Source: a virus
Reading direction: 5' to 3' (one strand)
DNA length: 41,018 nt
IMG/VR virus record: IMGVR_UViG_3300037119_004558
Span: 1 to 41,018 of that record
Of this stretch, positions 1 through 41,018 are shown one piece after another; the first letter of the stretch is position 1; every line of letters begins with the position of its first letter. The notes under the pieces are model-generated. The model did not search any database and was not told the origin of the DNA. It saw only the letters and a program-made list of their open reading frames with translations. Made by a program: the position numbers and the translations under genes.

Positions 1-193
1 GATAGACGGGCTGGAACGCCACATCCGGAATCGGCTGCCGGTCCCACAGGCAGTCGGTGGTCCGGCAGAACAGGTCGTACCCGTCCTGGATGTACTGGTT
101 CAGCTCGGAGTCGGTCCAGATGTAGACAGCGGGGTCCTGGTCGGACAGCTTGCTCCGCATCCGGGTCCGCACCGTGCCAAGGGTATCAATCAT
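1..193 (-). CDS. Head-tail adaptor-like protein, cut by the window edge
   Basis: An open leftward frame starts at ATG 193 and is still open at base 1, giving 64 residues. The start overlaps the stop of the upstream gene as TAATG. The visible part has the pattern WTDSELNQYIQDGYDLFCRTT, which resembles the IND(G)Y region of the neighbouring 214-residue protein (193-837). I infer a second, paralogous connector or adaptor protein at the portal-tail junction. Such proteins are usually about 200 residues long, so most of it lies outside the window. If the right end of the window is joined directly to base 1, this frame stops after only 16 more codons. The missing part is therefore probably absent from the window. 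Confidence 0.6.
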   Translation of the reverse strand, partial: MIDTLGTVRTRMRSKLSDQDPAVYIWTDSELNQYIQDGYDLFCRTTDCLWDRQPIPDVAFQPVY

Positions 194-837
194 TACCCAC
201 CACCCAGTACGCGGGTCCGGCTCCCACCTTCCACCTGGCCCCCACTCGCCTTCCCGAACCGGAGTGCGTTGGCGATCTCCAGGTACCGGGTCCAGAACGG
301 GATCGCCTTCTTCAGCTGCTTGTCCATGCAGAGTAGCTCATAGTTGGCGTACTCGACACAGCCCAGGTGGAACTCCCTGGAAAACACCGGCACGTCGGTG
401 TCCTGCACCATCCGGTCCGGGACCGCAGCGAACTTCAGGAGAAGGTTCTCATCGTTACCCCGAGGGAAGAAGCCGAGCGTCCACGGCCCCCGGGCCACGA
501 TCATCTGGGGCTCGCCCTCCAGCGTCTGCCACCGGTAGTAGTACTCCACGTCCAGCCGGTCCGTGCTCTCCCAATCAAGCCAGCGCCCCGTTGTCAAGTT
601 CTGAATTCGGACGATGTTGAGAAATTGTTCTTCCCGCTTGTATTCGTCATGCAAGTTGTAGTAGAGGGAGTCGTCCAGCGGGAACTGCCGCTCCACCTCG
701 TAGCAAGCGGAGTGGATGCACAGGTCCTGGTAACCGTCGTTAATGCAGTCCTTCATCTCCTCCAGGGTCCAGCGAATGGGGACATCGGTCTCCTCCATTC
801 GCCGGATCACCTCGTTCTGCATAGCCAGGAAGTTCAT
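193..837 (-). CDS. Putative head-tail adaptor/connector protein
   Basis: 214 residues. The N-terminal part is helical, with WTLEEMKDCINDGYQDLC around residues 23-40. This is the kind of helix seen in phage connector/adaptor proteins that assemble under the portal. The middle is rich in aromatic residues and Asp, with a beta-like region (VEYYYRW, GPWTLGFFPRG). The start ATG 837 overlaps the stop of the preceding gene by ATGA, and the stop overlaps the start of the next adaptor-like gene. Position after capsid genes and before tail genes supports the role. The family assignment is by pattern and context only. Confidence 0.6.
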   Translation of the reverse strand: MNFLAMQNEVIRRMEETDVPIRWTLEEMKDCINDGYQDLCIHSACYEVERQFPLDDSLYYNLHDEYKREEQFLNIVRIQNLTTGRWLDWESTDRLDVEYYYRWQTLEGEPQMIVARGPWTLGFFPRGNDENLLLKFAAVPDRMVQDTDVPVFSREFHLGCVEYANYELLCMDKQLKKAIPFWTRYLEIANALRFGKASGGQVEGGSRTRVLGGG

Positions 838-1928
838 CAGTAACCGCCGTAGAAGCCCATGATCTCCTGCATGCTGGGACCGCTACCGCCCGAGAGCCCC
901 CAGCCCCTGGCGTACGGATCGTTGGGAGTCCAGCCGTGAGCGATGCGCTGCTCCTCCGGAGTGAGGGTGGAGCCAGGCCCGGCCCCGAACGGATTCGGCC
1001 GCGTCGTGGGAGGTGGGACGAACATCGGCGGTCTCTGGGCCTTTGGCGTGGTGGGCAGGAGCGTGTTGAAACGGGAGTCCTGCCCCGTGTTGGGGAGGTA
1101 ATCGACGGGAGCATCGCCAGGAGCGAGCGGGTTCCCGAACTGATCCACCGCACCGCCCGTGGCCGAGTCCGCTCCCACTCCGCTGCCGAACACCAGGTTC
1201 CCGTTCGGACCTACAGTGAGGTTACCTCCGGAGCCAGCTGCACCAGGAGTGAACTGGTTGTAGTAGATCGGATTGGTCGGGGGCACGGATGACGGGGGTG
1301 GGGTGGCGTGGTACGGGTTGGGTTGCCCCGCTCTCCGGTCGAGCCCGTACGGGTCGAGCGTGTTCGCACGAGCCTGGTTCCCAGCCTCCCAGTTGTTGTA
1401 GGCACGGGGGTCAAGTCTCCCCCCTCCGTGATAGAAACTTGCAAAGTTGTTCAGGTTGTCGTAGATGGCGATGTCGTTGAACAACCCAGCCAGGCCAGGA
1501 CCCCGCTCCTTCGTTCCCAGGTACTGGGATGCTTGCCGCTCGGCATAGGGGTTGCCTGCGTTGGCCCCAGCGAAGACACCAGGGACCCCGGACAGTTCCA
1601 GCATGTATTTGTCGTTACCTGCATTGGCGTTACCGAACCTTGCACCGAGTAACGCATCCACCCCACCGCGAGCCGAATTGAGTAGATCCTGCCCAGCCAG
1701 TTGCAGGCTCCCGGGGGCGGGGCTCCCCGGCATGGGTCCTGCACCGATCATCCCGGGCATCGATGTCGCGGCGACGGTCCCGGGAGCTGTGGCAGACGGG
1801 CGAGCACCGAGGCCAGCCCCCAACCCCGGAACGGCGGCCACATCGTCTCGGGTGGACCCCGGCAACATCCGCCGCTGGTTGGCCACGGCACCCTGAAACA
1901 GAGGGGCCATGATTCCGTAATTACCCAT
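837..1928 (-). CDS. Gly/Pro/Asn-rich virion protein of unknown function
   Basis: 363 residues, strongly enriched in Gly, Pro, Ala and Asn, with long low-complexity stretches (residues 25-80 and 190-320) and no recognisable catalytic motif. It starts at ATG 1928 behind an AAGGGGG-type ribosome site and is coupled to the adaptor gene by a 4-base overlap. Its place between head and adaptor genes suggests a structural or internal virion protein. Composition resembles the minor virion proteins encoded at 36563-37825 and 35383-36561. I do not recognise the family. Confidence 0.6.
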   Translation of the reverse strand: MGNYGIMAPLFQGAVANQRRMLPGSTRDDVAAVPGLGAGLGARPSATAPGTVAATSMPGMIGAGPMPGSPAPGSLQLAGQDLLNSARGGVDALLGARFGNANAGNDKYMLELSGVPGVFAGANAGNPYAERQASQYLGTKERGPGLAGLFNDIAIYDNLNNFASFYHGGGRLDPRAYNNWEAGNQARANTLDPYGLDRRAGQPNPYHATPPPSSVPPTNPIYYNQFTPGAAGSGGNLTVGPNGNLVFGSGVGADSATGGAVDQFGNPLAPGDAPVDYLPNTGQDSRFNTLLPTTPKAQRPPMFVPPPTTRPNPFGAGPGSTLTPEEQRIAHGWTPNDPYARGWGLSGGSGPSMQEIMGFYGGY

Positions 1929-1938
1929 TGCTACCCCC

Positions 1939-1967
1939 TTGACACGTACGCACTGATGTGGTAACGT
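1939..1967 (+). promoter_or_regulatory. Rightward promoter of membrane-protein cassette, near-leaderless
   Basis: TTGACA at 1939-1944, a 17-base spacer, then TAACGT at 1962-1967. The ATG at 1976 lies 8 bases after the -10 box, so the mRNA would start at or within a base or two of the start codon. The -10 box is part of a GTAAC-N4-CTTAC copy of the dispersed palindrome (1961-1974), so a protein bound there would block this promoter. No ribosome site precedes the ATG. Confidence 0.65.
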
Positions 1968-1975
1968 CTCTTACT

Positions 1976-2167
1976 ATGAAGCTGAAGAACGTCGTATTCG
2001 GGTTCGGAGTCGCCTGGTTTGTAACGGTCGTTTGGTTCTTCTTCTGGACCTTGTTCATGGGGGGTGCCGCTGGTGGCTCCCACGAGCTGGAGAGGGTCTT
2101 CGACGTGGTGGCCTTGCTCGGCGCGCCCGCCGTCTTCCTCGGCTGCTTCTGGAAGTACAGCCGATGA
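1976..2167 (+). CDS. Small membrane protein with two hydrophobic segments
   Basis: 63 residues starting MKLKNVVFG. There are two hydrophobic stretches (about residues 5-27 and 42-57) with a short polar link containing HELERVFD. It is encoded opposite to the surrounding virion genes and driven by the promoter at 1939. It overlaps the next small membrane-protein gene by ATGA. Size, topology and pairing fit a holin or antiholin, but this is inference from architecture; no holin family is recognised. Confidence 0.6.
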   Translation: MKLKNVVFGFGVAWFVTVVWFFFWTLFMGGAAGGSHELERVFDVVALLGAPAVFLGCFWKYSR

Positions 2168-2349
2168 TCCCCGCTGTCATCGCACAGGATCTCTGCTGGT
2201 TCCTGGTGGTCCTGGTGATTCGGGACCTGGCCCCCCGCAGGATGCGAGTGCTCTGCAACGTAATGCTCTGTTACATCGTTGTGGAGACTTTCCTCCACGT
2301 CCCGATGGAGAACGCGGTGGCTCACGCTGCACTGTCCTTGGGCTTCTGA
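2164..2349 (+). CDS. Small membrane protein, second gene of opposite-strand cassette
   Basis: 61 residues with two hydrophobic segments (about 3-20 and 30-46) separated by a basic loop (RDLAPRRMR). The start ATG 2164 overlaps the previous stop as ATGA, so the two are translationally coupled. Its 3' end overlaps the 3' end of the leftward glycosyltransferase gene by 28 bases. Together with the preceding gene it may form a holin/antiholin pair; function is unproven. Confidence 0.55.
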   Translation: MIPAVIAQDLCWFLVVLVIRDLAPRRMRVLCNVMLCYIVVETFLHVPMENAVAHAALSLGF

Positions 2350-2984
2350 GCCCATTCAGGGGTGATGAACTCGTGCAGCCGATCCTTCACCGAATCGAAG
2401 TGCTTCTGGGTGACCGGCTCGGGGGTCGGCAGGTGCCCGCACTGGACCCCGGTATCGGCGAATAGCTGGAACCCCAGCTCGGCCGCCTTCCGGCAGAAGA
2501 ACAGGTCCTCGCTCACCTCCGCGTTGTACTCGAAGTGGGGCACGTCCATCTTCCGGATCATGGCCATGCTCGTGTACACGCAGCCGAAGCCGCAGCCGTC
2601 CACCGCGAGCACCACATCCTCGGGCCAGCTGGTGAGCCAGGTGAAGCCCGTCTTGTGGCGGGCTCCCACCAGGGGCCAGTACGGGGGCGACTTCTGGTAG
2701 TAAAAGCCCGTTACAAAGTCCTTGCCGTAACAGGCGATACGTACTGCATCTACGGGCAAAACGATGTCGCTGTCGCACCAGAAGATCCCATCTACCTGAT
2801 CGGGGCTGTCCAGTGCCGACCGGACAACCTGGTTGCGAGCAACATCAAACTTCTGCTTCTCGGGGCACGCGGGGCCGACCCAGGTAACGCCGTTCCTCGT
2901 CGCCTTCATGATGGCAGCGAACTGCGAATTCCGGGCTGGGGCCTCCACCGGGCCGTAGGTGGGAGAAGCAAAGATCAGATTCAC
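2322..2984 (-). CDS. GT-A fold glycosyltransferase-like protein
   Basis: 220 residues. N-terminal strand LIFASPTYGP, an ARNQ segment (49-52), then GIFWCDSDIVLP with the acidic DSD motif at 71-73, which in GT-A enzymes binds the metal and nucleotide sugar. The later SEDLFFCRKAAELGF (about 158-172) matches the ED-type catalytic region of family 2-like transferases. The start is GTG 2984, overlapping the upstream stop by GTGA with GGAG ahead. Being inside the virion operon, it may glycosylate a virion protein or a host surface glycan. Donor and acceptor are unknown. Confidence 0.7.
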   Translation of the reverse strand: MNLIFASPTYGPVEAPARNSQFAAIMKATRNGVTWVGPACPEKQKFDVARNQVVRSALDSPDQVDGIFWCDSDIVLPVDAVRIACYGKDFVTGFYYQKSPPYWPLVGARHKTGFTWLTSWPEDVVLAVDGCGFGCVYTSMAMIRKMDVPHFEYNAEVSEDLFFCRKAAELGFQLFADTGVQCGHLPTPEPVTQKHFDSVKDRLHEFITPEWAQKPKDSAA

Positions 2985-3295
2985 CGGGACTCCTTGCGAT
3001 CCGGCTCCTTGCGAGACCCCCTGGCCGTCTCGACATCGGCTTCGGGGGGAGGGGGGGCGTCCGGGGTGTAGCCACGGACCACCCGAACGTCCCCGTCGCT
3101 CTGGAAGAACGTGAACCCGTCCACGGTCCCGTCCTCGTTGATTGCGGTCACCAGGATGAAACCCTCCTCCACCTCCTGGAGCCCCGTCTGGGCGAGGACC
3201 AGCTGGGCCTCGGCTTCCACCTCCTCCACCACCACCTTGCCGTGCTCGTTGTACCCGCGAACCTTCTTCTTGACCTTCTTCGTCGCTGCTGCCAT
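2981..3295 (-). CDS. Small conserved-looking protein of unknown function
   Basis: 104 residues. A lysine-rich N-terminus (MAAATKKVKKKVRG) is followed by an acidic and beta-like middle (about 20-80) and a charged tail. The start ATG 3295 has a GGGAGG ribosome site. It is coupled to the glycosyltransferase by GTGA overlap, suggesting co-expression. No family recognised. Confidence 0.6.
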   Translation of the reverse strand: MAAATKKVKKKVRGYNEHGKVVVEEVEAEAQLVLAQTGLQEVEEGFILVTAINEDGTVDGFTFFQSDGDVRVVRGYTPDAPPPPEADVETARGSRKEPDRKESR

Positions 3296-3323
3296 AACTG
3301 CCTCCCTTCTGTTGTAACGTCGT

Positions 3324-3809
3324 TTACGGGAAGAAGTACTCCCGAGAGATCAGCGGGCATCCGGGCGGCACCAGCGACGCCCTGATCCGGACCATGCCGG
3401 GACCCAGCCGCTTCAGCGTGTAGTTGAACAGGTTGAGATCGTCCTGGCTGAACTCGATCCGGTCCGAGCCCTCGATCACGTCGATGTCCAGGTTCTGCCC
3501 GTGGACCGACGGTGCCGCCTGGGTGCCATCTTCCAGCAGCGGGGTAACGGTGCCGTACACCACGCACCCGACGGGCACCACGTTGGCGACTCGGGTCACG
3601 CACTCCACACTGTGTACGTCTCCGAACACGCCACCGGCCAGCCGCCGCACCGGGCAGCCGATAGCGAGCGCGGGGTCCGCCACCACCGGAGACGCATTGG
3701 TCGGGCTGCTGCCCTGCGTCTGGCCATTCACGAACGTGGTGTTCTTGTCGCCAAAGTCCAGGCAGGCTGGCAGCGACATCACAGCGAACAGCAGGACAAG
3801 ACGCCTCAT
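3324..3809 (-). CDS. Predicted lipoprotein
   Basis: 161 residues from ATG 3809, chosen because GGAGG lies 5 bases upstream; an ATG at 3821 is also possible. The N-terminus MRRLVLLFAVMSLPAC is a lipoprotein signal with lipobox LPAC (Cys16). The mature part is beta-like with several Cys (52, 70, 82, 151), suggesting disulfides outside the cytoplasm. It follows another lipoprotein gene directly. Possible roles are an outer-membrane spanin-like lysis protein, superinfection exclusion, or a surface factor. No family recognised. Confidence 0.65.
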   Translation of the reverse strand: MRRLVLLFAVMSLPACLDFGDKNTTFVNGQTQGSSPTNASPVVADPALAIGCPVRRLAGGVFGDVHSVECVTRVANVVPVGCVVYGTVTPLLEDGTQAAPSVHGQNLDIDVIEGSDRIEFSQDDLNLFNYTLKRLGPGMVRIRASLVPPGCPLISREYFFP

Positions 3810-3820
3810 CGCAGCCTCCA

Positions 3821-4162
3821 TTACCTGATCCTGGGCGGGTGACCGTCCGCACACAGGTCGTTCTGGGCAATCATCACGTACATCGTCGCTTCCGCCCCGA
3901 CCCCCGCTTCCCGCAGAGCGTCCAGCACCTCGTTGTCGCTCTTGCCCATGCACATGAGAATCCTGGTCAGGTTCACGAGCACGGTGGAAGTACCGGAGAC
4001 GGGCGCTGGTGCAGGGGCCACCACCGTCGTCGTCGTCACCACCGGGCGCGGCGGCTGCGGGGGATCGGCCCTGCTCTCGTGCCACAAGCCCGCGCTAAGG
4101 CCCTGGAGATGGAACGCACAGCCGGGGAGGCAAGCCAGGGTAACGACCAGTAGCCACCTCAC
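3821..4162 (-). CDS. Predicted lipoprotein with Thr/Pro/Ala-rich linker
   Basis: 113 residues from GTG 4162, overlapping the upstream stop by GTGA. The signal peptide MRWLLVVTLACLPGC carries a lipobox LPGC (Cys15). A Pro/Thr/Val/Ala-rich linker (about 33-58) is followed by a helical C-terminal domain with two Cys. Proline-rich outer-membrane lipoproteins of this size are typical of o-spanins. However, I see no adjacent i-spanin with a long coiled-coil, so lysis function is only one option. Confidence 0.65.
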   Translation of the reverse strand: MRWLLVVTLACLPGCAFHLQGLSAGLWHESRADPPQPPRPVVTTTTVVAPAPAPVSGTSTVLVNLTRILMCMGKSDNEVLDALREAGVGAEATMYVMIAQNDLCADGHPPRIR

Positions 4163-4407
4163 GTCGTGTACCCACTCCTCGTCTCATCGAAGCCGCCGAG
4201 CATGCGGACGATCGTCACCCGCCACACCTTCGGCTTCAGCCAGTCGTACCAAAGTAGGTTGGTAGGTTTGTAGTTCAGGGACCCGCAGGGGCACATGAGC
4301 CCCTTCCGGATCTCGGCCTTCTCCTCCAGGATCGTGATGAGCCGGGCGCAGCGATGGCACCTGTAGAAGAAGTAATCCATGCTACCCATGACGATGGCGG
4401 TTCTCAT
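4159..4407 (-). CDS. Zinc-ribbon-like small protein
   Basis: 82 residues starting at ATG 4407, which overlaps the radical SAM stop as ATGA. Cysteine pairs CHRC (17-20) and CPC (39-41) suggest a metal site, followed by a basic, aromatic C-terminus (LLWYDWLKPKVWR). It is translationally coupled to the radical SAM gene and could be its partner or substrate, which is inference. No family recognised. Confidence 0.55.
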   Translation of the reverse strand: MRTAIVMGSMDYFFYRCHRCARLITILEEKAEIRKGLMCPCGSLNYKPTNLLWYDWLKPKVWRVTIVRMLGGFDETRSGYTT

Positions 4408-5246
4408 ATCCCCGTGCACCCCGCGCAAATCGGGATGCTCGCTCGCTTTCCGGTGAAGTGAGCCTCCCTGATCCCAGTGGCGTGGGGACCATTGTAGACC
4501 TCCCGAATCGTCTGGGTCCTCAAGTCCCCAAGAATCTCTTTCCCCTCGCCGTCGAAACAGCACAGCGACACCCGTCCGTCCCAGAGCACCATGATCTGGC
4601 CCAGAGCACGGGAGCATCCAGCAGTGGGGGTAATGCGTGGTAGGTAGGTCTCCCCGGCCCAGTTGCCTTCCTGGTGAAGGAAACCTTGCCCACCCTCCCG
4701 GAAGTCTCCCCACATCGCCATGAAGATTTCATTCTCGCCCATCTCGAAAAGGTCCTTCTCGCTAACGGCCTTTACCACCACCCGGTACTTCCCAATCGCG
4801 GTGGCGTACCTGATCTGCTCCACCACCTTGTCGAAGTCGGGCAGGCCCATGATAGCGAGTCGCTTCTCCGCTGAGACAGCATTGAGCGAAACGTACAAGT
4901 TGGTGAGTCCCGCGTCAGCCAGGGCGACGGCCTTGACGTTCGTCAGGTGGGTCCCTGCGGTGTAAACGTCGATTACCCACTCGGGGCACAGCTTCCTGGC
5001 GAAGGCGATACGCTCCTCCAGGTACTGGTCGATGAGAGGTTCTCCCAGACCCGTGAAGCACACCGAATTGATCTGGGGGATGGTCGCGGCCTCGGTCAGG
5101 ATCTTCCGGCAAAGGTCCCGGTCCATGAAGCCCTTCGCCCGTCGCATCCTGGGATACTCGCAGAAGACGCAGCGAGCGTGGCAAACGGCGGAAGTCTCCA
5201 GCTGGAGCTGGATGCCCGGAATGGACCTACTCTGTGTTACTTCCAC
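4404..5246 (-). CDS. Radical SAM/SPASM-domain enzyme
   Basis: 280 residues from GTG 5246, which has GAGG 4 bases upstream; a TTG at 5258 lies in the T-run of a terminator and is less likely. The radical SAM cluster motif CHARCVFC is at Cys22/26/29 (CxxxCxxC) and the GGE-like motif is GLGEP (66-70). The C-terminal SPASM-type cysteines are Cys211, CC at 229-230 and CAGC at 274-277. These bind a second Fe-S cluster and are typical of enzymes that modify peptides or proteins. It lies right after capsid and decoration genes in the virion operon and is coupled to a zinc-ribbon protein. Likely role is post-translational modification; the substrate is unknown. Confidence 0.85.
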   Translation of the reverse strand: MEVTQSRSIPGIQLQLETSAVCHARCVFCEYPRMRRAKGFMDRDLCRKILTEAATIPQINSVCFTGLGEPLIDQYLEERIAFARKLCPEWVIDVYTAGTHLTNVKAVALADAGLTNLYVSLNAVSAEKRLAIMGLPDFDKVVEQIRYATAIGKYRVVVKAVSEKDLFEMGENEIFMAMWGDFREGGQGFLHQEGNWAGETYLPRITPTAGCSRALGQIMVLWDGRVSLCCFDGEGKEILGDLRTQTIREVYNGPHATGIREAHFTGKRASIPICAGCTGI

Positions 5247-5256
5247 GTTACCTCGC

Positions 5257-5306
5257 AAAACGTCCCCGACTGGCTGGCGGGGAACGGTAACCAGCCAGCC
5301 GGGGAC
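5257..5306 (-). terminator. Rho-independent terminator after capsid/decoration genes (leftward)
   Basis: Arms 5262-5277 and 5291-5306 form a 16-bp stem with one mismatch around a 13-base loop. On the leftward strand the stem is followed by G then TTTT (5260-5257). It separates the highly expressed capsid genes from the radical SAM gene. A GTAAC half-site lies in the loop. Confidence 0.75.
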
Positions 5307-5324
5307 TCGCTTACGCGAGGTGGT

Positions 5325-5759
5325 TCAGAGAGCCCGGATGAAGCCCTTGACGAGGGCCGCAGCGGGCGTGGCAGCCGTGGCGACGGCGGCGGCGGCGACG
5401 ATGAAACCGCTCTTACCGTCGCTGACTCCGGAACGGGCGAGGTGCCACTGCGCCGTGACGGGAACGAGGATGTCTCCCGCCGCGATGGCCTGGGAGGCGT
5501 CGTTCGTGACCAGGATGCTCTGGCAGTAGCCGTAGGTCTGGAACTTGCCGTACGCCTGATCGGCGATGTTCTCCGCTGCCACTCCCACGAACAGGGACAG
5601 CAGCGCGGCGAGGGGCTTCGTCACCCGGTTGCCGTCCACGAGTGTGGCGGTCGTGTCCAGCACGGCGGGGTACCCTGCGGTCATGGTGGCTCCCGAGGCG
5701 TTGTAGAACACCCCGAAGCCGCGCTCGGCTCGGTCACGGTTGATGGTGGGGAAGTACAC
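5325..5759 (-). CDS. Putative head decoration/capsid-associated protein
   Basis: 144 residues from GTG 5759, chosen because AAGAGG lies 7 bases upstream; an upstream ATG at 5813 lies in a hairpin region. Ala/Val/Gly-rich beta-like sequence with ...AGDILVPVTAQWHLARSG... resembles capsid cement or decoration proteins, small beta-barrel proteins that bind mature shells. It sits just downstream of the major capsid gene and just before a terminator, as such proteins often do. Family not identified with certainty. Confidence 0.6.
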   Translation of the reverse strand: MYFPTINRDRAERGFGVFYNASGATMTAGYPAVLDTTATLVDGNRVTKPLAALLSLFVGVAAENIADQAYGKFQTYGYCQSILVTNDASQAIAAGDILVPVTAQWHLARSGVSDGKSGFIVAAAAVATAATPAAALVKGFIRAL

Positions 5760-5801
5760 TGGATTACCTCTTATCTCTAGCGCCCTGTGTGTTGGGTGAA
5801 A

Positions 5802-5830
5802 GCTGCCGGGCAAAGGCGTTACCCGGCAGC
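5802..5830 (-). terminator. Hairpin between capsid and decoration genes, weak terminator
   Basis: A perfect 9-bp stem (5802-5810 with 5822-5830) around an 11-base loop, followed leftward by TTTC. The T-run is short, so it may only attenuate transcription or protect the 3' end of the capsid message. Confidence 0.45.
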
Positions 5831-5854
5831 CTACTTTCGCTCTCTGCTGTCAGT

Positions 5855-6922
5855 CTAGGTGAGAACCGTGTCCTTCGGGATGTTGAACCCGATGCCGTGC
5901 TTGCGCCGGTTGCTGGTGCAGGCCGCCCCCAACCAGAGGATGTGGCTGGTCTTCGCGTCCTGGTTGACGGGCCGCTGGAACGGATCGCTGATGAAGTTGG
6001 TCTGCTTGTCGTACCGCATCTCCCAGAACTTCATGTTCAGGAAGAACAGGCACCCCTTGTTCGTGGTCATCGCGCCCGGCGTCGAGTAGTCGGCGATGAA
6101 CTCGTCCCACATGATCGTGGACCCCTTGAACTTGATGTTCTCGAAGGGGATGTCGGCCTTGCCGTAATCGGGGTTACGGTGGTAGCTGGCCAGGTAGGTC
6201 TCGTACTGCTCGTAGGTGCCCTGGTCGCAGAGAGCGAAGTCGGGCGGTCCCCCGGGACCCTTGGAGCAGTTGTTGTAGAGGTTCGTGAGCGCCGTGCGGT
6301 ACGCCGCATTCGTGGTGATGCCGGTGAAGCTCTTGAACTGGTTTCTCCACCAGGTGTAGGTGTTCTGGGCGATGTTGCCGTACGTGAGCGCCGCCGTGGG
6401 ATCGGGGGTCACAGCCTTGCCCAGCGGATCGAAACCGGACGCGCCGTTCGCGGCCGACACGTAAGGGACGATAGGAGACCCGCCCGTGGGCAGGTTGCCC
6501 TGGAGCAGAGCCTTCCCGAACAGCTCCTGGATGCCCAGCTCGGCCTGCTCGATCTTGCTCTCCAGCAGGTCGATGATCTGGGCCTCGTTGCTGTTCTGGC
6601 GCTCCTCCTTGCGGCTGATGGAGATGGGCACCGCCATCTGCCGCCAGTCGTAGAAGGCGGACGTGATCCCGTCCATCGGCGTGGTGTCGAGCAGATCGTA
6701 GCCACTGTAGAAGTCGGCCCGACCCAGCTCGTACATCAAGGGAATCTGAATCCTCTCCCCGATGTTGTCCACACCCTTGTACCCACGCTCCCGCTTGTTC
6801 TTGAGCCACCAGAAGAATGCATTCCCGGTGGAGATGTTGTCCTCCAGCGTCTTCCTGTAATTGAACAGGGTGGTGGAGAGCAGAGCATCGTAATTGAGCG
6901 TCAAAGAAGAAGGACTCGGCAC
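5855..6922 (-). CDS. Major capsid protein
   Basis: 355 residues from GTG 6922 with AGGAG 8 bases upstream. The N-terminal pattern LLSTTLFNYRKTLEDNI (about 14-30) and the following WWLKNK are characteristic of a capsid protein family seen in many tailed phages. The body is mixed alpha/beta with no enzyme motifs. Position directly after the scaffold-like gene and before a decoration-like gene supports the call. It would form the icosahedral shell. Confidence 0.8.
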   Translation of the reverse strand: MPSPSSLTLNYDALLSTTLFNYRKTLEDNISTGNAFFWWLKNKRERGYKGVDNIGERIQIPLMYELGRADFYSGYDLLDTTPMDGITSAFYDWRQMAVPISISRKEERQNSNEAQIIDLLESKIEQAELGIQELFGKALLQGNLPTGGSPIVPYVSAANGASGFDPLGKAVTPDPTAALTYGNIAQNTYTWWRNQFKSFTGITTNAAYRTALTNLYNNCSKGPGGPPDFALCDQGTYEQYETYLASYHRNPDYGKADIPFENIKFKGSTIMWDEFIADYSTPGAMTTNKGCLFFLNMKFWEMRYDKQTNFISDPFQRPVNQDAKTSHILWLGAACTSNRRKHGIGFNIPKDTVLT

Positions 6923-6938
6923 AGTCGGCTCCTATCAG

Positions 6939-6952
6939 GTAACGGTGGTTAC
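6939..6952. repeat. Exact copy of GTAAC-N4-GTTAC palindrome
   Basis: GTAACGGTGGTTAC lies between the scaffold and capsid genes and includes the scaffold stop codon. It is one of five exact copies I found of the genome-wide palindrome. Confidence 0.85.
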
Positions 6953-7860
6953 TCCCACCGCTCGCCACGCTTCGCCGCTGCGAGGGATGCCCGTAGCTTG
7001 TCGCCTTTGGACATCTTCTCGAAACCGGACGGAGGGCCTGGCGTAACACGGGAACCCGGCGTACCGCTGCTGGGACGCTCACCACCTCTCGCCGTGGCCT
7101 CGACCAGACGGTCCACTGCGTCACCCGCCGCCTTCCCGGCCGCACGTTCCGCCGTGGCCAGGGTGTACAGATCGTCCAGGTACTTGCTTGCGTCGGCACC
7201 CGGAACGGGGCGGAACCGCTGCGCGACTTCCATCATCTTCTTCTCGTGCTGCTTGAAGTCGGGATGACGCTTCTCGAAGTCGGCCTGTACGACGGCAGCG
7301 GTCTCCTCGACACCACGAGCCTCCGTCATGGTGAGGCGTTGCTGGATCGGGCCAATCTGGGCCTGGGCAACCTGTCCCGCGATCTTCTCCACAACGGGCA
7401 GAAGCCGCTCGGCCAGGTCATCTCCCACGGCATTGGCCAATTCCGCACGCATCCCCTCACGAACGTCGGGTGCCTTGGGTTGGTCAGCTAGCCGGAGCCC
7501 AGCCTGCTGAGCCAGCCACTGGACCGTCCCCACAGGATCGGTTTGCAGTGCCTGGGCCAGCTGCTGAGCACCGGCCAGCTTCTGGGTTTTGGTGGTGAAC
7601 CCCTTGTGAAGGTTCTTGTAGAGAGCCTTCAGTGCGGGGTCGGCCTTGATCCGGGCCAGCTCCTCGGGAGTGACCAGATCACCAGCGTCTTCGTCATCGG
7701 TATCGTCGGTTACGGCAGCGGCCGATACTGCACCCTCAGCCCCTTCCGCCGCAGGGGTAGGGGTATCGTCGCTGGCTCCCGTGTCGCCACCGGTCCCGCC
7801 GACTGGAGCCTCGTCTGCTCCGTCATCGGCTGCGGACGCGGGGGCTACTGGCGTTGCCAT
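6949..7860 (-). CDS. Capsid scaffolding protein (putative)
   Basis: 303 residues from ATG 7860 with GGAG upstream. The first 60 residues are acidic and Ala/Thr/Asp/Gly-rich. Then comes a charged helical body (LVTPEELARIKADPALKALYKNLHKGFTT) and a basic C-terminal stretch (GDKLRASLAAAKRGERWE). An acidic, coiled, unordered protein with a basic C-terminus immediately upstream of the capsid gene is the normal arrangement for scaffolds of T7/P22-type phages. Assignment is from composition and position. Confidence 0.7.
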   Translation of the reverse strand: MATPVAPASAADDGADEAPVGGTGGDTGASDDTPTPAAEGAEGAVSAAAVTDDTDDEDAGDLVTPEELARIKADPALKALYKNLHKGFTTKTQKLAGAQQLAQALQTDPVGTVQWLAQQAGLRLADQPKAPDVREGMRAELANAVGDDLAERLLPVVEKIAGQVAQAQIGPIQQRLTMTEARGVEETAAVVQADFEKRHPDFKQHEKKMMEVAQRFRPVPGADASKYLDDLYTLATAERAAGKAAGDAVDRLVEATARGGERPSSGTPGSRVTPGPPSGFEKMSKGDKLRASLAAAKRGERWE

Positions 7861-7875
7861 GCTTGTCTCCGTTCG

Positions 7876-8013
7876 TTAGTAGCCGCTGCGTCGGACGGTG
7901 CCCCTGACTGGGACCTTGGTCCGCCGCTTCGGCTTGAGCTGTGTCTTGAGTGAACCGGACTTGAGGTGTCCAGCTACGAGCGAGGTAAGGGAGGGTACCG
8001 GTGCCCGCTTCAC
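7876..8013 (-). CDS. Very small basic protein
   Basis: 45 residues from GTG 8013, overlapping the upstream stop as GTGA. Composition is rich in Lys, Arg, Ser, Leu and Val (for example LKPKRRTKVPVRGTVRRSGY at the C-terminus), with no acidic residues at all. It lies in the head operon, so it may be a nucleic-acid-binding or capsid-associated peptide. It is short, so coding status rests on the coupled start and the clean gap it fills. Confidence 0.45.
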   Translation of the reverse strand: MKRAPVPSLTSLVAGHLKSGSLKTQLKPKRRTKVPVRGTVRRSGY

Positions 8014-8297
8014 AGCGTCACCCCTCCCCCAAACTCACCGTCGAAATCCTCCAGGTCGCGCTTCGCACGCTCCTGTGCTCGCATCAGGGCGGACATCACC
8101 TTGTCCGCAGCCCGATCGCGGTCGAACTTCTTGATCTCGGTATCCAGACGCTCCAGCTCGGCCTTCCGGCGCTTCTTCTCCTCCTTCTTCCAGGAGGAGT
8201 CCGGCCCGGGGCCACCGTGGGTGTACACGCTGAGCGTGACCCGCATCGGGTCCTTCTTCGCCTTGGTGTACGCCTCTTGCATCTTCACGCTGGCCAT
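8010..8297 (-). CDS. Charged coiled-coil protein of the head operon
   Basis: 95 residues from ATG 8297. The middle (about 37-85) is very rich in Lys, Glu, Arg and Asp with a heptad-like pattern (WKKEEKKRRKAELERLDTEIKKFDRDRAADK), suggesting a coiled coil. ATGA overlap with the preceding gene. Could be a scaffold accessory or head-assembly factor; no family recognised. Confidence 0.6.
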   Translation of the reverse strand: MASVKMQEAYTKAKKDPMRVTLSVYTHGGPGPDSSWKKEEKKRRKAELERLDTEIKKFDRDRAADKVMSALMRAQERAKRDLEDFDGEFGGGVTL

Positions 8298-8554
8298 CAG
8301 AACTCCCGTCCGGGCATCCCGTTCCTCACGGGTGCGTAATCCAGGTGGGCCGCCTTCATCTCTCGCCTGCGCTCCGCAAGGGACGTGATGTACACCGGGT
8401 TACCATCATCCCTTACGTGCTCGTCCCAGTACGGCTTGAACTCACCGAGCATCCCGTGGATCTCGCCGCTGTGGTTATCGGGGTTACCCTTGCAGAAGGG
8501 CCACTGCCCGATCAATACCTCTTTACCACAGCCGAAGGGGCAAAGATCGCTCAT
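8297..8554 (-). CDS. Small protein with N-terminal Cys motif
   Basis: 85 residues. N-terminal CPFGC (5-9) and a further Cys at 21 suggest a metal site. The remainder (GEFKPYWDEH, ITSLAERRREMKAAHLDY) matches a general pattern of small proteins found near portal genes of uncultured podovirus-like phages, whose function is unknown. Its ATG lies 6 bases after a predicted -10 box, so this gene may be translated from a leaderless message as well as from the long operon transcript. Confidence 0.65.
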   Translation of the reverse strand: MSDLCPFGCGKEVLIGQWPFCKGNPDNHSGEIHGMLGEFKPYWDEHVRDDGNPVYITSLAERRREMKAAHLDYAPVRNGMPGREF

Positions 8555-8560
8555 GGGCGG

Positions 8561-8590
8561 ACCCTAGCATAGGTGGTGTTACCATATCAA
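8561..8590 (-). promoter_or_regulatory. Internal leftward promoter, near-leaderless
   Basis: On the leftward strand TTGATA (8590-8585), an 18-base spacer and TAGGGT (8566-8561), then only 6 bases to ATG 8554. The spacer carries a GTAAC copy. The -10 sequence TAGGGT also occurs in the terminase promoter and the promoter before the XRE gene, which supports the call. It would give extra expression of capsid-region genes. Confidence 0.5.
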
Positions 8591-8601
8591 GAGGTATACC
8601 A

Positions 8602-10494
8602 CTAGTTGGGAAGGCCAGCTCCCGCGTTGCCCGCCTGGAGCTGCTGGGCAATGTCGGTGTTGCCCGGCGTGGGACCCGGCCCGGCTGCTCCCGCTCCGGT
8701 CTGCTTCCCGCCGCCGACCCCCTTCGCCTGGGCCTGAGCCTGGGCCGCCATCGCAAGCTGCTGGAGCACCATCGCCATAGCCTGCTTGATCTCTTGCAGC
8801 TCCCTATCGCTCTTTACCCCGTAGAAGCCCATCGTCTTCTTCAGCATCACGTCGCTGGACATCAGGATCTGCATGAGGGTGGGATTGGCGAAGACACTCA
8901 GCACCTGGTTCCAATTCTGGCGCTTCTGGTCCTCGTTCATGGGCGAGAGGCTGTCCACGTCCACCGTCACATCGAAGTCGAACGAGCCGAGATCGGTGGC
9001 CTCGATCCGCTGCCAGATCGCCTGCACCTTTTGGGCCTCCTGCAATGCCTGCGGCCCGGACCAATCGACGTTTACCATGACGAACAGGGGCAGGGCCGCC
9101 TTCTCCCGCAGCAGGCTCAGCATCTGGAACATCCCGTCGCTGACCCACTCCCCGATCTCCTTGCGGCCGAAGCTGTCCCGGATCTTCGCGTTCACGTCGA
9201 TGATGTTGGCCTGGGTGGCCGTGGTGGACTCGCTGATCCCCTGCTGCTCTCCCCCCACCCCGCTGATCCGCATGAAGTCGTCCTCTGTCTGACCGACTTC
9301 GTTCTGCACCGTGCTCCCGAGCGGCGCATCCTCCAACGCCTTCAGGGCATCCTGCCGAGCAACCTCGATCACCGTCATGTCCGGCCCGTTCTCCAGCTTG
9401 TCCAGCTCGGGGGCCTCGACGCCACCCTTCGTCATCATGTAACGACGCCTAGCTCGGCGGCGGTGCGTGCGCTGCGTGTTCCGGATCTCGTTCAGCTCCC
9501 GCTGCGGGCTGATCCAGTTGTAGACGGGGGGCAGCGGGTAGAAGCTGTCCAGCACCGGGTACGGGCGAATGAAGCTGAGGGGAAAAGTCTTGTATGGTTC
9601 CTTATATACAAAGAAGTCGGTGCCATCGGCCGGGAAAACGTGGCGCTCCTTGGTCCGCAGGTCCCACACCTTCCACACCTTCACCAGCCCGTAACGACGG
9701 TTACGCTCGTCCAGGCTGCCCCCCATCTCGACCTGGTACTTCTTGGAGACGTTGGCCCGGGTCTGGTACTCCTGGTCCTTGTTGTCCCAGCCCCGCGTGG
9801 CCTTGATGTCCTCGGGGTGCATCCACTCGAAGTAGCCGAGCCAATCGTTGTAGAGCACCTCGTTCTTGCTGACGGCAGGAGCCCGGAACTGGTGCGCGGG
9901 AATGCGACGGGACCAGACCTGCTCCGTAATCGGGATCTTCTCGGGCTGGATGACGGGATCGTCGTCATCGTCCAGGTAAGGATCGTTACTGTTCGGCTTC
10001 AGCAGCGGCTTGCCTCCGTTCGGGTTGTCCCCGATCTCGTTGCTGTAGCCCTGCTCCGTGACGCCGAATCGGTAGAAGGACTCCCGCAGCGACAGGTAGT
10101 GGCTGTCCTTCCAGCCCACAGCCCTACTGGTCATCAGCGTCTGACCAGTATCCTCCAGCAGCTTGCAGGTCTCCTCGGCCTGGCTCCCCAGGTCATCCGC
10201 CTTCGCCGGTCTCGGGGTAACGCGCAATTGCGGCGCTGCGTACAGGAAGCTGGGGATCTTCACCTCGATCGAGGGGAAGACGAGGTTGATGGTGTACAGG
10301 TCGTCGGGACCGTTGCCCATCTCCTCGTGCTGGTGCCCCAGGTAGAAGTCCTCCAGGATGTCGCAATCGAAGTCCTTCTCCCACTCACCGTACGCCTTGT
10401 CGGCGGATTCGGTGTGGCCCTTCCACATCTTCAGGGCATCCTCGCGCTCCTCGGGGGGGTCGGACTTCTTCTTGACTGGAGTCTTCTTCGCCAT
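8602..10494 (-). CDS. Portal protein
   Basis: 630 residues. N-terminal Lys-rich tail, then a long alpha/beta body with IEVKIPSFLYAAPQLRVTPRP (about 75-95), typical of podovirus-like portals that form the dodecameric DNA gate. Gln/Ala-rich C-terminal helices (AMAMVLQQLAMAAQAQAQAK) would form the barrel or crown. The start overlaps the terminase stop by one base (TGATG), a normal terminase-portal arrangement. Assigned from order, size and pattern. Confidence 0.85.
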   Translation of the reverse strand: MAKKTPVKKKSDPPEEREDALKMWKGHTESADKAYGEWEKDFDCDILEDFYLGHQHEEMGNGPDDLYTINLVFPSIEVKIPSFLYAAPQLRVTPRPAKADDLGSQAEETCKLLEDTGQTLMTSRAVGWKDSHYLSLRESFYRFGVTEQGYSNEIGDNPNGGKPLLKPNSNDPYLDDDDDPVIQPEKIPITEQVWSRRIPAHQFRAPAVSKNEVLYNDWLGYFEWMHPEDIKATRGWDNKDQEYQTRANVSKKYQVEMGGSLDERNRRYGLVKVWKVWDLRTKERHVFPADGTDFFVYKEPYKTFPLSFIRPYPVLDSFYPLPPVYNWISPQRELNEIRNTQRTHRRRARRRYMMTKGGVEAPELDKLENGPDMTVIEVARQDALKALEDAPLGSTVQNEVGQTEDDFMRISGVGGEQQGISESTTATQANIIDVNAKIRDSFGRKEIGEWVSDGMFQMLSLLREKAALPLFVMVNVDWSGPQALQEAQKVQAIWQRIEATDLGSFDFDVTVDVDSLSPMNEDQKRQNWNQVLSVFANPTLMQILMSSDVMLKKTMGFYGVKSDRELQEIKQAMAMVLQQLAMAAQAQAQAKGVGGGKQTGAGAAGPGPTPGNTDIAQQLQAGNAGAGLPN

Positions 10495-12146
10495 CAGTAG
10501 CCTCGTGAGCGGGTGCCACCCGCCAAAGTGCGAACCCTACGCTGCAACTGCTTCGCTCCACCGCGACGGTGGAACTCTAGCACCCTTTGCCGGGTCGCCT
10601 CGAAGGTATTGTGATGAACCCTGGCCTGCAAGATGCCCGCAACGGGAGGCCGAGACGCCACGAAGTAACGCACGACATCATAAGCGTGATCGGTCACGGT
10701 CTCATCCCGCTCGTCGGAGTAAACGGGCTTACCCATCTCGGTCCCGACCTTCAGCCGCATCTGGGAACCGGTCTGCTTCCAAGTGAAGTCACACCCAAAT
10801 GGGTGCTCAACGGACTTCATGATGAAGAAAAGCCGGGGCGAGCCCTTCTGCTTGGTAATGGGATGTACCCGGTCGGGGTCCACGCGGAGGTACTCGTTGA
10901 TACGACCACGGGTCACCAGCTCGTTGTTGTCGGCAGGCTCCCAGTAGATCATCGACTCCGTGGTCCCGAGCGTCGGGTCCAGGTAATCGTCGGCGATGGA
11001 CCACTTCCCACCGTACTTTTGCTGGGTTTTCACGAAGATACTGGGGTCGGCCAGGTTGAAGACGTAACCCTCGGTACCGGACAGGGCCTTGATCTCCGCA
11101 CGATGGTAGGAGATGAGCTGGTCAGGCTTGTAGTACTCCCGGAAAAGGAAGATGTTGCCCTCCTTGTCCACTGCCCACCAGGCGCAGCACGTCGGGGCCG
11201 TATCACCGTGGTCCAGGGTCCGGTGCAGGGTACAGGACCGGATCAAATGAGCTACCAAATCACGGGTCCCGGGAATCTTGCTCAGCTCGGTGGGGTTGTG
11301 AATTAGGCCCTCGGGGATGCCCCACGTCCCGTGGACGTACCGGTTGATGAAACTCTTGTCCTGGGTGAGCAGCTCCTTCCGGTTCTGCTGGGTGAGGAAC
11401 TTGTTGGTCAGGCTACTCATCGTTACCATCTTGTAGCCTTCGAGCTGGTAACTGGTCTTACCGCCTTGACCATCCTCCCGAAGCTGGGAAAACTCCTCAG
11501 AATCGGGGTGAAAACGCCGGTAGATCCAGTGCTGCTTCGTGTCCGGGTTGCAGGCGAGCATGGCGAAGGTCGGGGGGATCGGCCGACCCTTGGTATTGAG
11601 CCATTCCCACTTTCTACCGGAGTTTACCTCGCGCTGGATGATGTGATCGGGCACTTCGGCCCCGTCCCACCTGCCTAATCGGGATTTTAGCTTGTCGAAG
11701 ATTTCTTCTTCGATTTCCTCGGCCTGATCGATGAAAAACCAGTTGATTTCCAGCCCTTTTATGACATTTGCCACGTCGGGGTCGTCCAAATGCATGAAAA
11801 GTACCTCAGAACCGTTGTTCAATCTTAGGTACTTCTCACTGTCGGCTCTACGACCCCCGAAAAGGTAAGCTGAGCTAGGTAACACCTTATAGAAGGTGGC
11901 CATCGTCGTCTTTTGCAGCTCGGTGAAGACTTTCCGGACAATCACACCACGATTTCGGGGGAAACAGTCGCTCAGCAGGATGCCCTTCATCACCATCGCC
12001 CAGGTTTTGCTCGCGCCGAACCCCCCGGACGCGCAAACCGGCGCGGGACCGTACTCGAACACTTCTTTTTGCTCGGGCGAGGCCCATTCCAGGACCTCCG
12101 TTTCGGGGCGCGTGTAAACGTGTCTTACCTGACCTATCCTCGGCAT
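10494..12146 (-). CDS. Terminase large subunit
   Basis: 550 residues. The ATPase part has a P-loop variant GGFGASKT (about 42-49) and a Walker B region WFFIDQAEEI with Gln where many families have Glu; this IDQAEE form is known in phage terminases. The nuclease part has an Asp-containing strand (LDHGDTAP) and a later ADPSIF, consistent with an RNase H-like fold. It packages DNA into the prohead through the portal encoded next. The start is ATG 12146 with a weak GGAG. It is the first gene of the leftward operon, about 80 bases after its promoter. Confidence 0.9.
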   Translation of the reverse strand: MPRIGQVRHVYTRPETEVLEWASPEQKEVFEYGPAPVCASGGFGASKTWAMVMKGILLSDCFPRNRGVIVRKVFTELQKTTMATFYKVLPSSAYLFGGRRADSEKYLRLNNGSEVLFMHLDDPDVANVIKGLEINWFFIDQAEEIEEEIFDKLKSRLGRWDGAEVPDHIIQREVNSGRKWEWLNTKGRPIPPTFAMLACNPDTKQHWIYRRFHPDSEEFSQLREDGQGGKTSYQLEGYKMVTMSSLTNKFLTQQNRKELLTQDKSFINRYVHGTWGIPEGLIHNPTELSKIPGTRDLVAHLIRSCTLHRTLDHGDTAPTCCAWWAVDKEGNIFLFREYYKPDQLISYHRAEIKALSGTEGYVFNLADPSIFVKTQQKYGGKWSIADDYLDPTLGTTESMIYWEPADNNELVTRGRINEYLRVDPDRVHPITKQKGSPRLFFIMKSVEHPFGCDFTWKQTGSQMRLKVGTEMGKPVYSDERDETVTDHAYDVVRYFVASRPPVAGILQARVHHNTFEATRQRVLEFHRRGGAKQLQRRVRTLAGGTRSRGY

Positions 12147-12231
12147 CGCGTGCTCCGGGGGCTTGTGCTTCTGAACTGAGACATGGAACCCTGGAATGAG
12201 GGTACTACTACTGGTAGTGGCACAGCCCTGG

Positions 12232-12260
12232 ACCCTATACTAAATAATGATACTTGACAA
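12232..12260 (-). promoter_or_regulatory. Leftward promoter of the virion operon
   Basis: On the leftward strand TTGTCA (12260-12255), a 17-base spacer, TAGGGT (12237-12232). Its -35 box overlaps the -35 box of the rightward promoter at 12254 because CTTGACAAG is nearly self-complementary. The two promoters are back to back and should compete or be co-regulated. Transcription would start near 12225 and leave an 80-base leader before terminase. Confidence 0.55.
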
Positions 12261-12282
12261 GTCCCGAAAAAGGTGGTACCCT
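12254..12282 (+). promoter_or_regulatory. Rightward promoter facing the non-coding control region
   Basis: TTGACA at 12254-12259, 17-base spacer, TACCCT at 12277-12282. The first gene downstream is more than 1.1 kb away, and a terminator-like hairpin lies at 12393-12438. The promoter therefore appears dedicated to a short non-coding transcript or to a long regulated leader. Confidence 0.6.
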
Positions 12283-12288
12283 CAGCCA

Positions 12289-12440
12289 CCCGGCGCGTGA
12301 GGGCACTACCTATAGGGAACCTGCCCCTTCGGGGCATGTTCCCCTGAAGGCTGGGGGGGTGTGGGGGGGTGATCGATGAGGTAACCCGAGCCGACCCGGG
12401 GGAAAACCGGCGCAGGGGTCCTCCCCCCGGGTCCTTTTCT
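12289..12440 (+). ncRNA. Candidate small regulatory RNA (promoter-hairpin-terminator unit)
   Basis: Between the promoter at 12254 and the terminator ending at 12440 there is no rightward ORF. The predicted transcript of about 150 bases contains a strong hairpin: 12315-12327 pairs with 12331-12343, 13 bp with one mismatch around the loop TTC. A G-rich middle with runs of 7 Gs follows, then the terminator stem. This layout is what a phage sRNA looks like. Expression is inferred, not shown. Confidence 0.4.
12393..12438 (+). terminator. Terminator-like hairpin
   Basis: GACCCGGGGG (12393-12402) pairs perfectly with CCCCCGGGTC (12424-12433) around a 21-base loop, followed by C and TTTT (12435-12438). 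It would end rightward transcription from 12254. Confidence 0.5.
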
Positions 12441-12544
12441 GGAATGAGCCCCCTTTTCTGGAAAGAGTAACGATCATTACCCCTGCTTGGGGTAAGGGAG
12501 GGTACCCCCAGCCCCCCTTTTCTGGAAAGAGTAACAGCCATTAC
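12433..12544. repeat. Three direct repeats of CCTTTTCTGGAAAGAG
   Basis: Copies at 12433-12448 (one mismatch), 12452-12467 and 12516-12531. The second and third run on into GTAAC-N4-ATTAC palindromes (12467-12480 and 12531-12544), so the unit is a joint motif of about 29 bases. TTTTCTGGAAA is itself partly symmetric (TTTC/GAAA). Likely protein-binding sites next to the divergent promoters. Confidence 0.75.
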
Positions 12545-12558
12545 ATCGCTTCGGGTTG

Positions 12559-12585
12559 TGGTATGAGGGTAATGCTCTCATACCA
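12559..12585. repeat. Inverted repeat TGGTATGAG...CTCATACCA
   Basis: Perfect 9-bp arms (12559-12567 and 12577-12585) around a 9-base centre that contains GTAAT. The whole element is a hairpin or an operator with a nested copy of the dispersed motif. Confidence 0.7.
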
Positions 12586-12611
12586 GAGGCAGAAGCAGAT
12601 CCCGAAAAGGG

Positions 12612-12625
12612 GTAACAGGCGTTAC
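12612..12625. repeat. Exact copy of GTAAC-N4-GTTAC palindrome
   Basis: GTAACAGGCGTTAC, flanked by G and C so that the symmetric part is GGTAAC/GTTACC. In the control region about 30 bases after the inverted repeat at 12559. Confidence 0.85.
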
Positions 12626-12818
12626 CGTACCCCCATTTAGGGCACTGGGTCCTCCAGTGTTTCCACAGACCACGAGCGGGACCTGTCGCGCGTTACCTCG
12701 CCCAGAGGCCGGGGAGCTGTCTGCTGTTCAGGGGGTCCCTTATCCTGCGCCGGGGGACCCTGGTTTGGGGGGGTGCCGGGGGGGTCTGGGTAGGTATACA
12801 AAGAACTATACTAACTGG

Positions 12819-12905
12819 TCATAACCACCCGACCGATCGGTAGCCTACCGAACGGTTGGTAACCTACCGGGTGGTCGGTAGCCTACCGACTGGTAGGTAG
12901 TACAG
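12819..12905. repeat. 19-bp iteron array, candidate replication origin or partition site
   Basis: Three head-to-tail 19-bp units at 12838-12856, 12857-12875 and 12876-12894 share the form YGGTARCCTACCG plus six bases ending GGT. A degenerate copy precedes them (12819-12837, 12 of 19 matching) and a partial copy follows (12895-12905). Each unit centres on GGTAGCCTACC, symmetric about one base; the middle unit has GGTAACC and so contains the dispersed motif's half-site. An A+T-richer stretch (12791-12818, TATACAAAGAACTATAC) adjoins the array, as at iteron-type origins. Confidence 0.75.
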
Positions 12906-13040
12906 AGAGCAAGGCGCGCGTGCATCGCCCATACCCTAGCGTCATGCGTTACCCCTCCTGCCCCCTGCCCCCCTGGTGACAGGCGAGGTAACGTGGCACA
13001 CTGATTGCATGCAGTATCCAAGCCTTCAAATGACGGTACG

Positions 13041-13054
13041 GTAATTGCAGTTAC
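13041..13054. repeat. GTAAT-N4-GTTAC palindrome copy in control region
   Basis: GTAATTGCAGTTAC; with flanking G and C it is GGTAAT-TGCA-GTTACC, and the centre TGCA is itself symmetric. Nearby at 13115-13131 the half-sites occur in the everted order TTACC-A5-GGTAA. Confidence 0.75.
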
Positions 13055-13302
13055 CTCCCATCATATCTATACACGCTCCCGACCCGACGCGGGCGCAATC
13101 CCCGTAAGTTACTGATCCTTACCAAAAAGGTAATTCCCGTTTAAGGGCCCTGGAAGGCTCGTGGTGAAGACTTGTCCCAAACCCTAGCCCGAGGTATCAC
13201 CCGTTACCGTAGCGTTGAACCTAGCCAATTTCACGAAAATGGGATTATCTACACTTACGGGGGGTAAAGCGAAAGGATAGTGTAATGACTTATACCCCCG
13301 AT

Positions 13303-13336
13303 CCAATTACCCGTAACGCGCGTTACAAGCAATTGG
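13303..13336. repeat. 34-bp compound palindrome
   Basis: CCAATT, 4 bases, GTAACGCGCGTTAC (a perfect 14-bp palindrome, 13313-13326), 4 bases, AATTGG. Inner and outer symmetric elements share one centre. It lies just upstream of the main rightward promoter at 13359, a natural place for an operator or for an initiator-protein site. Confidence 0.8.
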
Positions 13337-13358
13337 AATAATAGCCTGTACTTTCTAC

Positions 13359-13387
13359 TTGACAGGCGGCGGCCGAATGCCTACATT
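13359..13387 (+). promoter_or_regulatory. Main rightward promoter
   Basis: TTGACA at 13359-13364, 17-base spacer, TACATT at 13382-13387. Expected start near 13394, exactly at the first base of a GTAAC-N4-ATTAC site (13394-13407). The DUF932 gene starts at 13436 behind AGAGGG. Confidence 0.7.
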
Positions 13388-13393
13388 GGTTAG

Positions 13394-13407
13394 GTAACGT
13401 GCATTAC
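13394..13407. promoter_or_regulatory. Candidate operator at the rightward start point
   Basis: GTAACGTGCATTAC covers the predicted transcription start of the promoter at 13359. A protein bound here would block initiation or early elongation. Confidence 0.55.
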
Positions 13408-13435
13408 CGCACGATAAGAAAGAGGGTTAGGACAA

Positions 13436-14455
13436 ATGGCACACGATATCGAGACGATGGCTTACACGGCGGATGTCCCATGGCACGGGCTAGGCGTCCG
13501 CATGACGGATGCAGCGCTCACGTCCACCGACGAAATGATCCGCCAGTCGGGCCTTGACTGGACGGTTTCCAAGGTGCCCCTGGTGACCGCCGACCGGCAG
13601 GATGTAACGGAGGCTTACGCAACCCGTCGTGACTCAGACGGTCGCATCCTGGGAACGGTCGGCCCCGCGTACACGGTCCGCCAGAATCGGGAAAACCTCG
13701 ATTGGTTCAACCCGTTCCTGGAGTCGGGCGAGGTAACCTATCATACGGCCGGGAGCCTCGCGGGAGGCTCGCGGACGTGGGTCCTCGCTCAGATTGGCAG
13801 CAAGGGTAATGCCATGATGGAGATTCGCCCGGGTGACAAGGTTGTCAAGTTTCTCCTGTTCGCGTCCTCCCACGACGCTAGCATGGCGCACAATGGCGGG
13901 CTCACCCCCGTGCGCGTGGTTTGCCGCAACACCCTGTCAATGGCGCTGGCCGATCGGAGCATGTTTAAGGTCAAGCACACGGCCAGCGCGGGCGCGCGTC
14001 TCACGGCCGTGCGCGAGTCTCTCGCAAAGGCTAACGAGGCTTTCACCAAAACGGCCGAGGTGTACCGTTTGCTAGCTAAGGCGAGCATCGATCGTGAGGG
14101 TATCGAGGCTTACGCTAAGGCGGTCTACCAGGTAACCGACGAAACCCCCGTGGCCGAGTCTGCCACGGCGGCCCGTTTCGGAAACATCATCGGACAGGAC
14201 ACCGCAAAGAGCGTTTCCGGGCGCATGGCGGGCATTCTGGCCGACGTGGTAACGAAGGCTCAGCGCGGGCGCGGCAACACGGGCGCGTCGTTCTGGGACG
14301 CCTATAACGGTGTCACGGAGCGTATCTCCTGGGGCACGGATGACAGCAAGGTCTCGGCCGACAAGCGCATGAATTCGGCGTGGTTTGGCAGCGGGGCGGA
14401 CGTGAACGCGCGGGCTCTCCGCGTGGCGATGCAGACGGTCGCGGCGGTCGCATAG
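13436..14455 (+). CDS. DUF932 family phage/plasmid protein
   Basis: 339 residues. The N-terminus MAHDIETMAYTADVPWHGLGVRM, then PLVTADRQDV and later GTVGPAYTVRQN (about 74-85), match the DUF932 (phage/plasmid-like TIGR03299) family, whose members are early or accessory genes of unknown biochemical role. Length is normal for the family. It is the first gene of the rightward arm, behind AGAGGG and the promoter at 13359, and is followed by its own terminator-like hairpin, so it may be expressed strongly and separately. Confidence 0.85.
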   Translation: MAHDIETMAYTADVPWHGLGVRMTDAALTSTDEMIRQSGLDWTVSKVPLVTADRQDVTEAYATRRDSDGRILGTVGPAYTVRQNRENLDWFNPFLESGEVTYHTAGSLAGGSRTWVLAQIGSKGNAMMEIRPGDKVVKFLLFASSHDASMAHNGGLTPVRVVCRNTLSMALADRSMFKVKHTASAGARLTAVRESLAKANEAFTKTAEVYRLLAKASIDREGIEAYAKAVYQVTDETPVAESATAARFGNIIGQDTAKSVSGRMAGILADVVTKAQRGRGNTGASFWDAYNGVTERISWGTDDSKVSADKRMNSAWFGSGADVNARALRVAMQTVAAVA

Positions 14456-14469
14456 CAGGCTAGTCCCAG

Positions 14470-14494
14470 GGGGGGCAGTCACCCTGCCCCCCTT
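14470..14494 (+). terminator. Terminator-like hairpin after the DUF932 gene
   Basis: GGGGGGCAG (14470-14478) pairs perfectly with CTGCCCCCC (14484-14492) around 5 bases, then TT. The T-run is only two bases, so termination may be partial. Confidence 0.5.
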
Positions 14495-14535
14495 GTGGCG
14501 AGTCTACTAACAGGCTCGGGTAACGGAGAGTACAA

Positions 14536-14835
14536 ATGGATAAGCCTACCGTGGCCACGTTCAAACGTGGAGACCGCGTACGCTTCGAGGACAGAGACTC
14601 ACTCATCGCGGGCACCTTCGTGCGCTACATGGGGACCGCTAGCGCCATCATTCGCGCTAACGGGACCGACTACACTTTCGCGGTTCCCGTGGCCGACCTG
14701 TCGTTTATGTTTCCCACGTTGGAGCCTCGCGCGTGCCTTGGTTGCGGCAAGCCTTTCACCCCGGCCGATAGCAACGAGACCGCGTGCTCTCGTGCTTGCG
14801 TGCGCGCCTACGTCATTCGCGGGGGCCGCCGATGA
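14536..14835 (+). CDS. Small protein with C-terminal zinc-finger-like motif
   Basis: 99 residues. An N-terminal SH3-like beta region (FKRGDRVRFEDRDSLIAGTFVRYMG) is followed by CLGCGKPF...CSRAC (about 68-87), a four-cysteine zinc site. The ribosome site GGAG is part of a GTAAC motif copy (14520-14533). Likely nucleic-acid or protein binding; function unknown. Confidence 0.65.
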   Translation: MDKPTVATFKRGDRVRFEDRDSLIAGTFVRYMGTASAIIRANGTDYTFAVPVADLSFMFPTLEPRACLGCGKPFTPADSNETACSRACVRAYVIRGGRR

Positions 14836-15242
14836 CTTGCCACGACTGCAAAGCCGGTATCCCGCCGACCCCCCCGGGGCACACTGGGGGCACAGGCTAC
14901 GCGCGTCTCCGTGAGCCTGCCGATGCTACCGTCTGTTACCCGTGCGCGGACGTGCGCGAGCGGGCGGACGTGGACGCGCTACCCCCCGGGGGTAAGACTG
15001 TCCTCTATCTCCGTGGGCCAGCGGGCACGAATCTCACGGTCCCCTATAGCCTCACGTCCTGGACGGGGGGTGAGGTGCTGACTGTCTGGCGTGTGCGTAC
15101 GGCCCGCGTCGGGCGTGCCTTCGGCTGGCAGCGCGCCCCGTTCCGCTACTACTTCCGCGCGGTCTCGCCCCGGACGGGAGCCCGCTACTATGGCACCTCG
15201 CCCGGACCCGGGATGTATGCGCGCGTTACCCGATGTAAGTAG
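14832..15242 (+). CDS. Zinc-ribbon-like hypothetical protein
   Basis: 136 residues from ATG 14832, which overlaps the previous stop as ATGA. CHDC (3-6) and CYPC (about 35-38) form a probable zinc ribbon. The second half is basic and aromatic (RAFGWQRAPFRYYFRAVSPRTGARYYG). It is paired with the preceding Cys-rich gene; no family recognised. Confidence 0.6.
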   Translation: MTCHDCKAGIPPTPPGHTGGTGYARLREPADATVCYPCADVRERADVDALPPGGKTVLYLRGPAGTNLTVPYSLTSWTGGEVLTVWRVRTARVGRAFGWQRAPFRYYFRAVSPRTGARYYGTSPGPGMYARVTRCK

Positions 15243-15280
15243 CCTTACCCGTTGGCCTAACCGGACCCGTGAGTCAGGTA

Positions 15281-15309
15281 TTGACTCATAGGTCCCATTA
15301 GGGTAACGT
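15281..15309 (+). promoter_or_regulatory. Rightward promoter before 15336
   Basis: TTGACT at 15281-15286, 17-base spacer, TAACGT at 15304-15309. The -35 box lies in the inverted repeat TGAGTCA-N5-TGACTCA (15270-15288). The -10 box is the left half of the palindrome GTAACGTGCCGTTAC (15303-15317), which also spans the predicted start point. Confidence 0.65.
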
Positions 15310-15317
15310 GCCGTTAC
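15303..15317. promoter_or_regulatory. Candidate operator overlapping a -10 box
   Basis: GTAACGTGCCGTTAC, with both half-sites exact and a 5-base spacer. It coincides with the -10 box and start point of the promoter at 15281, the same geometry as at 1961-1974. Confidence 0.6.
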
Positions 15318-15335
15318 CTGTGATGGAGGTATGTC

Positions 15336-15782
15336 ATGATTGCTAGCAAGGTCTCTGCCGAGGTCCTACTGTCCGCTGCTCGTGAGGTCGGGGTATCGCT
15401 CGATATCCGCTCACTGTCCGCCATGCGCCACCGTGTCAAGGTGAACCCCGACCGGGGTAGCAACCCCGATGCCTTCACCCCCAAGGGAAACCGCCGCGCG
15501 GGCGAGGCTGGGGACCTGCGGTATCAGCGCACGTCCGCCAATGCGACACGCGACACGAGTCGGGTAAACGCCGTTTGCTGGCACGGGTTCCGTGACTTCT
15601 TCCGCGCGGTCTACCGCCGCAACCCCGATGCTGTCTTCACCACGGCGATGGCCAAATGGGCAGGCTCGGAGCATTTCGAGGCCAACTTTCCAGCCTCTGG
15701 CATGCGTAACGTTGGGTCGGCCTACATGCCGATGATGGCGGCCGAGGTGTGCCGATGCCCGGAGTCGGGCTGGGCACGTTAG
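15336..15782 (+). CDS. Hypothetical protein
   Basis: 148 residues, helical and basic. MIASKVSAEVLLSAAREVGVSLDIRS at the start and WHGFRDFFRAVYRRNPDAVFTTAMAKW around 90-116. Good ribosome site (GGAGG, 8 bases upstream). No catalytic motif seen and no family recognised. First gene behind the promoter at 15281, in the small-gene accessory region. Confidence 0.6.
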   Translation: MIASKVSAEVLLSAAREVGVSLDIRSLSAMRHRVKVNPDRGSNPDAFTPKGNRRAGEAGDLRYQRTSANATRDTSRVNAVCWHGFRDFFRAVYRRNPDAVFTTAMAKWAGSEHFEANFPASGMRNVGSAYMPMMAAEVCRCPESGWAR

Positions 15783-15854
15783 AGGGTTGCTCTATCCGGC
15801 CCGTGCTCTGCATGGGTCGCATTAGGGTAACTGTCTATAGGAGGATAGAAAGTC

Positions 15855-16061
15855 ATGGATAAGCAATTCGACTCTAGCATTGTCATTGGTGGGGAGGACG
15901 GGGCACGCGAAGTGCTTGCTGCATTCCTGGAACGGTCGGCCGCATTCCGTTTCGAGCCTTTACCGGACGACAACTACTGTTTCCACTACAACACAGAGCA
16001 CGCGTCCGCTATCGAGCCTTTCGCGTCGTGGTTTCCCGTTCTGCCACCCATTGAAGGGTAA
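15855..16061 (+). CDS. Small acidic hypothetical protein
   Basis: 68 residues with a GGAGG ribosome site. Acidic and aromatic (MDKQFDSSIVIGGEDGAREVLAAFLERS). Its upstream region at 15811-15831 is a near-copy (19 of 21 bases) of the promoter spacer at 15287-15307, pointing to a duplicated control segment. Function unknown. Confidence 0.55.
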   Translation: MDKQFDSSIVIGGEDGAREVLAAFLERSAAFRFEPLPDDNYCFHYNTEHASAIEPFASWFPVLPPIEG

Positions 16062-16072
16062 CGGAGGATAGA

Positions 16073-16303
16073 ATGGAACAGGGTAGCGCAGTATCGTATC
16101 GGGTATTCGTCCGGAATTGGTACCGCTGGCAGGGTAGCCAGTTCGTGGGGGGTTTCCGTAGTTTGGTGCCTAACTCCGGGGGCAGGAAAACCACCCTTGC
16201 CCGGGGTTGCACGGAGGCCGAGGCTCGCTCCATCTGTGAGCGGTACGCTGCCACGCATCGCCCCGGCCCCCTGTCCCGTAAGGCAGAATACGAGAGGGAG
16301 TAG
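16073..16303 (+). CDS. Small hypothetical protein
   Basis: 76 residues, compact alpha/beta with YRVFVRNWYRWQGSQFVGGFRSL and TEAEARSICERYAATH. The ribosome site AACGGAGG is continuous with a GTAAC copy at 16059-16072. No family recognised. Confidence 0.55.
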   Translation: MEQGSAVSYRVFVRNWYRWQGSQFVGGFRSLVPNSGGRKTTLARGCTEAEARSICERYAATHRPGPLSRKAEYERE

Positions 16304-16306
16304 CCA

Positions 16307-16492
16307 ATGAGACTGAATCAACGTTCAGCGGTCGGGACCCGTGCCTATGGTGAGTTACGTCCGGGGGATTGGCGCGTCGTGTGCGCTACCTGCGACGCGG
16401 GAGGTACTATCAGTTACAAGACACGGAGCGAGGCTGGGCAGGCTGCTACCACCAATTCGGCACGTCCGTGCCAATCCTGTGGAGCAAGGTGA
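16307..16492 (+). CDS. Small zinc-ribbon-like protein
   Basis: 61 residues with CATC (26-29) and CQSC (55-58), a four-cysteine zinc-ribbon arrangement around a basic middle. Its ribosome site (GAATACGAGAGGGAGTAG) is repeated almost exactly before the gene at 16513. Function unknown. Confidence 0.55.
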   Translation: MRLNQRSAVGTRAYGELRPGDWRVVCATCDAGGTISYKTRSEAGQAATTNSARPCQSCGAR

Positions 16493-16512
16493 ATACGAAA
16501 GGGAGTAGGCCA

Positions 16513-16689
16513 ATGGAGAATGCAACGGAGAAGCACGGATCGTGTTGGTTCGTGGTCCTGCACTGCGCCAGTGCGGAGGATGCCGCTATCGCGGCAGCGC
16601 GTGTCAAGATCGATGTAACGTTCCGTACAGGACCGCCCCGCATCCTCCGTGCTGGGGAGAAGCTAGGCAAGAGAGGGGAATGCTACTGA
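16513..16689 (+). CDS. Small hypothetical protein
   Basis: 58 residues from ATG 16513, chosen for the AGGGAG ribosome site that copies the one at 16286-16306. Contains SAEDAAIAAARVKIDVTF, an alpha/beta pattern. No function assigned. Confidence 0.5.
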   Translation: MENATEKHGSCWFVVLHCASAEDAAIAAARVKIDVTFRTGPPRILRAGEKLGKRGECY

Positions 16690-16856
16690 TGCGAACCGTC
16701 TGCATTGAATGCTCCTGTGAACGTCCTGAGTACAATTGCTGGGAGTGCAAGGAGGACGTGTGCCTAGCCCACGTTGCGAAGCACACGATCCGGCATTGGG
16801 AGGAGGAGCGACAGGACCCGTCAACCATCTATTCGTCTGAGGGTGAGGAGGAGTAA
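16689..16856 (+). CDS. Small Cys-rich (B-box-like) protein
   Basis: 55 residues. CIECSCERPEYNCWECKEDVCLAHVAKH gives six Cys plus two His within 30 residues, a B-box or ZnF-like pattern, and the tail is acidic (EEERQDPS...EGEEE). The ATG shares its A with the last base of the preceding stop codon. Likely zinc-binding; role unknown. Confidence 0.55.
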   Translation: MRTVCIECSCERPEYNCWECKEDVCLAHVAKHTIRHWEEERQDPSTIYSSEGEEE

Positions 16857-16859
16857 GTC

Positions 16860-17345
16860 ATGTTACCCGCAATCGGTCTAGTCGTGCTGGCAGCGGCCAG
16901 CCCCACGCAACGTTTCGAGAACTACGTACAGGCATGGAGCCTTCGGGTTGGGGTCCCTTGGGGACAGCTGCGGACCCCCAGCGACTTCCCCCGAGTCTTC
17001 ACCAGTGAGCACATGATCCCGGCCGGGTTCGCCCGCAACACGATCGCCCAGACGGAGCCTGACAGCAACGTCGCGGGCCGGGCTCAGATCAGGGTGGACC
17101 CTCGCCGGATAGGCAAGGCGGACAATCAGGAGCTATCCCGGTGGGCACTCCACGAGGTGTGCCATGTCCGACTTGGGCATCAAGTGTTTAGGTTCAACGT
17201 TCACGATGCTCCGGAATTGGATGCTCAACACAAGGCATGCATGGCCAATGCGGTAACGTCCGCTAGGGCAGACGCGCATCAGCCTGTGAAGAAGGGGCGG
17301 GGGTGGAAGAAATGGCTGATCCTGGCCGCAATAGTGCTCATCTGA
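16860..17345 (+). CDS. Membrane-anchored metallopeptidase-like protein
   Basis: 161 residues behind GAGGAG. A hydrophobic N-terminus (MLPAIGLVVLAAAS) may be a signal or anchor, and a second hydrophobic stretch ends the protein (WKKWLILAAIVLI). The central motif HEVCHVRLGH (98-107) is a zincin HExxH with a following LGH, and EL at 119-120 may supply a further ligand. It could cut host envelope proteins, but activity is not shown and the motif alone can be misleading. Small zincins of phages vary widely, so no named family is given. Confidence 0.6.
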   Translation: MLPAIGLVVLAAASPTQRFENYVQAWSLRVGVPWGQLRTPSDFPRVFTSEHMIPAGFARNTIAQTEPDSNVAGRAQIRVDPRRIGKADNQELSRWALHEVCHVRLGHQVFRFNVHDAPELDAQHKACMANAVTSARADAHQPVKKGRGWKKWLILAAIVLI

Positions 17346-17539
17346 GCGACATTCGGGGCAAGGTGCTGGAGCGCCGCAGGCTGGTGGAGACCGCCATTCA
17401 AGCCTTTGATCGGGGTCCCGTGCTCCGGGCCGCCGTGAAGCTGGCCGGGGCTTTGGACGCTTACCTCCAGGACGGGGTTTGCCTGGACAACGGGCGGGGC
17501 TCTGTGTGCTATGGTACCTGCCCCGTGTGTAAGGAGTGA
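17312..17539 (+). CDS. Hypothetical protein with C-terminal Cys pair
   Basis: 75 residues from ATG 17312 with GGAAG upstream; the frame also has an ATG at 17303. It overlaps the end of the metallopeptidase gene by 34 bases. Helical (DIRGKVLERRRLVETAIQAFDRG) and ending in CYGTCPVCKE, a Cys cluster. The stop TGA lies just past the AAGGAG used by the next gene. Confidence 0.5.
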   Translation: MADPGRNSAHLSDIRGKVLERRRLVETAIQAFDRGPVLRAAVKLAGALDAYLQDGVCLDNGRGSVCYGTCPVCKE

Positions 17540-17544
17540 TACCT

Positions 17545-17721
17545 GTGAAGTCCTTTTCGGGATTGGCTCCTGAGGGTGGACTTATTTGGGGTTTACTCCT
17601 GTTTCTGGTTCTCTTGTGGTTGCATTCTATTGGAGGTTACACAGTGATTTGGGTGATGGGTTCCTTGGTCTGGCTGGTGCTCCGCATTGCCATTGGTTCG
17701 GGAGGTGTTACCAGGAGGTGA
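17545..17721 (+). CDS. Small membrane protein
   Basis: 58 residues from GTG 17545, chosen because AAGGAG lies 8 bases upstream; GTG 17536 is an alternative coupled start. Two hydrophobic segments (LIWGLLLFLVLLWLH and TVIWVMGSLVWLVLRIAI) separated by a short turn. Holin-like size, but no family evidence. Confidence 0.55.
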   Translation: MKSFSGLAPEGGLIWGLLLFLVLLWLHSIGGYTVIWVMGSLVWLVLRIAIGSGGVTRR

Positions 17722-17740
17722 GAGGGGCTCCCTTTTGGGG

Positions 17741-17770
17741 TTGACAGGTGCAAGGAGGGTGTAGTAGGGT
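17741..17770 (+). promoter_or_regulatory. Promoter of the XRE regulator gene
   Basis: TTGACA at 17741-17746, 18-base spacer, TAGGGT at 17765-17770. The same -10 sequence is used by two leftward promoters. The predicted start is near 17777, just before the palindrome at 17781-17798. Confidence 0.55.
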
Positions 17771-17780
17771 GTCACCCGGT

Positions 17781-17798
17781 CCTGTTATCTAGTACAGG
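17781..17798. promoter_or_regulatory. LexA-box-like palindrome CCTGT-N8-ACAGG
   Basis: The core CTGT-N8-ACAG equals the consensus of gammaproteobacterial LexA boxes. It lies right after the predicted start point of the XRE gene. It could be a site for host LexA, linking this regulator to DNA damage, or the regulator's own operator. A related palindrome CCTGTTAACAGG occurs at 24397. Confidence 0.5.
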
Positions 17799-17829
17799 AA
17801 ACAGAATCCGGAATGGAGCCTTTAGCCCC

Positions 17830-18267
17830 GTGAAACCTGAATCAGAGCCTCGATCCACAAGCCCCGACTCCAGCCCTCAATCCAGAAGCCTCAGTCCTCA
17901 ATCCAGAAGCACAAGCCCCGGCCGCGCACGCGAGGCCGACCCCGCGCCGCTGAAGCCGGGCAGCTGGGACGGGTCCCGTGTGGTGAAGGCCACCTTGCCC
18001 CGATTGCAAGAGATCCTGGAGGCGCAGGGGCTGACCAATGGCGATGTCGCGCGGGGCACCCAGATTGCCCACGCCCAGATCAGCCGGATCTTTTCCGGGA
18101 AGCAGGGCATGAGCCTGACCAGTGCGCTCCGGATTGCGGGGTTCCTGGGGGTAACGGTCGAAAGGTTGGCCAGCATCCTGAAGGCAGGGAGCAACCTGGG
18201 CAAGCGTCTGAAGAAGAAGGCAGGGAAGGAGGCTCGTCGTTCGGGTACCGGAGGTTACCCAAAGTGA
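17830..18267 (+). CDS. XRE-family helix-turn-helix regulator
   Basis: 145 residues from GTG 17830. Residues 8-32 are a Ser/Pro/Arg/Gln repeat (SPQSRS twice), coded by two exact 15-bp direct repeats at about 17874 and 17895. Residues 55-117 form a Cro/CI-type HTH: LTNGDVARGTQIAHAQISRIFSG then MSLTSALRIAGFLGVTVERL. The C-terminus is strongly basic (KRLKKKAGKEARR). No dimerisation or peptidase domain is seen. It has its own promoter and palindrome, suggesting autoregulation. It is the best candidate for binding the dispersed GTAAC sites, but that is a guess. Confidence 0.8.
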   Translation: MKPESEPRSTSPDSSPQSRSLSPQSRSTSPGRAREADPAPLKPGSWDGSRVVKATLPRLQEILEAQGLTNGDVARGTQIAHAQISRIFSGKQGMSLTSALRIAGFLGVTVERLASILKAGSNLGKRLKKKAGKEARRSGTGGYPK

Positions 18268-18452
18268 GTGAGCCTCGGCCCCGTATGCGAGTAACCAACT
18301 GCCTGAAGCCCGTGCGGGTCAAGTTCGTCTGCTGCCAATGTGGCCTGGAGATCGAGCAGGGTGAGCATGTATTCTGGAAGCACGAGCGTTGCCGTGACAC
18401 GGACGGCAAGGTGCGCGTGGAGTTCGTGACCGACAACCTGGAGGGCGTGTAA
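18264..18452 (+). CDS. Small zinc-finger-like protein
   Basis: 62 residues from GTG 18264, overlapping the HTH stop by GTGA. CCQC (23-26) with a later HERC (about 40-43) gives a CxxC...HxxC zinc site. Translational coupling to the regulator suggests shared timing. Function unknown. Confidence 0.55.
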   Translation: MSEPRPRMRVTNCLKPVRVKFVCCQCGLEIEQGEHVFWKHERCRDTDGKVRVEFVTDNLEGV

Positions 18453-18704
18453 TTGCCGATACCCCAAATGGAGCACTTCAACCTGGAGATCGCCGAGGTT
18501 CCCGACCCGCGCCGCAAGGACGGGAGCCACTGTGTGGCCTTCACCCTGGCCACGAAGACGCGGAAGATGACCGTTGCGATTGAGCCCCACGAGATGGACC
18601 AGCTGGGCGTGTCGCTGATCGCTGCCGCTGCCGTGATTCGGGAGCGTGTGGGCAGGTTGCTGGCCACCGGGGAGGACCGGACGCTGTTCGTTCCGGGCCA
18701 CTGA
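18453..18704 (+). CDS. Hypothetical alpha/beta protein
   Basis: 83 residues from TTG 18453, chosen because GGAGG lies 8 bases upstream; ATG 18468 is an alternative start without a ribosome site. Beta strands (FNLEIAEVP, HCVAFTLATKTRKMTVAI) followed by a helix (LGVSLIAAAAVIRERVGRLL). No family recognised. Confidence 0.55.
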   Translation: MPIPQMEHFNLEIAEVPDPRRKDGSHCVAFTLATKTRKMTVAIEPHEMDQLGVSLIAAAAVIRERVGRLLATGEDRTLFVPGH

Positions 18705-19039
18705 TGGCCGACGAGATCAAGTTGGTCAGTGAGAACCCGGTCAAGATCGTCCACGTCGTCCAGCGCACGCGCGTGGTGGAATATCGCGTTACCACGAAGC
18801 TATGGGTCTATACCATCCGCTACTGGATCGAGAGCAGTCCGGAGCACGGGGGCGTGGCCAGTGGGCAGGAAGCGCGGGAGCTGGTGGAGAAAGCCGAGAA
18901 CGATGTGAAGCACTGGTACCCGATGCCCAGCACGCTCAGCCTGGCCGAGCACCTGATCGAGAAGGTGTCCTGTGCGAACAGCATCGAGGTTTGTTACCAC
19001 GCAGGTAACGGGGTAACGATCCATAGGGACTGGCCATGA
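18704..19039 (+). CDS. Hypothetical protein
   Basis: 111 residues; the ATG overlaps the previous stop as TGATG. N-terminal beta region (IVHVVQRTRVVEYRVTTKLWVYTIRYWI) and a helical centre (GQEARELVEKAENDVKHW). No motif or family recognised. A GTAAC pair lies at its 3' end (19001-19026). Confidence 0.5.
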   Translation: MADEIKLVSENPVKIVHVVQRTRVVEYRVTTKLWVYTIRYWIESSPEHGGVASGQEARELVEKAENDVKHWYPMPSTLSLAEHLIEKVSCANSIEVCYHAGNGVTIHRDWP

Positions 19040-19131
19040 AGTGGGTCCTGTTCGGGGCGGCTGAGCTGGTGGTCCTATTCCTCGTTACCCTGGCCATCGT
19101 GTGGGGTACCCAGCGGAGGAAGAAGCCGTGA
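19036..19131 (+). CDS. Single-pass micro-membrane protein
   Basis: 31 residues: MKWVLFGAAELVVLFLVTLAIVWG is one transmembrane helix, followed by TQRRKKP, a positive-inside tail. The start overlaps the previous stop as ATGA and its own stop overlaps the next start as GTGA, which supports real translation. Role unknown. Confidence 0.5.
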   Translation: MKWVLFGAAELVVLFLVTLAIVWGTQRRKKP

Positions 19132-19448
19132 CCCGCAGCGAGGTGCTGTACGGGCTCCAGCGCAAGGGGGTCAGGCTGGTGGCCGAGGACGCGGAATTCC
19201 TGTGGGAGTGTGACCGTGCTGAAGCTGCGGCGTTGGTACAAGCTAACTCCGGAGGAGAGACGCAGCTGCATCGATCAGGCGCGCACTCTGTTCCAGGAGG
19301 GGAAGGGGCTGGAGACTGTCCTCCGGGCGCTAGCTCTGGACCCATTGGACCGCTCGCGGGTTTCGGGGCTCGGGTCTACGCCTCCCCCCGCGAAGCCCCC
19401 AGCTACGGACACCTCAACCCCCCCGGCCGCAAAGTCCCCACGTCGTAG
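19128..19448 (+). CDS. Hypothetical protein overlapping the next gene
   Basis: 106 residues from GTG 19128. The first 40 residues (TRSEVLYGLQRKGVRLVAEDAEFLWECD) look like a compact helix-strand domain, loosely similar to TubC N-terminal docking domains. The remainder overlaps 19210-19836 in another frame and is Pro/Gly-rich, as a shadow would be. Either a short real gene with a non-functional tail, or the N-terminal part of the next gene separated by a frameshift. Confidence 0.4.
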   Translation: MTRSEVLYGLQRKGVRLVAEDAEFLWECDRAEAAALVQANSGGETQLHRSGAHSVPGGEGAGDCPPGASSGPIGPLAGFGARVYASPREAPSYGHLNPPGRKVPTS

Positions 19449-19836
19449 GAGAGACCCCGCTGGCCATGCTGCCATCCTGCGGGACGAAGCCGACGACTAC
19501 CAGGAGAGCCTACGGGAGCTGTTGCCTCCGGGAGCCAGGGCTCAGCTGCTGGTGGAAGCCGCGACGAGCGCGAACCCCCTCATGCGGGCCGGTGCCATCA
19601 AGCGCATCGATGAGATCCTGAATGCCGATTCAGGGGGCGGGCAAGCGGTACCGCTCTTTACCCTGCCTGCGGACACTCGGCTGGGATTCGCTCCTGTGGT
19701 GAGCCAGGGCCAGCACGACGTGGAAGCTGAGAAGGCTCGTGTGTGCAAGGTAATCCAGCGTTACTGGCTGGCCAGTGAGGACGACGAGGAGTCGGCCCGT
19801 TGGCAGGCGTGCCTGGCCGAGGTAATCGGTGACTGA
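19210..19836 (+). CDS. Possible small-terminase-like protein
   Basis: 208 residues from GTG 19210 (GTG 19216 also has GGGAG ahead). N-terminal helices (LTPEERRSCIDQARTLFQEGKGLETVLRALALDP), a Pro/Ala/Thr linker (about 55-80), then LLPPGARAQLLVEAATSANPLMRAGAIKRIDEILN (about 98-132) and an acidic C-terminus. The middle pattern resembles the core of some phage small-terminase or HTH-adaptor proteins. It lies far from the large terminase, in the early arm. The assignment is weak; the gene itself is likely real. Confidence 0.55.
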   Translation: MTVLKLRRWYKLTPEERRSCIDQARTLFQEGKGLETVLRALALDPLDRSRVSGLGSTPPPAKPPATDTSTPPAAKSPRRRRDPAGHAAILRDEADDYQESLRELLPPGARAQLLVEAATSANPLMRAGAIKRIDEILNADSGGGQAVPLFTLPADTRLGFAPVVSQGQHDVEAEKARVCKVIQRYWLASEDDEESARWQACLAEVIGD

Positions 19837-20005
19837 TCCCGGGCCGGGCTGGACCTGGCCGATGAGGGAGCAAGTGCTGTTCTTTGGGCCGATGCTGCTG
19901 CTGCTGGCGTACGTGATCTGGGATGTGTGGATGGTCCTGCACTTCCTGAGCTACTACAAGCAGCGCCCCGACTGGTGGAAGGTGTACCCGAGGTGGGACC
20001 GATGA
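19829..20005 (+). CDS. Small membrane protein
   Basis: 58 residues from GTG 19829. One long hydrophobic stretch (VLFFGPMLLLLAYVIWDVWMVL, about 16-37) followed by a basic, aromatic tail (SYYKQRPDWWKVYPRWDR). Overlaps genes on both sides by a few bases. Role unknown. Confidence 0.5.
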   Translation: MTDPGPGWTWPMREQVLFFGPMLLLLAYVIWDVWMVLHFLSYYKQRPDWWKVYPRWDR

Positions 20006-20313
20006 GCAAAGGGAAGTTCACTGTCTACACGGTACTGGACGGTGCCGCAATCGAGGTGCTCCGGACCGACTCCGCGTCACGGGCCGAGGGGTATCTCGCC
20101 GGTGAGTGGAAGAAGCACAAGGGAGTGAAGCACAGGCACCACGGCGTGATCTTCACGGACAATCCCGATGCTGGCGACATCAGCCCGATGGACCTGGCCG
20201 ACCTGCGGTGCGACGAGAAGGCTGGGGACATCGTGCGTCGGTTGCTGCTCGGGGCCACAGCATTCCTGGTAACGCTCGTTTACTGGGGACTCAGGCTGAG
20301 AGCATGCCGGTGA
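20002..20313 (+). CDS. Hypothetical tail-anchored membrane protein
   Basis: 103 residues from ATG 20002 (ATGA overlap). A soluble alpha/beta N-terminal region with SRAEGYLAGEWKKHKGVKHRHHGVIF and a C-terminal hydrophobic helix (LLLGATAFLVTLVYWGLRL). Probably membrane-attached with the bulk in the cytoplasm. No family recognised. Confidence 0.5.
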   Translation: MSKGKFTVYTVLDGAAIEVLRTDSASRAEGYLAGEWKKHKGVKHRHHGVIFTDNPDAGDISPMDLADLRCDEKAGDIVRRLLLGATAFLVTLVYWGLRLRACR

Positions 20314-20498
20314 TGCTGGACGAGGATGACCCCCTGTGGGAACGCCTCCACGATGAGCCCGAGCCGATGTGGGTTAGGCGAAAGGCTGCAATTGAGCACC
20401 AGGACGAGCTACGACGCCGGTCCTGGTGGCGGCGGCTGCTCCACTGGTTCGTCTTTCGCTGGTGCCCCGAGTGCATCGATTGGGACGAGCGCCCGTGA
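20304..20498 (+). CDS. Small acidic/basic hypothetical protein
   Basis: 64 residues from ATG 20304 (ATG 20313 also possible). Acidic first third (LDEDDPLWERLHDEPEP), basic aromatic middle (LRRRSWWRRLLHWFVFRW) that could lie on a membrane, and a final CPEC pair. Coupled to neighbours by overlaps. No function assigned. Confidence 0.45.
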   Translation: MPVMLDEDDPLWERLHDEPEPMWVRRKAAIEHQDELRRRSWWRRLLHWFVFRWCPECIDWDERP

Positions 20499-20734
20499 CG
20501 GACAAGCTGGTTAACGCGAAGGCCGAGGAGCAGCGGGAGCGTGACCAGCAGGAGCGGATCTATCGTCGGGAGCTGTGGCGGTACCGGTGGCGGGTGTTCT
20601 TCGTGTTCCTGCCGTGGGGCATGCTGGTCATCGCGTGCCTGGTCACGGGCGTCCTCGCTCTGCTCGCGCTCCACGAGGGGACGCTTCCCATGATCCCGAC
20701 CAAGGTGCCGATGGCTCAACCGAGGCGACGGTGA
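20495..20734 (+). CDS. Single-pass membrane protein
   Basis: 79 residues from GTG 20495 (GTGA overlap). A charged N-terminal helix (KAEEQRERDQQERIYRRELWRYRWR) precedes one transmembrane helix (VFFVFLPWGMLVIACLVTGVLALLAL). The layout, charged helix plus one membrane anchor, is also that of i-spanins in reverse order. No firm role. Confidence 0.5.
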   Translation: MTDKLVNAKAEEQRERDQQERIYRRELWRYRWRVFFVFLPWGMLVIACLVTGVLALLALHEGTLPMIPTKVPMAQPRRR

Positions 20735-20772
20735 CGGAAGTACTATGAGTCCGTTTCGGGAGGGAGTAACGT

Positions 20773-21555
20773 ATGGCTCATCGCAGTTGCCGGACAGTTG
20801 TAGTCGTGAACCCCTGCTGCCACGGCGAGTCCGTGGAGTGTGCGCTACCAGTGATTCGTCTTTCGCTCGGGCAGATTACCTTCTGGCCCGAGTATGGGAG
20901 TAAGAGCATGGCCGAGATGACAGAATCCTCTCCGGGACTCGAAGCGCATGTAACGTTCTTCAAGGCCGACGGGGTAACGCCCGCCAAGATCGACGGGAAG
21001 CCTCGTTGGGGCCTCACGTCCTCGCCCGCAGGTAACGCGGTCGGCATCCTCAAGGTGGACGACGCGGACCCGTTCCACGCGACGATCACCCCCGCGCCGA
21101 TGGGTGACGACGTGGAAGGCTCCGCACACTCCTGCGATCTCAAGGTCGAAGGCGACGGGGACCTGGACGCGGGCGAGGAACGGCTGGTGGTCGCCACCAC
21201 CGTCATCACCGTCGTGCGTGACGAGGCGCAGACGGCGGGCATCGTGCTGACCCCCTCGGGTGCGGCCACCGGTACGCCTCCGACCATCGACAACTCGCTG
21301 CCTTCGTTGCCGGGCGATGGGTCGAGGCCGGACAACTCGCTGCCGAGCGGTGGCGCGGGCATCGACAACACGCTGCCCGGGTCGGGTTGGAAGCCCGGTG
21401 ACCCGAGACCGGACAACACCCTGCCCGGTTCGGGTGCGCGGCCGGACAACTCGTTGCCGGGTTCCCAGCCGGGCGTGGACAACACGCTGCCCGGTTCGGG
21501 CGCTCGTCCCGACAACACGTTGCCGGACGCTCCGTCCCCAAAAGACCGAAGGTAG
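20773..21555 (+). CDS. Protein with seven DN(S/T)LP repeats
   Basis: 260 residues from ATG 20773 (GGAGGGAG 6 bases upstream); ATG 20908 with GGGAGTAAGAG is a credible shorter start giving 215 residues. Residues 56-165 are beta-rich and Ig-like (EAHVTFFKADGVTP, RWGLTSSPAGNAVGILKV, ATITPAP). Residues 172-255 are seven copies of [RG][PIV]DN[ST]LP spaced 9 to 19 residues with Gly/Ser/Pro linkers. Such an extended repeat suggests an exposed or multivalent binding tail. Family not recognised. It sits in the early arm, so it need not be a virion protein. Confidence 0.6.
   Translation: MAHRSCRTVVVVNPCCHGESVECALPVIRLSLGQITFWPEYGSKSMAEMTESSPGLEAHVTFFKADGVTPAKIDGKPRWGLTSSPAGNAVGILKVDDADPFHATITPAPMGDDVEGSAHSCDLKVEGDGDLDAGEERLVVATTVITVVRDEAQTAGIVLTPSGAATGTPPTIDNSLPSLPGDGSRPDNSLPSGGAGIDNTLPGSGWKPGDPRPDNTLPGSGARPDNSLPGSQPGVDNTLPGSGARPDNTLPDAPSPKDRR
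21289..21535 (+). repeat. In-gene repeats coding DN(S/T)LP
   Basis: Seven units of the form GACAAC-(TCG or ACG or ACC)-CTGCC(C/G), some with longer identical flanks: CGGCCGGACAAC at 21438 resembles 21402 and 21510. The near-identity at base level suggests recent expansion by slippage or recombination. Confidence 0.7.
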
Positions 21556-21633
21556 CATCGAAGGCATCCGTGTCCGTGCTCAGGCACAGTGCCTCGTACG
21601 CTACCAAGCGGAAGAAGTAGATCCCATTGCCTG

Positions 21634-21668
21634 GTGGCGCATGACAGCACCCAGTTGTCATGCGCCAC
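21634..21668. repeat. Perfect 13-bp inverted repeat before 21684
   Basis: GTGGCGCATGACA (21634-21646) and TGTCATGCGCCAC (21656-21668) around a 9-base loop, in the 128-base gap between two genes. There is no T-run, so it is not a standard terminator. It ends 15 bases before the next start codon and could control translation or stabilise the message. Confidence 0.65.
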
Positions 21669-21683
21669 TGGCAAGTTGAAGTA

Positions 21684-22019
21684 ATGCCACGTTACATCCG
21701 AGACTGTCTGCCTGGGGACGTAGTGCGCGTCGTGGGCACCGAGCTGCGTGCCCAGGTAGTGCGGATTACCCCCTGCCGGGCTCACGTCAAGATGTCCCGA
21801 GGGACCACGCGGGTGACCTTCGGGGGACGGGACTTCGTTGCCAGCCAGAACACCTTCATGGACTGGAGCCCCGGGACCCGGGTGCTGCGCCTGGAGCGGG
21901 GTAAGCGCCCGATACCGTTTTGGCCCCTGGTTGACGTAACGAGCGATAGTGTGGTAATGTCTCGTACCGTCAGGCTGTGGCCACCTATCGTGGCTTACTG
22001 GCCTCCGGTGGAGGACTAG
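21684..22019 (+). CDS. Hypothetical beta-rich protein
   Basis: 111 residues from ATG 21684; ATG 21660 is inside the hairpin arm and less likely. Beta-rich: YIRDCLPGDVVRVVGTELRAQVVRITPCRAHVKM and TRVTFGGRDFV, resembling an SH3-like or KOW-type barrel. No ribosome site is obvious. The 3' part contains the promoter for the next gene. Confidence 0.5.
   Translation: MPRYIRDCLPGDVVRVVGTELRAQVVRITPCRAHVKMSRGTTRVTFGGRDFVASQNTFMDWSPGTRVLRLERGKRPIPFWPLVDVTSDSVVMSRTVRLWPPIVAYWPPVED
21931..21960 (+). promoter_or_regulatory. Promoter inside 21684-22019, for the gene at 22023
   Basis: TTGACG at 21931-21936, 18-base spacer, TAATGT at 21955-21960. The box region TGTGGTAATGTCTCGTAC is very like TGTGGTAACGTCTCTTAC at the 1939 promoter. 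Two GTAA-type palindrome copies (21935 and 21954) cover spacer and -10. Confidence 0.5.
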
Positions 22020-22022
22020 ATC

Positions 22023-22616
22023 ATGGCGATGTCCCTGAGTGTGAAGAAGCAGACGGACCCGGACGACAGCCCGCTGCCCACGAAGCCCGCACCCCCGAAG
22101 GCGAAGATGAGGGTGGTTCCGGCCGCAGTGAAGGCCCTTCAGCGGAAGGTGGCCGAGGCCCGCGAGGAGGGCAAGCCTGTCCGGAAGAAGGCGAAGCGGC
22201 GCGCGATCCGTGAGGCTGCGATCAAGAAGCGGAAGCACGAGCGCGTGCTGAAGCGGGTGGCTCCACTCTCCGAGGCCAAGCAGCGTTTCATCCCGCTCTG
22301 CGCGTGCGGGTCCTGCAACGAGCCGGTCCAGAACCTGAACCGGAAGTTCCTGCGCGGGCATTACGGTCGTTACATCGGTTCCCTCAAGATGGTGGTGAAC
22401 GGGGACCTGGCCTGGGACGAGCTGCCCGAGCCCGTGCGACGTAGCCTGAAGACGACGGCTGCGCTGAAGGCCGTGGTGGATGCCCACGACACGAAGGTGC
22501 AGGCGACGAAGAAGAAGGGTGGCAGCAAGAAGACGAAGTGGCTCCACAAGCGAAACGAGAAGGCCGCCCGTCTGAACAAGGAGCGGGCCGCCCGCCGCGC
22601 AGCGAAGAAGCAGTGA
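22023..22616 (+). CDS. Highly basic protein with Cys/His motif
   Basis: 197 residues, Lys/Arg-rich throughout. N-terminal basic helices (VRKKAKRRAIREAAIKKRKHERVLKR, about 53-78). A compact motif CACGSC (93-98) with RKFLRGHYGRYIG (107-119) resembles the CxCG...F..GH zinc motif of small phage and actinobacterial proteins. The C-terminal tail is Lys/Arg/Ala-rich (KERAARRAAKKQ). It looks like a nucleic-acid-binding, possibly nucleoid-type protein and is a second candidate binder of the GTAAC sites. Function inferred from composition only. Confidence 0.65.
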   Translation: MAMSLSVKKQTDPDDSPLPTKPAPPKAKMRVVPAAVKALQRKVAEAREEGKPVRKKAKRRAIREAAIKKRKHERVLKRVAPLSEAKQRFIPLCACGSCNEPVQNLNRKFLRGHYGRYIGSLKMVVNGDLAWDELPEPVRRSLKTTAALKAVVDAHDTKVQATKKKGGSKKTKWLHKRNEKAARLNKERAARRAAKKQ

Positions 22617-22620
22617 CCCT

Positions 22621-22755
22621 GTGGCCCGGCACGACTGGATGAAGGAGGCGGCCTGGCTCGCGGAAGCGGGCCGCATCGTCCTGCTCATCCTGCTCGCTGC
22701 CGGGCTTCTTTTGCCTGGGGGCTGCGTGCTCCTGTGGCTGTGGAGGAGGAAGTGA
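22621..22755 (+). CDS. Single-pass micro-membrane protein
   Basis: 44 residues from GTG 22621. Helix IVLLILLAAGLLLPGGCVLLWLW followed by RRK. Its stop overlaps the helicase start as GTGA and its last codons provide the helicase ribosome site (GGAGGAGG), so it also acts as a coupling leader. Confidence 0.5.
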   Translation: MARHDWMKEAAWLAEAGRIVLLILLAAGLLLPGGCVLLWLWRRK

Positions 22756-24353
22756 AGCCGCAGCACCTGGGGCTCCCGCCCCGATTCGTGGACTGGAGAC
22801 ACAACCAGCTGGATGCACTGATTTGGGCCGCCGAGCAGGACAGCCGTTTCGTGGTCCTGAACATGCCCACGGGCAGCGGCAAGAGCCTGGTCTACATGGC
22901 CCTGGCTGCGCTGGCCGAGCCCGACCGAGTATGCGTGCTTACATCGGCCCGTGGACTCCAGGACCAATTAGCCCACACCCGGAGCGGCGACTTCCGGGAG
23001 ATGGTGGTGGACGTGCGGGGTCAGAGCAATTACCTCTGCGAGCTGGAGGCCCCGAATCCGGTCACGGTGGAGCAGGGCATCTGCCACCTGGGTGTCCAGT
23101 GTCTGCTGAAGCATCATGGCTGCCACTACTATGATGCGTTACGTCGGGCCAAGTACGCCCGGGTGGTGGTAACCAACTATAGTTTCTGGCTGCATGCCCA
23201 GGAGCACGCCGAGGGCATCGGCCAATTCAGGATGCTCATTCTGGACGAGGCGCACGAGGCTCCTGATGAGCTGGCCCGGTTCCTTGCCGTGAAGATGGAC
23301 CAGCAGGACATCGCCCTGGTCGGCAAGGGCAATCCCCCGATGGAGGGCTGGGAGCGGTGGGCCGCTGATGCCACACCGGGCATGGAGCAGAGACTGGTGA
23401 ACCTCCAGACCCGGGTGCCGAAGCAGGGGCGCACGCCTGGGGGGTTGTCCTGGGATATCAGGCGTTACCGCTCGCTGGTCTCGCGGCTGAAGTCGCTGTC
23501 GGCGGCCGATGCAGGCTGGGTCATGGACACGAGCGAGGGCGGGTACCAGTGGGACCCCGTGAACGTGGCAGCGAGAGCGGAGAGTTTCCTGTTCCGGGGC
23601 GTGGACAAGGTGCTCTTTACATCGGCCACAGTACGCCCAAAAACTTTGGCGCTCTTGGGGGTGGACTCGTTCGCGTTTCGGGAGTGGCCGAGCACGTTCT
23701 CCCCGAACAGACGGCCGGTGATCTGGGTCCCCACGGTGCGGATGAGGCACGACGGGGGCCAGGAGATGATGCGGACCTGGGTCAACCAGATCGATCGCAT
23801 CGTGGCCCGCAGGCAGAATCGGAAGGGGATCATCCACACCGTCAGCTACTGGCGGGCGAAGTACCTGATGGAGCACAGCCGATTCGCTCCCATGATGGTG
23901 TCTCATACGGGGGCGAGCACCCGGGACGTGGTGGCTCGGTTCAAGGCGAGCAAGGACCCGGTAATCCTCGTTAGCCCCAGCATGGGCACGGGCTGGGACT
24001 TCCCCTACAAGGAGTGCGAGTACCAGATCGTGGGGAAGATCGCCTTTCCGGACAATCGGTCTCAGGTAATGCAGGTTAGGACCAAGGCGGACAAGGAGCT
24101 GAGCAACTACCTGGCTGCGGTGGAGCTGGTGCAGACCGTGGGTCGGGGGATGCGGGCCGAGGACGACGTGTGCGAGACCTTGGTAATCGACGATAACATC
24201 CAGTGGTTCCTGCACCGGAACCGCAAGTTCTTCCCCAAGTGGTTCCTGGAGTCCTTCCAGAAGTCGGAGGTGGTCCCCGCACCCCTGCCCCTGCTGGAGG
24301 CGAGGCACCCGAAAGCTGTCCAGGTCCGCATGGCTTTCGACACCATTGACTAG
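22752..24353 (+). CDS. XPD/DinG-like Fe-S superfamily 2 helicase
   Basis: 533 residues from GTG 22752, chosen over upstream GTGs because of the ribosome site and overlap. Walker A MPTGSGKS (38-45), DEAH box (165-168), and motif VI QTVGRGMR (461-468). Between motifs Ia and II are four cysteines at 96, 111, 117 and 124, the spacing expected for the 4Fe-4S domain of XPD/DinG/Rad3 helicases, which unwind DNA 5' to 3'. It opens the replication module. No DnaB-type helicase is seen in the window, so this may be the replicative helicase, which is inference. Confidence 0.85.
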   Translation: MKPQHLGLPPRFVDWRHNQLDALIWAAEQDSRFVVLNMPTGSGKSLVYMALAALAEPDRVCVLTSARGLQDQLAHTRSGDFREMVVDVRGQSNYLCELEAPNPVTVEQGICHLGVQCLLKHHGCHYYDALRRAKYARVVVTNYSFWLHAQEHAEGIGQFRMLILDEAHEAPDELARFLAVKMDQQDIALVGKGNPPMEGWERWAADATPGMEQRLVNLQTRVPKQGRTPGGLSWDIRRYRSLVSRLKSLSAADAGWVMDTSEGGYQWDPVNVAARAESFLFRGVDKVLFTSATVRPKTLALLGVDSFAFREWPSTFSPNRRPVIWVPTVRMRHDGGQEMMRTWVNQIDRIVARRQNRKGIIHTVSYWRAKYLMEHSRFAPMMVSHTGASTRDVVARFKASKDPVILVSPSMGTGWDFPYKECEYQIVGKIAFPDNRSQVMQVRTKADKELSNYLAAVELVQTVGRGMRAEDDVCETLVIDDNIQWFLHRNRKFFPKWFLESFQKSEVVPAPLPLLEARHPKAVQVRMAFDTID

Positions 24354-24374
24354 GAGTCAACTGGGTGCTAGAGT
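24346..24374 (+). promoter_or_regulatory. Promoter of the ssDNA-binding-like gene
   Basis: TTGACT at 24346-24351, 17-base spacer, TAGAGT at 24369-24374. The -35 box is half of a perfect inverted repeat TTGACT-AGG-AGTCAA (24346-24360) and contains the helicase stop codon. It would boost ssDNA-binding protein relative to helicase. Confidence 0.6.
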
Positions 24375-24392
24375 CCCGTTGCGCTAAGCGTA

Positions 24393-24408
24393 GTAACCTG
24401 TTAACAGG
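24393..24408. promoter_or_regulatory. GTAAC copy fused to CCTGTTAACAGG palindrome
   Basis: GTAAC is followed directly by, and overlaps, the perfect 12-bp palindrome 24397-24408, which runs into the AGGAGG ribosome site. Binding or folding here could control translation of the gene at 24421. The arms CCTGT/ACAGG are those of the site at 17781, with a shorter centre. Confidence 0.45.
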
Positions 24409-24420
24409 AGGAAAGAATAG

Positions 24421-25308
24421 ATGGCGAAAGCAGGGAAGTTCTCACTCGCGGTGGCCAAGCAGAAGGCCAGCGTGTTCCAGGACGACGTGGACGTGACGAT
24501 CATCGAAGCCCGATTCGTGGACGACTTCGACTACGACGGGAGCCAGGACGCATGCCTCGCGTTGCGGGTCACCTTCATGGTGGACGGGGCCGACGAGCCG
24601 TTCGTGCAGCATTACACCGCAGGCGATCTGGCCAAGCTGCGGCCCAGCGACGACGGCCTGTCCCTGGAGCTGGCCCCGGGCAGCACCGCCGAGGGCCTGG
24701 GCAGCAATACCAATACGGGCAAGTTCCTGGCCAGCCTCGTGTCGTCCGGGTTCGATGACGCCGAGCTGGAGAAGAACGACATCTCCTGCATCGAGGGGTT
24801 GCACGTCCACATCGTGGCCGAGGCCCAGAAGCAGTCGTCCCGCGACGTGAAGGAGGGCAGGAAGGCCCGCACCCTGCTGGTGGTGAACCAGATCCACGAG
24901 GGTCCGTACGAGGCCGAGGAGGAGACCCCGAAGAAGGGGAAGGGCTCGGCCGCCGCTCCGGTGAAGAAGGCCAAGCCTCCGGTGGAGGAGGACGAGGAGG
25001 ACGAGGGGGAGGACGAAGACGAGGAGGAGGAGGAGGAGGAGGCTCCCGCGAAGAAGCCCGTGAAGGGCAAGGCCAGCGCGCGGGTGGACCCGATCAAGGT
25101 GGCGGCCGACGAGGCCGTGCTCGCGGTGATCGAAGCGGCGGGCGGCAAGATCGCGGCCAGCAAGCTGTCCACTCCCCTGTTCAAGTCGCTGAAGGGGAAC
25201 CCCAACCTGAAGAAGATCACCCAGCTGGCCACCAGCGACGAGTACCTGGAGGACGACGACGCCGTGTTCGACTACGACGGCACCGTTCTCACCCTGAAGG
25301 AGGAGTAA
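24421..25308 (+). CDS. Putative single-stranded-DNA-binding protein
   Basis: 295 residues behind AGGAGG. An N-terminal OB-like beta domain (1-160: FSLAVAKQKASVF, VTIIEARFVDDFDY, FMVDGADEPFVQHYTAGDL) is followed by a long acidic linker (about 188-210, mostly Glu/Asp) and a C-terminal helical domain (DEAVLAVIEAAGGKIAASKLSTPLFKSLKGN) that looks like a winged helix. It has its own promoter and terminator and lies among replication genes. ssDNA binding is the most likely role but the family is not certain. Confidence 0.6.
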   Translation: MAKAGKFSLAVAKQKASVFQDDVDVTIIEARFVDDFDYDGSQDACLALRVTFMVDGADEPFVQHYTAGDLAKLRPSDDGLSLELAPGSTAEGLGSNTNTGKFLASLVSSGFDDAELEKNDISCIEGLHVHIVAEAQKQSSRDVKEGRKARTLLVVNQIHEGPYEAEEETPKKGKGSAAAPVKKAKPPVEEDEEDEGEDEDEEEEEEEAPAKKPVKGKASARVDPIKVAADEAVLAVIEAAGGKIAASKLSTPLFKSLKGNPNLKKITQLATSDEYLEDDDAVFDYDGTVLTLKEE

Positions 25309-25331
25309 GCGGTCCCTGAAGCGTCACGTAC

Positions 25332-25364
25332 CCGGCCGGGGGCACCTCACCCCCGGCCGGTTTT
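25332..25364 (+). terminator. Strong rho-independent terminator
   Basis: CCGGCCGGGGG (25332-25342) pairs perfectly with CCCCCGGCCGG (25350-25360), 11 bp around 7 bases, followed by TTTT. It ends the ssDNA-binding-like transcription unit. Confidence 0.85.
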
Positions 25365-25379
25365 GCTAAGGAGCGTTAC

Positions 25380-25889
25380 ATGGAACTGCTGGTTGGCTGT
25401 GGGCACAATTGGGATCGCCGAGTTCGGGTGGAGGGCAAGACCACCTGGGACGAGTTAGTCACTCTGGACAACAACCCGGGCGTGCATTCGCACTACAGCT
25501 GGGACCTGTGCAAGCTGCCCCTGCCCTTCTCTCCCGACACCTTCGATGAAGTGCATGCCTACGAGGTATTGGAGCATACCGGGCAGCAGGGGGACTGGCG
25601 CTTCTTCTTCGACCAGTTCGCGGAGTTCTGGCGCATCCTGAAACCGGGCGGCTACCTGGCCGCGACGTGCCCAGCCTGGAACAGCATCTGGGCCTGGGGC
25701 GACCCCAGCCACACCCGCGTGCTCAGCTCGGCCAGCCTGGTGTTCCTCTCCCAGAAGGAGTACGTGAAGCAGGAGGGGCTCACCCCGATGAGCGACTTCC
25801 GCCACTACTACAAGGCCGATTTCGACATCATCCACGTCGATGAGGGCAAGGACAGCCTGGTGTTCGTCCTGCAAGCGGTGAAGGAGTGA
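25380..25889 (+). CDS. SAM-dependent methyltransferase, class I
   Basis: 169 residues behind AAGGAG. LLVGCG (3-8) is the glycine-rich SAM loop, FDEVHAYEVLEH (55-66) is the motif II/III region, and LKPGGYL (87-93) is the post-strand-5 motif, all as in type 11 methyltransferases. It lacks the DPPY/NPPY or PC motif of DNA base methylases, so a small-molecule, protein or glycan substrate is more likely. No promoter is visible after the terminator, so it may rely on read-through. Confidence 0.75.
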   Translation: MELLVGCGHNWDRRVRVEGKTTWDELVTLDNNPGVHSHYSWDLCKLPLPFSPDTFDEVHAYEVLEHTGQQGDWRFFFDQFAEFWRILKPGGYLAATCPAWNSIWAWGDPSHTRVLSSASLVFLSQKEYVKQEGLTPMSDFRHYYKADFDIIHVDEGKDSLVFVLQAVKE

Positions 25890-26536
25890 AGATCGTTGCG
25901 ACGGAGTACGCCTTTGAGCAGCACACCTGGACCGGGGGTACTGCGGTGTCCCACGGGGATGCGGAGCCCCGCTCCCCGCTGCTGCATGTGGGCCAGGTAA
26001 TCCGCGATATCGAGAATCGGGTGGTGAAGCCCGGCGAGCGCAAGCCCACCGAGGAGCTGAGCCCGGCCGAGAAGCAACGTATGGGCAATTACGTCGAAAT
26101 GGGCTTCATCTTCGAGCTGATGGTGGAGCACTTCTTCCGGGCACGGATGCTGAACCGGCGCGCGGCCCAGGCGGGCGTGGTGAGCCAGACCGAGATCATC
26201 TACCAGGGCATGGCCATGACCCCCGATGGCTGGTGCCCGGCCGACGACACCGTAGAGGAATACAAGGCGACCTGGCGCTCGTTACGTCGGGCCACGCCCC
26301 CGGAATCAATTTTCGATTCCCAGAACTTCTGGAGCTGGGGGGCGCAGAGCAAGTCGTACTGCCTGGCCCACGACACCCGGCTCGCCCGCTTCTTCGTGTT
26401 CTGGGTTAACGGCAATTACAAAGAGTCTGGTCCTGTGGTGTACCGCTACGACGTGGAGTGGTCGGCCCAGGAGATCGCGGAGAACTGGCGGATGATCCAG
26501 ACCCACGCCGCCCGAATGGAAGGCAGGAGATGGTGA
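25886..26536 (+). CDS. PD-(D/E)xK (Cas4/RecB-like) nuclease
   Basis: 216 residues from GTG 25886 (GTGA overlap). The nuclease core reads FE (Glu77), then TPDGW (Asp114) and EEYKA (Glu125-Tyr-Lys127), the D...ExK signature, followed by a downstream Gln in SWGAQSKSY. Such exonucleases usually work with a phage recombinase; here a Sak4-like ATPase lies three genes on. There is no Cys cluster as in true Cas4, so it is closer to the Fe-S-free RecB-like group. Confidence 0.7.
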   Translation: MKIVATEYAFEQHTWTGGTAVSHGDAEPRSPLLHVGQVIRDIENRVVKPGERKPTEELSPAEKQRMGNYVEMGFIFELMVEHFFRARMLNRRAAQAGVVSQTEIIYQGMAMTPDGWCPADDTVEEYKATWRSLRRATPPESIFDSQNFWSWGAQSKSYCLAHDTRLARFFVFWVNGNYKESGPVVYRYDVEWSAQEIAENWRMIQTHAARMEGRRW

Positions 26537-26781
26537 GACTCGTGAAGAAGAAGGACAAGGGACCCTGCGCGATGCCCGAGTGCGGGGAACCGGCGAAGGT
26601 CGCGGGCATGTGTAACGCCTGTTACCACTGGTGGGGCCGCGTCTCCTTCATGGGAGCACGGGACTTCGGCATCTACGTGGCCACTGCGAACTTCAGGGCG
26701 ACGCGCACGCTCTCCCGAATCGCCAACCGGGGTAACGTGAAACACCAGATCAAGCACAAGCGCAAGCGGAAGGCAGCGTGA
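26530..26781 (+). CDS. Zinc-finger-like basic protein
   Basis: 83 residues from ATG 26530. CAMPECGEPAKVAGMCNACYHWW (13-35) is a four-Cys zinc site seen in several phage and HNH-associated proteins, followed by a basic tail (HQIKHKRKRKAA). An exact GTAAC-N4-GTTAC copy lies inside its zinc-motif codons (26612-26625). Likely DNA- or RNA-binding. Confidence 0.6.
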   Translation: MVRLVKKKDKGPCAMPECGEPAKVAGMCNACYHWWGRVSFMGARDFGIYVATANFRATRTLSRIANRGNVKHQIKHKRKRKAA

Positions 26782-27011
26782 AGACTCCACGCAAGCAGCG
26801 GATCAACCTGGTCGAGAAGCTGGACCGGCACAACAGCGAGGGTATCCGCTGTTACTTCAACGAGCCCGAGGGGACCTACATCGATGTCCACGTCCACGAG
26901 TCCATGCCGGACAAGCTGGTGGTCCGCTCGGGCCACGGTTACCTGGACGTGGAGCCCGTGGCAGCTAACGTCGTTTACATCAAGCTGAGGGACCATGGCG
27001 AAGTCGCTTGA
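26778..27011 (+). CDS. Hypothetical beta-rich protein
   Basis: 77 residues from GTG 26778 (GTGA overlap). Alternating beta pattern (GIRCYFNEPEGTYIDVHVHESMPDKLVVRSGHGYLDVEPVAANVVYIKL). It overlaps the Sak4-like gene by 17 bases. No family recognised. Confidence 0.55.
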   Translation: MKTPRKQRINLVEKLDRHNSEGIRCYFNEPEGTYIDVHVHESMPDKLVVRSGHGYLDVEPVAANVVYIKLRDHGEVA

Positions 27012-27765
27012 GGCACTCGGCTTCACCGACGTGAAGGACGAGGTGATCCATCGCCTCATCGTGAACGTCGAGGGCCACAACAAGACAGGCAAGACGAACC
27101 TGGCTCTCACCGCACCCGGCCCCGTCGTCGTCTTCAACCTGGACCTGGGACTGGAGGGGGTGGCCCGCAAGCACTCCCGAAAGGACCACCGCATCATGAC
27201 GAAGACGTACAGTCTCCCAGCGGACCTGTCCAGCGGCATGGCCCAGAACCAGAAGCGGGCCGAGGTACTGTGGGATACCTTCAAGAAGGACTTCGATGCG
27301 GTGTGCAAGAACAGCAAGGTCCGGACCATCGTGTGGGACTCCGCAACGGAGGCGTGGGAGCTAGCACGGATCGCGGAGTTTGGCAAGCTGACCCAGGTCC
27401 AGCCCTGGCACTACGGTCCCCTGAATGCCGAGTTCCGGAAGGTGCTAAGGGCCGTTACCGACACCGACAAGAACCTGATCGTCACTCACAAGATGACCGA
27501 GGTGTACGTGGAGCGGAAGGGCTCGGATGGCAAGCGCAAGGCTGAGGCCACCGGGGAGTTCCGCCGCTCCGGTTTCAAGGACATGGCCTACGTGGTCCAG
27601 GTGAACCTCCGCAGCTTCCACGATGACCTGGGGTTCGGGATCGAGGTAATGGATTGTAGGCAGGACGGGGACCTGGCGGGGATGGAGCTGCGCGGGAAGG
27701 ACTGCACCTTCGCGGAGCTGGCCACGCGCATCTTCCCCGAAACCGATGTGAAGGACTGGAGGTAA
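26995..27765 (+). CDS. Sak4-like RecA-fold ATPase (recombinase)
   Basis: 256 residues from ATG 26995. Walker A GHNKTGKT (27-34) and Walker B TIVWDS (111-116), followed by LIVTHKMTEVYVE, the sensor region typical of AAA_24/Sak4 phage ATPases that help single-strand annealing or strand invasion. Length is normal for the family. With the nuclease at 25886 and the ssDNA-binding-like protein it forms a plausible recombination module. Confidence 0.8.
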   Translation: MAKSLEALGFTDVKDEVIHRLIVNVEGHNKTGKTNLALTAPGPVVVFNLDLGLEGVARKHSRKDHRIMTKTYSLPADLSSGMAQNQKRAEVLWDTFKKDFDAVCKNSKVRTIVWDSATEAWELARIAEFGKLTQVQPWHYGPLNAEFRKVLRAVTDTDKNLIVTHKMTEVYVERKGSDGKRKAEATGEFRRSGFKDMAYVVQVNLRSFHDDLGFGIEVMDCRQDGDLAGMELRGKDCTFAELATRIFPETDVKDWR

Positions 27766-27767
27766 CG

Positions 27768-27995
27768 ATGACTACTAAGTCCATGACACCGCAGCAGGAG
27801 GAGCACCTCCTCACCGTCATCGAGGAGTTCGCGGAGCTGGTGGACGAGAAGTACCGTCGCGGGCAGGAGGAGCACGGGGGTAACCTCTGGGACCTGGACC
27901 AGATCGACCTGCTGGACAATGCGGTGAAGGAAGCCATCGATCAGGTGGTATACCTCATTACCCTGCGGAACAAGCTGAAGGGCATGGTGCGGTGA
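27768..27995 (+). CDS. MazG-like nucleotide pyrophosphohydrolase (putative)
   Basis: 75 residues. HLLTVIEEFAELVDEKYRRGQEEHGGNLW with acidic ExxE-type helices and later DNAVKEAIDQVVYLITL resembles small all-alpha NTP pyrophosphohydrolases of phages (MazG/phosphoribosyl-ATP-like). Such enzymes adjust nucleotide pools or hydrolyse dNTPs. Short for the family, so only the core four-helix part is present. The assignment is tentative. Confidence 0.55.
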   Translation: MTTKSMTPQQEEHLLTVIEEFAELVDEKYRRGQEEHGGNLWDLDQIDLLDNAVKEAIDQVVYLITLRNKLKGMVR

Positions 27996-28141
27996 AGGAC
28001 AAGAAGTCCAAGCCGAAGAAGCAGGAGGTGAAGGTGCGCTGCGTCAATTGCGGGGCTGAGTGGTGGGTGGGTCCAGGGCCGATGCCGCACTGCCCGAAGG
28101 ATTTTGGTCCGGTCTACGCGATAGCAGCGAGGATTCGGTGA
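27992..28141 (+). CDS. Micro-protein with Cys pair
   Basis: 49 residues from GTG 27992 (GTGA overlap with the previous stop, GTGA overlap with the next start). Basic N-terminus KDKKSKPKKQEVKV, then CVNC and a later Cys, giving a possible zinc ribbon. Function unknown. Confidence 0.5.
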   Translation: MKDKKSKPKKQEVKVRCVNCGAEWWVGPGPMPHCPKDFGPVYAIAARIR

Positions 28142-28581
28142 CGACACTGCTGCTGGACCTGGCCGCGCTCGGCTGCGTCAAGGGCAAGCTGCTCCCGAAC
28201 CCGCTGGTGATCGAGCGGTTCCAGACCCTGCTCGGCAGGTACAAGCCGCGCATCATCATCACCTCGATCCAGCGAGTGGACATGCCCCTGAGGGTGATCG
28301 CAGGTATCTTCGATTACAAGTACCACGAGCTGATCCAGGGGACCACCGAGTACGCATGGATCAGGGTCCCCCGAATCGAGGAGCAGGAGATCGTCTCGTA
28401 CATCATCCACCACAAGCACCAGGCCCCGTTCGTGGTGGTGGGTCCGACTGGGCCACCGGCCAGGGTGCTGGGTCGGGACGTTCACTTCTGCCGGGTCACG
28501 GGGCTGTTCGGGTCGGGCGAGTACCTGGACCTGGAGGCCCTGCTGATGGGGCTAGCGGATGATGACCCCAATGTCCCTTAA
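28138..28581 (+). CDS. Hypothetical protein of the replication module
   Basis: 147 residues from GTG 28138 (GTGA overlap). Alpha/beta protein: PRIIITSIQRVDMPLRVIAG, QAPFVVVGPTGPPARVLGRDVHFCRV. Strand-loop patterns suggest a Rossmann-like or nuclease-like fold without a clear active site. Overlaps the ERCC4 gene by 23 bases. Family not recognised. Confidence 0.55.
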   Translation: MTTLLLDLAALGCVKGKLLPNPLVIERFQTLLGRYKPRIIITSIQRVDMPLRVIAGIFDYKYHELIQGTTEYAWIRVPRIEEQEIVSYIIHHKHQAPFVVVGPTGPPARVLGRDVHFCRVTGLFGSGEYLDLEALLMGLADDDPNVP

Positions 28582-29302
28582 GGTGGACCGGCGTGTCGGC
28601 AGCATCGACCTGGCCCCGATGATCCGTGCCCATCTGCCCCTGGTGAAGGTGTCGGTGGGTACCCTGAAGTTCGGGGACGTGGCCTTCACTGGATTGGGAC
28701 CAGACGATCGTTACATCCGCATTGGGATCGAAGTGAAAACCGTGGGTGACCTGGTGCAGAGCATGACCAGCGCCCGGCTCCAGGGACACCAGGCTGTGGG
28801 CATGCTGGATGCCTACGAGTTGAACTGGATCGTGGTCGAGGGTCCCTTCCGCTCGGGTCACCGGAGCGGGATGCTGGAGGTGCCGCGCGGGGACAAGCAG
28901 TGGGGCTCCGCGCACACTGCGATTACCTACCGCCAGCTGGACACCTTCATGGCTGCGATGGAGGCGGCCGGGTTCCGGTACCGGCGCACCTGGTCGAGAG
29001 AGGAGACCGCGCTCGTGATCGCGGACCTGTACCGGTTCTGGAGCAAGAGCTGGAACGAGCACAAGACATTCCACACGTTCGATAACAGTCGGGCCTTCGT
29101 CGGGATGAGGCGGCCGAACCAGTGCGAGGTAACGGCAGCTAGCTTGCCCGGTGTCGGGTGGGACCGGGCACAGGCAGTGGCCAAGAAGTTCGGCACAGTG
29201 GAGAAGCTGGCAGGGGCAACGGAGGGGGACATCGCCAGCGTGCCCGGCATCGGTAAGGTAACGGCCCGTAAGGTATGGCGGGCACTGCGAGGGCTGAAGT
29301 GA
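28559..29302 (+). CDS. ERCC4-type structure-specific nuclease with HhH domain
   Basis: 247 residues from ATG 28559 (ATGs at 28562 and 28571 also possible). RIGIEVKTVGDLVQSM (54-69) corresponds to the GxxxERKxxxDL active site of XPF/ERCC4/Mus81 nucleases, with the Arg of ERK replaced by Val (EVK). RLQGHQAVGML and NWIVVEG complete the domain. Two helix-hairpin-helix units end the protein (LPGVGWDRAQAVAKKFG and VPGIGKVTARKVW). It would cut branched DNA, resolving replication or recombination intermediates. The substitution in the active site is worth noting. Confidence 0.75.
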   Translation: MMTPMSLKVDRRVGSIDLAPMIRAHLPLVKVSVGTLKFGDVAFTGLGPDDRYIRIGIEVKTVGDLVQSMTSARLQGHQAVGMLDAYELNWIVVEGPFRSGHRSGMLEVPRGDKQWGSAHTAITYRQLDTFMAAMEAAGFRYRRTWSREETALVIADLYRFWSKSWNEHKTFHTFDNSRAFVGMRRPNQCEVTAASLPGVGWDRAQAVAKKFGTVEKLAGATEGDIASVPGIGKVTARKVWRALRGLK

Positions 29303-31818
29303 AGCCGAGGATCATTCCCGGATCGGGACCGGGCCGCGCCTGGGGCATGCTGATCGGGGAGGCCCCCGGCGAGCGGGAGCACCAGTACGGGCGTCCCTTC
29401 GTGGGCATGTCCGGCAAGGTGCTGGACTCGGTGCTGTACTCGTGCTCCCTCAGCCGGGACTCCCTCTACATCACGAACCTGTACAAGTCCTGGCCCGGCC
29501 CCGGCAACCCGTCCCCTACTGCGGAGCAGATCGCATCCCATTCGGGGCTGCTCCAGGAGGAGCTGGAGACGGTGCGGCCCCGGGTGATCGGCACGTTAGG
29601 TGCCTATGCCACCAAGCACTTTCTCGGGGACGTGTACATGGAGGACGTACATGGCCTTACCTTCACCGTCACGCTGGGCGGGAGAGAGGTGGTCATCGTC
29701 CCCATCTATCATCCGGCTGCTGGGCTCCACTCACCGGAGGTAATGGTTCATTGCTTTCGGGACATGATGACCTTCGCTCGTGTGCTCAAGCTGGGCAAGG
29801 CGGCAGTGGTGCCCCGAGTGGACCAGTACCCGGACCCGAGCTACATGGAGATCGACAAGCCGTGTCACATGCCACCGGGGACGGCAGTGGCAATCGACAC
29901 TGAGGGCTGGGTCCACGATCCCTGGTGCTTGACCTTCTCTGCCAACCCCGGAACCGGGGGCATGATCCGAGCCACCAACAAGGAAGGTCTGCTGCGGTTC
30001 CGAGAGTTCATTCACGACAAGCTGGTGATCCTGCACCACAGTCTGCATGACCTTCCGGTGCTGCGGGCTATGGGCATTTACATCCGCCCGGATCAGTTCG
30101 TGGACACGATGGTGCTATCGTACCTTACCCAGCTGGAGCCACAGGGGCTGAAGTCGCTGGCGTACCGGCACGCTGCGATGGAAATGGACTCGTATGAGTC
30201 CCTCACGGCTGAAGCGGAGGATGACCTTATCGGCAATTACCTGGTCGAGGCGCTCAGCCAGGTGTACCCGAAACAGGAGCCGGTCCAGGAGTGGAGGGGT
30301 GGGGTGTACAGCGTCCGGCAGCCCGCGAGCCTGGAGACTCTGATCGCCTCGGCCCTGCGGTCATGGGTGAAGGGCACGAAGCGCCCGAGCAAGTGGCTGC
30401 GGGAGATGGACCCCGCTGCTCGGGACATCATGGAGACCGTGAACGGGGAGGTACCCCGCTTTACCCTGGACATGGTTCCTCCGGAGAAGGTGCTGCACTA
30501 CGCCTGCCGTGACGCGGACGCCACCATCCGGGTCTGGCCCAAGCTGGAAGCCCTGATCCAGGAGAAGAAGTTGGAGGACATCAGGGAAGTGGACCACGCC
30601 GTGCTGGGCATGGCCGACTTCATGCAGAGCAAGGGCATGCCTGCCGACAAGGTAGGGCTCGTTACCTACGCCGAGCAGCTCCGGGACGATCTCACCACCG
30701 ATGCAAAGCGGATGACCAGGCTGTACAGCAGCGGCAAGCCCTTCAACCCGAACAGCTCGGACCAGTGTGCCCATCTGCTGTTCGATGTGCTGGGCCTGGC
30801 CAGCACCCGGCTCACCAAGAGCAGGAAGAAGCTGAGCACCGATGACAAGGCCCTGAAAGCGCTGCTGGGTTACCACCCTGCCGTGAAGGAGATCGATGAC
30901 TGGCGGGAGAAGGACAAGATCCGCCAGTTCGCGGAGCAGCTGGCCGCTGCGGTAACGAACGGTAGAGTCCCCTACTCCATCAAGGTCACCCGGGTGGTAT
31001 CGGGTCGTTACGCCACGGCTGATGAGAACCTCATGGCGATCCCGGTCAGGAGCGACATGGGCAAGGAGCTGCGGAAGCGGTTCAAGGCACCCCCGGGGTG
31101 GCTGCTGGGCTCGTGCGACCTGAGTCAGATCGAGCTGCGGATCATGGCCCACCTGAGCCAGGACCCCCGCATGCTGAAGGTGTTCCACGACGGCCGGGAC
31201 ATGCACAGCGAGACCGCGATGAACCTGCTCGGGTGTCCCGAGTCTGCCGTGAAGGACAAGAAGTACCGGACCCCCGCCAAGTTCCTGAACTTCGGGATCG
31301 GGTACGGCATCACCGAGCAGGGCTTCTACGAGCAGCTGGTGGTAGCAGGCGTTTACTCCTACAGCGTGGCCGACTGCGCGGAGCTGATCCGGGACTGGTA
31401 CAAGGTGTACCACGGCGTGGCCCGAGCCCAGGAGCTGGCCGGTGCCGAGACCCGGAAGAACGGTTACGTTCGGGACATGGGAGGTAGGATACGTTACCTC
31501 CCGAACATCCACAGCCCGTTCCCCTGGCTGAAGGCTGAAGCGGAACGACAGGCATTCAACCACAAGGTGCAGGCTTCAGCCACCTGGGTGATGAAGCGAG
31601 GCATGGCCCGGTTCTGGAAGTGGCTGACGGAGGAGCGTCGGCTGGAGCACATCTGGCCCCTGCTCCAGATCCACGATGACATGGTAACGCAGCATAAGAT
31701 CGGCAGTGACGCAACCCTGGCCAGGGTTCTCCCTCAGTTGCTCACTGCGGATGCTAGTCTGTTCTCCGTTCCGATCCTGGCCGAGTACCACTCGGGGCCG
31801 TCCTGGGGCGATCTGTAG
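29299..31818 (+). CDS. Uracil-DNA glycosylase / 3'-5' exonuclease / family A DNA polymerase fusion
   Basis: 839 residues from GTG 29299 (GTGA overlap). Residues 1-165 are a family 4/5-like uracil-DNA glycosylase domain: GEAPG (20-24), GRPFVG (31-36), YHPAAG (137-142). The four Fe-S cysteines of family 4 are absent: KSWPGPG and ASHSGLL replace KCRPPG and CxPYL. A DEDDy 3'-5' exonuclease follows, with DTE (200-202), HHSLHDLPVL and YACRD. The polymerase has motif A SCDLSQIELR (Asp607), motif B RTPAKFLNFGIGYG (Lys661) and motif C HDD (792-794). The catalytic residues of exonuclease and polymerase look intact. It is probably the replicative polymerase. Confidence 0.9.
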   Translation: MKPRIIPGSGPGRAWGMLIGEAPGEREHQYGRPFVGMSGKVLDSVLYSCSLSRDSLYITNLYKSWPGPGNPSPTAEQIASHSGLLQEELETVRPRVIGTLGAYATKHFLGDVYMEDVHGLTFTVTLGGREVVIVPIYHPAAGLHSPEVMVHCFRDMMTFARVLKLGKAAVVPRVDQYPDPSYMEIDKPCHMPPGTAVAIDTEGWVHDPWCLTFSANPGTGGMIRATNKEGLLRFREFIHDKLVILHHSLHDLPVLRAMGIYIRPDQFVDTMVLSYLTQLEPQGLKSLAYRHAAMEMDSYESLTAEAEDDLIGNYLVEALSQVYPKQEPVQEWRGGVYSVRQPASLETLIASALRSWVKGTKRPSKWLREMDPAARDIMETVNGEVPRFTLDMVPPEKVLHYACRDADATIRVWPKLEALIQEKKLEDIREVDHAVLGMADFMQSKGMPADKVGLVTYAEQLRDDLTTDAKRMTRLYSSGKPFNPNSSDQCAHLLFDVLGLASTRLTKSRKKLSTDDKALKALLGYHPAVKEIDDWREKDKIRQFAEQLAAAVTNGRVPYSIKVTRVVSGRYATADENLMAIPVRSDMGKELRKRFKAPPGWLLGSCDLSQIELRIMAHLSQDPRMLKVFHDGRDMHSETAMNLLGCPESAVKDKKYRTPAKFLNFGIGYGITEQGFYEQLVVAGVYSYSVADCAELIRDWYKVYHGVARAQELAGAETRKNGYVRDMGGRIRYLPNIHSPFPWLKAEAERQAFNHKVQASATWVMKRGMARFWKWLTEERRLEHIWPLLQIHDDMVTQHKIGSDATLARVLPQLLTADASLFSVPILAEYHSGPSWGDL

Positions 31819-31828
31819 GGAGGTGGTA

Positions 31829-32077
31829 ATGAACTATACCTGGTGGCTGCTGATCGTGTCGGCTCTGTTCCTGCACTGGTGGTGCGGGGACAGACAGAAG
31901 TCGGCAAGCACGGTGGTGGGCAATCCGGAGGACGGTTACATGTCCCCCCGCTGGCTGAACGATCTCCGGAAGGGGAGACTCGATGACTCTATTGTCGGTA
32001 ATGAGCGTTACGATCCCGTGGTGGTTCCCTTCACCCGGGTCTACACGCAGGAGGTGAGACGTGCCACGCACAGCTAG
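31829..32077 (+). CDS. Small membrane-anchored protein
   Basis: 82 residues from ATG 31829 with GGAGG 5 bases upstream. One N-terminal hydrophobic helix (WWLLIVSALFLHWWC) and a polar body. GTAAT copies lie at its start (31827) and inside it (31998-32011). Overlaps the next gene by 17 bases. Role unknown. Confidence 0.55.
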   Translation: MNYTWWLLIVSALFLHWWCGDRQKSASTVVGNPEDGYMSPRWLNDLRKGRLDDSIVGNERYDPVVVPFTRVYTQEVRRATHS

Positions 32078-32438
32078 CCTGAAACCGAAGCCCCGTGAGG
32101 AGGAGACCCCGGCCGCTCCGGAGTGGAAGGAGTACAAGTCCGCTCTCGGGGGTGCCTTCGCGGCCAAGGTCCGTCGCCGCAGTGAGCTGGCCGCTGCCCT
32201 GAAGGAGCTGGAGCAGGAGAAGGACGCCCTGAACGCGGAGATCCTCCTCGGGATGAAGCAGATCCCGGAGACCAGCGTGATGGTGGACGACATCCGGGTA
32301 ACGTACGTTAGCCAGACCCGGAAGTCCATCGACGGGGTACGCCTCCTGGAGCTGGGGGTCCCCGAGCAGACGATTGCGGACGCCACGAAGGAGACCTACT
32401 CCGAGTTCGTGCGCGTCTCTGCTCCAAAGGAGTCGTGA
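32061..32438 (+). CDS. Coiled-coil protein
   Basis: 125 residues from GTG 32061. Residues 35-65 (AAKVRRRSELAAALKELEQEKDALNAEIL) are a likely coiled coil, followed by VDDIRVTYVSQTRKSIDGVRLLELGVPEQTIADATKE. Proteins of this form occur near DNA polymerase genes in many phages with no known function. Confidence 0.6.
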   Translation: MPRTASLKPKPREEETPAAPEWKEYKSALGGAFAAKVRRRSELAAALKELEQEKDALNAEILLGMKQIPETSVMVDDIRVTYVSQTRKSIDGVRLLELGVPEQTIADATKETYSEFVRVSAPKES

Positions 32439-32794
32439 TGACAGAGGAGGAGTACGGACGAAGGATGGAGCTGCTGGGGCGCGTCGGTTCCCTGGTGATC
32501 GATCTCCAGCCCGAGGTGCTGGCTGGGTGGATGGATCACATGCTGGCCACCATCGGCTCCAAGCACCGCGACTACGCCACGATGTCGGAGCTGAGGGACT
32601 TGGTAATCTCTCTTACCGAGTTCCACGACATCATCAAGCTGATAGCCGACAAGGAAGCCGAACGACTGAAGAAAGAGGAGGAAGCTGCGAATGCTCAAGA
32701 GCAAAAAGGTACTGAAGGAGAAGACACCACCCCCGGTCCCGGAGCCGGACGAGGAGGAGGAGCAGGACGAAGGCGAGGGCCTTCTACCCATTGA
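32438..32794 (+). CDS. Helical hypothetical protein
   Basis: 118 residues from ATG 32438, chosen because AAAGGAG lies 5 bases upstream (GTG 32435 is too close). Helical and acidic; the C-terminal 35 residues, rich in Gly/Pro/Arg/Glu, overlap the dUTPase start by 104 bases in another frame and are probably unstructured. No family recognised. Confidence 0.5.
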   Translation: MTEEEYGRRMELLGRVGSLVIDLQPEVLAGWMDHMLATIGSKHRDYATMSELRDLVISLTEFHDIIKLIADKEAERLKKEEEAANAQEQKGTEGEDTTPGPGAGRGGGAGRRRGPSTH

Positions 32795-33227
32795 GTTCAA
32801 GAGGATTCGGGACGACGAGGTGTGCCCGGTTCCGGAGCGGTCCTACCCCGGTGACGCGGGTATGGATCTGACCTGCGCTCGCCAGGTGGTGGTGATGCCA
32901 GGTGCCCGGGTGCAGGTTGCCCACAACATTGCGGTAGCAATCCCGGAGGGCTTCTTCGGGCTCATCCTGCCCCGCTCCAGCGCGCTGCTGAAGAAGGGCA
33001 TCCTGGTCAGTTTGGGGATCATCGACAACGGGTTCCGTGGTGAGCTACAGACCGTTGTTCACAACCCGACCCCCCGAGCTGTGTACATCGAGGAGGGGGA
33101 CCGGTTGTCTCAGCTCATCGTCCTCCCGATCATCGGAGTGGAGTTCCAACACGCCCGTAAGGATCTACCGCCTGGTGATCGTGGTGAGAGGGGTTTCGGC
33201 AGCACGGGCGGAATGGGGGCGGTGTAA
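32691..33227 (+). CDS. dut: dUTP diphosphatase (trimeric dUTPase)
   Basis: 178 residues. An acidic N-terminal extension (1-30) precedes the canonical five motifs: DAGMDL (55-60), PRSS (94-97), GIIDNGFRGEL (109-119), GDRLSQLIV (136-144) and RGERGFGSTG (164-173). All catalytic residues look intact. The enzyme hydrolyses dUTP to dUMP and PPi, keeping uracil out of phage DNA. It acts with the glycosylase domain of the polymerase at 29299. Confidence 0.92.
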   Translation: MLKSKKVLKEKTPPPVPEPDEEEEQDEGEGLLPIEFKRIRDDEVCPVPERSYPGDAGMDLTCARQVVVMPGARVQVAHNIAVAIPEGFFGLILPRSSALLKKGILVSLGIIDNGFRGELQTVVHNPTPRAVYIEEGDRLSQLIVLPIIGVEFQHARKDLPPGDRGERGFGSTGGMGAV

Positions 33228-33229
33228 CG

Positions 33230-33559
33230 GTGAGTAAGCAGAAGGACGTAACCGGCAGTACCAAGGAGATGGAGGAGCTGGACGTGCCCGAGAGCTTCAA
33301 GCAGTTCCTGGTCAGCAACAAGATGGACGAGTTCGTCCCGAACAAGCAGTTCCTGGGTGAGGTGTACAGCCGGGCCGAGTTCCTGGAGGGAGAGGTGGAT
33401 CGCCTCACCCGGGTGGTGAAGGACACCAACGGCAGAGCCGACAAGATGGCCGAGGAGCTGGCGGCCTCGGCCCAGCGGATTCAGGCGCTCACTGCTCGGC
33501 TGAATTCGCTGCTCGTGCAGCTGGACGGGATCATCGGGACGCAGCGCCTAATCGGCTAA
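33230..33559 (+). CDS. Coiled-coil hypothetical protein, last rightward gene
   Basis: 109 residues from GTG 33230. Residues 45-105 have heptad spacing (EFLEGEVDRLTRVVKDTNGRADKMAEELAASAQRIQALTARLNSLLVQL). Its 3' end overlaps the convergent virion gene by 12 bases, leaving no room for an intergenic terminator. Function unknown. Confidence 0.6.
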   Translation: MSKQKDVTGSTKEMEELDVPESFKQFLVSNKMDEFVPNKQFLGEVYSRAEFLEGEVDRLTRVVKDTNGRADKMAEELAASAQRIQALTARLNSLLVQLDGIIGTQRLIG

Positions 33560-35386
33560 CTCGTCCTCCTCCGCTTGCTTCTGGAGGATCTTAGCCAGTG
33601 CCGTGGCCGGGACCCGCAGGGCTGGACTGCTTGCGGTGTTCCCGGCCTTTTCCATTGCGTTCACCATGCGGGCCAGGGCGGTACCGGTGCCCCGCTGCCG
33701 CAGCAGGGCCTTGGCCAGGAGACGCTGGGCGATGATCGCGCCCCCGGTCCCGGTCAGGGTACCAGCGATGTCCCCGGACAGGATGCCGTAGCTGGCCCCG
33801 AGGACGAGGGACGTGTTCAGGGCTGAGCCGATCCTGCGGCCCGTGATGGCAGCGTCGGCTCGGGGCTGGGTGGACTTCACCTGTTCGGTAAACTTCCTTA
33901 CCTCGGCCAGCTTGTCCGGCCCCAGCACGGTCTCCAGCCGGTCGAGCCCCATGCGGGCGAGACCGGTTTGCAGCTTGGCCCCGCTGATGCGCTCGCCGCC
34001 CGTGAGCCCCTTACCCTCGCTGGCCCCCGCGATCCACTGCTCCAGCATGTGGGCACCGGCCGCATCCAGGGCCTCGGCGGGCATCAGCTTCTTCGCCAGC
34101 TTCAGCTCCTCTACCGTGGCCCCCTTCAGCACGTCCGCGATCTCGCTGGGCTGGGCCTTGGCCAGGGACCGCATGCTCCGGCTGTTCCACTCCTTCTGGA
34201 ATTCGGCGTGCTTGCTGTTGGCCTCGCGCCACTCCTCCAGGAAGCCGCCCTTCTTCGCGGCACGCTCCATTGCGGTATCGACGGCCTCCACCAGGCCCTT
34301 CTCCATCGCCCCGGCCGCCGTCTTGCTGATCTGCTTGGCTTCGGTAACAGCCCTTACCCGGTCCATCAGCCGTGACCGGACCTGCTTCATCAGCTCGAAA
34401 TCGATCTTGGCGGGCAGCTTCTTCAGCTTCTTCAGGGGGGCCAGTAGCTCCTGGCCACCGATCCCGGCCGGACCCTTCAGCTCCTTCACCATGCGGTCGG
34501 CCACACCCTTGAGCATCTTGGTGCTGACCATGCCGTCCTTGCCCGCAGCGTCCACCAGGGGCCGCATGGTCTGGTCGTAAGCAGTGGTTACCTCGGCCTG
34601 GGCAGCGTCCTTTGCGGCCTTCTGGGCAGTCTGCCACGTCTTCCCGAACTGCTCACCCGTCTGCTTGCTCACGTTGCTAACGTTCCTTACCAGGTTGTCG
34701 GCAGCGGTGGACAGCTCGGCCACCTGCCCCTTGTCGAATGCCTTGAACAGGCTGGAAGCGCCCACGGACTGGCGCAGTGCGGCTTCGGTCTGGCCCACCA
34801 ACCCGGTCTCACCGGCCTGGAGGGGACTAAGCCGGACTCCCTCCGTGGCCACGGGTGCCTTCGGGGCAACCTTGCCGAGCACGCGCCCGGCACCCTTCAG
34901 CATCGGGCCGGTGAGCAAGGCTCCCGTAGCTTCTCCCATGCTGCCGGGGTCCCCCGCAGCTACGCCCCTGGCCATGTCCACGGTCCCGGGGCCGACCACC
35001 GGAAGGGCCGCGCCCCCAGCGGAGTGGGCGACGTTCGTGCCCGCAGTGATGGTGTCCCAGACCCGCTTCAGCCTGGTCGCGGTGTCGTCTTCGGGCTTGT
35101 GTCCCCCGATCTCCTTCAGCTTCTGGACGCCGCTCAGCACCTCATCGAACTTGCCCTTGGTGGCCTCGGCCATTCCGGTAACTGTCTTTACTGGGGAGGT
35201 AACCAGGTCGTACGCCGTGCGGGGTAACGCAGTGAGACCACGGCCCACCCCGGATGCGAACTGGGACACGGCACCTTCCGGTTCCGGGGGAGGAAACGCC
35301 TTCTGCAAGGCAGCCTGCATCGTCTCCGGCGAGGTGCCATCCGGAAACTCCGCGACTCCACCGTCTGGTGTCTCAACTTCGATCAT
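33548..35386 (-). CDS. Internal virion / DNA-ejection protein (putative)
   Basis: 612 residues. The N-terminus IEVETPDGGVAEFPDGTSPETMQAALQKAF is the short tail-targeting-like module that begins many podovirus internal virion proteins. The rest is helical and Ala/Lys-rich (VRSRLMDRVRAVTEAKQIS..., MLEQWIAGASEGKG), with Gly/Ala hydrophobic stretches near the C-terminus that could insert in membranes. It is the last gene of the leftward block and ATGA-coupled to the gene at 35383. It probably leaves the capsid with the DNA at infection. Confidence 0.65.
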   Translation of the reverse strand: MIEVETPDGGVAEFPDGTSPETMQAALQKAFPPPEPEGAVSQFASGVGRGLTALPRTAYDLVTSPVKTVTGMAEATKGKFDEVLSGVQKLKEIGGHKPEDDTATRLKRVWDTITAGTNVAHSAGGAALPVVGPGTVDMARGVAAGDPGSMGEATGALLTGPMLKGAGRVLGKVAPKAPVATEGVRLSPLQAGETGLVGQTEAALRQSVGASSLFKAFDKGQVAELSTAADNLVRNVSNVSKQTGEQFGKTWQTAQKAAKDAAQAEVTTAYDQTMRPLVDAAGKDGMVSTKMLKGVADRMVKELKGPAGIGGQELLAPLKKLKKLPAKIDFELMKQVRSRLMDRVRAVTEAKQISKTAAGAMEKGLVEAVDTAMERAAKKGGFLEEWREANSKHAEFQKEWNSRSMRSLAKAQPSEIADVLKGATVEELKLAKKLMPAEALDAAGAHMLEQWIAGASEGKGLTGGERISGAKLQTGLARMGLDRLETVLGPDKLAEVRKFTEQVKSTQPRADAAITGRRIGSALNTSLVLGASYGILSGDIAGTLTGTGGAIIAQRLLAKALLRQRGTGTALARMVNAMEKAGNTASSPALRVPATALAKILQKQAEEDELAD

Positions 35387-36561
35387 TCGAGCATACCTGT
35401 CTGGGGGTTGAACTTGAGACGCTTGGGGGTACCGGTCTTTACACCGGACACTGCACTGCCCGGCTGCCCGGGAGGCCCAACCTCCTTCATGATCTTGTCC
35501 GTGAGGGCGTTGATCTCCTCCACGGTGAGGGTCCGGTTGGCCTCACGGGACCCGATGATCGCCTCCGATGCCATCGCCATCCCTGTCAGCTTCTGGGCAA
35601 CCACGTCCAGCTTGTCCCCGGGGTTGGGAGCGAAGGGCTCGATCAGGACTGACTCGGTGGGGCTGAGAGCGACGCCGCTGAGATCCTTGCGGACAGCGGC
35701 AGCAGCACCAGCAACCCGAGCCTGGGCGAGGACCCGCTCCCTGTTCGGGGTAACTCCGGGTACCTTCTCCTCCAGCAGCTTCTTGCCGGACCCGACGAGC
35801 CCGAAGTCGCTGTCCTTGAACTTCCCCGCCTTGATGTCGGCCAGGACCGACTTCACGTTGGTGAGGCTACCCCGGGCCGCCTTCAGTGCCTCGTCCGGCT
35901 TGGGAGAACCGGCCTTGCTCGCTTCGATCTCCTTGCGGGCGGCGATCTCCGCAGCTTGGCGGGCAGCCGCCTGCTTCTCGGTGTACACCGTCTTCGTCAG
36001 CTCGGCCATCGACTTCGGTTGCTGGCCACCCCCCATCTCTGGGGGTAACGGCACCATACCTTCGACGGCGGGCGGGAGCTGGCGCTTTGCTGCCTCACCC
36101 GCTAGCTCCATCTGGCGCTGCCGCTGAGCTGCGGCGGCGGCCTTGGCCAGAACCTGGATGTCGGTCTGGGGACGGACGGGGATGGGGGCCTGGCCCGGAC
36201 CCACCCGGGGCACCATGATCTCGGGATGCTGGCCCGGCATCTGCACGGTGGGGCCGAAGCCCTGGTCGGGGGGGAACATCTGGTCGGGCGCGGGCCGCCC
36301 CTCCAGCAGTGCGATCTCCCGCATCGCGTCGTCCTGGGCCTTACGCCGGTCGTCCAGGTCCATCGACTTCAGCTCACGGTCGTACTTCGACTTCTCCATC
36401 TTGAGCTGTTCCATGCGGATGGCGCGGTTCTCCTCCTCGATTGCTCTCCGCTGCTCGTCCAGCTTCTTCTGTCGCTGGTTCTCCAGCCCCATCTGGTAGT
36501 ACTGCCCGAACGTGTTCATGGCAGGACCGATGGAGACGCCCAGGTCTTCCAGGAAACTCAC
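35383..36561 (-). CDS. Helical internal virion protein (putative)
   Basis: 392 residues from GTG 36561, one base after the upstream stop and just behind GAGGGGG. N-terminal helix SFLEDLGVSIGPAMNTFGQYYQMGLENQRQ, a long charged coiled-coil region (QKKLDEQRRAIEEENRAIRMEQLKMEKSKYDRELKS), a Pro/Gly/Gln linker, then Ala-rich helices. Its position between other ejection-type genes suggests an internal core protein. No family named. Confidence 0.6.
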   Translation of the reverse strand: MSFLEDLGVSIGPAMNTFGQYYQMGLENQRQKKLDEQRRAIEEENRAIRMEQLKMEKSKYDRELKSMDLDDRRKAQDDAMREIALLEGRPAPDQMFPPDQGFGPTVQMPGQHPEIMVPRVGPGQAPIPVRPQTDIQVLAKAAAAAQRQRQMELAGEAAKRQLPPAVEGMVPLPPEMGGGQQPKSMAELTKTVYTEKQAAARQAAEIAARKEIEASKAGSPKPDEALKAARGSLTNVKSVLADIKAGKFKDSDFGLVGSGKKLLEEKVPGVTPNRERVLAQARVAGAAAAVRKDLSGVALSPTESVLIEPFAPNPGDKLDVVAQKLTGMAMASEAIIGSREANRTLTVEEINALTDKIMKEVGPPGQPGSAVSGVKTGTPKRLKFNPQTGMLE

Positions 36562-36562
36562 G

Positions 36563-41018: not shown

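Follow-up and report, generated by a model that had tools for sequence, protein, structure and literature searches.

Phage-encoded glycosyltransferases are known to act on virion proteins. Those of mycobacteriophages glycosylate capsid and tail proteins (Freeman et al. 2023, cited in PMC12619734 and PMC11652166); the citing passages mention no radical SAM enzyme, and the target they describe is not a decoration protein. In STIV, an archaeal virus with a different capsid, the single-domain GT-A enzyme A197 is an essential viral glycosyltransferase that possibly glycosylates the coat, capsid protein B345 (PMC10551542), and the passages on A197 describe no radical SAM enzyme alongside it.

Among radical SAM enzymes, BtrN, the 2-deoxy-scyllo-inosamine dehydrogenase of the butirosin pathway (PDB 4m7t), joins the radical SAM core to a twitch domain, i.e., a truncated SPASM domain with one auxiliary cluster (PMC9012708). 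The peptide enzymes SuiB, anSME, PqqE, and EpeE also combine a radical SAM core with a related C-terminal cysteine domain, but SuiB, anSME, and PqqE are longer and carry the full SPASM domain with its two auxiliary clusters. In phage M6, radical SAM enzymes and glycosyltransferases take part in a DNA hypermodification pathway. Here we describe a radical SAM gene in the capsid operon of an uncultured virus and compare its product and its neighbors with these systems.

Results

The window, by which we mean the whole stretch analyzed, is a 41,018-base virus record from IMG/VR. The same virus is represented by another record, L002, which agrees with the window at every base over 15.2 kb and places ∼4.6 kb (L002 positions 15244–19848) between the two ends of the window. 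By ORF content this segment consists partly of tail genes; the window record is thus circularly permuted and incomplete. The virion genes are on the minus strand and follow, in transcription order, terminase, portal, a scaffold-like protein encoded ahead of the capsid (6949–7860; named from position and conservation), the major capsid protein (5855–6922; phrog_9953 major head protein, 9e-47, with Mx8-like relatives), a cement-like decoration protein (5325–5813, its true start probably lying inside this ORF; PF09956 match of 0.002, under the family cut-off), the radical SAM enzyme (4404–5246), and an 82-residue cysteine-rich protein (4159–4407). Two lipoprotein-like ORFs, a small ORF, a glycosyltransferase (2322–2984), and further ORFs lead from there to an SU10-type head-tail adaptor (193–837; PF24175, 1.7e-14). 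The first lipoprotein-like ORF (3821–4162) has an LPGC lipobox and no Pfam match, and the second lies at about 3327–3833, also on the minus strand. At their place other viruses carry lysis genes (holin and endolysin in phage BUCT555, Peptidase_M15 in L014), and ORF 3821–4162 is probably lysis-related and outside the cassette. Around the cassette genes, a search for promoters and terminators returned nothing above chance. Elsewhere in the window, a family A DNA polymerase carries a fused uracil-DNA-glycosylase-superfamily domain (29275–31818, plus strand), and a dUTPase is encoded at 32691–33227.

The radical SAM ORF ends at 4404 and starts at 5246 (GTG, with GAGG directly upstream) or alternatively at 5258 (TTG). 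Its 280-residue product matches Radical_SAM (1.2e-14) and SPASM PF13186 (1.8e-11) in Pfam, both over the gathering score, and has the core motif C22-HAR-C26-VF-C29. Membership in the radical SAM superfamily is supported by the Pfam match, by the CxxxCxxC motif, which occurs in all relatives, and by the partial TIM barrel of an AlphaFold model (pLDDT 89). The sequence-only reading, which had seen a CxxxCxxC enzyme encoded after capsid and decoration genes, is therefore borne out by the ORF, by Pfam, and by phrog_9953. Its further claim of SPASM-type cysteines holds in part: there is a PF13186 match, and there are C-terminal cysteines (C211, C229 with C230, and C274xxC277), but the full set for AuxI and AuxII is absent from this protein and its relatives. 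Because only C, C(C), and CxxC precede the end of the protein, which stops after C277, the C-terminal domain is predicted to be a twitch domain with one auxiliary cluster rather than a two-cluster SPASM domain; the PF13186 match is consistent with a short domain, as the 67-position model fits twitch too. The cysteine spacing of 18/45/3 equals that of C169/C187/C232/C235 of BtrN as read from the profile alignment, and it is kept with few exceptions in 35 non-redundant relatives, copies cut by contig ends being set aside. By this pattern the viral enzyme appears to share the four-cysteine cluster spacing of BtrN-like dehydrogenases.

BtrN is the best match of the viral enzyme by sequence, profile, and fold. 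A profile of 14 relatives searched against the PDB matched BtrN in both core and twitch (8e-24), followed by AbmM (2e-9) and BlsE (2e-8), all three of them known or named sugar or cyclitol enzymes, whereas the peptide enzymes scored far more weakly (anSME 7e-6, EpeE 1e-4, and PqqE between these values). Foldseek also ranked BtrN first (1e-12), followed closely by SuiB, anSME, and EpeE, which act on peptides. Sequence comparison hence favors sugar or cyclitol chemistry, and the fold by itself leaves the choice undecided. The likeness to BtrN has limits: identity is ∼17%, BtrN belongs to an antibiotic pathway rather than to a phage, and its aligned parts lack the invariant EGNWAG motif of the viral family as well as the CC pair and CT-x-I end of that family. 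The twitch domain, the proximity to BtrN, AbmM, and BlsE, and the glycosylation neighborhood described below speak against the view, taken from the letters alone, that this is a typical peptide-modifying SPASM enzyme.

No relative of the gene was found among the cultured phages of INPHARED, no PHROG family corresponds to the protein, and a pattern scan of 84,980 species genomes returned full-length cellular matches of at most 30% identity, for which reason host and cellular context was left aside. IMG/VR contains close relatives at 44–58% identity together with a wider family. The family is thus found solely in uncultured viruses, with no close relative in cells or cultured phages. Distant radical SAM proteins in L166–L182 were excluded as other families. 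They include a different family in other viruses (L170–L174, about 2073–8688, ∼90 bits), of which the L172 member is near tail-like genes, and two genes amid a run of glycan-like genes in a 94-kb virus (L166, 3728–14079).

We mapped HMMs for capsid, cement, radical SAM, methyltransferase, zinc ribbon, glycosyltransferase, and adaptor on all loci. Among viruses whose capsid is of the same family as that of the window, cement gene and adaptor enclose a variable island, the adaptor being its downstream border. Islands with the radical SAM gene also hold a methyltransferase, a zinc ribbon, and a glycosyltransferase; islands without it still hold glycosyltransferases and often other sugar enzymes, such as UDP-glucose dehydrogenase and epimerase (L065), DegT aminotransferase, sulfotransferase, and CmcI-type methyltransferase (L071), or GT4-type enzymes (L067 and L079). 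Among 69 island ORFs from the 21 loci with no close radical SAM gene there, Methyltransf_11 occurred in 16, Anp1 in 6, Glycos_transf_1 in 5, and Glycos_transf_2 in 4, as compared with no methyltransferase and a single glycosyltransferase-family match among 90 neighboring ORFs outside the island. No gene for a lipid-carrier glycosyltransferase or a flippase was recognized in the island.

The radical SAM gene was missing from the whole records of 25 of 28 capsid relatives checked, many of these records being fragments, and from the capsid-adaptor stretch of the cultured Mx9, BUCT555, ppBjS10J-1, and others. Its absence from relatives with the same virion genes, which had been raised beforehand as counting against a virion role, is accordingly real for cultured Mx8/Mx9-like phages and many uncultured ones, while others carry the gene; for this reason we regard it as an accessory cassette gene and not an essential virion gene. 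Exceptions to capsid linkage are L016, L134, L136, L146, and L150, in which the gene is apart from capsid genes or none are in reach. One 45-kb record has glycosyltransferase and zinc ribbon in the capsid island (L064:9667–13146) and radical SAM with two methyltransferases elsewhere (L134:5632–7573), the radical SAM gene there being coupled to both MT1 and MT2.

Every locus uncut by a contig end has an adjacent methyltransferase gene or a methyltransferase-glycosyltransferase fusion, with the exception of the window. The partner methyltransferases are of three types (MT1, MT2, and Methyltransf_24), and MT2 adjoins the radical SAM gene in ten loci (L016, L134, L145, L146, L148, L150, L152, L153, L156, and L159). 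The window lacks an orthologous methyltransferase within the cassette; it encodes a class I enzyme of subfamily MT2 in trans, in another operon (25380–25889, plus strand; Methyltransf_11). A nucleotidyltransferase suspected by eye in L164 had no Pfam match. HMM matches place a glycosyltransferase beside or near the radical SAM enzyme in 25 of 35 loci (in L014, none lies within the contig). Most relatives in which the cement gene is retained have the glycosyltransferase in the island and so encode it with virion genes. In the window it is a 220-residue protein with a DSD motif, belonging to phrog_12406, and is assigned to the GT-A fold from alignment, model (pLDDT 87), and Foldseek, the best match being STIV A197 (2c0n, 1.7e-12), followed by human LH3 and COLGALT1, which are collagen-lysine glycosyltransferases, and mimivirus R699.

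The 82-residue protein is Cys4 zinc-ribbon-like (CxxC...CPCGS), and its start codon shares bases with the stop codon of the radical SAM gene (ATGA). The coupling of the two genes had suggested that the small protein might be partner or substrate of the enzyme, which we consider unlikely: the zinc-ribbon gene is directly before the glycosyltransferase gene or in the same island in L064, L067, L078, and L079, with no radical SAM gene beside it, and we therefore assign it to the glycosyltransferase and reject it as substrate. It has no relatives in cultured phages. As it is the only conserved small neighbor, the loci contain no dedicated small precursor peptide beside the enzyme of the kind that marks RiPP-type systems.

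The same trio of radical SAM, methyltransferase, and glycosyltransferase is also found behind unrelated capsid genes. The head module of L161–L163 is of HK97 type (that of L162 comprises portal PF04860, protease PF04586, and capsid PF05065 at 2e-41), and it is followed by a small protein, assigned to phrog_5707 for L161 and L162, then by a methyltransferase-glycosyltransferase fusion, and then by the radical SAM gene. In L154, a P22-type coat protein (PF11651, 1e-28) is followed by a further ORF, the radical SAM gene, and then a glycosyltransferase-methyltransferase fusion. Capsid operons of at least three head lineages thus include the radical SAM gene, and this recurrence behind unrelated heads leads us to argue for a role in the virion.

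Within the main lineage, the decoration protein varies with the cassette. At a major capsid protein identity of 50–55%, decoration proteins were 55% identical in the 40 pairs with the radical SAM gene on both sides and 33% identical in the 12 mixed pairs, whereas adaptors were 33% and 31% identical, respectively; the same contrast was seen at 55–60% and at >60% capsid identity, where mixed pairs depend on few radical-SAM-negative loci, above all L059 and L065. L064 counted as negative despite the gene elsewhere in its record. A label-shuffle residual statistic was 15.5 for cement (shuffle sd 1.7), 11.3 for glycosyltransferase, and 3.7 for adaptor; none of these values was attained in 500 shuffles, although the shuffles ignore phylogeny, the pairs are non-independent, and the adaptor too exceeds its shuffles. 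Cement and cassette move together, which could reflect linkage without a functional match. A loop with the pattern SxxxDGK[ST]GF (about residues 117–131 of the decoration protein of the window) is conserved mainly in radical-SAM-positive phages, G127 being present in 20 of 20 of these and 2 of 23 others and A131 in 19 of 20 and 1 of 23. The lysine and serine of the loop are not invariant, and the residues that are invariant in radical-SAM-positive phages alone are a few Gly, Ala, and Arg, with no single invariant reactive residue among them. From this conservation, the loop is a possible modification site.

Discussion

Our preferred reading, to which we give a probability of about 0.55, is that a BtrN-like twitch radical SAM oxidoreductase is the sugar-tailoring member of a cassette by which the phage glycosylates its virion, the decoration protein being the most likely acceptor. 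The GT-A glycosyltransferase, perhaps assisted by the zinc-ribbon protein, would move a host-derived nucleotide sugar onto the decoration protein. Either before or after this transfer, the radical SAM enzyme would abstract a hydrogen from a C-H bond of the sugar, as its cysteine spacing and profile matches suggest; the electron of the substrate radical would pass to the single auxiliary cluster, and the product would be a keto- or epimerized sugar, much as BtrN acts on its cyclitol. A class I methyltransferase would then cap the sugar. The chemistry, the order of steps, and the acceptor are what we infer from the domain make-up, the cysteine pattern, the linkage of the three enzymes, the position of the genes, and co-segregation. 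That some virion component is modified, as the sequence-only reading proposed for a capsid, lipoprotein, or tail protein, gains support from the capsid operons of at least three head lineages and from the co-segregating decoration protein, which make a virion component the likely beneficiary, if by an indirect route. A broader formulation, which we offer tentatively, has the radical SAM enzyme oxidize the decoration protein or its attached sugar at an unactivated C-H bond, with methylation and glycosylation building there and with the module being swapped between unrelated capsid lineages and, in the main lineage, traveling with a matching decoration protein.

The closeness to BtrN is at superfamily level, with the low identity given above, which weighs against the sugar-tailoring reading, as does the match of the fold to EpeE, a peptide epimerase, and SuiB, a peptide cyclase. 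The loci whose radical SAM gene is apart from capsid genes or has none in reach, the contig of L014 with no glycosyltransferase, and the placement of MT2 of the window in another operon also count against it. The matches to EpeE and SuiB lend some credit to an enzyme that modifies the polypeptide of the decoration (or capsid) protein directly, perhaps by side-chain oxidation or epimerization, with methyltransferase and glycosyltransferase building on that site. Such an enzyme would suit a gene directly after the decoration gene, its strong co-segregation, and the SxxxDGK[ST]GF loop with G127 and A131 common to radical-SAM-positive decoration proteins. However, the cyclitol and sugar enzymes come first in the profile ranking, the protein has only 280 residues and one predicted auxiliary cluster and lacks an additional N-terminal domain such as binds leader peptides, the lysine and serine of the loop vary, and the neighborhood is one of sugar machinery, so that we find action on the polypeptide doubtful.

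Two further targets lie outside the virion proteins. Glycosyltransferases of pelagimyophages have been interpreted as modifying host-surface glycans (PMC7029224), and the cassette might by analogy serve superinfection exclusion or serotype conversion; the capsid-operon position in three head lineages, the STIV A197-like fold of the glycosyltransferase, and the lack of a recognizable lipid-carrier glycosyltransferase or flippase gene in the island make this improbable. Alternatively, radical SAM enzyme, methyltransferase, and glycosyltransferase might together modify a base of the phage DNA, since phage radical SAM enzymes and glycosyltransferases are known in hypermodification (Pyle et al. 2024, as cited in PMC12619734). 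We judge this very improbable, because a thymidylate-synthase-type gene was found in none of 12 radical-SAM-positive records including the window (although records may be fragments), and because the genes occupy a late capsid operon, covary with the decoration protein, and include a glycosyltransferase whose model resembles protein glycosyltransferases.

The sources cited above, in the passages concerned, describe no radical SAM tailoring step for the few known phage virion glycosylation systems. If the sugar-tailoring reading or its broader form is true, these genes would constitute a family of radical enzymes, specific to viruses, that tailor sugars or proteins, with the decoration protein as candidate acceptor, and would give a simple prediction of which uncultured phages have modified shells. 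Radical SAM genes of phages are usually listed as auxiliary metabolic genes; one group of them at least would then be re-read as virion-modification genes.
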